In this document: piece by piece, positions 1-64,000 of the stretch
How the letters are laid out: each line of letters opens with the position of its first letter
Position numbering within the stretch: position 1 is the first letter of the stretch
Source of the DNA: Golubevia sp. BC0850
Taxonomy: Eukaryota > Basidiomycota > Exobasidiomycetes > Golubeviales > Golubeviaceae
Length of the DNA stretch: 64,000 nucleotides
Direction of reading: 5' to 3'
Assembly (NCBI GenBank): GCA_012976225.1
Contig: JAAVVG010000042.1
Span: 1-64,000, forward strand
Notes under the pieces: model-generated
Database searches by the model: none
What the model saw: only the letters and a program-made list of their open reading frames with translations
What the model was told of the DNA's origin: nothing
Program-made: the position numbers and the translations under genes

Positions 1-1669
1 CTGCTTGACTAGACGGACAGACATATGTTGAGGAACCTAAGTCTGACACTGAGACTGATGGTCTCGGAGGTTGGAAGTATTGGAAGTTGTGTTTCAAGGC
101 TTGAGACTCAGAGGGTTGTTCTTGATAAAGATGGCAGAACGACTCTTCGGGTTTCATTCTTCCAGTAGCTGGAGCTTCAAAGGGTAAACCAAAGCTGAAG
201 TCTTCATTTCCACTTGACGCAGTCTCAAACGAATCAAAGACACTTTGATCTTGAAGGGATTGCTCTCCAAAGGAACTCGGAGTTCCAAACCCATCCTTGT
301 CTCCTCTTCTCCTCAAATCCAACATTGCTTCCAATTCGACAATCCTACTCTGAGCTCTAGAAGAGTATGACACCAAGCTGTTGATGCTCTCCTGATATCT
401 AGATCCACTTTCTATTTCTCTTAACTCGGCAGCATCCCTCCTCTGAATCTCAGCTTCGACTTGGAGTTGAGTTGTGTGTTGACTTTGAAGAAGTTGAGAG
501 CATTGGATCTTATACCTGGTCACTTGGTCGATGAGAGTACTTTCTAGGATTTCCATCTTCGTTTCTTGGTCTTGAGCATCACTCGATCTAGTCTTCATAG
601 CTCCATCGAAGTTTTGAATGGTCGTCGCTTTAACTTTCGAGTAATTCAGAGAGTCGTCGTTAGGAGTTTGTTGGTTCTCTCCAGCAGCTGCATCGAACCA
701 ACCTACCAGGCCAGAAGTCTGATAGCTACCCGGGGTATCTTGATCATTGAACTCTGGAACGATGGCTGAAAGAGCTCTAGAGCGACTTGGTGCAGAAGGT
801 CTTGCAGTAGACGAGGAGGCTCCAGTGTGGGTAGATACCGGTCCTCTGACAGTCTCCAGGGCCGTCTCCAGTACTTTGAGTGCTGTCTCTTGGGTGGGTG
901 GAATGTGAGGATGAGAGCAAGTCGCTGCGACCTTGACGAGGTTCGATCCGTCCAAACTGCCGTCGATTGTCAGACGAATCGATTCGACATCAGGGTGGAA
1001 TGGTGATGGAGGGCGTGAAGTCTGTCGAAAGAAACATCAGTAGAAGAGAAGTGGTAAGATAGAGATCTCCAAAGAACTCGAAAGAACTCGAAAGAGGCAT
1101 TGGAAGCATACAGTCAGACCTACCGATTGAGATAGGGGAGGAATGCGACTGTGTTTGACAGCCTCATGCAGCTCCTTTCGAATCGAAGAAGAAAAAGGAG
1201 AAGTCAGTACTATGCAGGAGAGATCTAACTAAGCTAAAGGATTGCCAAACAAAGAGAACATTGAACTCACTTTGAATCCTTTCAAGACTCCGACCATGAC
1301 TTCTCCAAACCTCCTGTTACTGCTACGCTCCGCATCTTTCAGGTTCTGATCCATCTGAGAGCTAATCCTCTGCAGCTCAGCTTGAATGTCTTCGAATCTA
1401 AAATCGCTCGAATAGGTTCCAGAATCATCATGATCTCCACTTGCTCTTCTCTTCGGATTTCTGCGATTCAATCCTTGCTCTGAAGGTCGGCTCGTCGAAG
1501 CTTGACTGTTGCTTTCATTAGTCTTGGGAGAAGTAGAAACTTGATCTCGCTCTTGTTTTCTGCCCATTTCCATCTTGACGTTGTCGGAGATGGTAGAAGG
1601 TCGACGAGAGGAAGAACTTCTGTTTTGTAAAGAGAGGGATAAAGAGCGAGTGGGATCATTGACAGCCAT
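1..1669 (-). CDS. Coiled-coil protein of unknown function (partial, runs off left edge)
   Basis: Three exons can be followed: 1271-1669, 1124-1174 and 1-1021. They join in phase 0 at GTGAGT and GTAGGT donors, and the third exon stays open to the window edge. The start ATG at 1669 gives MAVNDPTRSL. The visible protein is about 490 residues. Its N-terminus is rich in Ser, Arg and Lys and low in complexity. A helix-forming stretch (FEDIQAELQRISSQMDQNL) follows, then a Ser/Pro-rich linker. The last 150 residues are rich in Gln, Glu and Leu (for example QVTRYKIQCSQLLQSQH) and look like a coiled coil. No catalytic motif is visible and I do not recognise the family. The gene model is good, but the function is unknown and the C-terminus is missing. 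Confidence 0.7.
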
Positions 1670-2656
1670 CCTTTTATAGCGAAATTCAGATCTTTAGACC
1701 CTGAAGAGGAAAAGGAGATAGGAGACGATCGGAGAAATCACAGTGAAATGTTGGTGATGAAGTGATGAAGAAGGGTCAGTCTAATCTGCTTTGGGCTGGA
1801 AGTGGGCGAGATCTGAGACCTACTGCGAGATCTACCCCTTTCGGGTCGGCTGACAAAATTCCGAAATGACATTCAACGGTTCCAACCAATTGTACTTCTG
1901 ACATTGAGACATTACAGAAACGATATGTATGTAGAACATGGAAGAGTTGAGGCGAAAGGTCAGAGAGAAGTAACAGCCTTTCTCTCCTTTTTGAGTGTTA
2001 ATTTAGGCGTATTCGGTGTTGAAAGTAAGCTACAAGAGAACTTCTAACAGAAAACTGATGATCTAGAGGCACTAGGTCACCATAAACAAAATAAAGCAGA
2101 AGAATTGGCGGGAGAAAGCGAATTCAGTGAACAGAGCTAGAGAGCTAGAACCTCCAAGAAAGGTAAATCCAGCTGGAATTTGTGTTTGCTTTTGAGTGAA
2201 CTGAAGTACTCCTGGCTAAAGAAAAACGAGAGACAATTTGGAGGCTGACGTGGTTGCGATTGTAGGATTCATTGTCCAGGGTCCTTCGGATCCATCGTCT
2301 CTGACGACGCTCGTTCGGTTGGCACACAAACTATCATTGTCCTCGCCACCAAGGAAGGCAGCAGTTTTCCTAACAAGTCTAAAAGCCTCATCTTCTTCCA
2401 ATCATAGTTTTTTTACTGGTTAAATCCTTTCAGTTTTGCTGGAAGGTGGATTTTGAAAGCCAGAAAAAGGGTTTCTTTTTCAATTAAGAGGATGGGGGTG
2501 TGTTTAGGGTTAACCAGGCTGAGAAAGAAAAAGGGTGCTTAGCCAGAACTCGAGATAATCTATGGGCGAATGAATTTGTATACTTAGTGGAAGAGAATTG
2601 AGCGGCAAAAGGAAAGGGGGAAATTGCCGTGGAGGGAAGAAAGGGCAAAAAGAAAG
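1670..2656. other. Intergenic stretch, no convincing gene
   Basis: This interval separates the coiled-coil gene from the initiator tRNA. The only coding-like piece is an open frame on the minus strand around 2216-2400, beginning EEDEAFRLVRKTAAFLGG. It has no supporting splice partners and may be a relic exon. The rest, including the 2400-2650 part just downstream of the tRNA, shows nothing I can name. Confidence 0.5.
2647..2651 (-). terminator. RNA polymerase III terminator of the initiator tRNA
   Basis: Five T residues in a row on the minus strand begin six bases after the discriminator base of the tRNA. This is the usual Pol III stop signal and marks the 3' end of the primary transcript. 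Confidence 0.7.
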
Positions 2657-2761
2657 TAGCTGGAAGTGGTCTCGATCCACCGACCTTTGGGTGTCAAGTC
2701 AACTGCTAACAAGTTAGATGGTTATTATGGGCCCAACGCTCTTCCACTGAGCTATCCAGCT
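2657..2761 (-). tRNA. Initiator tRNA-Met (CAT) with a 33-nt intron
   Basis: The minus strand folds as a full cloverleaf. The 7-bp acceptor stem AGCTGGA pairs with TCCAGCT, and the discriminator is A. The D-arm is GCTC/GAGC and the anticodon stem TTGGG pairs with CCCAA. Eukaryotic initiator hallmarks are present: the A1:U72 pair, a three-G/three-C anticodon stem, and A54 with A60 in the T-loop (ATCGAGA), replacing the usual T54. The anticodon loop is CC-CAT-A, so residue 33 is C, as in plant and vertebrate initiators. A 33-nt intron sits at the canonical site after position 37, giving 105 nt in all. Internal promoters fit: A-box TAGCTCAGTGG and B-box GGATCGAGACC. A Pol III terminator follows. 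Introns in initiator tRNA genes are, to my knowledge, less common than in elongator tRNAs. Confidence 0.93.
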
Positions 2762-3055
2762 GAACTGATTGATGTATATAATTTTGAAAAAGTCCAATAG
2801 ATCACCTGAGTGAATTTTCGAGAAACAAATTGTTGATAGAACGCGCTCAACCAGCTCAGAGCACACAGAATACTCCTTGCCCCCGCCGTCTCCCCGATTT
2901 CTGGCTCTTTTTCCCCCTTAAAAGCTATGGAGGCATAGTTGGGTCTCCGAGGTACTCGGACTGCCCTTCAGCGTCAGAGGAGATAGAGGGAATCATGTCC
3001 TAACCGACCTCTGCTTCTTCTTTAATCATTCCAAATTTCCCCCCTTATTACGTAT
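2762..3055. repeat. Upstream flank of the tRNA, duplicated near 10.4-10.7 kb
   Basis: The sequence beyond the 5' end of the tRNA recurs at about 10454-10725 in the same orientation. Shared blocks include CTCAGAGCACACAGAA, TTTCTGGCTCTTTT, GGGTCTC and CCGACCTCTGC. By eye the copies differ at roughly one base in five. No protein is apparent. The duplication covers tRNA 5' half plus 5' flank, so it is not a classic tRNA-headed SINE, whose body would lie on the 3' side. Confidence 0.75.
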
Positions 3056-3375
3056 CCTCGATTACACGATGCTTGACTAAAATTTCTTTATATTTTGCCT
3101 TCCAATACGTTTGACTGGTGAGAACTCAACTTCTACAAGCATGAGCCTCACCCCTCGACCTTTGTAGAGTGCAAAAGTGCGATTTTCCTGAGGTGAAGTA
3201 CGTAGAGGTCACTGGAATCCTCTCGGCTGAGCTCGTAAATATATACAGCTGTGCTGGTCAATGACGGCATTCTATAGAATGGGAGCAGGTGGCGACGCTC
3301 CCTCCTCTTGACTCCATGCCGCCATCTACACCTGAACTAGAGTAGACTCGAAAATTCTCAACAAATCACTTAAAT

Positions 3376-5799
3376 TTGTATCCACTCAAGAAGATCAAAC
3401 GGAAATGGAGCTCATCGCTTCCCAGCTGGAGTATCGCACCTCAGGTCGGACCTCTTCCAATGTGGCAAAAGAAGGCGTGCATGGGACAACAAGGCCAGGT
3501 CGGACCTCTTGAACGGATGACATCAATCAAAGGGAACATTCCAATGGAAGGAAAGGCTCCAAATTTGATCTTGTCACAGCAAATCTTTTCTTCCATCATT
3601 CAAAACTTCTTCTTGCACTTCTCTCTCCTCTCCGTCTCTCTAGATTCACTTGAAGCGTCCAGATGGAAACAACAAATCAGAGCAGTGATTAAAAGTGGAC
3701 TATGTTCATATCAGCAAAAGCATCTCCAAAAGATATTGAGTCTCGCAAACTCTGGACAGCTTTTGCTTTCACAGCCTTTCGAACCAATCTTACTCTTTCC
3801 TCCTCCCTCTCTTCTCAAGACTACGATATGGATAGAATCGAGACCTTCAACTCCAGATCAGCCTCCAGTGCTTCAACTCAAGACCTAAGACTCCTTGGTC
3901 TCTGATTCACTTTTGTTTCGCAAGGTAGATCTAAAAGGTGCTTCAAGCTATCGTTCTCTCACAGCTACCCTTCTGAGATTTAGCTCTCTCTTAGAAAGGA
4001 AGCTAGTGGAGGTGTCCATGCATCTCGAACACTTTTACTTAGATGAAACCTACTATCTCTATCGTGGTTGTCGAAGTGATGAGTCGCCGATCAAGGGATT
4101 GGCGCCGATCCTAGACATTCTCACTTTATCTAAAAAGACTTCGAGTAAACTTCACCTTCGAGCTACACCTCCTCCACCAATGTTTGCCTCAGCGACACTT
4201 TTCGGACAGATTATGATGTTTTAAAAAATTCAAAAGCTTTTGATCATCTGGAAGAAATAGAAGTAGAAGCTCCACTCCCGGTCGGTTTTATCTCAATTTC
4301 AAATTCTAAAAGATTAATCTTTAACGACGCTTGCTTAGATGATCCACCGATCGACTCTGCTGAATGTGTTGAGCTTATTATTGTTATCAAGAGCTATATG
4401 AAAGGAATCTTCAGCAGTGTAGTGGCTAGATCAGGAGTAGAGGTTGAACCAACAGTCATTGAGGAGCTAGGAGTTCAAGAATCAAGAGTTATGAAGAGCC
4501 CGGCAGACACCCCTTGTTGGGCAACAAGCTCCCCTAGATATGGGTTGTCTAGATGGGGAAGTCTATGGTTAACTAATAATCGTGCATTCGATGAGTTTAT
4601 CCAAGAGCTGGTGGAAGCTACCGCTGAATCTTCTCTTCCGAATAGCCAACTAATGAAGAACATCACTGTCGACCTAGACGACTTGTATTCGGATCCTAAC
4701 TCTTTCTGGCATTCATGGGCATCACCAAAAGTCTCGACGCTGTTCGGAATCCTCACTTTATCAGCTCATTCTCTTAAACAGCTCAACTTGACTTTACCTG
4801 CATTAGACCCAATGCAGATCTTCTCATCCACTTCGAATCTCTTACCCACCTCCATCCCCTACTCCTGTCAATCCAACGTCATGTAGAGAGATTACTCGAC
4901 TGATTCAACACCTCAATTCATTTCATCGGCTTGAAGAGGTTCGCTTAGTAGCCCCAGCTATGATTAAACTCGTGTCGAAGTCCAGTACAAGATCTTCACG
5001 CATCGAGGGCCAGGATAATAGAGATGTTAATGAACTTGGATGGCCAAGAGGACAGTCAGGATATGCTGAGTTGATTCGGGAGGCAAATCGGTTTGCTTCT
5101 AATAAAGCTCCAGGTGATGGAGTGACTAGAGAATTTGAAACAGAGTGTACCAATGCTATAGACGTGCAAGTGATCTAGGGAGTAAAGAAGTGTCAACATG
5201 ATTTAGGGGATTTGGATTTGGATTTCGACGAATGCTATACCGTTCGAGAAACCTTCGAGATGTCGGTAGGCTGTAAGGATTTGAAGTCTCTCTCGCTCTG
5301 TTTCATAGGACCTGATGTTCAAGACGAAGAACCGAGAAAGATCTTCAACACTCTCGGAATCAACTGCACCCCGAACCTCGACTGCTTGTCGCTCTGTTTC
5401 AACAAATGCGGTCTATTCTGGGATGGTTCTCTCTTTGAGTGGGCTGAAGAGGTAGTGGAGAAGAAATCTGGATTTTCTCTATGTTGTGAAAGCCTAGAGC
5501 TGGTGATTAAAGGAAGCTCTATTGGGTCAAAGTCTTTCTTCTCCTTTCTGAAGGCCATTGATGATGAGGACCTGAAATATCTAACCATCAGTGTAGGAGC
5601 AGTCGCACTTCCTTTCCATGAACAACCACCAGAAAAAGCTCTGTCGTTTCCACAACTAGGGAAGCTTACTCTTCGTGGAAACGGAGAACTCATCAACCTT
5701 TTCGCAACCTTCAACTATCCCAGTGTCTCCGAATTAGATCTGAAAGCAACATGTGGAGACCCAGCTATCAAACTCAACTTCAACGACTTCTTCAAGTGA
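3376..5799 (+). pseudogene. Decayed F-box/leucine-rich-repeat-like host gene
   Basis: A series of open frames on the plus strand (3376-3888, 3895-4224, 4398-4886, 4960-5178, 5212-5799) reads as one gene of the basidiomycete F-box/LRR type, cut by stops and frame changes. Family-like blocks are SDSLLFRKVDLKGASSYRSL just after the expected F-box position, and repeated Leu-rich strands such as LKSLSLCFIGPD, NLDCLSLCFNKCG and LGKLTLRGNGELINL. The intact C-terminal frame (5212-5799, 195 residues) ends at a TGA at about 5797. Some interruptions could be introns, but in-frame stops between the blocks and the lack of a clean F-box start favour a pseudogene. Intact relatives would act as substrate adaptors of SCF ubiquitin ligases. 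Family assignment rests on pattern only. Confidence 0.5.
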
Positions 5800-6648
5800 T
5801 CGACGCAAGCGTCTGAGACTTAGAGTCAACTGATCAACTCAAGAGTAACGGAGAATTAGAAGGGAGAGGAAATTGAAGAAGGGAGTCTAGAGATTTCTAG
5901 GTTGGAGAAAATTTGGGTTGAGGTTGACTCGAAGTGTTTAGAAGGGAGAAGGGAACTGAATCTAGGAGTATCGACAAACGAATAGATGTGGGGGAAATTG
6001 AGATGGACAATAGAATGAGAGACCTTCTTCGAGATAAGGAATTCTGACCGATAGTGAGCCGAAGAATCGAGATCGAATCCGATGAACGCCTCTTTCTGAG
6101 ACTGAGCAGCCTGCCTTAGAGTCGATCGATCCTGACATCCCTAGAACTGATTCGATGCCGCACTCTCACATCTCCACCCACTCAGATTCGAATAGAAGAC
6201 TGAAATTTTTGGTTCCTAAAAGGAAAGACGTGACTACAAAAGAAAAGGCAGACAGAGAAGAAGGAAGAGATGGAGATCGATTGAACTTCGAACTTCAAAG
6301 CAGCGGCCTATCCCAACTCTGACAACCTGGCGCAGAAGTTCGAATAGAAGTGATGATTGAAAAAAAGGATGCTTGCGTGAGATTGATGATGACGTCCGTA
6401 ACGATTGAAAGGTTTGAATGCGCGAGTTGATGATTGGATTGGGTGACCTATAATAAAAAATGCTGAGAGAAAGAGTGTGTTGAGTGTGGATTCTTCGATT
6501 CTAAAATTGAATTTTGATTTTGAGTTTTCTAGTATGTTGATCGGTTCTAGTCGATAGGTCTTGAGGAAGAGATTTCATTTGCTTGCTGTTTTTGATTCTT
6601 GATTCTTCCCCCTCCACTTTCTATTCCACAAAGAGGAATCTGATCTCT
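5800..6648. other. Intergenic stretch upstream of the CDC7 3' end
   Basis: No open frame here shows coding character or splice partners. It holds the 3' flank of the LRR-like relic and the 3' flank of the convergent CDC7 gene. Nothing repetitive is evident. Confidence 0.5.
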
Positions 6649-9600
6649 TTAGTGAATGGCTTGTTTATGATGATGACTCCCTCTCATGTCAACAGCATTT
6701 CCATCCTGTCTTTCCCAACTGAGGTTTTCCTCTTCTTCCAACTCCTCGTCTGGCCTCAAGAAATTAGACTCCAAAGCATCGAGAGCAGTGACTCTTCTAG
6801 TGCAATCAGTGTGAAGACAACCTTTGAGCAAGCTGAAAGCGTCTCTGATGTCTTGAGTGTACTGCTCTGGATCTGGATGATCACCTGGATCCATGATCGA
6901 AGGGTTCAAACGAAGAACGAAATCTTGAAGTCTGCCATTTGGAGTTTGAGCTGGTACTGTTGGAACTGAGCATTGAAAAGTACGATCTAGATGGGGAAAT
7001 AGATAGGACAGGAGGCGAGGGGGGAACGTGTGAGTTTTGGTTTAAAATTACGGAGGTGAAGGTGAAGAAGGAGCTTCTCATTTGACGTCCTATTTGAGCT
7101 CCAGGTCTAGAGTGAAAGACTGAGTAACTCACTGTGAAGCATTGCTGCTTGTTCCATCTTGTGCTTGCCAAAGATGGTTGCCAATTCCAACAGAGCCTCG
7201 CAATCGTCGTTAGAGTTGAAGAGAGGGAAACGCTTGGTCAAGAAGGCTAGAAGGATAATCCCTGCTGACCAGATGTCGACGGCTGAGAGGAGAAACAAGA
7301 AAAAATCAAAGAACGACGTTCAGAAAGGACGAAGGGAATGAAGAGAGAAGGAGAGGGTAGGAAGCGTTAGTGAAAAGACAAGCAGTCTATCGTGAACTGC
7401 GATGCGAACTTTGAAAAGAATTTCTGAGCTCTTAGATTCGCAGATTCTTTCAAACTCACCGATGTGTTGGTCTTGGCATTTCAGAAGAACTTCAGGAGCT
7501 CTGAAACCACGAGTTCCAGCACGGTTGGCGCGACAACTTGGTCTGAGAGTAGAACAGAAGAAGAATGGGAGTAAGTGGACGCACCATTTGGACAGACTGA
7601 TCAATCAAACAAGTCCGTCTAGAAGAAGAATCACTCACTTGGAATCATTCTTCAAGTATCCAACTCTCTCTGGTGGTCCCATTCCACCAGCTCCGCCAGA
7701 TCCTCCACCTCTAGGTTTAGAGGTTTGACCGTGATTAGCGAGAGGTCCACCAGGTTGAGTATGAGTACTGAAGACTTCGTGATTCAGTTTGACAACTCCA
7801 TGGAGATTTTCGGTATCAGGACAAGTGTGATGACACTTTCCGTGCCATTCACTTGGGTCGAAACGCTGGACGAGAGAGAAGAAACGAAGATGGGAAATCG
7901 AGGTGTGAGATCGGTGAAGGCAAGAAGTCAGAGTAAGAAAAGGCAAATCGGATCCGAAGAAGAAGAAACAGAGAACGGGAGAGCTCTGTTCCAAAGAAGA
8001 GCGTCCGTCCACCTCTTCTCTTTCCTCCAACCCCACGCTCCGTCTTTTCTGAACTCAAGTCTTGCCTTTTCAGCTCCCACTTTATCAGCTCTTCAACTTT
8101 GTCAGCTCTTCAACAACTCACCTCAGCTAATCCAAAATCACAGAGAACTCCTTCGCCGGTTCTAGTGTCATACAAGAAGTTAGCTGGTTTGACGTCTCTA
8201 TGCATGATACCAGCCTGATGAGAATCAGCAAGAGCGTTGAAGAGGCAGCGAAAGTAGTCCTTCATGTCAGAGATTGGCATGATACGGTAGTAATCCTGAG
8301 AAAAGATGGGTGGAGAGAAGAGTCAGTCCAAGTTCCGAGGCATCGGTGAAGTGGATAGAGGGAAGGAGAAGTCGAAGAAGCGGTTGCAATGTCGGAATCG
8401 AATATGGCTGGCAGATGAAGGGAAGAGATTTAGGGAGAAAGAAGGGTTCTTTCTGTGGAGAAAACTCACACGGAAGTCACGATGACGATTGTAAGGCATG
8501 ACAGCTACGATTTGATCCTCTGCACGAAAAGCAGTGATCAGATAGGAGATATAGGAACTTCCGCTGTGAATATCAAATCCGTTCACAGCCGAAGGTGTCA
8601 GCAGGTCCGAAAAGGAAAAAAAAGTGGAATGTACGTCAAAAAGATTAGAACTGGTTTTCAAACTTTCTGTCTCGTCTGCTTTCCACCTCTTTCGCCAGAA
8701 GAGAAACTAAATACTGACCGTAAAGCTTCCATTATCATCAACTCATTATGAATTCTCTCTGGAGAGCTAGTAACGTAAATACGCTTTAGAGCTACGTAGA
8801 CATTTCTTCTTGGACGAAGAGATTGAGGTGAGTGAGAGGAAGAATTCACGTTTCCAGTCCATTCGTAGTTGTCATAAGCTAGATGGTGGAGATCGATAGC
8901 TTTGTAGACTGAGGAGAAGGTACCTGTTGCGAGGGAAGACAGAGGGGGTTGGAGGAGGGCATTCAAATCAATCTGAAGTTGGAAGAGACAACCCTCTCGT
9001 TTCCTGATTGGAAGGTATCAGTAATTATTGGTTTTCTCCCTAGAAAATAGACATAAGAGCTTCTTTCCGTTTGGTTACCTTCTCTACCAATCTGCCCTTG
9101 CCCAGCTGCTCAACTCTCAGAAACACTCACCTTCACCAAGTTTGTCTACGATCTTGTACTGATCCAAGCCTTGAATAGTACTTTCCATGTCATAGATTTC
9201 ATCTTCCAACTTTTCTTGTTCCTGTGAGATGGGAAGAAGAGATGATTCAGATGCAGATTCTCACCATCCCAAAGCGGAAAGCTCCCTCTCCCCTTCTCTC
9301 CCCCGTTCCCCGTCTAGTTGCCTGTGACAATGATTCCATCATGAATGTGTACTCACGCCTTCACTTCTAGAAGCCATTTCACTACTTGGATCACTTTGAG
9401 GTTCCATTTCACCCTGACCCTCGATTTCATTCTCAATCATTCTCATCTCCTCATTCTCCATATCTGAGTAATCCATTTCTATTTGACCTAAATCTGGATC
9501 AGTACCTGGAATTCCAACTGAAGCAGCTTGATCTCCAAAGGAAGTTGATCCACAATTTGGATTTGGAGAAGTGGAATATTGTTGTTGTTGAGGAGAATGA

Positions 9601-9773
9601 GAACGAGAGTAGGAATGAGAACGTGAGATCTGATTGGCTGAACCAGTTGAATTTCCAGGTGCATTCATTGGAGATCTTGATTGAGTTTGAGAACGAGTGT
9701 AATGAGTTGAAGTTTGTTGAGTTGCTTGTGCTTGTTGGTTTGGAGAGTTTGGGAAAGGAGAAGCTCGATGCAT
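6649..9773 (-). CDS. CDC7: Cdc7-type protein kinase (DDK catalytic subunit)
   Basis: Nine exons join in frame to 585 residues: 9357-9773, 9131-9221, 8719-8923, 8470-8563, 8122-8295, 7639-7865, 7460-7542, 7133-7282, 6649-6965. Residues 1-139 are a Gln/Ser-rich, acidic, probably disordered tail. The kinase domain begins at LDQYKIVDKLGEGTFSSVYK (glycine loop) and shows VALKRI (ATP lysine), the Cdc7 signature YLITAFRAEDQIVAVMPYNR, HRDVKPANF (catalytic loop), DFGLAE (Mg binding), an insert of about 75 residues with CHHTC (kinase insert II, characteristic of Cdc7), then GTRGFRAPEVLL and VDIWSAGIILL. In known fungi Cdc7 with Dbf4 phosphorylates the MCM helicase to fire replication origins. ATG 9773 is preferred, since the in-frame codons just upstream contain no other ATG. 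All key kinase residues are present. Confidence 0.93.
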
Positions 9774-11131
9774 CTTGACACTCAAGTTTGAAGGTGCGAG
9801 CTGATTGAGCTCTGAATGTTCCTTATTGGTTCTGCTTGTAAATCAACAATCGATAGTTAGTCTCAAAAGATGGAGAGAAGAGAATGAAGGGAGATCCTCC
9901 CTCCAAGACGCGTTCTCCTCGTGACGTGTCTCTGCACGGACCTTTAGCATCTTCGTTCGCATTCACTCGCCTTCTCCTTAGGAGGAAATGGGAATGAAAC
10001 CGTCCACGTCCTCCAAAATCAAGTATACAAACGGCAGGAGAGGAGCAGATCATCTCGCCAAGAATACTTTGCCAGCCTCTTTCTCCTGGTTTGACCTCGC
10101 TCTCTGTTATCCGGTGGCACTTCAAGCCTGTAACTTAAGTTCAATTTGTCTCTGGTAGTAGTAGTGGTCCTGCAGAGGTCCAACAGACCCCTGCCAATGA
10201 AATTAGGGATGCGAAGATTGCCTCTTCTCTTGAAGGTTCTAAAGTCGAGGGTTTCGCTTCCTTCTCCCCACCTTGGGAGGAAAATGGAGTCCTGACAAGG
10301 GTTGCGACGCTTTCAGTTTTTCTGATCAGGTCAGAGATTTAGGAGACAGGGGCTACAGCACCCACCCTTGTATGATATGGGCTCCCATTCGACTGAATCA
10401 CTGAAAAGATGGTTATTATGGCTCCAGACTCTCTTCCACCGAGCTATCCAGCTAAAATGCTTGATGTATGGTTCAGCGAAAGTATCCCTTGGGTTAGCTG
10501 GGCGAATTCCCTAGATCTTGTTTGGCGACAGAACACTCAATCACCTCAGAGCACACAGAAAACTCCTTGCCCACGCCATCTCCCCAATTTCTGGCTCTTT
10601 TCCCCCCTATTAGAGCTGTGGAGACATAATTGGGTCTCGGAGGTACCCAAATGGACCCTGAGCGTCAGATGGAGAGAGAATGAACCCGACCTCTGCCTGT
10701 TCTTCATCATTTCAGTTTTTGCGATCTTGAAGATCCCCTTACTTTTCGTCTATCACACTCTCCTTTCAGACCCTTTCCTTTTATTTCTCGAATTTCAAAC
10801 CCACTGACTCCAAAACTAAGGCTTTGAAGAGCAACCTCGAAAAGGGGGTGGCAAACATATCCCTCCCGTTGCCCATCAAAGCGACTATTTGCACTCAAGG
10901 GTACATCCCGGGACCTCACAGTCCTGGTTCCGAAGAGTTGAAATCCTGCTGGAGGCGAACAGCGGACCTGTGTTCACTAGTGTGACGGAGTGGGGCGGCG
11001 GAGCAATCCTCAAGTTACCTTCACGCCCCAAATCGTCTCGTACATCACTCATCAAATCAGTTGTGCTAAGAAGTCAGCATTCCAAATTTTTACATTAGCT
11101 AGAACACGACAAGACGATTAACATAAGGTGA
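9774..11131. other. Intergenic stretch containing the duplicated tRNA half
   Basis: Apart from the duplicated segment at 10408-10725, I see no gene here. Open frames of 100-130 codons exist on both strands but have no conserved motif. The 10409 frame is simply the duplicated tRNA flank read as protein. Confidence 0.5.
10408..10725 (-). repeat. Duplicated initiator-tRNA 5' half plus flank (tRNA pseudogene)
   Basis: 10408-10453 on the minus strand matches the first 46 bases or so of the initiator tRNA gene at 2761, through the anticodon loop into its intron (AACCAT). The rest of the tRNA is absent. The A-box is kept (TAGCTCGGTGG) but there is no T-arm and no B-box, so it cannot make a tRNA. 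The matching 5' flank continues to about 10725. The GC-rich anticodon stem has been lost, as the copy reads CTGGAGCCATAA in place of TTGGGCCCATAA. Confidence 0.8.
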
Positions 11132-12332
11132 TCAAAGTTTAGACATCGACTCTTCATTGCGTCTACGTAAGACTTTGATGAATGGACGATAGAGGACCAC
11201 CTTGTTTGATTGATATGCATCCTTTCCAGCCTTCACCTTGACTTTCTCTGCTAATTGAATAGCAGCATCCAGAGTCTCCTTCGCACTACCTTTCTCTCCT
11301 TTAGCTGGGGCAAGGAAATCTACGAGTCCATTTTCCAAAGCTTCTGATCCAGAGAATCTGTGTCCCTCCAACACGATCTTGCGCATCAAGTGACTATCCC
11401 TGATCTTGGCTTCTAGAACGGCGAAAAGACCTGTAAAGGGGAGGGCGTCGAGTCAGAGAAGATTCGAGAGGGAGGAGGAGGTCGAACGAAGACTCACCAG
11501 GAGGAAGAGCGGCACCGAAGCTGAGCAGTTGAGGGCAGAAGAAAAAAGTTCGATGAGCAGAAAGAAAAGAAAAGAGACAAAAGCGAGCCTGGTCTTGGCT
11601 TGAAAGATATAACTTACTCGATCTCGTTCATGCATAGATAACCTCTGTTTCCATTCATGACTCTGTAATCATGACCGGTTATCATTCCAAATCCAGCTGC
11701 AAATGCGTGACCTCCCACACTTGCGATGGTAGGAATGGGAAATGTGAGAAGCTTTTCGTAGACTGTGGGGTAGAAAGGGTTGAAATCGAGAGAGAGGCAA
11801 GTGAGAAGGAGGCACGGTGAAGTCGTGCATTCATGCTGACACGAACTCTTACAAAGATGTGGACTCACCTGGGAAGAGAGACTTGTCAAAGAAATTAGGA
11901 TCTGAGATGGCGCTTTCAAAGTCGAGACCTTATAGATGTGAAAGGTGGATTGATAGAAGAGAGTAAGTGAAGCTCTCAAATTGCCTTTGATCCTTCTCTT
12001 CCTCCCCAGCAGATGGTTCCCAAAATCATTCTATTTCCTATCTACAACATCCCTGATCCAATACTGCCTCTGAACTCACCATTACTGAAGAACTTTGAAT
12101 TCAAAGCAGCAGTTGTGACAAGAGCGGCACCTTCTGAAGCATTGTCTCCCATCGAGATATCTTCCCACTTCTTCTCTACAGCATTCAAAGCTTCTAAAAT
12201 AGCACCTAGGAACTCTGGGGTCAATCTGTTGTCTGGAGTCTGAGCTCCAAGGTAGGTGATTTGAAAGATCGACGGTTTAGGTTCAGAGAGCTCCACCAAA
12301 GCTTTTCCGGAAGAAGGGAAAGTGGTCGTCAT
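11132..12332 (-). CDS. ECI1: Peroxisomal enoyl-CoA isomerase/hydratase (crotonase family)
   Basis: Five exons join in frame to 259 residues: 12080-12332, 11869-11928, 11618-11762, 11498-11520 and 11132-11430. The fourth is only 23 nt. The crotonase fold is visible: ALVTTAALNSKFFSNGLDF (first half of the oxyanion hole), then PTIASVGGHAFAAGFGMITG, DYRVMNGNRGYLCMNEID and FGAALPPGLFAVLEAKI. The protein ends in ESMSKL; the last three residues, SKL, are a perfect type 1 peroxisome targeting signal. This size, the CMNEID stretch and the SKL end fit fungal delta3,delta2-enoyl-CoA isomerase. That enzyme moves double bonds so unsaturated fatty acids can enter beta-oxidation. An enoyl-CoA hydratase cannot be excluded by eye. 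ATG 12332 gives MTTTFPSSGKAL; upstream sequence in that frame lacks another ATG before a non-coding-looking stretch. Confidence 0.85.
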
Positions 12333-14647
12333 ATTCGATTCTTGAAATGAGTTTTTTGAGGTTTTGATGTTGTTGAATTGATAGAAAAATTCAGAGAGGA
12401 AAGGCTTATGTACTGAAGTATGCGTTTGAGAGGATCGCTTCTTATCTCGGGACGAGATGGTCACCGATTGAGAGCAGGTAGCAGGTAGCGCTCTTGTCCT
12501 CTTGTCTTCTGAAAACTAGAGATTTACCCTTTTCAAGATCCAAAGTCAGTAGAACACAAAGCTGAACAGACCACGAGACAAGAAAAAGATGCGGTAAAGC
12601 GGTGAAGCGTTGTCTCATCTCGCCTTCACACATGCAAGATGAGGAGAACGGGTTGTTTCTCAGTCACACAAATGTTGGCAGAGAAAAAGCTAGTTGATCG
12701 CTAGTAAGATAAACGACTTGAAGCTACATCAGAGAGCTAGAAAAAAATTAGATGAAAGACCTGACCTATTGAAATCAAAGTTGCCCTTCTGAGAAGTTCA
12801 CAGAAAAGAGCTCCAGAAAGACTTTCCCAGCTTTTTACCAGCCAGACTCCATCACACCCACTGAATTGTCTTCCAGACCTCGAATTCGACGACAAAATGA
12901 AGCAGGAAATCTTGGCTGAATCTTTTCTTCTCGTGCCAACTCAGTTGACTCTCAATTCCACATTCATCCCATCTCGTTGGGGAACCAAACGATCAGAAAC
13001 TCTTTTCAATGACTGTCACCAGCTAGCAACCGTCCTTGAGAAACCTGATAGAGACATATCAAGTGAATTAGAGGAGATACGGCTTCAAAGCTAGACGAGC
13101 GACAATAAATTCAAGCCTGCTCGGCACTGGTCTGAATCTCAGTCTCGATCTTCCTCTATTTCCCTTGCGGGGGTATTCAGACAGAGACATCGTCAGTGAG
13201 TTCAGAAGAAGCTTAGAAGGCCACCGCAGCACCTCCCAATAAAATCCGATCTATCTCCTCTTCCCCACCTCCTTTCCTGACCTCCAAGTCATTCTTAGAC
13301 CAAGTTGACCAATCTGAGAATCCGACTCCACTGGGAAACCAGAAGAGTCAGAGTTAAGATCTATTGGAATCCCCTCAAAAGCATCTCCGACTTCAGAAGC
13401 GAACTTCGAAGCAGGAAGAAATGGCCTGGCAGCTAGAAGAAGTGCTGCTTCTTCTTCTCTCCCTCCACCCCTCCTCCCATTCTTCTCTAGTAGGTGAATA
13501 ACGTGAGCCATCAGGTCTATGACAGTTAAATCGCATCTAAAGCCTAAATTTGCTGACCAAACGTGAGGACTCTTACTCTGCCTCTTTCATCTGCCAGGCA
13601 CCTCTCCCTCGACTCACCTCTTTTTGCACCCTTCTACCCTTCTCCTTTCTACCTCCATACTTTCCTCTCCATCTGGATTCATTCAGATCTGTTCCCTCTG
13701 ATCGTGATAACTTGATCATCAAATCTTGTTCCTGGTCTCTCCTGTCTTTCACAGCTGAAATTCTGCGAGCTCTTCCTCTTTCAGCCTCCTCTCCTACGAC
13801 GTTGGACTGGGTTCAATGATTGGCCATGATCTTGAATTCGATCTGCTGATGAACCCGAGATGGTGTTTACTGCGTCGAATAGAAGGGCGAGATGATCCTT
13901 CAGCTGGGTTGGAGCTGTTTGACTTATTGATGTAACTCCTCCTCTCATACTCCCTCTCTTACTCTATCCTCTGTCTTGCAGGATGAAGTTATTCTGGAAG
14001 TCGGATTGAAAACAGAATGGAATCAAAGAAGAAGAACCATTGAATCGAATCATAGTGGTGGTGGGTCGTCAAGAAGAAACGGAAGCTTCTTTCCTTCTTG
14101 ACTCGCTGACCATATTCCATCAAATCCTTCCATTTGCTTCCACTTCTTCTGTTAATCAGTGTCATTGAATCGACGTCTTCAGATCAAGGTTTTGGGAAAA
14201 CACTCGAAAGAGCAGACTCAGCCAGGTGAGTCCACAGGAAGAGAGCATAGCACGCCTTGCTGAGAATTGAGCTTTCTATCTGAACCTCTAACGCTACCTC
14301 TTTGTATTGACTCAGCTACATGATTGGATTCCCTAGAATTACTAAGCAGAGCAATCTTAGTCTCAATCAGGAGTAACTTTTGCCTTCACAACGGAGAACT
14401 CTGACGCCACAGAAGCTTCTTCAATTCGAATAAAATCAGATCACGAAGCCTCGCCTTCCTACTTGATTCTCTTCTGCTCTTCTGGCCTTTTGACTTTGGA
14501 ACAAAAACGGTGAGTCTTTGATACCAGATTGGATCCAGCGACATGCATGCCTGACGGTTTGTCTGACTCTTCATCACTTCCTCATCTCGCTTTCTCAGTC
14601 CCCGCTTCTCTCTCACCAACGCCTTCAAAACATCTCACTCTACGAAC
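12333..14647. other. Long gene-poor stretch
   Basis: No gene can be followed with confidence. A plus-strand frame at 12897-13094 (65 codons) and antisense frames at 14386-14628 show no motif. The only coding-like pieces are on the minus strand at 13251-13820 and are listed separately. CT-rich runs on the plus strand are common. Confidence 0.45.
13251..13820 (-). CDS. Possible small unknown gene, model incomplete
   Basis: An 86-residue open frame starting at 13511 (MAHVIHLLEKNGRRGGG) has balanced amino-acid use, with AALLLAARPFLPASKFASEV and a Ser/Asp-rich middle. Upstream, at about 13640-13820, another stretch (RRISAVKDRRDQEQD and GTDLNESRWRGKYGGRKEK) ends at a GTGAGT donor. I could not join the two with a consistent phase, so the model is incomplete and either part may be spurious. 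No family is recognised. Confidence 0.25.
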
Positions 14648-15752
14648 ATGTCAGTGGCATTCAAACTGAGATGCATCAACGACGTCCTTCCTTCAGAGAC
14701 TCTTCTCACTACTTTCAAGACCTTAGAGACGAGGGAGGTTTTTTAAATTAGAGAGGTCTGCAGATTATGATTGAAATTGATGGATGAGAACAGGGCATTC
14801 TGGAGGACAGTATTGCTTTCAGAGAGAAAATTGGAAGAGGTTCAGTCTGTGGTCGATCAACTCAATGAGAAGAGCGGATCAACTCTAGAGGAAATTTCGT
14901 TTGAAGTCAAAGGGGATTCATCCCAAGATTTCTTCCAACTCGTCGAATCAATTTTCAAATGTCGTCAAGTTCTCCAAGTTCTTCACATGGGGTTAGATTA
15001 TGCAGCCCTTCAGGGATCACGAGCTCTCACAACTCTCACAATTTCATTGCTTCTAAAGCTTCCCAACTTGGTCGACCTCCGAGCTTCGCCTTCTGCCTCT
15101 AAGGTTCGACTTCTAAGGGCAAGTGCAATCAAGTTTGGATCTCTACAGATTCTTTGAGTTTCTTCTCTTCAACCACCGCCTTCCAGTTGCCTCCACGTCA
15201 GCCATCCAAACTTCTTCCAAACTCTCACGTCCTTAAAGATGGAGGATTATAACAGCCATTCAACTTGGAGAGAGGTGCTTTTCCACTGTTCTCAATCTCT
15301 CAAGCGTCTATCTCTTTGGCTCAATGGTTTGCTTCTAGGTGAAGAAGTCCCACAACTTCATATTTCCTAATCTAGAGGCGCTGGAGATGTATGAGATGGA
15401 TGATCAGTTTCCAACCTGGATGGTGGTCCCTCCAACCTTAAGACTCTTTACCTACGAGATCCAAACAAATCTATCTGCAATTCAAGAGCTACGGTTTGAA
15501 TACCTTGAGAACTGGCAACTTCTCTCGTCTAGATGTCCAAACCTTCAAGTCCTCAGATCAGAATTAAACGGCTTCAATCCTCAGCAGCATCTCTTAGATC
15601 TTCTCAAAGCAAGAGAGAGGAACGTCAAAATGGGTTTAGAGGTGGACCAACTCAAGATTGAGCCACTCAAGAAGCTAGTCATCCCCTTCAACGAGCTCTC
15701 TGCTGAGGCGTTAGAAGAATGTCGAGAGCTGGTGGAAGAGGTGGTCGACTGA
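14648..15752 (+). pseudogene. F-box/LRR pseudogene with stops in the F-box
   Basis: ATG 14648 opens a frame reading INDVLPSETLLTTFKTL, the first helix of an F-box. The same frame then continues REVF-stop-IREVCRL-stop-LKLMDENRAFW, which is the classic F-box second half (I/V-R-x-V-C-R-x-W) broken by TAA at 14744-14746 and TGA at 14768-14770. Leu-rich repeats follow: LLKLPNLVDLRAS, QSLKRLSLWLNGLL, IFPNLEALEMYEMDD and CPNLQVLRSELNG. The frame also changes twice, near 15157 and 15335. An intact relative would link substrates to an SCF ubiquitin ligase through Skp1. The stop at 15750 ends the last block. The gene looks recently inactivated, since the rest of the protein is still easy to read. Confidence 0.7.
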
Positions 15753-16539
15753 AATTCTGAGGCGAAGACCTGGGAGGTCGAAATTTGAATAGGACTTTTC
15801 CCATGGTAAGTCCAAGAGACCAACTTGTATCGCATGACAGAGTATTTCTCAAGCCTATCTGATTGACCGATGCTTTCTCCGTCGTACCTATCCTCTTTTC
15901 CCAGCTGCGAGCTGCAGACTTCTCTTCTACTGCTCTTCCTGCGGCCCTTCGAGATACTCCTTCAACTTTCATGCGTCAAATCTCTTTCACTAATTCCGAT
16001 TCAAGTTCCATCTCTTCTCTGGGCCAGCCACTCAGTCTCGTCGCAATTCTGCTCGCACCCCCCTCCAAATCCTCAACATTAAATCAAACTAGATTCGGTT
16101 CTCTAACTGTAGTTTCTCGAAGTGTATCTGCTGTTCAAGAACAATTAGAAAGGAGTCCTCTCAAATTCAAGAAATTCAAGCCAGGAGGAAGACACTGAAG
16201 CTGGAGAGATGAAGTCCTCTCTTTACATTTACTTCTCAAGGCAAGCTTGTAATGCCTTTCGAAACTCGAGATTTCATTTCTTCTGAATTGTCTGTTCTGG
16301 AGTGCACACTTTCTTCCTCTGCCCATCGCGCCTCTAGAATTGAATCTGATCACCCTTTCTTGGAGGTTTCCAACCTTATCTCCTTCCTGCTACCTTTCCA
16401 CTTCTAGAAGCCGACCTTTCTCTGCTCAAAGATCCTATCCAGACAAGGTCCAAGACCAAGACTGCTCGAATCGCATCTGATCGACTTGAAGACTTCTCGC
16501 GCCACTTCGTTCCCCCCCCCCCACTCGGACTTCTTTTGC
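15753..16539. other. Intergenic stretch between the F-box pseudogene and the repeated family
   Basis: A 111-codon plus-strand frame at 15863-16198 (FSVVPILFSQLRAADFSST) has no recognisable motif and may be a decayed exon. A run of C residues lies near 16505. Sequence from about 16530 onward matches the upstream regions of the other repeated-family copies. Confidence 0.4.
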
Positions 16540-18492
16540 TTCTTCCTTCCCGACCACCATCATCCTCTCTTCATTTTCACCACTCATTCCAACATCTACG
16601 ATCATGAACGTTAGATCTAGAATCTGCTTCCATCCCATTCAACAAGGTCTGACCAGCGGTTGTCTTCCAATCATTGGACCGACCATTCAAAGGATCTCAT
16701 TCCATCGACAAAGTCAAGAGAAACTGCGATCAAAGATTTCAAATTGAATCCAGAAGAGGATCATCTCTACGAAGCAGGAGGATGTAACTGTGGTGGAACA
16801 GGAGAAGAAGGGAAAGAGGAGATGTTCAAGGATGATCTGACTCTGGAGGAGATGGGATGAGAGGATGAGAAGAGAGTCTTCTTGAGGAAGATCGAAGTGA
16901 AGGAAGAGATCAAGGAGGAAGACGAGGAGGATGTCAGGATGGAGACCAAGGAAGAAGAAGAAGAAGAAGAAAAGGAAAAAGAAGAGGAGAAAGAAGAAAG
17001 CTTAACAGGTGAGTGCCGGTGCGATTCATCTCTGGAAGTATAGGGGATGCCGTCTGAAGAAGGAGCAGGTGAGGGTCATGAAGCAAGAAGAGGCAGCAGC
17101 CAAAGGATCCAAGAAGGATTGAATGGCCTTCAATTCAGCTACTCACGTTTTTTTTGGCTTTCCTCACATAGTCAGAAGATCGTCTCGTTCTCTGGGAAAG
17201 CGGAGAGCTGCAGTCGAGGAGTAAGAGGAACCTTTCAGAGCCTCAACCTCCCAACCTTTCACCTCCTCGAACTCTTTAAGCCCTACTGCAATCATTTCTA
17301 CTATTCTTTGCATGAAAGACCTGACCAAGAATGCGCTCATCCCTGCTCACCGAATCTCCAAACTTCTAGGTGGTGACGCTTGGATGAGCCAACCGATTGG
17401 AAAGCGGGCACGATTCAAATCAAGAGCAACACCTCACTGAGTAAACTAAAAACTGCTGTCAAATCTTCTCTAGCTTCTCAGTCGGTCGTAGAAGGTAGTG
17501 GTCTCTTCAACTCAGCTCTGATAGAAGCCTTCGTCAGAGCTTTCCAGCAAGGTGGTGGCTCTACTTCCAACTTGAGGAGCCGTGACTATCAGAGAGCTGC
17601 AGAGCTCCTTCAGGAACGACCAGCGAATGGAGGTCAGTCTAAACTTTGATTCAGTCTGTCGAATCTTCAGCGCCAGATGCTGACTCCAATTCTCTTTTCT
17701 ACAACTCTTTGGTCCCTCCAACAGGGAATCAATCCAGCAAAAAAGACTACCTCAATCTGTTTCCACCAGTTCAAAGGTTCCCTCTGACTGGAAGTGTTCT
17801 GACTGGTAAAACACTCTCGTCTGCGAGGTCGATCTCAGTTCTTTGGGCGAACGACACGTGGCTAACTCAACAGTCACTTCCTGGATTGTCCCAAATCAAT
17901 TTATCTGACCACCGTTCCAGCGCTCGACTAAGAGAGATCGCAACTCTCACTTCCATTCGACATGGTGATCCTGCTCTGGTTCCCTCCAGCTGTCCTCGAA
18001 GCTTTGAGACAAGCAATCAACTACGCTGGCGCTGATCCGCTCAACGGTTCTCACGTTTCTCATCATGGATGGTCTCAGCAGAGATGTCTTCCTCTCGCTC
18101 TACATTTTCTCAAGAAAGAGCTAGGAGTCGTAGATCCCCCAAGTGGAACTGCTCCTCTGAAGAAACGAAAGAGAGCTCCGAGGAAGAAGCCTTCTCCTTC
18201 AGAGGACGAGTCAGAGGACCCGAAATCAGATCTTACAGACTTAGAAACAGAGGAAGAGGACAACTCAAATCCCGAACCAGGTCCCTCCGTCATCAACAGA
18301 CCTTCCACCTCAATTTCTCATCAATCAGCTCCAACTCCTCAGGAAATTGAGCAAGCTCAAATTCAACTCAAGGAGTTCAGATCTATGTCGGAAGCTCAAC
18401 TAGATGGATCAAATCTCACCGAAACTCAGAAGCTGGAGTTCAGAAGACACGTCGAAGAGATGGAGAAGATTCTGTACGATCTAGAGGAATAG
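16540..18492 (+). pseudogene. Longest copy of an unknown repeated gene family (copy 1)
   Basis: This locus shares its upstream region, start and body with copies at 31342-31857 and 55982-57540, and its tail with 40245-40381. From ATG 16604 it shows a short basic start, a Cys-containing block (EAGGCNCGGTGEEGKE), an acidic Glu/Lys-rich tract, a middle block (ALIEAFVRAFQQGGG, YQRAAELLQERP), a block with SARSISVLWANDTWLTQQ, then KKRKRAPRKKPSP. That basic stretch resembles a nuclear localisation signal. The C-terminal tail is QLKEFRSMSEAQLDGSNL through LYDLEE and looks helical. Introns with GTGAGT or GTCAGT donors appear near 17012 and 17635. The reading frame is interrupted, so it seems broken. 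I recognise no domain, neither transposase, polymerase nor integrase. It could be a lineage-specific gene family or an undescribed mobile element. Confidence 0.55.
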
Positions 18493-19036
18493 ATTGGGAA
18501 AGATGAAGATGAGTTAGCTCGGAAAAGGGTGAGTAGACGTTGATTCCTTTGGAACAATTCAGCGCTTTAAGGTCAAAATGGCCTGGCTGCTTTAGGGTTC
18601 AAATGGCCTAGCTGATCTCTTTCGCCCTCATTGGTGGGTTGGTTTCTTTCTTACAGGCTCCAAAGAATCGAAGTTGGTGCTGAAAAGAAAGTTGAAACCT
18701 CACAAACCTGTATCAGATGACGTTCTCTCTTATCTTGTAAAACACGTTTTCTCGTCTGTTCTTCCCTCTTTGGGGGTGCATTAGAGCTCCAAAAAATAGT
18801 TCACCTCCTCTTGCCATAACACCCTCGCTGTTCGAGGAAGTCAAATGGTGGTGAGGCGCAACAAGCAAGAGGTAGTCGACAGATCTCAATACCGATATGT
18901 AGAAGGAAGAATCGAGAAAATTTGATTGAACATGAGAAGTGAATGCATCGAACAAAATGCTATGTACAAGGTGATTTTGGTCATTTCACCTCTTCACTTT
19001 GCCACAACCAATCTCCCAACTTATGGAGATAACGAG
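18493..19036. other. Intergenic stretch
   Basis: This is the 3' flank of copy 1. A short phrase (CAAATGGCCTAGCTG / CAAAATGGCCTGGCTG) is repeated twice at about 18575-18615. No gene is visible. Confidence 0.4.
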
Positions 19037-19738
19037 CTAAGGAAGGTTCTTGCTTTGAAGTTCAGAAGTGAAGTCTTCGGGAGCTGGACGTTTGATGATG
19101 CTTTTAGGCTCTGAGAGGAGAATGAAGCGATAGAAAAGAGTAGAAAAAGACAGACCAGTGCCCAATTCAAGTGGAAGAGAGTTTTGGAGAGAGAGTGAGA
19201 GAGAGAGAGGCGGATGAGGTGATGGCAGTGGCAGTGGCAAGAGCTCTTCTTCTCTTGTCTAAGGATCTGATTCCCTAAACGGCATTGGTATGTTTCTCTC
19301 TGTCTCCGATCTTCACTCTCCATACCTCATCTCCATCGCAAAGTACCAGATCTTAAACTAGACACTCACTCTTACTGGCTCCACTGTGCTTGCTCTTCTC
19401 CTCTCTCTTTCTAATGAAGAGAGTATCCCAAGGCGAATTCTTAAATCTTTCAACGTCAATCCTGAATCCAACTCTTCTGGATCCGCCTCTGTGGTAGAGT
19501 CACGGTCGCATCTATGAATCGAATCGTAGAACGAGTGCTTCGGATCCAAACCTCTTTTTCTGAGAACTGCTCTGATCAATTTGTTCGCTGGTTTCTCCAA
19601 GTCGACTTTCTCTACTGTAGATGGACCATATGGTTTGAGTGGGTGATGACCAGAGGAGTAACATATCTTGATTCGGTCCAGTTGAAGCTTGAACATGAGG
19701 ATGGAAAGACGAAGAAGAAGTGGTTTCGAATGCTGCAC
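19037..19738 (-). CDS. Short gene of unknown function, model uncertain
   Basis: The minus strand from about 19738 to 19372 reads as coding. It contains GPSTVEKVDLEKPANKLIRA, VLRKRGLDPKHSFYDSI, SGLTLKDLRIRLGILSS and LERERRRASTVEPVR, and then meets a GTGAGT donor. A downstream piece (PKSIIKRPAPEDFTSELQSK) follows an acceptor near 19112 and stops at TAG 19037. The connection between the two is not fixed and an exon may lie between them. No convincing ATG is obvious at the 5' end. Charged, helix-rich sequence suggests a real small protein, but I do not recognise a family. Confidence 0.35.
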
Positions 19739-20093
19739 TTTCCTTTCCAGGCCGCAACACTGATTCTCTCAACTTCACAGAATCTTTCTAGATCAAGTCA
19801 TTAGACTTGTCTACATTACATTTCCCAAGATGAATTTCTTGTTCTCCATCCTTTGTCGATCTACAAACAAGAGAACAAACTGTTGAACTTTCTATTACTG
19901 GGAATGGAATTATTTACAAGACGACAGAAATTGACTTTTTGTGTTAAATGTTTTGACGATAACAAGGAAATTCTGAAGACAAAGACACCAAATCTAATTA
20001 TTCTATCAACGAATCAAAAATCCCAAGACCAAATGGAAGAAAAGAAAGAAAGGAAAAAAGGAAGAGAAGATGGACCTTGTATCAGCCGTTATT

Positions 20094-21900
20094 TCAAAGC
20101 ATCCCACAAGAAAGCCTCTTCAAAAGTCCATCCTTTGACTTCCCATTTCCGTTTTCATTTTCGTTTCTCTCTTCTCCCTTTTCAAGTTCCTCAACTCCCA
20201 AACTTTTTTCATCCAAACTTTGCTTGATCATGGAAGTTCTCACTTGTTGAACCTTCTCATCATATTTTACAGGACAATCTTTCATTCCTTTTTGCAAATC
20301 CAACAATTCCCTTTTCTCACTCCAAGATTCCAGTCCAAGAACCTTTTCCATTCTAGTTAAACCAACTTTGATAGCAGAAGGAGAAGTTGTGAAAGTGAAT
20401 CTAAACCAACCTGGAGTTGGACTTGAGTGAGAAAAGGAAGGTGAAGAACGTTAGATTTTCCAAACCAAAAGCCACAGACCTCTTCTTCAAGGAAACCTTT
20501 CAATGAGACTCACTGATGATATTGAGCTCCAGGAGCTAAGAAAACTTTCTCCTCCATCAATTTCCCAGCGAGAAGAGCTTCTGCTTCTCTTTGATCTTCA
20601 ACCTTAGGATCTAAGAATTTCGAAAGATCAACAAGGAAGAAATGACCAGAACCAGAAGGTACGTAAGGAATTTGATGATGTTTCATGAAATCAGTTGTAT
20701 GAGTATAAGAAAGTGAAAGCCTTCGACGATTTTCTTCCAAATACCAGGCTAGGAATTTAGTGTCGTTGAGCCTGAAGCGAAGTAGCGCATGTGATTAAAT
20801 GAGTCAGAAAGTTCAGCAAGCAAGAGATATGGAAGAGAGAAAAAGGAGATGACTCACCAAGTATACCAAAGAGCAGAAGCAGGACTACTAGCTTGATTTA
20901 AAATCCCCAAAGCACTCATAGCTCTAACCAATTCTTTGTTATCTTGAATCACAGCAACTCCTAATCTAAATCCGTTGACTGAAAAATCTTTTGAAGCAGA
21001 GGTTACGACGTGAACTCTTGAGATGTCTAGGTTCGCTTCTTTCTTAACGTCAATAGTTAGGATAGAATGGAAAGTTTCAGGCTTTGGAATATCTGAAGAT
21101 GAGAAGATTGAACGAGCGTAGATTTCATCCATTAATAAATGAAGATTGTGTTTTGATGCGAATTTAGCGAAAGAGATTAAGGCTTCTCGAGAGTAGATAC
21201 CTCCAGTTGGGTTCTGTTGCAAATGGAAGGGAACGTCAGTCGGGTAAGTGAATTGTTATTGAAATGATAATTCAGGGAAGCTCCTTGTTGATGGAAAGCG
21301 GAATGGAGTTGAGTAGGGAAGAGAGATGACATCTCTTGCTTTTGGAAAACTACTCACATGAGGATTACAAATCAACAAAACCTTACATTCGATTCCATCT
21401 TCCTTAGCTTGCTCAATAGCTTTCTCATAGAATTCAATATTTCTCTCATCAAGATATTCCTGATTTCCTTTGGTATTTGGTTGAGGAACTTTAACCTCGA
21501 CGATTTTAGCACCTGATCTAATTCCAGAATCTCCATCGAAACCATTATAATAAGGAGTTGAGAGTAAGATTCCATCCCCTTCATTACAAAGTGTCCAAAA
21601 TAAGGAATCTAAAATCCCAGAAGCTCCTGTTCCAACTACAATTTGTTCTGGTTTGATTGGATGAATGTTCTTGGGAGGAGAACCTCCAAAAGGATTTGAA
21701 GGGGTTGGGATTTCAGAGGGGATTCCATCTGGAATGTCGTTGAAGAGATGACATAAGGCTTCTAAAAGTCGTGCAGAGGTGAAAATCCTATCTCCGTAGG
21801 TTAATTCTCCTGGTGATAAGGAAAGTCGATTGTGATTGAAATATTGGAGAAGTTCTGGTCTGAGGAGAGAATTGTCGGCTACTCCGAAGGATACGATTCC
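20094..21900 (-). CDS. Class I/II PLP-dependent aminotransferase (ACC-synthase-like)
   Basis: Four exons are secure: 21358-21900, 20858-21213, 20514-20771 and 20094-20421, with matching phases (495 codons). They cover GIVSFGVADNSLLRPELLQY, VVGTGASGILDSLFWTLCNE, LLICNPHNPTGGIYS, LHLLMDEIYA, the cofactor-lysine motif SASKDFSVNGFRLG (Lys forms the PLP Schiff base), and APGAQYHHPTPGWFRFTF. This layout matches fungal 1-aminocyclopropane-1-carboxylate-synthase-like aminotransferases. The true substrate cannot be told from sequence. The first exon or exons, expected to add some 30-60 residues ahead of GIVSFG, lie upstream near 21960-22050 but I could not fix them. The C-terminal 80 residues after the domain are charged and Asn/Glu-rich, longer than usual. 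Confidence 0.85.
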
Positions 21901-22738
21901 CTGAAGAAGGAGAAAAGAGGGTTGAAGAAGGGATAAAGAGGGAGAAGAAAGAGAGTATGGAGATAAGGGTCATGACCGCCGAGTGATGGGTCTTCCAACT
22001 CCCTATTCTACGCCATAGAGATGAGGAACTGAAAAGGTATCCGATACAGTTATCCTTTGAAATGATCTGTGTTCACTCTAAGGAGAGTAGATTCTCTCTC
22101 TTCCTCACTTCTTCTGATGCTACCACCTTGTCATCTTACTCATTCCCTCTGCGAGCTCTTCACATCGTCTGCCACGCCCTTCTGAGATCTGAATGAGCCT
22201 GGAAGTACCATCAGCTGAGAACAAGACACTCTGGAAGTTCAACTAATTCATTCTCTCATCTTGTCCTTCTGACCGGATGGAGACCTCCGTAGCAATTTGC
22301 TTCTCTTCCCTTTCTATTCTGCTGTGAGCTCAACTTCCTCTTCCTATTCAACTCACTTCTGGATTAGTCTTCTCATCATAAAGGTTTCTGAAAACGCTCA
22401 TAGCTTTTTGAACTTTTTCATTCATCATATCTCTGTTCTTCTCTCCTCTTCTGCTCAGATTTCCAGTAGTGACCATGATTGAGGAATGGAATGGAATGGA
22501 ATGCCTTGAGAATAGAGTAGTTGGTTGATAGATTAGATGAAAGAATGTAGAAATGAGTAGATAGAAATCGGAAAGGATTCAAAATGGAATAGAGGTGCCA
22601 GTGGGAAAGAAGAAGAAGAATGGAGACCAACAAAAGGGAATTCGGAATCGCTCCATCTCCATCCTCCCATCCTCTGTCAGCTGATAAGGTTTCAAGCTTC
22701 ACCTTCAAGATCTATCTATTCAAAAACTGCTTCATAGA
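21901..22738. other. Divergent promoter region of the aminotransferase and START genes
   Basis: The two genes point away from each other, so this interval holds both promoters and the unresolved 5' end of the aminotransferase. Open frames here are short and overlap on both strands. A small ATGGA-type repeat lies near 22480. Confidence 0.4.
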
Positions 22739-25700
22739 ATGGAAGGTCCAAGCTTATCAAAGTGAGTAGTCAATCACTCAATCTCAGTTCAGGCAGATGA
22801 GAGAATGGGAGAATGACATCGATTGTGGGGGATGACATCTGCTGGGAATATTGCTCTATCTCTATCTCTATCTATTCCTATCCATCTATATGCTTCTCAT
22901 CATAATATACTATCCTCTCTACCCCTATAACCAGGTCTCGATCTCAATGGGAGTCAGCCTTAAGTTCAGCTACGGATCAGTTTCGTTCACTAATCTCTTC
23001 CAGCAATTCAAAATCTTGGAGACCTGTTTCATCAAATCAGACTTCACAAAACTTGAATTTGAATTCTTTAAGCTCAGCTTCAGGTTCAAGTCTCAATAAT
23101 TCAAGCTCATCCAATCCAGGAAGTCTAAGTTTAGCTGGTGATAGTAAAGGTAAAGGTAGATCAAGAGTCAGACCCTCTTTACCTTTGACTTCAGATCCAG
23201 TAACTTCCACTACTTCCACTGCTACTTCTGCTTTACATTCATTCCCTTCATCATCTTCAAATGCGACTCTTCATCCTGCCTTGACTCAAGAGGGGAGCGT
23301 GAGAGAAGGGAGTATCAGAGAGTCAGCTCCATTCACTATGTCAAGTATAGATCCTCAGAAAGTGGTGGTTCATCGTAGATCCACAAAGGGAAAGGAAGTC
23401 ATTCGAGCTACAATCGATGTACCTTTTGATGGGAAATTCGGCTTGGAAGGTTTCAAAGCTGTTTTGGGAACACCTCAGACTAAGCAGAATTGTGAGTCGT
23501 CAAAGAGTACTATATATGGCATCAGCTAGCTCGATAGAAGCTGATTCTCTCATTTTCCACATCTCAATGTTGATAACCAAACAAAAAAGGGGATAAAATG
23601 GTAGAAAATGCAGAACTGATAGAGTTATTAGACTCAGAGACTCGAATCTCAAAGACCAATTTCCGATTAGGTTGGCCAGCTTCTCCAAGGGATGCAATCA
23701 CCATTTCAAGAACCACTTCGGATGAGAGTACGCTGATAGATGTTTCAACTAGTTTACCTAGAAGTCCAGATGCACCTGCTTATCTTAGACCAGCTCCTCC
23801 TTATGTTAGATCTCATTTACATCTCTTCGCTTGGTGTATTCAAGCTCCAAATTCAATCACAAATTCGAATTCGGATTCAACTCCTTTTCCGACTAAAGAA
23901 TTAAAGAAACAGAGTTTCAAGGTTACTGCCTTTTGGAGTTGGGATTTAAAAGGTAGTTGGTTAGGTATGCCATCTTTACCTCAACAGTTACCTTTGATTT
24001 TGAAAAGCTTAGTAGATCATGTTCAATCTTCTAGTTCTTTTATTCCAACACTTTCAAATTTTGGTGATGGGATTGAAATCATTAATAAATCCTTTGATAT
24101 CACAAGAGATTGTTTAATGGTTGAGTATTCAGTTGTAACAGAAGATTTAGATCAAAGAGAAAGAGAAGATAAAGCTGAAAAAGATCAAGAAACTTTAATG
24201 AAATTAAGAGGGAAGAGGAAATTGGAAAATGGATTGGAGTTCAGCGTTTCGAAAAATCAAGGTTGGGATATTAAAGTTGAGGTTAAACCTTCTTTGGGAA
24301 CTTTGGAATCTAAAGCCGATTGGAAAGCAAGTGCTGAGAAATCTAATCAGGAGGATCCAAATTCAAGAATCACTTTCAGATTGAAACATTCGAAGATCGA
24401 AAAAGTCGATGAATCAGTTTTGGTAAAGGTTACTGTTCAGAGAGTTGAAGCCAGTACTGGATTGAGGTTGAATGATTCTCCTTTTCCTGTGGTGGAGGTT
24501 GAACCTCGAAATCCTATCTCTCTGTCAAGACGTCTGCTGGAGGACACAGCTAGTATATCTGGAATCAGTGCGGCCAGCTTCTCAACTGGTAGCTCGGATA
24601 CCGCTCCAAGTCAAGGGATCACAGGAAATGGTTCCGGTCCTCCTTCCACGAGTACAAGCCCGAATCCTGGAAACAAATCTGCGGCTATTGCTTCTCTGGT
24701 TCGAAGAAACTACATTTACTTCACTTCTTTACTTCAAGAACCAGAAGCTAAATGGAAACATATCTCTGATGCAAGAGGAGTTACTGTCACTCAGCTAGAT
24801 TCGATCGATCCAACTCTAGTGGTTTATAGAGCTGAAGCTACTTTCGTAGGAGTCAATGTCTGGGATCTTTTCTCAACTATCAATTCTCCAGGTGCTAGAT
24901 CTCAATGGGATAAGACTTTGGACGATTCGATTCTTTTATCAGATTTAAATGATTTAAGTTCTTTATGGCATTTAAAGGCTAAAGCAACTTGGCCAGTAGC
25001 AGCTAGAGATTCAGTAGTAGTTCAAACTTCTTACAAATCACCTAATTCAGTTCACATCTTTTCATTCTCAACTGATGATAACAATCTTTTTGAAAACAAA
25101 GTTCCTAAAACTTTGACTGGAACTATTAGAACTCAAATCGATTTAAGAGGTTGGAGTGTTGAAGCTTTGAGTCCTACAACAGCTCATATTACACTCTTAG
25201 AGCAATCAGATCCAAAAGGTTGGACTTCAAAAACGGCAACTCCTTCTGCTATGGTCGCTGCTGTTGCTGGAGTTGGAGATTATGCCATCAAAAATGGTGG
25301 TCCTCCTGTCGCTACTAGACTTTTAGGAGCTCATGCAACAGTTTCAAAATATGATCATGAAAAATCCACTTTCAGATTGGAATATGAAAGGAACGATGAT
25401 TCGATACTTTCTAATCAAAACTCTGCTTTGGAATCTGGTTTCACTTCAACCAGTGCTTCTGGATCTGAAATCCCTCACATCGAATGTGAATTGAGATGTG
25501 ATTTAGAAACCTGGTCTTCTAATTTGGATTTAGTTGTTGATCCTCCTCCAATCAATGTTTCTTGTTTGAGAAGACATAAGTTATCTTCAGGTGGAGGTGG
25601 ACTTTGGTTAACTATTGAACATGCTGCTACCTCTTTGGAGGATGATGCTGCTAGGATAACAGTCAGGAAAGGTTACATGCCAAAGGAGAAAGGGTTGGTT

Positions 25701-28700
25701 TTGGTGAATGGGGCGAGAATCTCGGTAGACGTCAATGAGATGAAGGAGGAAGAGAGGAAAGAGCTTACCAAACGGAAACGAACGAAACCTCAAAGGGTCC
25801 CCTTGGATCTCACAAACCCAAGTATTAAACCCAAACCCATAAGAGCATTTCAGGCGGATGGCAATCCTCTGTCTGAAAGCTCTCCTCCAAACACTCCCAC
25901 AGGGACTGATCCGTCCTCGAAAGGTGCTCCTCTGTCTTCTTCGGTCTCAAGTACCTTCTCTAGGTCCTCGGAAACTGGACTTGGAATCTCAAGACCTGGA
26001 TCAGCTGCTCCCTCCCTAGGATCCGATCGAGCTCCCTCTCCTGCTCCCTCAAGAAACGAACTCTTCTCAGATTCTGAGCGACCGAGGAAACCTATGACCT
26101 GCGCTCTAGACGTCCTCTTCTTACTTCGGAGGCTCTATTCGGAAAGGAGTCCTGATCCCGCTGGATCTCCAGCTGGTTGGTCTTTGGTATCTGAACGGAA
26201 TGGTCTTTTTGTTCGGCGGAAGCTGATGCAGTCAATCTCCAATACCGTCTTCGTTCAGAGAGGAGACAAGGTCGTTCAAGGGTTGGCAGCTGAAGATCTC
26301 GTCAACGCTATCTCGACTCTAGGTTGCAGGAAAATGTGGGACGATAAGATTGAAACTGCCGCTCAGTTGGAATCGTACGGAAATGGAGCTACGACTTCAA
26401 GCTTTACTACTAAGGCTAGCTTTCCTTTTAGAGGTCGAGCTTTTCATATCGCAAGTCTCACAGCTCGAGCTACCCCTTCTAATGTCTTTTCTCTCGGTGG
26501 GAGTGGGAGGGTAGGAGGTGCAAGTCGTGTCAATGGAGACGATTCAATCTCAAGTCCAACTACCAACTCATCCTCATCTTCAATCACAAGTCCTACAGTC
26601 TACTTTCACGCTTCCGCTTCTTTTCCAGAACAGCACTCCGCCTTCCCATCGTCTAGAATTAACCCTCAAAATCTCCCAATCGGTAAAGTCTTGATTGATG
26701 GCTGGATTCTGGAAACTCTGGATCCTTATTCTTCCACCAATTTCCAGATTCCTAGCACTAGATGCACTCATGTCATCGCTATCGATCATGCTGGTTCTCT
26801 ACCTTCCGGAGTCAATACTATGTGGAATACCAATCTACCAAGAGCCATTCAATTGGTTGAAGAATTCATCAAATCCAAAGGTAGTTTACCTTCTATCAAG
26901 AATCCGCCTCCTTTCATGAAGGTACTAGGAGATGAAAGAGATGAAGATAATGGCTTCGTTTGGAATCTAACAGAAAATCCAAAAATGAAGTCAATCATGC
27001 TTTTAAGTTCTTTCTCCCCAATTGATAGGAATCTAAATCTTTTAGTCAGGATAGAACCAAAGAAAGATGGAGATGAAGAAGATTTAGACTTGTCTGAAAA
27101 GAGTCAATCTACTCCAATTTTAACTCACAGAGCTTTAGCTTTGTCAAATGCTTCTACTACTAAAGGTGCTGCTTCTCAAGCAACTCAATCTATCTCTTCA
27201 AGTAGCAAAAACGAATTAAATGCATTCGATTTCCTTGCTACAAGTGCCTCTACTCCTTCACTTCCCAATGCTAGAAGATCTACCAGCATGAGTTCTTTCT
27301 CAAGTAATGGTGGAAATGTCTCTTCAATGGTTACTCCAACTCCTTCAACTATCAGATCAAGACCAACTACTCTATCTAAAAGCAAACCGAAGGAAAATGT
27401 CATGTTAGAGGCTGAAGTTGAATTAAAACATTATTCAAATGGTTATGAAATTGCTATTGCTAGTGAGATCACTTCGTCTTCTGCTTCTTATAATAAAAAG
27501 AAGACTTCTGCCGATTCTGAAGGTTTAACTCTGGGTGAAGAAAAGAAGGCTTCGATGGATGGAGATAACATTTCTGTTAGAAGTATGGATGCCACTTCTG
27601 AATCCTCCAAGACATCAACTTCAACCTCAATCCACACTCAAAGAGGTAGACTCTTGCCTCTCGAATCTGCTTCTGAAGGTAGAAATGATCTACCCATCAA
27701 GGTTACTGTCCATGATTTACCTCCTTCTGCCGTTTTAGCTGCCACTCTAGCTCCCTCTGCGAGACCAAGAAGACATTTGATCCGATTGACTCTTCCTTCC
27801 GATGCTTTCGATTATTTAGTCCAATCGGCAGTAGAAGACAAGAAGGAAGGAACAGCAGACGATGCTCAAGAATCTAAGGGAGAAAAGGAATATGAGGAGG
27901 AATGGAGAAGACCTTTGTTAGAAAGAGGAGCTCTTCTAAGGTTAATTGTTCGACCTATGACGGGACCTATGGATGTCACTCCTTCTTCCAGCAAGGATTC
28001 AATTGAAGATGGAGATGATGACGATGAGAATGGTCTTCAGGTGCCAGTTCGGTTCGAAGGTGAAAGGTTACAAGTCATGCATGTCAATCAAACTAGCGCC
28101 ATGCTTCAAAGAGAATCTGGTAGAGCCGAAAGATTCGCTACTCTGAAAAGGTGAGTAGAAAGAGATGAGACCCTGTGTCCTTTCGAATCAAAAACTGACG
28201 CCGTTCCTTTCCCTCACCTCTTCTCTAAAAGATCTTTACCTGAATCAGCGGACTTCTCGACTTCTCTAGACGATCGACTTCCACAATCTCTTCAACAACC
28301 GATAGCAGCTGCTCTACAACTCAAGACGGATTTGACTAGAAAGCCAGCTCCTGCTTCTACAACTGCAGCTGGAGCTTTGGCTGCAGTGGCTTCGGCTGGT
28401 GGAAGTGGATCTTCGGATAAAGCTGGAACTCCAATTCGACCTGGTACTCTTGCTCTTGGAGATCCTGCAGGTTCAGTTCCTACTTCGCCTACCAATCCTA
28501 GCGGAGACAAGCGATCAATTTCAAAAGATTCCCACGAAAGTGGAACGCCTAATCCAATCTCAGCCATGACTTCGACTTCTACCCCACTTATGACTAGTAT
28601 TCTCGCAAGCTATCCTCTTTCAAGATTGAGTGGAGCTTCTACTGCTGTTAGCAATGCCTTAGCAAACGCTACAGTCACTTCAACTTCGAGTGGCAACACT

Positions 28701-29171
28701 TCTAAAGAAATCAAGTCATCGAGCAACGCTGAAGTGGAGACATCATCAACGGACTATGCAGCCCAATCTACCAACACTTCAACCTCTCAAACTCAACCTC
28801 TCTCTCAAACACTTTCAGAAATCAAATTTAGTCTAACAACTCTGATCTTAACTGCCATCATCTCTTTTTTGGTAGGTTCTTTAATTCGAGCTTTGGCTTC
28901 TCCAGCTGATTTTGTTATTATGCCAAGTCCAGAAACGATTGCAAATTTCAATCTTAGAGGTAATGTCCCAAGTTCAAATCCAAGTTCTTATCTCGATGCT
29001 GCTGCAAGTGAAGTTGAAAGGTATTTGAATAGTGGGAATACAAATGGAGGTTCTGCAAGTGGAGCTTCTCAAGTCAGAGATTTGTTATCGAACGCCAGAG
29101 ATATGAAGAGATTGATTGAAATTAAAAGGTTCTTTAGTTGGGATTTGGTCGTGGCTGTTGTTAGAAGGTAG
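22739..29171 (+). CDS. Very large protein with several START-like lipid-binding domains and a C-terminal membrane segment
   Basis: Four exons give 2,026 residues: 22739-22761 (only 23 nt), 22935-23491, 23590-28150 and 28232-29171; all phases agree. The N-terminus MEGPSLSKSRSQWESAL leads into a Ser-rich stretch. START-like segments can be seen at about residues 193-420 (WDKMVENAELIELLDSET, GWPASPRDAITISR), 570-790 (RAEATFVGVNVWDLFSTINS, ATWPVAARDSVVVQTS) and 1020-1300 (KVVQGLAAEDLVNAISTLG, FPFRGRAFHIASLTAR). Low-complexity Ser/Pro linkers separate them. Near residue 1915 a hydrophobic helix (LILTAIISFLVGSLIRAL) probably anchors the C-terminus in a membrane. START domains bind sterols or phospholipids, so a role in lipid transfer or sensing is likely. 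Fungal proteins of this build are poorly characterised. The protein has no enzyme motif that I can see. Confidence 0.88.
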
Positions 29172-30381
29172 AAGATCTTCTTTGTACTTTTAGACAATCT
29201 TTTTATTTCATGAAGTTTACATGATCCTTGCTTAATTCAATACCCTGGCTGAATTTGTTATAGAGCCACAAACTTGGTTCGAGTCAATTGCGTTTGTTCT
29301 AACCCAGTCGAGAACTTGAGCTTGCGCCATCATATCTCTCCAAGCGCAAACGCTCACCAGAACAATCTTGATGAAAAGCACCTCGGAATCAGATTCTTTA
29401 CTTCAACGCTCTTGCAATACAATGCATCTTTTGTTCACTTCTTCCCTTCCCTCCCTCCTTTGTGTCAATTTGCCTCTTGCCCCTTCTCTTCCCCCTCTTG
29501 ATCCGTCTTTTATTAAACACCTCTTCATCCGATCCTTGAAATAGCCACATCGATCGCATTCGTTTCTTTCGTCTCTTCTTCTCTTGTCAACACTTCTCGC
29601 GTGCTCATCTCGGATTCCTTGAGGCGAATCTGGCCGGGCTGTTAGGAAGCTGCAGTCTGTTTTGATTTTTGAGAAACACAGTCGTCACAAAGAGCATATC
29701 TCTGTCGGAGGATTCGAGTATTCGGAACTTCAACCTTCGAATTTGGAACAATGGGGTAGAAGGGGCGGTGAGAAAGAATTGAGACGAAAAGAAACGATGG
29801 GCAACGAGAGCCCCTCCTCTGCTTAAAGCCTGGGTAATCTTCAAAAATTTGAACAGTTGTAAAGAACAAGATGGTAATCTGATTTGGGGCCAAAGGATCG
29901 AGATGAGATCAGAAACAAGGATGCCTTGCCTAGGGGACAGAACTTCGATTCGAGGGGCTGCTGCAACTCATTTCAAAACCCTAGATCTTCCTCTTCGATC
30001 TGATCCAGGAGATAAACTCTCAACTTCAGTCTCTGCGCAGTCAGGGACAGAGAAGCTCTTCCGTTCTTCCATAGCTGATCCATGCCTTCTAGTGTTCCCT
30101 CGTGATCCACAGAAAACTCTTCTTGACGATCACGGTAGGAGGCGATGCAAACTAAAGAAGAGCGGATTCCTGATCGTAGGAGCCGAACTAGTTCTTGTTC
30201 GGGGCTGACGAAGCCACGCATAGCTCCGTAGTTCCAATTGAAGTTTGTTACATGAGATCCGAGAGCAAAGATGGCATTGGAGCCGAGAGGAAAACTTTTA
30301 AAGAAGGGGGAAGATTGATTGGGCTTTCTCTCGAAGCGCGAAGTAATGAATTGACCAAATAGAAATCCCCACCTGAAACCT
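29172..30381. other. Intergenic stretch
   Basis: This is the 3' flank of the START gene. Open frames at 29274-29501, 29605-29893 and 29849-30221 overlap on opposite strands and carry no motif. No RNA gene or repeat is visible. Confidence 0.45.
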
Positions 30382-31305
30382 TCAAATTCTGAAATTTTGG
30401 ATATCAGTACCTGAAGATGAACCTCTGATGCTCAAATTCTCTAAAGAGAGCTCTGATTGTTGAAGCCCACTGAAAGAGCAAGAGAGGTGGCCTTCTTTTC
30501 TTGATAGCGAAAAGCACTTCAAGTCTACCGTCATTTCTAGGATGATCTCTAGGACCTCCTCGTCTTTCTTGTTGGTAGATAATTCAATGTCTAATTTCAT
30601 TCCTAAAAGTTTAACCTTTGACGTTCCATTAATCAAAACCTCTCTATGGTCCCTCAGGTGTTTGAAATCTAGTTTCCCAATCTTGACACAGAGGTTTGCT
30701 TTGAGTAAATGAGGAAGTCTCAGATCCAGACTGAGTTTCTACCAGACGAATGAGTGCCTGACTCTAGTTGACTTGGTAGAATTGTAATCTCACTGAGGTT
30801 TGACCAAAGTCATTTTAACAGTTCCATACCCTCTACTTTGCAGAATGGAACCGTTATCTTTCCACGAATACCTAGAGTCTTCAGGTTTGGTAGAGCTTCT
30901 AAGATGAGACCACGAGCCACCGAACATTGTTGCTCATGAGGAAGAAGATTGGTAAATTCTGCAGGGGAGGAGGAATTCTCAAGGAGCATGGCATCTAATC
31001 TTAAGAGCTCATGTAATAAGTCTAGTGCTTGAGATCCGGTGATAGTAGAACCAGCTAAGCCATTCCTTAAATAAGTCGGATAAATCTACTGTAGCAGAAT
31101 TGTCTCCTTGAACAGTCACCGAATGAAACCCTTGATGAGTTCCACTGAGAGGATGAATGAAACTAAGGTGCTGAATAGAATCTCTAGCTGTTGATATTCT
31201 GTTCAAAGTCCTGATAAAGCAATTCAAAGTATCAGGGATGAGCTGAACGTCTTGAAGAAGTAGAGGAGTCCATAAAGAGTTGGAGCGTTGAGAGAGCAGA
31301 GACAA
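30382..31305 (-). pseudogene. Relic of another F-box/LRR-type host gene
   Basis: The minus strand reads LWTPLLLQDVQLIPDTLNCF, DSIQHLSFIHPLSG, SQALDLLHELLRLDAMLL and ARGLILEALPNLKTLGIRGK, then SELSLENLSIRG, with Leu-rich spacing like the two other F-box/LRR relics in this window. The frame shifts near 31075 and stops occur near 30810 and downstream, so this is a broken gene rather than an intron-bearing one. The 5' end, where the F-box should be, is missing: the sequence directly abuts the repeated-family fragment at 31342. It is not an obvious copy of either other relic. Confidence 0.5.
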
Positions 31306-31341
31306 GGAGCGTAGCAGGCCGAGGTCCTCTCTTTTCCTATG

Positions 31342-31857
31342 TCATCCCATCTCCTCCAGAGTCAGATCATCCTTGAACATCCCCTCTTTCCCTTCTTCTC
31401 CTGTTCCACCACAGTTACATCCTCCTGCTTCGTAGAGATGATCCTCTTCTGGATTCAATTTGAAATCTTTGATCGCAGTTTCTCTTGACTTTGTCGATGG
31501 AATGAGATCCTTTGAATGGTCGGTCCAATGATTGGGAGACAACCGCTGGTCAGACCTTGGTGAATGGGATGGAAGCAGATTTTAGATCTGAGCTTCATGA
31601 TTAATGATTGAGCATGTTTTGGATTGAGTGGTTGAAAAGATGAGATGATGATGGTCGGGAGGGAAGAGAAGAAAGAAGTCTGAGTCGTGAAAGAGAAAGT
31701 TACAAATAAAAGTGCAGATGTGAGAGAATGGGAAGGACCACAGAGAGGGAGAGGGACAGGGAGGTTGGGTAGGCTCTTGAAGTTCATTCGCAGCAGATAG
31801 ACTTGCCAGATTTGCGTAAGAACACTTAATGAGTTCTGGGTCTCCTTTCCATTTGTC
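31342..31857 (-). repeat. 5' fragment of the unknown repeated family (copy 2)
   Basis: From about 31857 down to 31342 this carries the family's upstream region, the start at 31598 and the block through DDLTLEEMG, almost identical to copy 1 at 16604-16860. Homology stops abruptly just after the TGA at about 31342, next to the F-box relic. The upstream 144 bases or so (31714-31857) also occur, nearly identical and inverted, inside an intron at 36838-36988. Confidence 0.8.
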
Positions 31858-32504
31858 CGGTCCTCCCCACCCCAGTCTGATAATTCTCTCTCTCCTCTCC
31901 CCCAGGGAACTTTGACTCAAAAACACACTTGCGCTTTTCTGTAGAACCTTTGATCCGAACGAAACTTTGACTGAAACAACCAATCCCATTCCTTCTTCGA
32001 TTCAATCGACCGCTTCTCTCATTCCTCATATTTTGGCTGATTTCTCGATCGATCCCAGCTCTTCCTTTCTTTTCGACAACCAAACATTCAAAGATACAAC
32101 TGACAGCTGGCAGCGACTCCCAAAAGAGCGAAGCAGACGAGACAGGGTTCAAGCTTTACCTTTCGAGTTTTCATCTCAACTTCCTGAGCCACTCCACTTG
32201 TCTTTTCTCTAGTGTTCTTCTGAAGCTGAATTCTAGTCACAGAAAAAGCCGAAGCGATGTTAAGGGCTGAAAATACAAAGATTGATAGATTGTTGAGCGA
32301 GAAGAATGAACTCTGTGATGACAACAAGAGGAGAAGGGAGACGAGACAAGTGGTGGTGTATTTGACAGCTAATGATTTAGTGGATTTGACTTGTTGTACT
32401 GCGATTGTGAGTTGAGTGTTGTGGTGTAGATCTAAAGAACGATGACCAGAAGTGAAAAGGTTGAGCAATAGAAGGGGAGAAAGAAAGGCCAGAGGGAGGA
32501 CAGA
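31858..32504. other. Intergenic stretch
   Basis: No gene can be supported between the family fragment and the deubiquitinase 3' end. Overlapping frames on both strands lack motifs. Confidence 0.45.
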
Positions 32505-35500
32505 TCAAAGTCGTCTGCGGAACCATAGAACGTATGGAGAGTTTGTCTGCAAGGAAGATGGTTTGAAGGGAAAATATCAGCGTATATGAAGAGTGGGAGA
32601 AAGTCGAAAGTGAACTTGAAACTCACATTCAGCTGCCTTTCATCTCTCTTGGAAACGACGCTGTCATCATAGTACCACCAGTTCCCGTCATTCCGGATAG
32701 TAGCAGTGTCTGAAATTTAGCAAGAAGGATAAAAGGAGCGGATAAGATGAGAAAATTCAGTGAGAAAGCTGCAGAGAGACACTCCGCGATCGATTTCCAA
32801 ACTCACAATGACCAGTATTGAGACTTCCAAAATGATGAGTTACAGCATAAAGATCATAAATATAAGGAGGTTGTTGACTTAAACTGATTGGGGTATTCTT
32901 ATCCTTGACCATATTAGGAGGTAAAGGAGGAGGCATGTAGTTCGTTAAATCCAATCCTTGTTTAGGAAAATCTACAGGAGTTTCAATTTTATCAGTAAAA
33001 GGTCCTCTGAAAGAGAATCTTTTCAGATGAATCAGAAGTAGTTTCGGTAGTCTTGAGATACTCAATTTCTTAGTAGCCTTTCTTGGTTTTTTACAAGAAG
33101 GGCAATGCCAAGCATCTGCTTTGTCCATTACTTCCTCTCTAACGAAAGCATCTAAACATTGTTGAAGAGTGACTTTTGAAATACCTTTTCCATGAGGGAT
33201 TGGAAGTGAAAGGTTTACGAAGGCATTATAGGTTGTTGATGTCTGTGGAGAAAGTGGGTCAGAGGGGAGAATCAGCAAAAAAGAACAGAAGCAAGATGAA
33301 CAAAGTCAGAAGGCGAAAAAGAAAATGACTCACAGTTCCACAAGTCAAACAAGTCATCTTATTCCTAAATTGACCTTGAAACTGATCGACGATGATCGAA
33401 TTATTTCTCCTTCGATAAACCTCCCATTCTTGAATACTAGCGATTTGTTGAGGCAATGTTTCCAGCATTTGTTCTCTTTCTTTTGAAACTTCGACCGGCG
33501 GAGGTTTGTTGATCACGTAGTTCAGATCTTCATGTAAACCATCTAATAAAAAGACTAAGAACTCTTGAGAATCGTGTTGATCATAACCACGAAAGGAAGG
33601 AGCGAATCGAGTCAAAGCCTCTCGAAAAGTGACTGGCGATACGAAAGTGTATTGCTCTGACCAAAGGACATGAATTAAACCTGCAAATGCAGAAGCTAGA
33701 GCACCTTGCGTTCCGAGAGGATTCACTCGATTGATCGCTTCTTTGTACTTGCCGCCTGTCGAAGAAGAAGGGGAAGGAGAACAATGAGTGTAAGTTTCCT
33801 CATTTCCCGTGTCATCACTTCCAGCTACTCACTAAGCATGAAATTCGACAATGGCAAACTAGCACTCAAACATTGAAGAGTAGCATTCATATAACAAGAA
33901 TTCCCAACATTCTTTAATCCAGTCATTCCAATATGAATTTGTTGATCAATATGACCTTTCCCAACATAATAACCTCTGTTAGGAATGGAGCTCAAACTAC
34001 TAGTTGGAATTGGTCTCTTCGAGATGTTGAGATCATTCGAAACTGAAGTGGGAGGAACAGGAGATCTCGATCCATCTGAAGGGATAGCATTAGAATGAGG
34101 AACTCTAGCTGATATCCCATGAGCTACGGCAGCAGGTTGAGGAGTTGAAAGAGCTTGAGATGAGGTTGATTGAGAGTGAGAGTGAGAATGAGAGTGAGAA
34201 GTAGCTTGAGGAGTTGAAGCATTAGAACTTGAATTTGACATTGAAAGTTGAGGATATTCAAAAGACCCATTCCCTAGAGAATTTTGTCTTGAAGCAGGTT
34301 TCGCGATTGAACTACTGTACTGTTGTTGTTGGAAATAATCGTCATTGAATCTATCTCTACCATTTGAGGTTCCAACATTCGGACTACTTCCCACACCTCC
34401 AGATTGATAAGTTCTAGCCGGCATAGATAAACCAGTCCCAAGATTTGCAAAAGAGTTAGATCCGAAGCCTCCCGTTCCGGCTCCATTGCTAGAATTTGAG
34501 GTCTGCAATGGAGATCTAGCAGGAATTAACGAAGCTGGAAGAGAAGTGTTTGAAGGGTTAGAATGAGAACTGAATCCATTTGGAAGGATTTGAGCGTTCC
34601 TTCTAGCTTTCTTTGCAGCTTCTTCAGAAGATGAAAAAGAGTTTTGATCATTCATTCTAGTCCTTGAGATATCCAAAGAACTCCTTGAATCTGGAGATTC
34701 CTTAGGCCCATTGAAACGATTACTTGATTCATAGGAGAGAGAATATCTTGATCTTCCATTTTCTCGAGGTGAAGTGACTGAAGTTGGTTGCTGCGGAGAA
34801 GAAGAAGACTTCGTAGAACCAGAAGCTCTAATCATTCCATCTTCACCAATATGTTTCTGCCAACTTTCGATTCCACCAATTAGAATAACAGGATGATGTT
34901 TCAAACTTGAGCTACTATTTCGATCTTCCATTAAAATCTGATATAATCGATTTAATCTCTCAACTTCTCGACTTTCTTTTCCTCTTTCGAAGTTCCTTGA
35001 ATTAGAATCATATAGGACAACCAAATCAACCTCACCTCGTTTACTCCAATGAACCTGTTCTTCTTCAGGTGAAATTAACAGCTTATCTTCAATCTCATCA
35101 ATTTCGTTGATTCTGTCCAAAATCCAAGGATCTAAACAAACATTCCTTAGTCCCTTAATCCTCCCATTCTCAAACTCTTCTCTACTTCTCAAATCGATCA
35201 AAAGAATTTCCAAACCGACTTTCGTCAAGATTTGAAACACCCCAGATCCAGGTTCAGTTTCCGACCTGGAGAAACCAGGATGTAAAAGTGAATATAAATC
35301 TTCCACAGAGATATGATATTTCTCCGGCAGCGGAGGCTTGAGTCCCGTTTCCCCTTTCCCAGAACCTGGCATAGGAATCCCAGAAGTTGAAGGTAGAGGT
35401 CTAGAACTCGTCGGAGTGAAACTTGGTTTCGCAGAAGTCGGTATTGGAGGTGGAGGTCTTGAAACTCTTTTCCCACTCGTACTTGAGCTTTGATTCGTCG

Positions 35501-37412
35501 TTGTACTTGAAGGACAATATTCCCTTGAAGAGTCTTCTTCCCAAACTTTCGGAACATCTCCAATCAAGTCAAAATTAGGTTTACTAGGAGGCATAGGAAG
35601 AGGTCTAGATCCTCCACCACTCTTGCTACTCGAAGAAGAAGGTAAAGAATTCGGAACCCCAGGAAATTGACTTTCATTCGATTTCTCAAAATCATCTAGA
35701 CTTGGATATTGAGAGTTGAATTCAGAAGCAGTTGGGATATGTGGGAACCTTGTTTCTTGATCTTGATCTTGAGCCTCTTCTTCTTCATTGATCCCATTCT
35801 TTCGATCCTGATTTTGATTTCTTCCAGACCCACCAACATAACCTAGTTGTCCAACCACATCTTTACCATCTCTAACTTCCTTTCTAAGATTCTCAGCAAT
35901 TGAATCTAGGTTCCCCTCGATTGCTGGTGAGGGAGATCTAGTTGAATTCCTTATTTCTTCCCCTTCTTCCCTTTCTCTAGATCTTGAGATTGAATCTTCT
36001 TCCGATTTCCCACTTCTGTTAGATTCAGACCTTTCCCTGACTCCAGCACTCGACCTTCCAAGACCCTTTGAAATCCTCTTATTCCCAGAACTAGTGACTT
36101 CAGAACTCATTCCTTGATTTTTTAAGGCTTCTAATCTAGCTGCTAGACTATTTGGATCTGATTTTCCGTTCCCTTTCTCGTTTTCTTTTCGGTTTGGATC
36201 TGCTAGATTTAAGGAACCTAGGTCTTTTAAGATTGAGTTTGAGGAGATCGGATTGGAGGAGACAGAGATGTAGTTTGAGTTTGAAGGTAAAGGCGTAGTT
36301 GAAGGATGAGTAGAAGTAGAAGCCACATGACCTGTCGAAGTAGGAGTACTGGAATTCGAAGAAGCTTTGGATCTAGAAGGAGTAGAGAGTAGAGTCGAAG
36401 CGTTCCTTTCCTCTCTTTCTCGTAAGAGCTCTTCTACTCTGTTGCATCTCGAGATCAGTTCTGGTGTGCTCTGAGAAGGTAAAAGATGGGATGAAGGGGT
36501 TCGAAATCAGCATTCTAAGTCGACTTTAGATTCTTTAAACGTTTACTTGAAGAAAGAAGAAAGAAGAGGAGGGAGACTGAAAGAGAGATAGGATAGAGAA
36601 AGAAAGAGTACTAACCTCCTGCAAATTCTTAAACCTCCTCCAAGTTTCATCTTTCTTGAGTCTGTGATCTTTAAAATCTGGAGCTGTTGGACAAAAGGAG
36701 ATGATGCTGTGAGGTGAGATTAGAAGGAAGGAAAGGGACGGGACGGGAGAGGTGAGTAGAATGAATGATTGCGACGTCGATAGACCCCATACTACAAGCA
36801 AACAGAAAGCGACCGGAGCAGAGAAGAAGATGGAAAGTCGACAAATGGAAAGGAGACCCAAAACTCATTAAGTGTTCTTACGCAAATCTGGCAAGTCTAT
36901 CTGCTGCGAATGAACTTCAAGAGCCTACCCAACCTCCCTGTCCCTCTCCCTCTCTGTGGTCCTTCCCATTCTCTCACATCTGTACTTCTTCCTTCCTTTC
37001 CCCTTCCCCTCAACTCCTCACCCCCTCCCTCTCGCCGCTCGGACACTCACGCTGCAGCCTTCCTGTAATTCAAGAAAGCGTCCTCCAAACTACCCTGCTG
37101 ATCGCTTCCTCTAGCTCTCTCTATCAAACCTTCAGCTGCATGAATGTAAGACTTGACAGAAAAGCCAGATTCGTAAAAAGGTAAAGGGTTAGCCTTCTTC
37201 AGTTCAGCTGGATGATTTGGTGAGATGAAGACGGAGGAGGAGGAGGAAGAAGAAGAGGAAGGCATCGGTTGAAGAGTAGATGAAGATGTTGATACTGATG
37301 GGTTAGAAGAGGGAGTAGAAGAGGGAGTAGAAGGAGTTGGAAGAGATAGAGATAACCTTCGTTGAGTAGTGGAAGTGGAAGTTGAAGTTGGAGATCGTGG
37401 ATTATTTGACAT
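32505..37412 (-). CDS. Ubiquitin-specific protease with USP8-type N-terminus and rhodanese-like domain
   Basis: Seven exons give 1,357 residues: 37051-37412, 36616-36706, 33833-36470, 33334-33755, 32807-33242, 32627-32709 and 32505-32546. A helical USP8-dimer/MIT-like region (VKSYIHAAEGLIERAR, AFLNYRKAAAIISF) comes first. A rhodanese-like domain follows (LEILLIDLRSREEFENGRI), about residues 480-610; its active-site Cys is not obvious. The USP catalytic domain starts at GLKNVGNSCYMNATLQC (nucleophile Cys near residue 1010), then QHDSQEFLVFLLDGL. Zinc-type Cys pairs MTCLTCG and WHCPSCKK come next, and GSLNTGHYTATIRNDGNWW holds the catalytic His. The protein ends SPYVLWFRRRL. This architecture matches Doa4/Ubp4-Ubp5 and USP8, which strip ubiquitin from cargo at endosomes. 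The first intron contains a foreign repeat at 36838-36988. Confidence 0.92.
36838..36988 (+). repeat. Near-identical copy of the repeated-family upstream region, inside the first intron of the USP gene
   Basis: About 150 bases starting GACAAATGGAAAGGAGACCC match 31857-31714 read on the opposite strand, with only a handful of differences by eye. The ends of the match are sharp: CATCTG-ACTT on the right, GACAAATGG on the left. The piece lies wholly within the intron 36707-37050 of the deubiquitinase, so it should be removed by splicing. Confidence 0.85.
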
Positions 37413-37828
37413 GTCCTAGTTGAGGATTGACGGAATGTTCTAGAAAGATTTGAATGATGAGTGAGTTGATTCAGATCATCTAATGGAAAAAGAGAGGGGA
37501 TAGTGATACAGAGTGGAGAGAGTGAGAACTCAAAGTTGAAGCTGTGCTTTGGCTGAGTTGAACTGGAAGCGATTGCTTTAACGTTTCTCCCTGTTTGATT
37601 CTTTCGTTCAGTTTAATCAGTTTGGTTTTTTTGATCTTCAATTCTGATCTTCTTTTTGTAGAATTGAATCTGCTGTGTTGCTGAAAGATTCACTTCAACT
37701 TCAACGCTTCAACCGTCCTCGTCGATCTCAAGCCTTTCGCGGTTGACACGGTCAAAATTTCCGGGTATTTAGCGTGTCATACAACTTTTCTAATCATCTT
37801 TTTCTTTCCCACCCAAACCACCATTACC
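37413..37828. promoter_or_regulatory. Shared divergent promoter region (USP gene and BNA1)
   Basis: The deubiquitinase and 3-hydroxyanthranilate dioxygenase genes start 416 bases apart and face outward, so both promoters must lie here. A CT-rich run and a TTTTTTGATCTTC stretch are present. No specific regulator site can be named. Confidence 0.45.
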
Positions 37829-39404
37829 ATGTTACCACCTCTAAACTTCCACAAATGGATTTCAGAGAACTCACATTTACTTCAACCACCAGTTGGTAAT
37901 TTCTGTCTTTTTAAGAGTGAGTGCATAAACGTTTAACCGTCATCTAATCTCATGTCATTCCCTTCCTACACTCACTCTACTTTCCCTCTGACCTCCATTC
38001 TTTTCTTATCTTCATACATTTCGATCTCACTCTTTTCAGCCTCTGATTACACAGTGATGGTAGTAGGAGGACCCAACGCCAGATCAGATTATCATTACCA
38101 ACCAACAGAAGAATTCTTCTATCAATATAAAGGTGCTATGACTTTGAAAGTCATTGAGGATGGAAAATTCAAGGACGTTGAAATTGGAGAGGGTGAAATG
38201 TTTGTTTTGCCAGGTGAGTCGTACAATGGAATTCTTGAGTGAGTGAGTGAGAGGGAGCAGAGGTGGAGCTGCGAGGAGCTTAGCAAGCCTTGTCAGAAGG
38301 GGACTCAAGAAGTATGAAACGAATGACGCTTTTCATAGCAAAAGAACAAATTGAAATTCATGTCAGAAAGAAGGTGTAGAGAGAGTTTCTTCGAGAATCT
38401 CATTTGGAAAGCATTCCATGATCCGGAGATAAAGGTCTAAAATGACTAGGAATTTGAGGGCCCTCCAAGGAAGCCTTGGAGTCTTCAGAAGCTTCAACAA
38501 ATAGCGAGTCTCAAGAAGTCGTTTCTTCAATCATTCAATCTCCTCAAAGTGGCATTGATAAAGATTTCCTCGACTCGGGGCCTCAGAAGGGTCTTACGAC
38601 ATCCAAAGGTCTCTCTAAGATTGTTTTTCTAGCAATCTCCCTTCTCTTACAAGCCTGGGTTGAAATCATTAAACCAGATCCAAGCCCTCAAGCTCTCACT
38701 ATTCTCATCTAGAAGGAGAATCTTTGAACTTCTCTGGGGTTCCCCTAATGCCTTCTTCTCAATTCTTCCATTTCCTTCTCTATGTGCTTCTGCTCTTTTC
38801 TAACTCCCTCTGAACCTATTTTTCGTCTCCATCTCCATTTCCTTTCCCCCTTTTCCACTTCCACTTCCTTTTCCTCCCCCTCCCCCATCTTCAACTTCAA
38901 ATCCCCCCTCTTCTTTCGAAAACTTCTGCCTTTCTATGGTTTACAGCCTACACACCACATTCACCTTGCAGATATGAAAACACAATTGGACTGGTTGTAG
39001 AAAGAACTCGGCCTAAAGGATTGGAAGGTGAGATTCTTCAACAAGTAGCTTCATACGGAAATTCAAGATCCAGATTGGGTGGAATGCACGGTAGAGGGCT
39101 TTTCTATTTCAACCTTTCATAAGAATTTCCTCCAACCTAAACCTTCTACTTCCACAGAATTGCTGATCTCTTTCTCTCTCTCTTCCTTCTCATTCCAGAC
39201 GCCATGCGTTGGTACTGTCCATCTCCAGCTCATAAATCTCCAACCATCATCAAAGAATCAAGATTCATCTGTACGGACTTAGGAACCCAATTGAAACCAG
39301 TTATAGATGATTGGAAAGCTGATGTTGAAGGTAGGAAATGTGGGGATTGTGGGAGAGTTGCAGGGGAGAGGGAACTGATCGAGGGGGAGAGGATTGGAAA
39401 TTAG
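37829..39404 (+). CDS. BNA1: 3-hydroxyanthranilate 3,4-dioxygenase
   Basis: Four exons give 177 residues, the usual fungal length: 37829-37916, 38055-38213, 38947-39027 and 39199-39404. The start [18 protein letters not shown] and the cupin core [33 protein letters not shown] and EGEMFVLPG are diagnostic. The iron ligands expected in this family are all visible: His in DYHY, Glu in TEEFFY, His in YTPHSP. The C-terminus keeps the extra Cys-rich region [11 protein letters not shown] with CGDCG, a second metal site in bacterial and fungal enzymes. It opens the ring of 3-hydroxyanthranilate on the kynurenine route, giving the precursor of quinolinate and NAD. The second intron (38214-38946) is 733 nt, far longer than others in the window. 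Confidence 0.93.
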
Positions 39405-40244
39405 AAAGAAGGATGAGAATCAGGAGGAGAGGAATTTTAGATTTCGAAGAATAGAAAGAGGGTTGAGAATCAGGCCATCAGGTGGAGAGGAATTGTAGGA
39501 GGGTCAGGCAAGGAGAGGAAATGTATTAGTAGTAGGACTTTATAGCTTTGATTTTTTGAATTCGTTAATGCGTTTCGGCTCGTTTTGCGTAGATAGATGA
39601 GGGATGAATGGTTGAGACGAGAGAGAAGGATGACTTTGGAATGTCCGGTGATGGGTGACTTCATCCTTCTTTGGATTTAAAGAAAGAAAGGGAGGTCAAA
39701 GGCTTGTTCCGGACTCAAGATGAAGGAGACCATCTCAAGCGAAAGTCTATAGAGTTCGAGAATATTACAGATGACAAAAAGATTTCGTTTGGTTTCATTA
39801 TGAAATTGAACAAAAGGTCTGAAGCTAAGAAATCGAAGGGAAAAAAAGCTGGACCGACCGAGGGAATCGACGCTTGACGACCGACAAGATGGAAACTGGA
39901 AATCCCTCCTTTCCCAACTCTTGGTCGGGCACTTTCTGTTCTTTGTTTCGTTCCGGTTTGGATTTTCGCACTTGGTGTTGCTCCCTTTTGAGAAGGTTTG
40001 ATTGTGCTCTGTGGATTTCGAAGGGTGTAATGGTAATGAGAGTATGCTTGGATCTTATCTCTAATACCTGATGCCTACTTTATGTCCTGTCTCCTTCACT
40101 GAAGAGAAACTGAAGGACTTGAGTATCAATTGATATTCGGAAAGGTTTGATGGCAAATAACAGTTTATCTTCTCCTGAGTGAGATCTTCCTTCCTTTCCT
40201 TCTTTCCTTCCATTTCCACAGTCTTCCCAACCCCGTCTTGAAAA

Positions 40245-40381
40245 ATCGAACAAGCTCAAATTCAACTCAAGGAGTTCAGATCTCTGTACGAAGCTCAACT
40301 AGATGGATCAAAACTCACCGAAACTAAGAAGCTGGATTTCAGAAGACACATGGACGAGATGCTTAGAGATTTGGAGGAGTA
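40245..40381 (+). repeat. Solo 3' tail of the unknown repeated family
   Basis: This is closely similar to the last part of copy 1 (18345-18492). It reads IEQAQIQLKEFRSLYEAQ, LDGSKLTETKKLDFRRH, then MLRDLEE and a stop at 40379-40381. Nothing upstream belongs to the family, so only the 3' end is present. Confidence 0.8.
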
Positions 40382-40602
40382 AAACGATGGCCAAGAAGGA
40401 GCTGGGCTGAGTTGAGAATGTGAGTAGACCACCAATCAATATCACAATCCCCAAAGGCACTCTCCATGAAAGAAAGAGCTGATGTGTCTTGAACACGTTC
40501 TTCACTTCTTTCCTTTTCCACGCCAGGTTCCAACGATTCTCAATTGAAAGAGGGAAAAACTCTCTTTCCTCTCTCTCCACTTTGAGGCTAAAAAATTATT
40601 CG

Positions 40603-40666
40603 ATTCAATTCAATTCAATTCAACTCAACTCAACTCAACTCAACTCAATTCAATTCAATTCAATTC
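40603..40666 (+). repeat. Pentanucleotide microsatellite (CAATT/CAACT)n
   Basis: Roughly a dozen tandem five-base units: outer units read CAATT and the central block reads CAACT. The nested pattern suggests one variant spread through the middle of an older CAATT array. Confidence 0.9.
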
Positions 40667-41472
40667 GCTCTCCTCTCTCTCACTCAATCCGTTCCGAAGC
40701 AAAGAGTACAAGACCGCTCTCCGTTGCGAGTAAAAACCAAACCAACGTCAAGCCAAATGCCGCATTTAAGAGCAGACGTTCAAAATTGGGAATTGAAAAG
40801 CAGTGAACAGAGAAGAAGAGAAGACAATCGATCCCGAAACCTAAGATTCCTTCCAGCTGGAATGTTCTGCTGAAGCCGTCGTCCCTTCCATTCCTCTCTC
40901 GCGGCGGAATTCCAGAAGTCCACTTCATTTCTACTGTCAGTACCAATCAAACGACGCCTCATCCTACATCATCTTGATGGCATCGTTCAGCAAGCCTTTG
41001 CTCTCACCCTTTTCTCTCCTTGCTCTCGCTTTCCTCAGTTCTCCCTGCTGCCGAGCTTTCTCCCCTCTCCTATTATTCCAAATTCAATAGAAACCCCCAA
41101 AATCTAGCTTCCCACATGTCTTCCAGGAAAGAAAGTCGAAATCTTAATTTGAGGTTACAAAATCTCACCTCCATTCCGAAGAATGAATGCATGCAACCGC
41201 TTTCAAAGACTTTGGAATGTAATTCTGAAATTGATCTGGTGGGGTAATCGCAGTTGGCCTTGGATCACGATGAGGCGATTTGAGGTGAAAGAAAAGTATT
41301 ACAGGTGTTGAAAGAGAGGTTTTGAACTTGAAATGGAGGTAGGTTCCTTAGAAGGTTGGGAGGGTCTTGTAGGTAGAAGATAAGAAGGGCAATCTGAGTG
41401 AAAGAGAAGGGTTCAACTTGAATTCATAGTGAATACTTAGAGTCCCATAATCAGTCTGCAGTTCTGAAGAGG

Positions 41473-41949
41473 TTAAATCAAAGATTTGAGCGGGGCAAAA
41501 GAGTTCATCGATCCTTGCTCGTTGCCATTCTTTTCAGCTTCCCTCTGCAAGTCAACCATAATCCTGGATGAGTCATGGGTACAAAATCTCTGAATCTGAA
41601 AATTCCCCCAAGTTTGGAGAGGAGACTCTGCAGAGTAAATTGCCAAGTTGATCTTAGAGGAAGAATCTTCAATCTTCTTTGTTGAAACTTTGAGCAGAGA
41701 AGATGAATCTGTCCAGGCTATCGTTTGAAAGTACTGGAAGATCTCGAATGGTTTGAATTGGTCCCAACTTCTGAAATCCGATGTTTGAGGCTCGACTTCA
41801 AAGGAAGCGAGTTGCAGTTCCTGTCTAGAATCTAGAAGCTCTGTGGACCAGCGATCTTTTGGAACCTTGATAGATATGTGTAACCAGCAATGAAGACTGC
41901 TGGCAAAGATCCGAGTGGTTTCTCTGTCGGTAAGCCCTAGGAAAGGGAG
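41473..41949 (-). CDS. Unassigned coding exon (C-terminal part), no start found
   Basis: An open frame of about 158 codons lies on the minus strand, from an acceptor-like TTAG at 41950 to the stop TAA at 41473. It reads FLGLTDRETTRIFASSLHCW, LHISIKVPKDRWSTEL, SWDQFKPFEIFQYFQTIAW and MVDLQREAEKNGNEQ. Composition is well balanced, with many aromatic residues and a Trp-rich pattern, unlike a chance frame. It has no early ATG, so it is easy to miss. Upstream exons would lie above 41950. I do not recognise a family. It may be an internal/last exon or a relic. Confidence 0.4.
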   Translation of the reverse strand, partial: LPFLGLTDRETTRIFASSLHCWLHISIKVPKDRWSTELLDSRQELQLASFEVEPQTSDFRSWDQFKPFEIFQYFQTIAWTDSSSLLKVSTKKIEDSSSKINLAIYSAESPLQTWGNFQIQRFCTHDSSRIMVDLQREAEKNGNEQGSMNSFAPLKSLI

Positions 41950-42123
41950 CTAATCGGAGATGGAAACTCATTAAGAGAGGGCAAAGAGAACCAGGCGCAA
42001 AAGTCGAAGCAATGACCTATGAAACACAATGATAAATCAAGCGCACTACTTTTTTCCAATGTGTTCGGCTCCACAAACTTGTTCGAAGTTCAAAATGAGA
42101 GACTCGAAGGCCAGCATGGTAGC

Positions 42124-42322
42124 CTAGTGTTGCTTCTTCTCGAAAGACCGTCTATCCACCCTCACAGCTCTTCCTTTCCAACCTACAACCTCATTGAACC
42201 ATTCTAAATTTTAACTGAGAGGACAGTATAACGTACTCACCAATGAGATGAGCTGGCAACTGGAAGGTTTTCAATTGTCCTACCCCCTTCCCTTCTTCCT
42301 CGACTGACGTCCCCAACGAGCT
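42124..42322 (-). CDS. Possible two-exon C-terminal fragment of an unknown protein
   Basis: Two minus-strand pieces splice cleanly (42241-42322 with a GTGAGT donor, then 42124-42203). They read VEEEGKGVGQLKTFQLPAHL and IEWFNEVVGWKGRAVRVD, followed by RRSFEKKQH and a stop. The join is phase-consistent and the sequence is protein-like. No 5' end is visible and no family is recognised. It could belong with the exon at 41473-41949 if the TAG at 42124 is bypassed by splicing, but I found no evidence for that. Confidence 0.3.
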
Positions 42323-42951
42323 CTACCTCTGACTGCTCCCGGAGCCATTCTATCAATACGATGAGACTCAAGAGTTGAGAGTCTGACATATCCAACTACT
42401 CCTACCATCCGGCCTCTCAGTGCCTGATGCCTGATGCTTGATAGTTGTGGCAAAGTTATCAGCTTTCCTTCCGTATTGAATGAAAGATGATCATATTGAG
42501 TTCTAGAAGTGATTTGACTTGAATAGCAGTAGCAACAGTAACAGTAGTAGAAAGACGTTCAATGTCCAAGCTTGAAGCTCCCAACACTTTGCGAGATGGG
42601 AACGGAGGACTGATGGGCTTGATGAATCTCGACTTGTTGCTTCTCGGATTGGCTTAATGAGGAAGAAACAAGTACTAATAGGACGCTATGTTGATTTTGA
42701 GGATCCGAATGCTTTGATTGATCTTTCAGTCGTGAAAGAGGATGGAACAAGTCAAGAAGAAGAGACCAACAAGCTTCCAAAGGGCTTCGACGAATCAACG
42801 TATCAACGATCTCTTGCAAAAATTCGGATCTCGCCATCTTTACCAGATCTGGCTATTTAAGAGAACAGTTCTTTTTTCTTTTCCTTTGTTTCCTTCCACC
42901 TCCCATCTCTCTTCCACTCCCCTTTTCCCCACACTCTTTTACTCTTTACTC

Positions 42952-45200
42952 ATGACCAGCATGAGATTTCTAGCTCTCATCGCCTTACTTCCTTCTTTGG
43001 TTCTCTCAGCACCTTTAGACGTCAAAAGAGCACAAGGACAATCTCTTCCACCTCCATCTCTTGATCCATTTTACAAAGTTCCTTCAAACATTTCAACTTA
43101 TGAGAGAGGTCAAGTGGTCGAGAAAAGAGACGTTGCAACGAACGTTGATGGCGGGAACACCGCAACCTCTTACCAGGTTAGTCAGAGATTGTCAAGGATC
43201 AGAACGAAGATGAAGATAGCAGAGAGGAGATGGCGGAGGGAAGAAAACGAGGCTCCGGGATTTCTCTCTGATTGCCGCCTCGAGTCAACATCTCTGAAAC
43301 TTCCATGACTGATGAAAGCTTTTGTTTTGGATTTATTTAATCAACAGGTCAGCTACAGGTCCACAACAACTCTTCAAAATCCCGATTTGACAGTAGGTTC
43401 GTAATCTCCCTTCCCTCCCTCTGGATTCCCCTGAGAGTTATTCTCATCTTTCTACCGTCTTCCTTCTTGAAGCAACCATCTGGACTCCTTCAAATCCTTC
43501 CGTTAATCCAAGCAAAATTTTCAGCTATCAAGCATATGAGTGAGTTCCAATGCATCTCTTCAACTCCTGGCCGCCCTCTCACCTCCTTATTCTTCTTCCA
43601 ACAGAGACGCGGTAGCTCTCGACTGCAACCCAAGTTGGGCTTTCACCAAGCCAACAGATTCAGCGAACATCTTCATCAGTTCTCTCGACGCACCTCTGTA
43701 CATCAATTACGCTCTCTCTAAAGGATGGTATGTCGTTGGTAAGTAACACCTTCTCGACAGTCCCCCTCTATCCAGCTCACCTCGCATGCTTCTCATTCCA
43801 TCGTTTTCTCAGCTGCCGACCACGAAGGATCTCAATCAGCTTTCATTTCTGGACGTCAACAAGGTCAAGCAGTCTTAGATGGTGTTAGAGCTTTGATGAA
43901 CTCTGAAAACTTGGCAACAGATTCTCAAATCGGATTACTTGGATATTCAGGTGGTGCTTCTGCAACTGTTTGGGCTACTAATATGCATGAAAGCTATGCT
44001 CCGGAATTAAATGTTATAGGGGCTGCTCATGGTGGTGAGTGATATGAGCGTGGAGGTAGAATTGAGAGTTCTTGAGAAGATGCAAAAGGATAACAAGAGA
44101 AAAACCCACTCCACATATCAAAGGCACCCCAATTGATACGAAGGGACTCTTCAACTTCCTCAACAAAAGCTTCTTCGCTGGGTTCGTAGGTGCAGTGAGT
44201 ATGGAACCCCTCTTTTTGGTCCTTTAGCAAGAACTGAATGCTTCTCTTCCAAATTTCTGACAAAATCTTTCTTCCTGATCTCCAAATTAATACTTGTTCC
44301 GATTTTCTATCTGCTAGGGAGTCGTAGGTCTTTCAAATGCTTATCCAGATTTGGCTGAATTCGTTCAGAATTACACAACTCCAGCTGGAAAGAAGCTGAT
44401 CGCCAAGTACAAGCAATCAGATTACTGTATCGCTCAGGTGGCTTTAGGAAATCCATTCGACGATATCTTCAAGGTCAGTTTCGGAGCTAGTCTTGGAGAC
44501 CGCGATTTTGACTGACTTCAGAGACTGACCTCCTTTTCTTTTAACTCTGCCCACTCTCTGGCGTTTCCGTTTCTCTTGACTCTCTCTGACACTGGCTCTC
44601 ATAGTACATCACGATCGACAATCCTCTAGAGGAACCAGTTCCAAAAGCGATCTTGGCTCAAGAAACCCTCTCGATTGAGAACGCAGCTGATCCTTCTCAG
44701 ATCTCGACTCCTAAATTCCCACGTTATATCTTCCATGGACTAGGTGAGTAAACCGATCCAGTTTCGACTACTCTGAGTTGCTTTGTCCGATCGGTCCTTA
44801 ACACCACCTTTTCCCCTCGCCTCTCGGTTGCACGAATCCTCTCTCTTTTCTCTCCCACTGCCCCGATCTCCGACCAACTTTTCCAGAGGATGGCATCATT
44901 CCTTACAAGACAGCTAAGGAATACGTTGTCCAACAGTGTGATACAGGAGCGGATATCACCTTCAACACTCTTCCCATCGCCGAACATCTGTTGGGAGAAG
45001 TCTTGGGCTTGGTTCCAGCTCTCAGTTGGATGACTAGAGCTTTTGAAGGTCAGAATCCAAAAGTTAAGTGTGGAACTTCGACTCCACAAATCCCGATTCG
45101 TTCTAAAAAGGCTAGGGAGGTCATCGGAGATGATGGAGTCAAGTACCTTCTGTCTTTGAATGGAAAGAAAGATGCTTTTGGTCAGACTTTCCACCTTTAA
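42952..45200 (+). CDS. Secreted lipase (LIP/secretory lipase family)
   Basis: Nine exons give 458 residues: 42952-43176, 43348-43396, 43473-43539, 43605-43738, 43813-44034, 44124-44194, 44318-44473, 44605-44743 and 44887-45200. The N-terminus MTSMRFLALIALLPSLVLSA is a clear signal peptide, followed by PLDVKR, a possible Kex2 site. The alpha/beta-hydrolase core includes IWTPSNPSVNPSKIFSYQAY, GWYVVAADHEGSQSAFISGR and the nucleophile elbow GLLGYSGGASATVW (Ser in GYSGG). The charge-relay Asp (FHGLEDGIIPYKTAKEY) and His (LPIAEHLLGE) follow. This matches the fungal secretory lipase family that includes Candida LIP enzymes. It should split acylglycerols outside the cell. Most donors are GTGAGT-like; the second exon ends at a GTTCGT donor, the weakest point of the model. 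Confidence 0.9.
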
Positions 45201-45783
45201 CTTCAGGTTTATCGCTTCTAGCTCGCAAGTAGGGTGAACACACATTCTTTCCACGTTCCCAACTTTCCATTCTCTTGCGCACTGCTTCAGTCTACACTTA
45301 CGCATACCTTCATTAGCTGCTGGCTTTGCCTTTTTCCATCCCTTTGTATCACCTTTTTCAAACTCGTTTCATCTTTGCGTAAGGCGCTCTTGTCAACATC
45401 TCACTCCATCCTCTCAAGTAGAAGAGGATGATTCCAACCCTGAGAATTAAAGGTACAAGCTGATCGTGTTCAGACATATCGACAAGGGTGGAGATCTCAT
45501 TCCCTGGTCTCCGAGTGTTGTTGACCCGAGCTCCTCTTTCACTTTTTGTTTCGTCTATGCTCGCGGTCCTTCTGGGAAGAGCTTTGTTGTATCGGAGCCT
45601 ACGAGCTCGAAAAGCTTTCAAGGGTCAAGATAGCATTTCGTCGTATTTACACAGAGCAGGTGGAAAATATAGACAGAAGCAATTAAAAGCAAAGAAAGAG
45701 CTAGGAGAGATAGGCGCTTCAGTAACAGTTGGCCTGTCCCACGGTTCAGATTCCAAGAACTAGTAGATATGTTGACGTCGAGC
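45201..45783. other. Convergent 3' flanks of the lipase and FMO genes
   Basis: Both neighbours end here. A frame at 45488-45763 (plus) includes a basic C-terminal stretch but no recognised motif, and no splice partner was found. Confidence 0.4.
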
Positions 45784-48459
45784 TCAGGCAACACCACGAA
45801 GACGAGCTGCAATTTGTAGAGCAATCCTACGACTGTAGAATCTGCTCAAAGCCAAGTTTCCACCATTGAAGTAGATCTGATGTGAGGTGAAAGAAGGAGA
45901 GAAGAGAGACCAGAAGGTCAGTGAGAGTCGACAGAAAGCAGAGACAGGCTTCTTTCACTCACACCTGGGTGGCCGGAAGGTCTCCACATGGTCTGAAGAA
46001 AAGCGAAGAAAAGATGAGAAAGGCGGATTCAGCTTTGCAACCTGGAGAAGAAGAGTAGAGTCGGAAAAAGAAGGTGCTTCATCGGTCACTCACCTTCAAT
46101 TCTCCTTGCTCGTCGAGACCCCAAACATCATTACATCTGGAGGCTTCCTTTCCAAGAACCTTCTCAGCAGTGGTCTTCATGTTTTGGTATCCAGTAGCTA
46201 AGACAACCACGTCAGCTTTGAGAGAAGTTCCATCAGCGAAGTGAATTGAATCTTCTGAGAAATGAGAGATCTCTTGTCCTTGCTTCATCTTGATCTTCTT
46301 CTCGATGATGAGCCTAGAGCATCCAACATCAAGATAGTATCCTCCTCCTCTGATGAAGTACTTCATCAAGAAACCACTGTCCTTGATTCCAAGATCGAAT
46401 CCGAAGCCAGCTTTCTTCAATCCAGTGATGAGATCCTTGTCGAAGTCGGCAATGTCGGCAGTGACTTGCTTGTGAAGGACTTGGTGAAGGTAGTTTGGTG
46501 TTGAGTTGAAGATGAGATCGGCGTCTTCTGTGTTTGGACATCCTGGCTTGTCGCTGTAAAGTCCAGCTAGGAGAATTTCTGTAACACTAGCACTTGACAT
46601 CACATAGGTTGTACTTCTTTGGACGATAGTAGTATCGCAGTCATACTCGTAGAAGTCTTGAGCGATGTCGTGACCTGTAGGAGAAAATCCAAGGAAAACA
46701 CGTGGGTGAAAAAGCGATTCTCCTACGAGAAATGGGAAGAGTTCTCTCGAAAGCTCTGACGACAAGGCACTCACCAGAATTGCAGCAACCTACGACGATA
46801 GCCTTTTTTCCTCTGTAGTCTGCTCCTGAAGTATGCTGAGAAGAGTGACAAAGCTTGCCTTTGAACTTCTCTTGGCCCTTGAATTGAGGGATGTTCTGTA
46901 GAGAGAGAGAAGACAGTCTGAAATCAGTCCTCCAGCCTTTGTTAGCTCGTCGTTTCGAACATCTGCACTCACTGCTTCACCAGAATGACCAGTAGCAAAG
47001 ACTACGAAGCTTGGGTTGAGGGTGACCTTAGTTCCATCTCTTCTAGTGACCTCCAAAGTCCACTTGCCAGAAGCGTCGTCGTATTTGGAAGAATTGAGAG
47101 TAGCTCCAGTCCAAACGTTGAGCTCCATGGCAGTGACGTAAGCTTCGAACCAGTCCGCTAGTTTGTCCTTTAGGCAAGGAAACGATGGAGAGAGGTAAGT
47201 TCAATGAAATTCTGGAGAAGAGGATGCTTCTTGCTGTAAAAATGGACTAACCTTGGGAGTGAAAGTTGGCCAACTCTTAGGGAATGGCATGAATGGCAAA
47301 TGGTCGTACTGGGAAAACAAGATGAAATTTGATGAACATAAGTGAACTGCAAAGTGAAGAACATCGAGAAGGAGAGTGAGAGATGAATGAGCTGCCCTTC
47401 TCTTTGAGAACTCACTTGGACTGGATCGTGGAGGACAAGCTGATCATATCTCTTTCTCCAATTGTCTGTAGAAATTCAAAGTAGAGAAGATTTGTCAGCA
47501 CACGAGAGCCTCTGGTAAAGAGGTCAGTCATACGTAGACTTTCCCCCCAACTCCCTCGACTCACCTCCAATCCTCTCATTTTTCTCAACAATCAAAGTCT
47601 CGACTCCAAGTCTACCGAGTTGAGCAGCAGCTGTGAGACCACCTTGACCTCCACCAATAACTACAACTTCAGGTTGGATCTTATCGGCCTTTTGATTTCT
47701 TCTATCTTTCCAAGTAGTTCTGTGAGTAACGGCATTGTGCTCTACTCCAAGAGGACGAGTAGGGCCTTCTTTAGCTTGAGCTACGTCTAAATCTTCCAAG
47801 AAGAAGGTGAGAGTCTTTGCTAGATATTGACCAGATTCGTTTGAAAGACGAACGCAACCTCTACCTTTTCCTTCTGGATTGTGAGTCTTGAAGGTGAAGA
47901 AGGCCGAGAGCCCTGAGAGAGGGAAGAAGATTGAGCATTAGTTAGTTTGAATTATGGAAAGCTAAACTTGCATAAGGTATCACTTACAAGTCATTCCTGG
48001 AAGCGCTTCTGCTTCTGCAGCGGACCCATGTTCTAATTGGATGTCAGAGATGTTTCTCTTTCCAAGACCAGCTGTACTAGACAACCATTTCTCGATCTTC
48101 TCTGGAGTTTGAAGAGTTGCAAAGTCCCAATGTAAGGCTAGTACATCGCGAAAGTAACCCTATTGAGTGTTCAGAGAAGGACGACAGGTTAATCACACCA
48201 ACCGGAAGTTTCGGAACCGCCAAAATGCGATTGACTCTCTTGGCTGGATACTCACGTCTTCGGCAAAAAGAGAAGCGATGTGTTTTGGATTCTTAGCAGC
48301 GAAACCAGCTTGAACTTTGGATAGGAAGTCATGAGCTGCGTGGTGTAGCTCTAGAGACTTGTCTTGAGGTTGAGCGCCATTTGAATTCGTAGCATCGGTA
48401 GTAGTTAGAGTGATGGGCTCCTTTAGAGGAGCGTCGAAAGCTGGTGCGACAACTGACAT
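45784..48459 (-). CDS. Flavin-containing monooxygenase with N-terminal NTF2-like domain
   Basis: Ten exons give 616 residues: 48256-48459, 47988-48159, 47565-47912, 47416-47465, 47252-47308, 46973-47167, 46775-46895, 46094-46674, 45963-45992 and 45784-45876. Residues 1-150 resemble an NTF2/SnoaL-like fold (HDFLSKVQAGFAAKNP, FRDVLALHWDF). The FAD site is VVVIGGGQGGLTAAAQL. FVVFATGHSGEA and the FMO-type segment FKGKLCHSSQHTSG follow, then a pyridine-nucleotide site IVVGCCNSGHDIAQDF, where the usual Gly-x-Gly is GCC, and LATGYQNM. The end is GHPGIYFNGGNLALSRF. Enzymes of this build oxidise N- or S-containing or ketone substrates with NADPH and O2. The natural substrate is unknown. The fusion is common among fungal FMO-like proteins. 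ATG 48459 is the first in frame. Confidence 0.9.
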
Positions 48460-49156
48460 GTTTAACAAATGGTTCAAGAAGGAATTTTTTGAAGGAGGGG
48501 AATTGGAGGAAGAAGAGTTCTCGAGGAGATTTATCTTTTTATACGTTTTGAGTGAGGGGCCTCTCTTGAAGTTCGGTGATCCGTATCGTCACGCGACACA
48601 GATTCCCAAATCCCGTTACATTACATACATACGAGAGGTTGGAGAAAGGAAGAAAGCCTTCGTCGCAATTGCCGGAAGGGATAGAAAGAACGGGCAAGGG
48701 ATTCAGGGATGGTAAGGAGGCAAGGGTTGTTGGGGGAAGAAGAGAGGCGGAGAATGGTGAGGAGGATGAGGCCCTCCCTTAGCTACAGTAAAAGAGAAGT
48801 GGAAATCAGAAACGGAAGTGAAAGCATTGATAGAGGAGTAGAACATTGAATTGGAGTGGTGCCAAGGACAAAAGTGCGACTCAAAGAGCGATTGGGGGGA
48901 GTAACTGAAATGGAAAGCGAAAGTTGATAGCAAAGAGAGAAAACCTGATTACACAGACGGAGACAAGAAAAAAGAAGCTCGAAAAACAACAAGAACAACA
49001 AGGGGAGAGATCAAAATCAATATCGACAACCAAAGACCGGAGCTAGATTTACAACCCCGTTTCACCCCTTGAAATTAAGAGGGAGAAACTGGAGACTCAG
49101 AATAAGGAAATAGAGAAAATAAGAAGGAGAAGATATTTGAGGTAGGTGTCAGAAGC
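48460..49156. other. Intergenic stretch (FMO promoter and SSH4-like 3' flank)
   Basis: This holds the FMO promoter side. No gene, RNA or repeat is visible. Short antisense frames show no motif. Confidence 0.45.
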
Positions 49157-51773
49157 TTAATTTCTACTCATCAATCCCCAACCCCAACTATTTCGCCTTT
49201 CCCCATTACCATTACCACTACCACTATTCTCTGCATTCCTCCTGGTATTCTCCCTGGTATCTTCATCTAAATCATTTTCAATCTGAACGTTTTGACTAGA
49301 AGTAGCTTCATAAGTGTTATCTCCAGAATGAACGATTAAAGTTGAAGAAGTGAAAGAAGGAGGTCTTTCATTAGGAATGTTATTTGATGATCTAGAGCTA
49401 GAATTAGAACTTCCAGTATGATTGGAGTTTCTATTTGGATTCAACAAACCAGTTTGAGCCCCAAGTAAACCTATTACAGAATTAGCAAAATTAGTAACTC
49501 CTTGACCTACTGAATTGTTTCTAGAGATTAAAGAATGGTTAGAATTCCCATTTGCAGAGTTTAAAATTGAAGAATCATAAGAAGGAGGAGAAGGAGATCT
49601 TCTTCCATTATCATACGAGTTACTTGGGAAATAAGAACCATTTTCACCTGCTCTTAAAGTACTACCATTTGAACTATTAGTATTTGAACCTGAAGATTGA
49701 TGACCATTATGATCTAAATCATGTAAACTAATGTCTAGCCTTCCAGGAGTAGGTGGATTATTTGGACCCTCAGAACTAGCAGAAGAAACAGCTCTAGGTC
49801 TAATAGAATGATCTTCATCTTCACCTTGAGAAGAAGTTTCAGAAATTGAATTTTCTTCATCTTCACTTGCGTTTCTTTCTGAGAAACCTCCTGCTGTGTT
49901 TGCTCTGATGACAGATCTTCTTAAAGGTGAAGATCTTGAAGGAGCAGAAACATGATTAGAACCAGAATTACTTCGATTACCATTTCTTCTGGCATTAGAA
50001 CTTGAAGGACCTCTTCGATTTCGATTTAAGTTCCTTCTTTCAGAAGCTCTTGCAGCTTGAGTTGCAGTGGTATCTGAAGTAGTAGCTTCGTTTCCGACTG
50101 GTACCTCAACTTGAGGAGGTCGAGGTGGAGGAAAGAAACTTTGTTCACTTTCTTCTCTTTCTCTCCTTTCAGCTTCGAGTCTACCTTCTCTATTTGCTTC
50201 AATTAAAACACTTCCACCTTCCATACCATAAGCAGGTGGAGGAGCTCTAGTTCCGACCATAGGAGCCAATCCCCATTTCTTAACATTTGCTTCTATGAAC
50301 ACGAAACCTGCTTGACCTAAATTGACGTGAAGTTCAGCTTCTCCATTGGCTCCTATCGTAGGGAAGAGATTGTATCGATTTAATCCTATGAATGCATCTT
50401 CCAACTTCTTTCCGTTACGAGTGAAAAAGACTGTTCCTGTTCGAGGTCGATAACCAATTCCAATGACATCTCCTTGAACGAAGGCTGGTCCATAGGATTG
50501 AGCAGTGAAGGGGTAGTTGTGAGATTTGAATCCATCAGAGGAGAAGTATCCGACTGAGTATTTGGACCACCCTTTGAGAGGAGAGATAGGAGGTGCGGAA
50601 GGAGGGGAGGGAGTTAGAGCTTCGTTGTGAACTAACACCATTTCTTCAATCTGTCTGTCACCCATTTCCACCGAAAACTGTGATCTCCAAAATTCAAGCT
50701 TTCCTACTCGTAACCCGTGCTTTTCATCACCCTCACTCACCTGGCAATCGAAAGCTAGGATAAGGTTTAGTAGCCAACCCAATCCCAACATTAGTTCCCT
50801 CAGGTTTATTAAACATTTTAACTTCCCAATAATACGTTTCATTCAATTTAGGTAGTGGTAAGTTAGATTGAACAGAGCAACCACCACCTTCAGCTTCAAT
50901 CATTCCATTTCCATCCCTCAGAAACGTGATCTCAGTTCTACTTTCAACGAAAACGCTTGGATTGGATTCATAGTCAGGTTCAAAACTCCAAGCGCTAACC
51001 CCTTTTTCTTGAATGGTAAGGTATTGAGTCATTGTGATTTCAGTAGAGATTGAACCTGGAGGGTTTGATAAAGACCAATCTTTTGATCTGGCATATCCAA
51101 TTCTAATCCCTTCAGGTTGAGTTTCTAACCATCTTTCTTCGATTCCTGAAATTCCACCTAGTCCTCCATTTCCATTTGAAGAAGAAGAAGAGGATTCTAA
51201 ATCTGCTTCTCTTCCAACATCTATGGGTCCTTCTGAATTGGATAAGGAGATTCTAGACCTTCGACGGACTATGAGAACTAAGATGACGAACAGGAGTAGC
51301 ATGAATAGAAGAGTCGATAATAGGATCAATAGAGGCAAGATCAAAGCCAAAGTGTCATCTGCTGGAGTTGGCCTTCTATAAACTGGTGGCTTGTTTGGAG
51401 GAGGCATGGTTGGTCCATCTTCACCACCACCTCCACCACCCTCGATTGGCCATTGCTGATCGGCTCCTATTGAAAAGTGGTAGTTGGATAGCTTGAAAGT
51501 GTTTGAACTCTTTCTATTAGATGATGAGTAGTCTGTCAATCTATTGCCGTTCCTCACCCCTTCCTCTGACTCAACCTCTACCTCTCCCGATTGAACCTTC
51601 CAGCCATTCCACTGACTGGGTAGATCTAGATGAGAATACCGCTGTGCTGTGAAGCTATTGGTTCGCTGAGATTGAGATGTTGAGGTTGATGGTGGCAGTG
51701 ACTGTGACTGTTGGGCTTGAACGGGAGAATGGGATTGAGATTGAGGAGTGGCAGGCTGAGGTGCTGGCACCAT
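49157..51773 (-). CDS. SPRY-domain membrane protein, Ssh4/Ear1-like ubiquitin-ligase adaptor
   Basis: Two exons (50741-51773 and 49157-50571) give 815 residues. A Gln/Ser/Pro-rich N-terminus is followed by one strong membrane helix, LILPLLILLSTLLFMLLLFV, at about residues 137-170. Then comes a SPRY domain spanning the intron: YYWEVKMFNKPEGTNVGIGL, WSKYSVGYFSSDGFKSHNY, GDVIGIGYRPRTGTVFFTRN and LFPTIGANGEAELHVNLGQA. The long C-terminus is Ser/Asn-rich and carries two PY-type motifs, PPAY (in RAPPPAYGME) and PPSY (in SPPSYDSS). One TM helix, a SPRY domain and PY motifs are the plan of yeast Ssh4 and Ear1. Those recruit the Nedd4-type ligase Rsp5 to sort membrane proteins into multivesicular bodies. 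The same role is inferred here. Confidence 0.88.
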
Positions 51774-54700
51774 CTTTTAGAAGTATTCCAATTGAATATG
51801 AAACAGATATGAATCTTATCTTGAAGCTGAGGAGGGGAGTTGAGTCTTCAGGAGAAGGCGGAGAGAAGAAGTGGCTCGGCAGATGATGAGATAACAAGGA
51901 GAGAGGAGAGGAGAGGAGAGGAGAGAGCTGAAGACTAAGTAGAAGATGGATAGGCTGTTGAGGAGCTGTTGATGACTTAGTGGCTTTGATCTTAGGATTG
52001 TCAATAGAATCAAAAGAAAGGAACAGGGAAAGTTGAGTCAGAAGTTGTTGAGGATAGGGACTAACTGGAGGTCACTGACCAACCAGATAGCCACGAGGCG
52101 TTCGCTCCATCACGTTCAGATACCATCCCGTCTTGCCCTCTTCTCAATCCTCCAATCTTTCTACCCAATCTCAATCGCAACTACTACTTACCACTTTAAA
52201 TCCAACCGCTTCGCGGCAGACATCCTTGAATTCTAATTGCTTCGCGGCGACTACCTACAGATACCCTTCACTGGTCGCTCCGCGACAGAACCCTGCTCCG
52301 CTGGAAGGAAGGGGGAAAAGGGGGGGGGGAAGAAAAGGGGGAGAAAAAGGGGAGAAAAGAAGAGATTCCAGTCGGCATAAAGGGAACGTTCGTTCCTTTG
52401 TTAGCTCTCCTTCCATCTCTTTTTTTCTCCCTTTTTTCTCCCCCTTTGACCCCCTGACTGACCTAAACACCAGCTCAACTACCCTTTCAATTACCTCTTG
52501 AAAATACACTTTCAATTTGTCTTTGAACAGCCCCCAAAATGCTTCTCAAGATCCCAATTTGAACTTCCTCTTACCTCTCCAATTTCCGGTTTCCAATTTC
52601 CAACTTGTCTCTCTCGCATTTTGTAAAAATGAGCCAACCTTGATTGGCTCTCTCTAGATCTACTTTACTCTCTAAAAACAACTCTGAAATCCATTCTGAT
52701 CTTTAAACTCAATTGAATCTCCTAGTATGGTCTGTGAACTCCAAAAAAGGGTCCCTTCACCCCTCACTTTTGTCAACTCTTTCTTGTCTACTCAAATTCT
52801 ACATTGTTCTCCCCACTAAATTGACTTTTGAGCACTTTTTGGGAAGAAAATTAGTAAAATTTCATTTTCCAAATCGCGAAAAATCAAATTCCGGTCTCCC
52901 AGTAAAATTAACTTCACTCGCCTCGGGAACTAGGGGTGAAGTTGTAAAAGCTCTCTCCCCTAGATAAAAAAAAAGCAGGCTCGCGGGCAGAAGAATATAA
53001 GATCTCGATTTCTAATTCTCTACCTGAAAAGTGCTCTCAAAAGGTTCTGTTAAACAATCTGAACAGATTCCCCTTGAAAAAGCTGCTGCTCCTGGAAAAC
53101 AAGGGGTCGAACCTCGCTCTCCCCTTAGTAAAAAGTGGGTTCGGGGGAAAGAAGAATAGTAATTTCCCAGTTTCTTTTTCTCTTCTATCCAAATCGCTCT
53201 CAAAAAGCTCTCTTTTTCAATCCGCACAAGCTCCCCTTGAAAAAGTCGCCAAATCACTCTTACGAACTCTACTTTCCGCCTGATTGGTAGGAGCAAAGAA
53301 ACCTGAATTCGGTTCAATCTCTCTAAATTTTGTTTTCTAGCTGAAAAGAAGACTTTTTTCTCCCCAAAACTATTCAGATCAATTAGAAGCTCTTCTGGAA
53401 AAGATCGATTTTTTCCGAGTTTGAGGGGAAGGCTTACTGGTGGCCTCGTCTAGTACTCTCTCAACCTTTCGATAAGCAACTAAGATTGTACTCCAAAACA
53501 AAGCCCAAGGAAAGAACGAAGAAGTGTCTTAGAATCTTGAAACAACTCTCTCTTCCCCCTTGTTGTCTGATTCGTCTAGCTAGTCTCAGATAGTGCAGTT
53601 GACGGAACGTCTATCAATGGACGCGTACAATTCTCTGAAAGAAAGCCCTTCATCGAGCTTCTTTCTCCTCAATTTGTCGCTTTTAATCTTCTGTGGGCCT
53701 CCGGTTTTCTCAAGAGTTTCTGATTCTTTGGTTGCTGGGAAGAAACAGATGGGTGGAAGTGGAATTCAGGTAGGACTTGTAACACGTAGCGCACGACTAT
53801 TGATCACACTTGCCTATTTTGTAGATCCACACTTCTTCTTTACGCAATCTGTCTTATAGCCGTATCACAGGACTACTCGAGTTGGTGCGAGAAGCCAGCC
53901 TTGAGTCGAAAGCAATTCAACCTCGCTTTTCACCCAAAGCGAGGTTCTCGAATTTGGTTCAGAGAACGTCATGAGGCTAGCGGGAAAGGTTTCTGGATGC
54001 TCTCTTTGAACCTTCTGAAGATCCGCTTAATTTTTGATAATTCGAGCATTTTCCTAGCTTTCTTTGGTGCTTCTCTGTGTAGTTTCACACGGGCGGACAG
54101 CGCCAATGTTTCTGAAGATTCTGCTCGCCCCTTGTGGAAATATTGACTTTCAATCTTGAAAATCGTTCAAATCGCTTGGCCAACAATTTTACCAATGATT
54201 TCAGAATATTCTAATGAATTGTTGCTGAGGCTTCTCCAAACAGTTGTTGAACTATTGGCATCGAATCTTCTTTCAAATCTTGAGCAATCGTTCTGCTCGT
54301 CTTAATCAAGGCTTCTTGAATTTTAATGTTCTTTTTTGAAAATTTCTCTAAGACCAATTCAGCTTTACAGCAGTGGCCTCCTCTCGAAACGAGGAGCATT
54401 GCCCGCTCCGAATCTTCCAACTTCACTTTTCTTCTTGTTCCTTGATCCTTTGGTTACATCGTTCTATGGAAAGTCTGCTCGAAGTGACTAGATAGTAAGA
54501 TAAAGATTGCTGGGTCCAGAGGGAGGTTCTAGGCTGAGATCTCCCTTTCAATTCTTTTGACTACCACGCTTTCATCCCTGATTTTCATTCTTGAAAACAT
54601 TCGCATCCCTGGTTCTCACCTGTCTTGTGTCGGTTGTCACTCTTATCCCCAACCATCTTGATCTGTTTTTCGAGTCAACGTTCTGGCCACCCTATGTGGA

Positions 54701-55981
54701 GTTGTCCTATCACGGGCGGGAAGAGTGTGAGCCGACGAGAAACAGTATAAAAGGAAATGCTCATCCAAGTCCCTCTTGGTTCTTGACCACTCACTTCTTA
54801 TTCGACATCTCTCTTTCTTCTCTTCTTTTTCTCTTGGATATTCCATTCAATGGTGGAATTAAAGTAAGTATCGTTCAAGAAGCAGAAGTGGTTCTATTGC
54901 TCTTCCTAACCCGCCTTGTCTCTACCCTTCCCACCAGGCATCATTAAAAGGAACACCTTGCTCCTCACTTACCCAGCTCGGGGCAAATTTTGAAATTGAG
55001 TTCATAATGACTTGATAAGACGATGGTCTGGATTTAGGAGAGGATGAGAGAGCAGGGGAAAAGGGGACCTGATGTCGACGTTGGAGAAGAGAGAAGAGCA
55101 TCGCAGCCTACTCTTTTTTGCTTCACTTCGTCCATCTCTGACCTCATTCTTATTCGTATCTCTCTTCATACTCTATAGTGAAGGTCGTCTCCCAAGCCGA
55201 AGCTGCCTTCGTGAGTCTAAGCCTTCTTTTCGCTGCACAGTCTTTTCTTTCCCCTTCTGCCCCTCATTCCTGTTCCCATCCTTCTTCTTCGTTCAATTTC
55301 TAAGATTCGGTCTCTCCACAAGACGGACCGAAAGAGGCTTAAGTGTAGGTAAATGTTCTTTCTCTTCTCGCAGAACCGTTCTCGTTCCGTGTCCCTCAAA
55401 TCCAAACCTCCTTCCTTTGAACCATTGTATAATATCGTATCTCATTAATCATCATTTTTCTAGATCTCAATTCTTCTACCAAATCTGTGAATTCTTTTCC
55501 AATCGATTTTCCATCCTTCCCCAAGGGATCCAGGATGAGCTTTCTAATCATTTGACAAGCTGAGAAGAATTACTCCAGAAGCCTTTTTGACAAAGTTAAA
55601 AATGGGTTGGTCCAGGATTGAGGAATACGCTTTGAGCAATCCTTGATCTATACGGCGGCCAAGGGTTTTCCAAGGGAATCTGGTCTTGGAGGAGAATTGA
55701 TTGGCCAATCCGCAGAGCAATATTTTTAAATGTTGGGCGCGTCTCCCCTTGCGAGACACGTGTTCTGCCGACAATCAAACCTTTATCCTACTGCTACCAA
55801 TTGTCTGATCTGAGTTATAAAGTCCACCTCTTCTCATCTCGGACTCTCCCACATATCAAAGATTGATCTGAACCTCGATGTATTAGTGGACCATTCTCAA
55901 AGACGAGGATCACTTTATTCCTGGTACTAGTAGCACATTCAAACACTTGGAACACACAATTCAGAAATAGAAAAGGACAAA
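51774..55981. other. Long gene-poor stretch
   Basis: Over 4 kb without a convincing gene. It holds purine runs (GGAGA repeats near 51900-51930; a G/A-only run near 52300-52365) and three short near-repeats GCTTCGCGGC, GCTTCGCGGC and GCTCCGCGAC between 52208 and 52290. A diverged tandem duplication at 52930-53260 is listed separately. A minus-strand frame at 54214-54426 (ALIKTSRTIAQDLKEDSMPI, then VQQLFGEASATIH and a stop) looks like a coding relic. Frames of 80-160 codons at 53593-54146, 54591-54947 and 55072-55563 show no motif. Confidence 0.45.
52930..53260 (+). repeat. Diverged tandem duplication, unit about 160 bp
   Basis: Two adjacent units share the same order of blocks: a CTCTCCCCTTAG/CTCTCCCCTAG start, AAAAA-GGGTTCGGGGG or GCAGGCTCGCGGGC, AGAAGAATA, a TTTCTAATTCTCT/TTTCTTTTTCTCT run, GCTCTCAAAA, and CCCCTTGAAAAAG. 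They differ at many positions. No protein is apparent. A third, more degenerate unit may follow near 53330. Confidence 0.6.
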
Positions 55982-57540
55982 TCAGGCTTGGACTCTGGCT
56001 TGACAGGCTTCTTGTTTAACACCAGTCCTGGAGAACATGGAAGAGTAAGGGAACAGAAGAATCTTGCGAGGTTTTCGGATTCTTTGTTTCGAAACAGATT
56101 GAGAGAGAGAGAGAGAGAGAGAAAGACTAGTTTCTAGGTCTGTAAGATCCGATTCCAGATCCTCTGAGTCGTCCTCTGGTGGAGAAGGCTTCTTCCTCGG
56201 TGCTCTTTTTCGTTTCTTCACAAGAGTAGCTGGACGATCTACGACTCCCAGCTCTTTCTTGAGGAACTCTAGGGCGGGAGAGAGACATTTGCTTTGAGAT
56301 CATCCATGAAAAGTACTTCCACCTCCCTCATTTGGATTGGCAAAAGCGTGTTTGATTGCATGTCTCCAAGCTTTGAGGACAGCGGGAGGGAATCCATCTG
56401 GAGCTGGACCGCCAGTGGGAATGGAAGTTAAGTGTTGCCAATTCTCGCAATCGAGCGATTACATTAGGACTCGATAGACTTATTGGCGATAAGCGAGATA
56501 GAGGTTCCTGAGTCAGCCACTTGTCGTTGGCCCAAAGAACTGAGATTGACCTGGCAGAAGAGAGTGCTTTACCCGTGAGACCACTTTCAGTCAGAGAGAA
56601 CCTTTCGATTGGTGGGAGAAGATCCAAGTAGGCTTTGTTATGAGTTTGATTTACTGTTGAAAAGAACAGGGAGTCATAGAAAAGCTTTGAAATCAATACT
56701 GAGATGCTGAAAACCTGAAACAAAGTTCGTACTGACCTTGACCACCTTGCTCCTCTTTAACGAGCTCTGCAGCCCCCTGAAAGTCATCAATCCTCAATTG
56801 GAAAGTAGACGGACCAGTACCTCTCCTTCTCGTCGCACTTTGACGTTCATGGAAAGCTCTATATTAAAAATAGCAGAACTTACTGCAGTAGAGTTCGAAG
56901 AGGTCAAGTAGGTGAAAGGTTGAGAGGTCGAGGCCCTCGGAGGTTCCTCTTGCTCCTCGACTACAGCTCTTCTCTTTCCCTGAGAGCGGGACGAACTTCT
57001 GACTGTGTCTGGACAGCCAAAAGAACTTAATCAGTAGTCGGATTCAAGGCTACCTAAATCTTCTTCAATCCTTCGGCTGCTGCCTCGTTGCCTCTTCTTG
57101 CTTCATGACTCTCCCCTGCTCCTTTCTTAACTCAGGCGACACCACCAATACTTCCAGAGATGAATTGCATCGGGCCTCACCTGTTGGGATTTCTTCTTTC
57201 TTTTTCTTTTTCTTTTTCTTCTTCTTCTTCCTTGATCTCCATCCTGACGTCCTCCTCGTCTTCCTCCTTGATCTCTTCCTTCACTTCGATCTTCCTCAAG
57301 AAGACTCTCTTCTCATCCTCTCATCCCATCTCCTCCAGAGTCAGATCATCCTTGAATATCTCCTCTTTCCCTTCTTCTCCTGTTCCGCCACAGTTACATC
57401 CTCCTGCTTCGTAGAGATGATCCTCTTCTGGATTCCTAGATCTGAGCTTCATGTTCGAATAGTTCATGGAATGAGCAGTTCAGAATAAGATGAGAAGAAG
57501 ATGGTGGTGGTCGGGAAGGAAGGAGCAAAGAGGTCTGAGT
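55982..57540 (-). pseudogene. Second long copy of the unknown repeated family (copy 3)
   Basis: The minus strand has the family upstream region (about 57540-57453) and ATG 57452. Next come EAGGCNCGGTGEEGKEE, the acidic Lys/Glu tract, a Ser/Arg-rich block ending EEQEEPPRAS, the AFHERQS to GAAELVKEE block, and NKAYLDLLPPIERFSLTESG, SVLWANDKWLTQEPL and KKRKRAPRKKPSPPEDDSED. A CT microsatellite (56098-56124) has expanded within the acidic region and reads as Leu-Ser repeats. The helical tail of copy 1 is absent. The frame is interrupted. Compared with copies 1 and 2, about 125 bases after the sixth codon are missing here, and the short first frame stays open across the join. Confidence 0.6.
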
Positions 57541-58129
57541 CGACGATTTGGAGCTAGCGAGAGGGTGAGTCGATCTCTGACCCCTTTTTTTCAGTGTACT
57601 CCCACTACGTCACTGAGAGAGTGAGACAAGATTCGGGAATGGTAAAGTGACGTGAGACCCATTTCTAGCACTTCAAAAGAAAGGAGAGAGAGTTGTGGAA
57701 ACAACATAGTGACGCGAGAAGCTTTGAAGTCGAGAGCCATTCGAGCTGTCTCAGTTATGGAACCTGGGTGCGAGTTAGGTAAATCTTTTGACTGGAAAGT
57801 GAAGATGTAATGACAAGATTTCATCATGCCAAAGGGATCCAAGCTTGAGGTAGCTGGCGATGAGTGAATCACAACAACTCGACTTTCGACCCATCCAGCT
57901 TGGAACGTTCTTCTACCCTTCTGATCTCGAGTACGTTCATGAATAGATAGAACGGCCATTCGCTTCAATCACTGTCACCATTCCTTGAAAGATAAAGATG
58001 CAATCCATTTACCCAAGACTTGATGAGACAAAGACGCGGGGAAAAAAAAGAAGAACTCGATTTGAGGTTGAGCAACATTGGATGTAATTATGACTTTGAC
58101 TTATAAACAAGCAAAAACAAATCTGAGAT
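57541..58129. other. Intergenic stretch
   Basis: A 125-codon minus-strand frame (57591-57968) with MAVLSIHERTRDQKGRRTF and FQSKDLPNSHPGSITETARM may be a relic exon but shows no known motif. Nothing else stands out. Confidence 0.35.
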
Positions 58130-60420
58130 CTACCCTCGATTCTTAAGTTTAATACCAGGTAAAGCAAAGAATTCAAACACCCTCTCGGCGGGACTAGCAA
58201 TCCCTCTTCTACCTTCCAACACACTCATTTTATTCCCTCTAACAATCCCCACCACCGATCCAGTTTCAGTTTCCACGACAGGACCACCAGAACTTCCAGG
58301 AGGAGGAAAATTGGAAAGAGTAGAAAAAAAAGGCAAACTTAAAGGATGCTTTTCCTTTTTCGAAGTTTCGATTTGAGAACTTCCATTCAAACTAGAACTT
58401 GACGAATTTTCCGCAGCCCAATTTTCGGTATGATCAATTAGAACCTTGAATTCCAAAGATTGTAATTCATCATAAGTACCAGTCTTAGCTTCATTCCCGA
58501 AGGGGTCTTTATATTCTACTAATCTAGCTCTACCCCATCTACCTCTTGCTTTAACTCTTTCTTCAGCTTCAGAAGAAGCTTCTTCTGGATTATGATTGTA
58601 ATTTTTATTAATTGAAGATCCTTCTGATAGCTCCATCTTCTTCTTAACCTCATCAGAAGAAGACTCAGATTTTGAATTTGAAAAAGCAGCAGCAACTTTC
58701 CCAAAAGCAATTGCCATTTCATTTTCCCAACCTGAAAAAGAAGATACGCAAAGTTCACTTCCAACTGGTGATGGATAGGGTGAAATTGGTAAAGTTCGAA
58801 TCTTTTCAGAAATTGGAATCGAAGTAGAAAGATCTTGATTCAATTGAACAGGAGAGTCTGAAAGTTGAAGAAGGATTAAATCTGAAGATGGAAGACTACT
58901 GAGAAGAGAGTGAACTCTATAGACTAAGCCTGTTCGAGTCATTACTAGACCTAAACTTGAAGATGTGGATGTGGGAGATGAAGAATTGGTGTCTTGAGGC
59001 GTGCAATCTCGGAGCTGGGAGAGGTGAGGGAGGGAAGAGAAGGTCGAATGTATGCTTGTCAAAATGAAGTCTTCTCAAGATTTTGGTTATTAGATTTAGA
59101 CCAATAGGAGCTGAACCTTTTTGACAATCGAAGGAGCTGGTGGAATTGACGAGAGAGCTTGAGATCTTCGATGGTCCAAGGTCCCTCCTCCGAACGTCAT
59201 TCAGCTGGGGAGTTTCTCTAGGCGAAAATTGAGAGCTCAAAAAACTGAAAGTCCTGAAAGTTTTGAACAGTCTTCACTTGCCCTAGAGACCTACGTCTCT
59301 TGCCGTGACTTCCTTAAACACCACAAACTCTTCAGACGACCTATCTTCAAGAGCAAAAGTCTCAAATCGGACTGTTGTTTGATCTACAGCTCTTCAAGCA
59401 GTTTGGTGAAGAGGTAAGATAGAGACCAGTGACTGTTCGAACGGACCTTGTCACCTTCTCTTTCCCTGTCTTACTCCCATTCCCTTTAGGTCCTCTGGAC
59501 TTCCACAATTAACATCTATCATTTCTTCAATTCCCAGCACTCTCTAGTCAGTTACTCACTGTATGAGCACAAGTAATCAACAATTCACCTTTCCCCTTTC
59601 CCTTATCTCCCAAATGTTTCCTCCCCTCCACTGCGAACCCAGAACAAACGCTAATCTTAGGTTCCATTGTTTTTCCATCCAAATCTTTGGCATTCAGTCC
59701 ATCTACATAAGCAACCAGAACCACGCCATCATCTCTAGCTTGTTCGATCTCTGAAGGAGTTGATCTGGCATTTGTAAGAGGGACCTTTCTTGATGGATTG
59801 GGAGTAGGTTCATAAGGTAATGAAAATGGTAGAGTATGATTTGCTAGAGTTGAAAAGGATTCTAGTAATTGAGATATGTTTGAAGGAGATTCAGAAGTTG
59901 AATTGATAGAAGATTGTCCTTGAATTTTTGCCTCTTGTTTCATCAACAATTCAGCAGCTTTCAAAATTCTAGCATCTAAACTATTAGTTTGATCTGGAAT
60001 TGAAGCTTGGTGAGGGATCGCTCTATGTTGCATTACCTCTTTTTGTAAGTCAGGAGTTGTTGCTGTTACTGTTGGAGGATTCGGAGGTTTACCTCCCAAA
60101 CCTCTTCCCCAAGAAGAAGGAGGAGAATTAATATTTAAATTGATTGAATCTTGAGAAGGGAAAGGATCACCTCGAATGGAAAGTCCAATAGGAGTTTTAG
60201 TTCTAATGGTTGGAGATGAATCGAGAGAAGTTGGGGCTGGTGGTGGATTGGTTCCATAGGAAGAATCTACTGATGAACTTAAATTGACTAGAGTCGCAGA
60301 GATTGAGGTTGAAGTTGAGAATGAAGAAAAAGAAGAAGAAGAGGAGACAGATTTGAAGAGAGTTGAACTGATTGATGAATTGGAAAGATTGATAAGCTTC
60401 AATGAAGTTCTGTGACCCAT
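58130..60420 (-). CDS. Trypsin-fold serine protease (HtrA-like)
   Basis: Two exons (59560-60420 and 58130-59014) join in phase 0 to 581 residues. The N-terminus is Ser-rich, with few acidic residues (MGHRTSLKLINLSNSS), and could be a mitochondrial presequence, though that is a guess. The catalytic triad can be traced: His in LLITCAHT, at the very end of exon 1; Asp in SSDLILLQLSD; Ser in GSSGGPVVE, followed by VVGIVRG. This is the order and spacing of trypsin/HtrA-type peptidases. The His and Asp are split by a 545-nt intron, long for this window. No PDZ domain is visible after the protease core and the protein ends soon afterwards (GIKLKNRG). I cannot assign a specific orthologue. Confidence 0.82.
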
Positions 60421-60850
60421 TTTCACCTACCTCTTCTTGAAATGTTGGTGAATAGTTTGATGAATGATGAGAGACGGAAGTTGATTGGAAAGATTTAAAG
60501 ATGAAGAAATTAGAAGGAAGGAAGGAATGGAAAACTTGTTTCAAGGGAAATGAAGTGATAAGCCTTCAGATCTCCCGATTGCGATCAACCTGGGAGACCT
60601 TCTAGAATATTCTGGATCCACCCTCCGAGGGGATGACGAAAAAAGGGGTCGAACTCCTCGTGGGCGTTTAATGAAGGTAAACTATGACCTATCCCTCAAA
60701 ACTGCAGGAAAACGTGGATAGTAACTCCACATTCACAGTCTTTTGAGGGAAGGCTATGATTCACTTGGAAAGTATTTAAAGCAAGGAAGAAGAACTCCTT
60801 TCTTATCTCTTTCCCACTCTCTCCTTCTCCTCTTCTTTCTTCCATTAAAG

Positions 60851-63213
60851 ATGGATCCAGCAACAGCAGCTCACTTTGCTAAAATAGGTCAAGCAACTAT
60901 CATCTTCGCAACCTGTCTAGCCTCGATTCTATGGTATGACACTCTAGCAACCATTCCACGTGAATTCAAAATCGTTTGGATCCCACTGTTCAAAAAGCAC
61001 TTTTCAAAACAGAAATCATTGGATCGAAGTCCTACTACTCCTTTATCTTGGCTTTCAATGCTATTGTTCTTTACAGTTAGGTATGTTTGTAACATTCAAT
61101 TCATTCTTATCATTTGGAGCTTATGGACCGTTTGGACACCAGAGGAATGTGACAAGTTCTTTTGTGAGTATCGATTAGAAATGCTACTGATAAGTATCAG
61201 ATGAAAGTAGAATTAATAAAAAGGTAGGAAATCCGAATGTTTTGAGCACAGGATAGAGCTTCAGTATTTCTAAGCCAATTTGATAAGGGGCCTAGGATTT
61301 CGAAGATGCATGGATTGAGGCTGAGGTTCAAGTTTCGCCCCTTCAGTTCTATCTATAGGTCGAATCTCCTTGTTGGAAATCAGCCTTTCATTCAATCTTT
61401 CAGCGCAAGGTCAATGTATTCGTTTTGAACTCACGTTTCCACTTCTTTTACCCTCTCTTCAGACGTCGACTCATACTTCAGTGCTTTCGTCACAACAGCA
61501 GCGTGAGTTGTCGAACTTCCATCCCTCTTCCCAATGGTTTTCATCCTTTGTATTGATTTGTATCACTCCCATTTCTTCCGGCCTTCACAGGACCGGGATC
61601 ATGTCACTCAGACTCTCAGCAATTTGGAGCAGAAACCTCAAAATCGACATCTTTCTTCTACTTTGTTGGATCACCTTGGTAGCTTTCATGTTTTGGGGAT
61701 CTTACTTTATTGAGCCTGTCCAAGGAGTTCCTTATTGTATTGCCAAGCAAGTCGATGTGAGTTCTCAAGAGATTTGAAGGTCTCTATTCAGATTTGGAAG
61801 TGCTGACATCACTTTCCCCTCTATCTCTCCTCGGGTTTCAGAACAACAAGAACTTGCTCGTGAGTCTTTCAAGTGTTCTTCGACTGGCTCTTTCTCTCTC
61901 ACTGACTTTCTTTGTTGTTTTCAACCAACGTTCTTCAGGCACTTTACATCGGTCCGTTGATTTTCGATACGCTTGTTTTGATATTGACTTTGACTCGAGC
62001 TGTTCAATTGAATCATGGAAACATGGGATCGATTCTAAAGGCACTTGTAGTCGATGGAGTTTTGTACTTCCTTGGAACCTTCACCGTCAACCTTTTGGTG
62101 AGTTTCATAACTCTCAATAAATCTTTCCCCTTTAAGAAAATTCCCCACCCACTTAGTTTCTCAACTTTCCACTTTCGCCAGGCCACTGTCTTCGAACTTC
62201 AAAATCTAGATCCAGCTCTCAAGCCGCTCTTCGCCTCCTGTGCCACCATTGGTACCTCCATCTTTTCTTCTCGAATATTCTTTCGCATGAGGGAATTAGC
62301 AGCTCCAGCTTCTAGGAACTACTCAGGTGGTGCTGCAATTCCACCAACCTTTGCCGATGGAACTTCTTCAGAACCGAATTCTCAATACAAGGATCAAATC
62401 AAGAGCAACGAGAGTAAAGGTAGCTTCGTGACCAAAAGTTGGAACGAGGTTAGCAAGGCTACGGTTGCTGCTTTCCCTTACAAGAGTAGAAGAACTGAAG
62501 TGGTTAAGAAGGAAAAGGCTGGGATACTGGGTAGAGTTAGTCCGATGGGAATTATTGGAAAGGATAGAGGTCATGAGAGAAGGTTGACTGATAATAGTAT
62601 TCATAACGTCGTCAAAATGGAAACTCAATTAGAATGTGTCGCTGTTGAAATGGAAGAATTAGATGGACTTGGGAATGGATCTAGAAGTAGTCATGATAAG
62701 ATCGCTAGAACCTCAAGTTTAGGTCACAGCAAGAAAGGTCGATTTGGGAAAGAAGTTGAATCTGATGAAGACCAAGATGAGAACGTAACGCAATCTTATC
62801 CTCTAGCTCAAGTTCTTTCAAATGACAGTGACCGTAAAAGAACTTCCGATTCAGAGAACGTCAACAACCTTTCACCTCAAGTCCAAATGGGTGACCCAAG
62901 GTTCTCAATTTCTTCAAATCAAGAAGTCGTTTCTGAACTCAATCCAACTCAAGTTGAGTCCAACTCTACCACTTCCGATGAACCATATCAAGTCAACGCT
63001 ACTCCTCCGGCTTTTCTCTCTTCAAACCCTTCAGCTTGGAAACCTCAGGGAAACAAATATCGATCATTGAAACGTCTTCCTTCACCAGCTGAACCAGCTC
63101 CTTTCGCTAGACAACCTTCAAGAGATGGAAGCTTTAAAAGTTTTGGCGCTGATTCAAATGCTTCGGAGACTTCGATCAGAGGTCCTAAATTGACTGTTGT
63201 CGGAAAGCTATAA
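60851..63213 (+). CDS. Seven-helix-type membrane protein, DUF6533 family
   Basis: Six exons give 575 residues: 60851-61163, 61463-61502, 61591-61756, 61842-61859 (18 nt), 61939-62097 and 62182-63213. The first 330 residues are hydrophobic: ATIIFATCLASILWYDTLAT, then the DUF6533-type signature TIPREFKIVW, SWLSMLLFFTVRYVCNIQF, RLSAIWSRNLKIDIFLLL, GPLIFDTLVLILTLTRAVQL and VDGVLYFLGTFTVNLL. DUF6533 proteins are widespread and often multicopy in basidiomycetes. Their function is unknown, although the helix layout resembles receptors. The last 250 residues are soluble, Ser/Asn/Lys-rich and probably cytoplasmic. A signal peptide is not obvious, as the first helix begins near residue 12. Family assignment is by motif memory, not by search. 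Confidence 0.82.
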
Positions 63214-63759
63214 TTCAAAATGCTTTCAAGAGTGCAACTTCAAACATCTAGAACTATCTCAAACAATCTTTTTACTTTATTACCAATACACTCCTTTTAA
63301 TATTCCAATACCTTTCAATTTCTTCGCTACCCTCTCTTGTTGGTTTCTTCTCATTTGTAACTTTCAACTCTTTTTTGCTTCATTTCATTTCTTCGCATCT
63401 CCTTTTTTGGCTCTCCTTTTGTTTCTTAATTTTTCTCTTGGTTTCTCTTTCGTTTCTTGAAACTTCACTTTCTGCTTAGCTTCGTCTGTTCTTCTTCCAT
63501 TTCTCTTGTTGTATCTTTACTCACTTTCTTCGAGTCTCAAACAAATTTCAAAATCACAATTCAACTCTTCCAATCCGTTCCAGATTGTCGACAATCTTCA
63601 AGACATTATGTTATGCGATTGAAGTTCTATTAGTGGGAAAAGTAGAAAAAGGATAAAGTGTAATACAAAGCGATTGGCCTACATCAAACGGGAATCCTAC
63701 CAGGATTCAGAGAGGCAGTCTTGAGAGGTAGATCCAATCCCTTCCAGTTGGCGAAACAT
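63214..63759. other. Convergent 3' flank, pyrimidine-rich
   Basis: CT-rich sequence on the plus strand between the DUF6533 gene and the gene entering from the right. No gene is visible. Confidence 0.4.
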
Positions 63760-64000
63760 TTAGAACTTGTAGCTGAAGATGGCGAAGAAAAGAGAGCAAA
63801 GAGATGACAGAAGATAGAAAGAGAGGAAATCAGCTTTCATTTTGACTCCTCTTCAATTGCTCTTCTCCCCAAACAGCATCTCTCTAGACACATTGATAAT
63901 GGACTATTTTGGAAACTCACACTTGATCAGGTTGATATCCCAAATCAGCCAAAATTCCCTTCAATTCTCCCTGAGATCCCTTGGGACCTTTACCTCCTGA
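63760..64000 (-). CDS. 3' end of an unknown gene (partial, runs off right edge)
   Basis: Two exons can be seen: 63921-64000 and the 13-nt last exon 63760-63772, separated by a 148-nt intron with a GTGAGT donor and CAG acceptor. They encode the C-terminus GSQGELKGILADLGYQPDQV followed by YKF and a stop. Just before it the sequence is Gly/Lys-rich (SGGKGPK). The family is not recognised from so few residues. Confidence 0.55.

Follow-up and report, generated by a model that had tools for sequence, protein, structure and literature searches.

Gene content of the window

The window, meaning here the whole stretch of 64 kb of Golubevia sp. BC0850 DNA that was analysed, has a G+C content of 43% (0.40-0.46 across its 16 profile rows) and carries genes that look fungal and are rich in introns. 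Matches to Pfam include an exon of a 3-hydroxyanthranilate dioxygenase (PF06052, E 1e-22), a minus-strand ubiquitin protease that has rhodanese and UCH domains, a SPRY protein together with a piece of a trypsin-like peptidase, and a piece of an aminotransferase. The dioxygenase gene appears, as judged by eye, to contain an intron of approximately 730 bases (38214-38946), and a weak match to DUF6533 lies at 60725-61201 (E 0.0011, below the curated cut-off). Leucine-rich frames, partly broken, occur at 29400-31300 on the minus strand, near the 5' fragment described below, and at 14700-15750 on the plus strand, upstream of the first long copy. Their style is one that we take to be that of fungal F-box proteins, and four pieces from these two stretches found no match in Pfam up to E 1.

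A separate direct repeat (74.5% by self-blastn) pairs 2716-3033 with 10407-10714; an Rfam tRNA match on the minus strand (2657-2761) partly overlaps the first of these units, and Rfam gives none at 10200-10900. At 52970-53245 a stretch of about 115 bases is present twice at 72% identity, with about 160 bases from start to start.

Layout of the repeat family

Comparison of the window with itself by blastn reveals a family of related sequences made up of two long copies (c1 and c2), a 5' fragment and a 3' tail (Table 1). The two long copies align over c1 16523-16624 and c2 57540-57431 (75%), over c1 16746-17308 and c2 57435-56866 (84%) and over c1 17560-18248 and c2 56809-56130 (72%), while c1 16523-16876 matches 31685-31327 of the 5' fragment at 89% and c1 18344-18462 matches the tail at 40243-40361. 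The five real blastn matches of c1 score 66 to 631 bits, and the best obtained from 20 shuffled versions of the window (first-order Markov) reached 31.9 bits, so that the likeness of copies at separate places exceeds chance in this window-wide comparison and the multi-copy family proposed in an earlier note on this DNA is borne out. A search by nhmmer with c1 as the query recovered the same copies. It stretches the tail to 40195-40429, an extension that at the 3' side is not above shuffles, and it adds five weaker matches of 4.4 to 15.2 bits elsewhere in the window, which were not counted as copies. Short repeats of the TCAAT/TCAAC type lie downstream of the tail at 40590-40666.

Table 1. Positions of the family pieces, their parts and the associated repeat unit within the window.
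Feature	Position	Strand	Remarks
Copy 1 (c1)	16523 to ~18490	+	Found by self-blastn
Copy 2 (c2)	56130..57540	-	Match ends at a TC-rich run; two shortfalls; frame broken, with an in-frame stop
5' fragment	31327..31685	-	Leader and high-identity block only
3' tail	40243..40361	+	91% identity to c1
Leader of c1	16523..16603	+	Common to c2 and the 5' fragment
High-identity block of c1 (97%)	16604..16983	+	Shared ATG; shared in-frame TGA at 16858
Last coding part of c1	17725..18492	+	WAND block, helices, basic block, helical tail; frame break near 17955-17980
Putative intron 1 of c1	17009..17171	+	GT-AG
Putative intron 2 of c1	17633..17724	+	GT-AG, at the matching place in c2
Putative intron 1 of c2	57003..57180	-	GT-AG
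Putative intron 2 of c2	56654..56736	-	GT-AG
Upstream patch of c1	16428..16506	+	Common to c2 only; score 50
Upstream patch of c2	57708..57788	-	Matches c1 16428-16506
148-bp unit	31710..31857	-	Adjoins the 5' fragment upstream; without counterpart in c1 and c2
Second 148-bp unit	36840..36987	+	Putative first intron of a USP8/DOA4-like ubiquitin protease gene

The earlier note had placed parts of one sequence at five positions. All five exist, but the piece at 36838-36988 is unlike c1 and c2 and belongs to a separate repeat, leaving four family pieces in 64 kb, which lie in both orientations and end at differing points. The same note had carried c2 on to 55982, a limit that gains no support, as the similarity between c2 and c1 stops at 56130; beyond it, c2 55600-56129 and c1 18249-18800 give no match above shuffles (score 21, shuffle 95% = 24).

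Introns and codon patterns

Two GT-AG introns can be recognised as putative features of the sequence at corresponding points in c1 and c2. Downstream of the second of these, the differences between the two long copies in the exon that encodes the WAND block (17725-17960) are concentrated at third codon positions, with 19, 8 and 29 changes at codon positions 1, 2 and 3 (76 sites each). Over 60 codons of this exon the Nei-Gojobori estimates are dN 0.17 and dS 0.86, a ratio of 0.20, and the protein pieces of the two copies are 66% identical. The tail differs from c1 by 3, 1 and 7 changes at positions 1, 2 and 3 (39-40 sites each), and its 39 codons give dN 0.09, dS 0.14 and a ratio of 0.64. In the remainder of the c1/c2 alignment the codon signal is weaker at 17961-18248 (18, 10 and 21 changes by position), and at 16984-17308 the codon pattern is gone (23, 19 and 17). 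Judged by these codon statistics, the later exons were once under protein-level selection, the signal of which is weaker or absent outside the WAND exon.

The codon statistics, taken together with the matching GT-AG introns, argue that the source was most likely a spliced protein-coding gene that was duplicated as DNA. An origin as processed (retro)pseudogenes was considered and rejected because introns remain, putative GT-AG intron 2 being found in both long copies. The proposal that the copies arose as DNA segments and not from processed transcripts thus holds, given that the putative introns, the leader and an upstream patch are all kept.

Decay of the copies

Every copy within the window is non-intact, and none can make a whole protein. 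Both long copies lose their reading frame in one area, which in c1 lies near 17955-17980, and c2 then runs into an in-frame stop further on. Relative to c1, c2 has approximately 125 bases fewer near the start and approximately 195 bases fewer before intron 2 (56 bases in c2 and 251 in c1). The possibility that the first of these shortfalls is a lost intron was rejected, as the edges of the approximately 125 bases are not GT-AG.

One in-frame TGA (c1 16858), situated after the Cys block, is common to the three copies that have a 5' part (c1, c2 and the 5' fragment), and the acidic tract follows this TGA in the same frame as the Cys block. Either these two blocks would belong to one frame that was already interrupted in a common source or they would not both be coding. 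In the Cys-block frame, c1 and c2 show 3 silent and 3 replacing differences over 16747-16983, and c1 and the 5' fragment show 0 silent and 3 replacing differences over 16621-16860; this pattern gives no argument for coding there. Of the encoded blocks that the earlier note had listed, the Cys block and the acidic tract are parted by the shared TGA, and the Cys block is only putatively coding. That note had left out that the copies are broken, that a 97% segment lies amid neighbours of 75-89%, and that 36838-36988 is a different repeat.

An alternative is that the family is alive and that the apparent breaks are errors of sequencing or assembly, and it might draw on the small number of breaks in the last exon of each long copy and on the dN/dS of 0.20 in that exon. 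However, the match of c2 ends before the 3' end of the gene, c2 lacks the approximately 125 and 195 bases described above, the 5' fragment and the tail are short pieces, and one TGA is common to three copies. We consider a living family improbable.

A step in divergence at the exon 1 segment

Between about the ATG at 16604 and a point close to the first intron, where the acidic tract nears its end, the copies are 97% identical, while the parts around this segment are at 75-89%. Within this block, c1 and c2 differ at 6/238 sites, c1 and the 5' fragment at 7/260, and the 5' fragment and c2 at 3/115. Just downstream of the block, c1 and c2 have 59/315 differing sites in their alignment, which also contains six gaps, including one at the edge; the comparison of block with downstream sequence (6/238 vs 59/315) gives a Fisher p of 4e-10, counting substitutions only. 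On the other side, the leaders of c1 and c2 differ at 15/80 sites with four gaps, and for c1 and the 5' fragment the block (7/260, no gap) is set against a leader with 8/70 differences and 6 gaps (Fisher p 0.005). A sharply bounded tract in which divergence is low is thus present in c1, c2 and the 5' fragment, which are otherwise diverged paralogues.

Because there are few silent changes in this block, compared with a dS of 0.86 in the later exon, protein-level selection alone hardly explains it. The identity step suggests a later homogenisation of the exon 1 segment, and we prefer gene conversion as the probable cause. Strong constraint at the nucleotide level could also produce a 97% block, and the argument for gene conversion is drawn from the divergence step. 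Concerted evolution confined to coding regions has been described for yeast duplicates (PMC3924837).

Upstream regions and the 148-bp unit

In c1, c2 and the 5' fragment the recognisable leader has one and the same starting point, but what lies above it differs among the copies. The patch shared by c1 (16428-16506) and c2 (57788-57708) has a score of 50, the maxima reached by two sets of 200 Markov samples being 33 and 35, and its distance to the leader is approximately 150 bases longer in c2 than in c1. Farther upstream of the patch nothing exceeds chance in these two copies (score 27, Markov 95% 27). The patch has no counterpart above the 5' fragment, and the 300 bases above that fragment's leader show no similarity to the upstream DNA of c1 or c2 (scores 21, shuffle 95% 22-23). 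The description of the upstream regions as conserved with the coding parts is therefore partly correct for c1 and c2, which share the leader and one patch; in the 5' fragment it extends to the leader and fails above it.

In the 5' fragment the DNA upstream is a 148-bp unit, and 31710-31857 matches 36987-36840 at 98.6% by self-blastn. This second unit resembles neither c1 nor c2 in blastn or nhmmer searches, its sole match being 31710-31857. Since it matches only DNA beside the 5' fragment, it represents a second repeat and not a general upstream part of the family, and the earlier reading of 36838-36988 as an upstream-only piece of the family does not stand. The best of the weak nhmmer matches (15.2 bits) begins just past the second unit, but a direct test of the bases there against the three family leaders gave scores not above chance (17-19, Markov 95% 25-27). 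The second unit is flanked on one side by a frame whose USP8-dimerisation match is weak (E 0.14, below the cut-off) and on the other by later ubiquitin protease frames, and its site would be the first intron of the ubiquitin protease gene. The inverted 148-bp copies bracket most of this gene, with one in the putative first intron and the other apparently past the 3' end.

This arrangement bears on whether Helitron-type capture or template-switch repair moved pieces of the gene and produced chimeras, such as the combination of 148-bp unit, leader and first exon. The 5' fragment does adjoin a unit that is present elsewhere (36840-36987), and its upstream DNA is unlike that of c1 and c2; gene capture by Helitrons has been described in the basidiomycete Pleurotus ostreatus (PMC4289320), and the captured fragments described there are alike in joining gene DNA to foreign upstream DNA. 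The present copies differ from them in that no pair of 5'TC and 3'CTRR is found at the homology ends, which may differ from the true ends of an element, and in that no helicase or Rep domain is found among the Pfam matches of the searched pieces. A history of this kind is held to be quite unlikely.

The encoded protein

Searches of Pfam, NCBIfam, PHROGs, the PDB sequences and IMG/VR found no significant relative of the family protein, in agreement with the statement that its blocks match no known family, at least as far as these libraries extend. The matches obtained are weak: in Pfam, Pox_Ag35 and DUF4674 at E 0.22-0.26 and TMA7 at 8.3; in NCBIfam, one at 0.043, far under its cut-off; in PHROGs, one at 0.074; and among the PDB sequences, one at 0.43 and two at 2, with none when the WAND piece of c1 was used alone. 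Among the viral contigs of IMG/VR, the last frame piece of c1 gave 19 pattern matches and the WAND alignment gave 15, none of which were confirmed in either case, and an exact DNA pattern of 39 bases gave no match. A pattern of 21 bases matched three records among genome contigs, two bacterial and one archaeal, and these are attributed to chance, given so short and purine-rich a pattern. A text search of the literature for the letters of the basic block retrieved no papers.

AlphaFold modelling of the WAND piece was not confident (mean pLDDT 45.9). The C-terminal piece reached a mean pLDDT of 54.4, its last 50 residues forming two helices with a pLDDT of approximately 80, which fit the helical tail that had been read from the sequence. 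Judging from composition and from this partly confident model, the protein would probably be nuclear and bind DNA or protein, and would combine an acidic region and a basic block with a long helical hairpin at the C-terminus.

Origin of the family

The explanation that we judge best, and to which we assign about an even chance, is that the family consists of DNA-level duplicates of an undescribed intron-bearing gene that are now pseudogenes, and thus represents ordinary duplication debris. Genomic segments that included the leader and introns would have been duplicated into new sites, in either orientation. A long period of divergence would have followed, its early part under the protein-level selection that the codon statistics show for the later exons, before the copies lost the reading frames that are now broken. 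Later, homogenisation would have affected the stretch that begins at the ATG and reaches almost to the end of exon 1; the simplest route would be gene conversion, with a single donor in which the TGA was already present. The codon statistics, the matching introns, the frame breaks, the homogenised block, the copying at the DNA level and the C-terminal helices all argue for this history. However, four pieces within 64 kb, of either orientation and with differing ends, are dense for a host gene family, and a repeat element fits them equally well. The status of the source as a gene rests on codon statistics and putative introns, with no intact copy in the window; moreover, the codon signal weakens in 17961-18248, the tail has a dN/dS of 0.64, and the substitutions in the Cys-block frame do not speak for coding. 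Dispersed duplicated pseudogenes with partial gene conversion are alike in having DNA-level copies with introns, broken frames and one segment of low divergence, and the present family differs from them in that the window shows no parent gene that is intact and the searched libraries gave no significant match to the protein family.

Alternatively, the pieces may be relics of a mobile element, either an unclassified DNA transposon or one of another kind, with introns in its own gene and with an enzyme part that was lost or is unrecognisable. The density of family pieces, dispersed in both orientations, keeps this reading alive as a doubtful but real possibility, and it is also in keeping with the finding of no known family in the searched libraries. 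In a curated repeat library of Pucciniomycotina, 27.5% of the consensus sequences are given as unclassified in the results and 16% in the discussion (PMC12210899), so that nameless relics are common in such fungi, although this may not be the group of the present host. Given so large an unclassified share, the fact that the family has no name is little evidence that it is unusual. The unclassified families of that library resemble the present one in being multi-copy, decayed and without a recognised enzyme; here, in contrast, a coding signature and putative spliceosomal introns remain and the candidate ends vary.

Against a mobile element, the surroundings of c1, c2 and the 5' fragment yielded neither terminal inverted repeats nor long direct ones. 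Self-blastn of 13500-20800, 53600-60000 and 29400-32300 gave matches of 14-29 bases only, in a search that would miss elements reaching beyond these regions. In addition, no mobility domain is found among the Pfam matches of 50 window pieces, which were searched as five sets of ten and represent a subset of the frames, two of the pieces lying inside others, and the ends of the copies differ. The remark that no transposase, polymerase or integrase is visible agrees with these matches, which include no transposase, integrase or reverse transcriptase; the suggestion of mobility itself gains no support from these domain and flanking-repeat searches. A more specific version, in which a fungal mobile element of an undescribed class carries an intron-bearing gene for a WAND-domain protein and spread as DNA without terminal repeats, is unlikely. 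Should the genome turn out to contain hundreds of copies that end at fixed points, the family would instead represent a class of element that has no name yet.

The significance of the family would lie chiefly in its being one more uncharacterised fungal protein or repeat family for annotation libraries. The step in identity from 97% to approximately 80% near the borders of exon 1 would provide a small, checkable case of segment-limited homogenisation among decayed copies.
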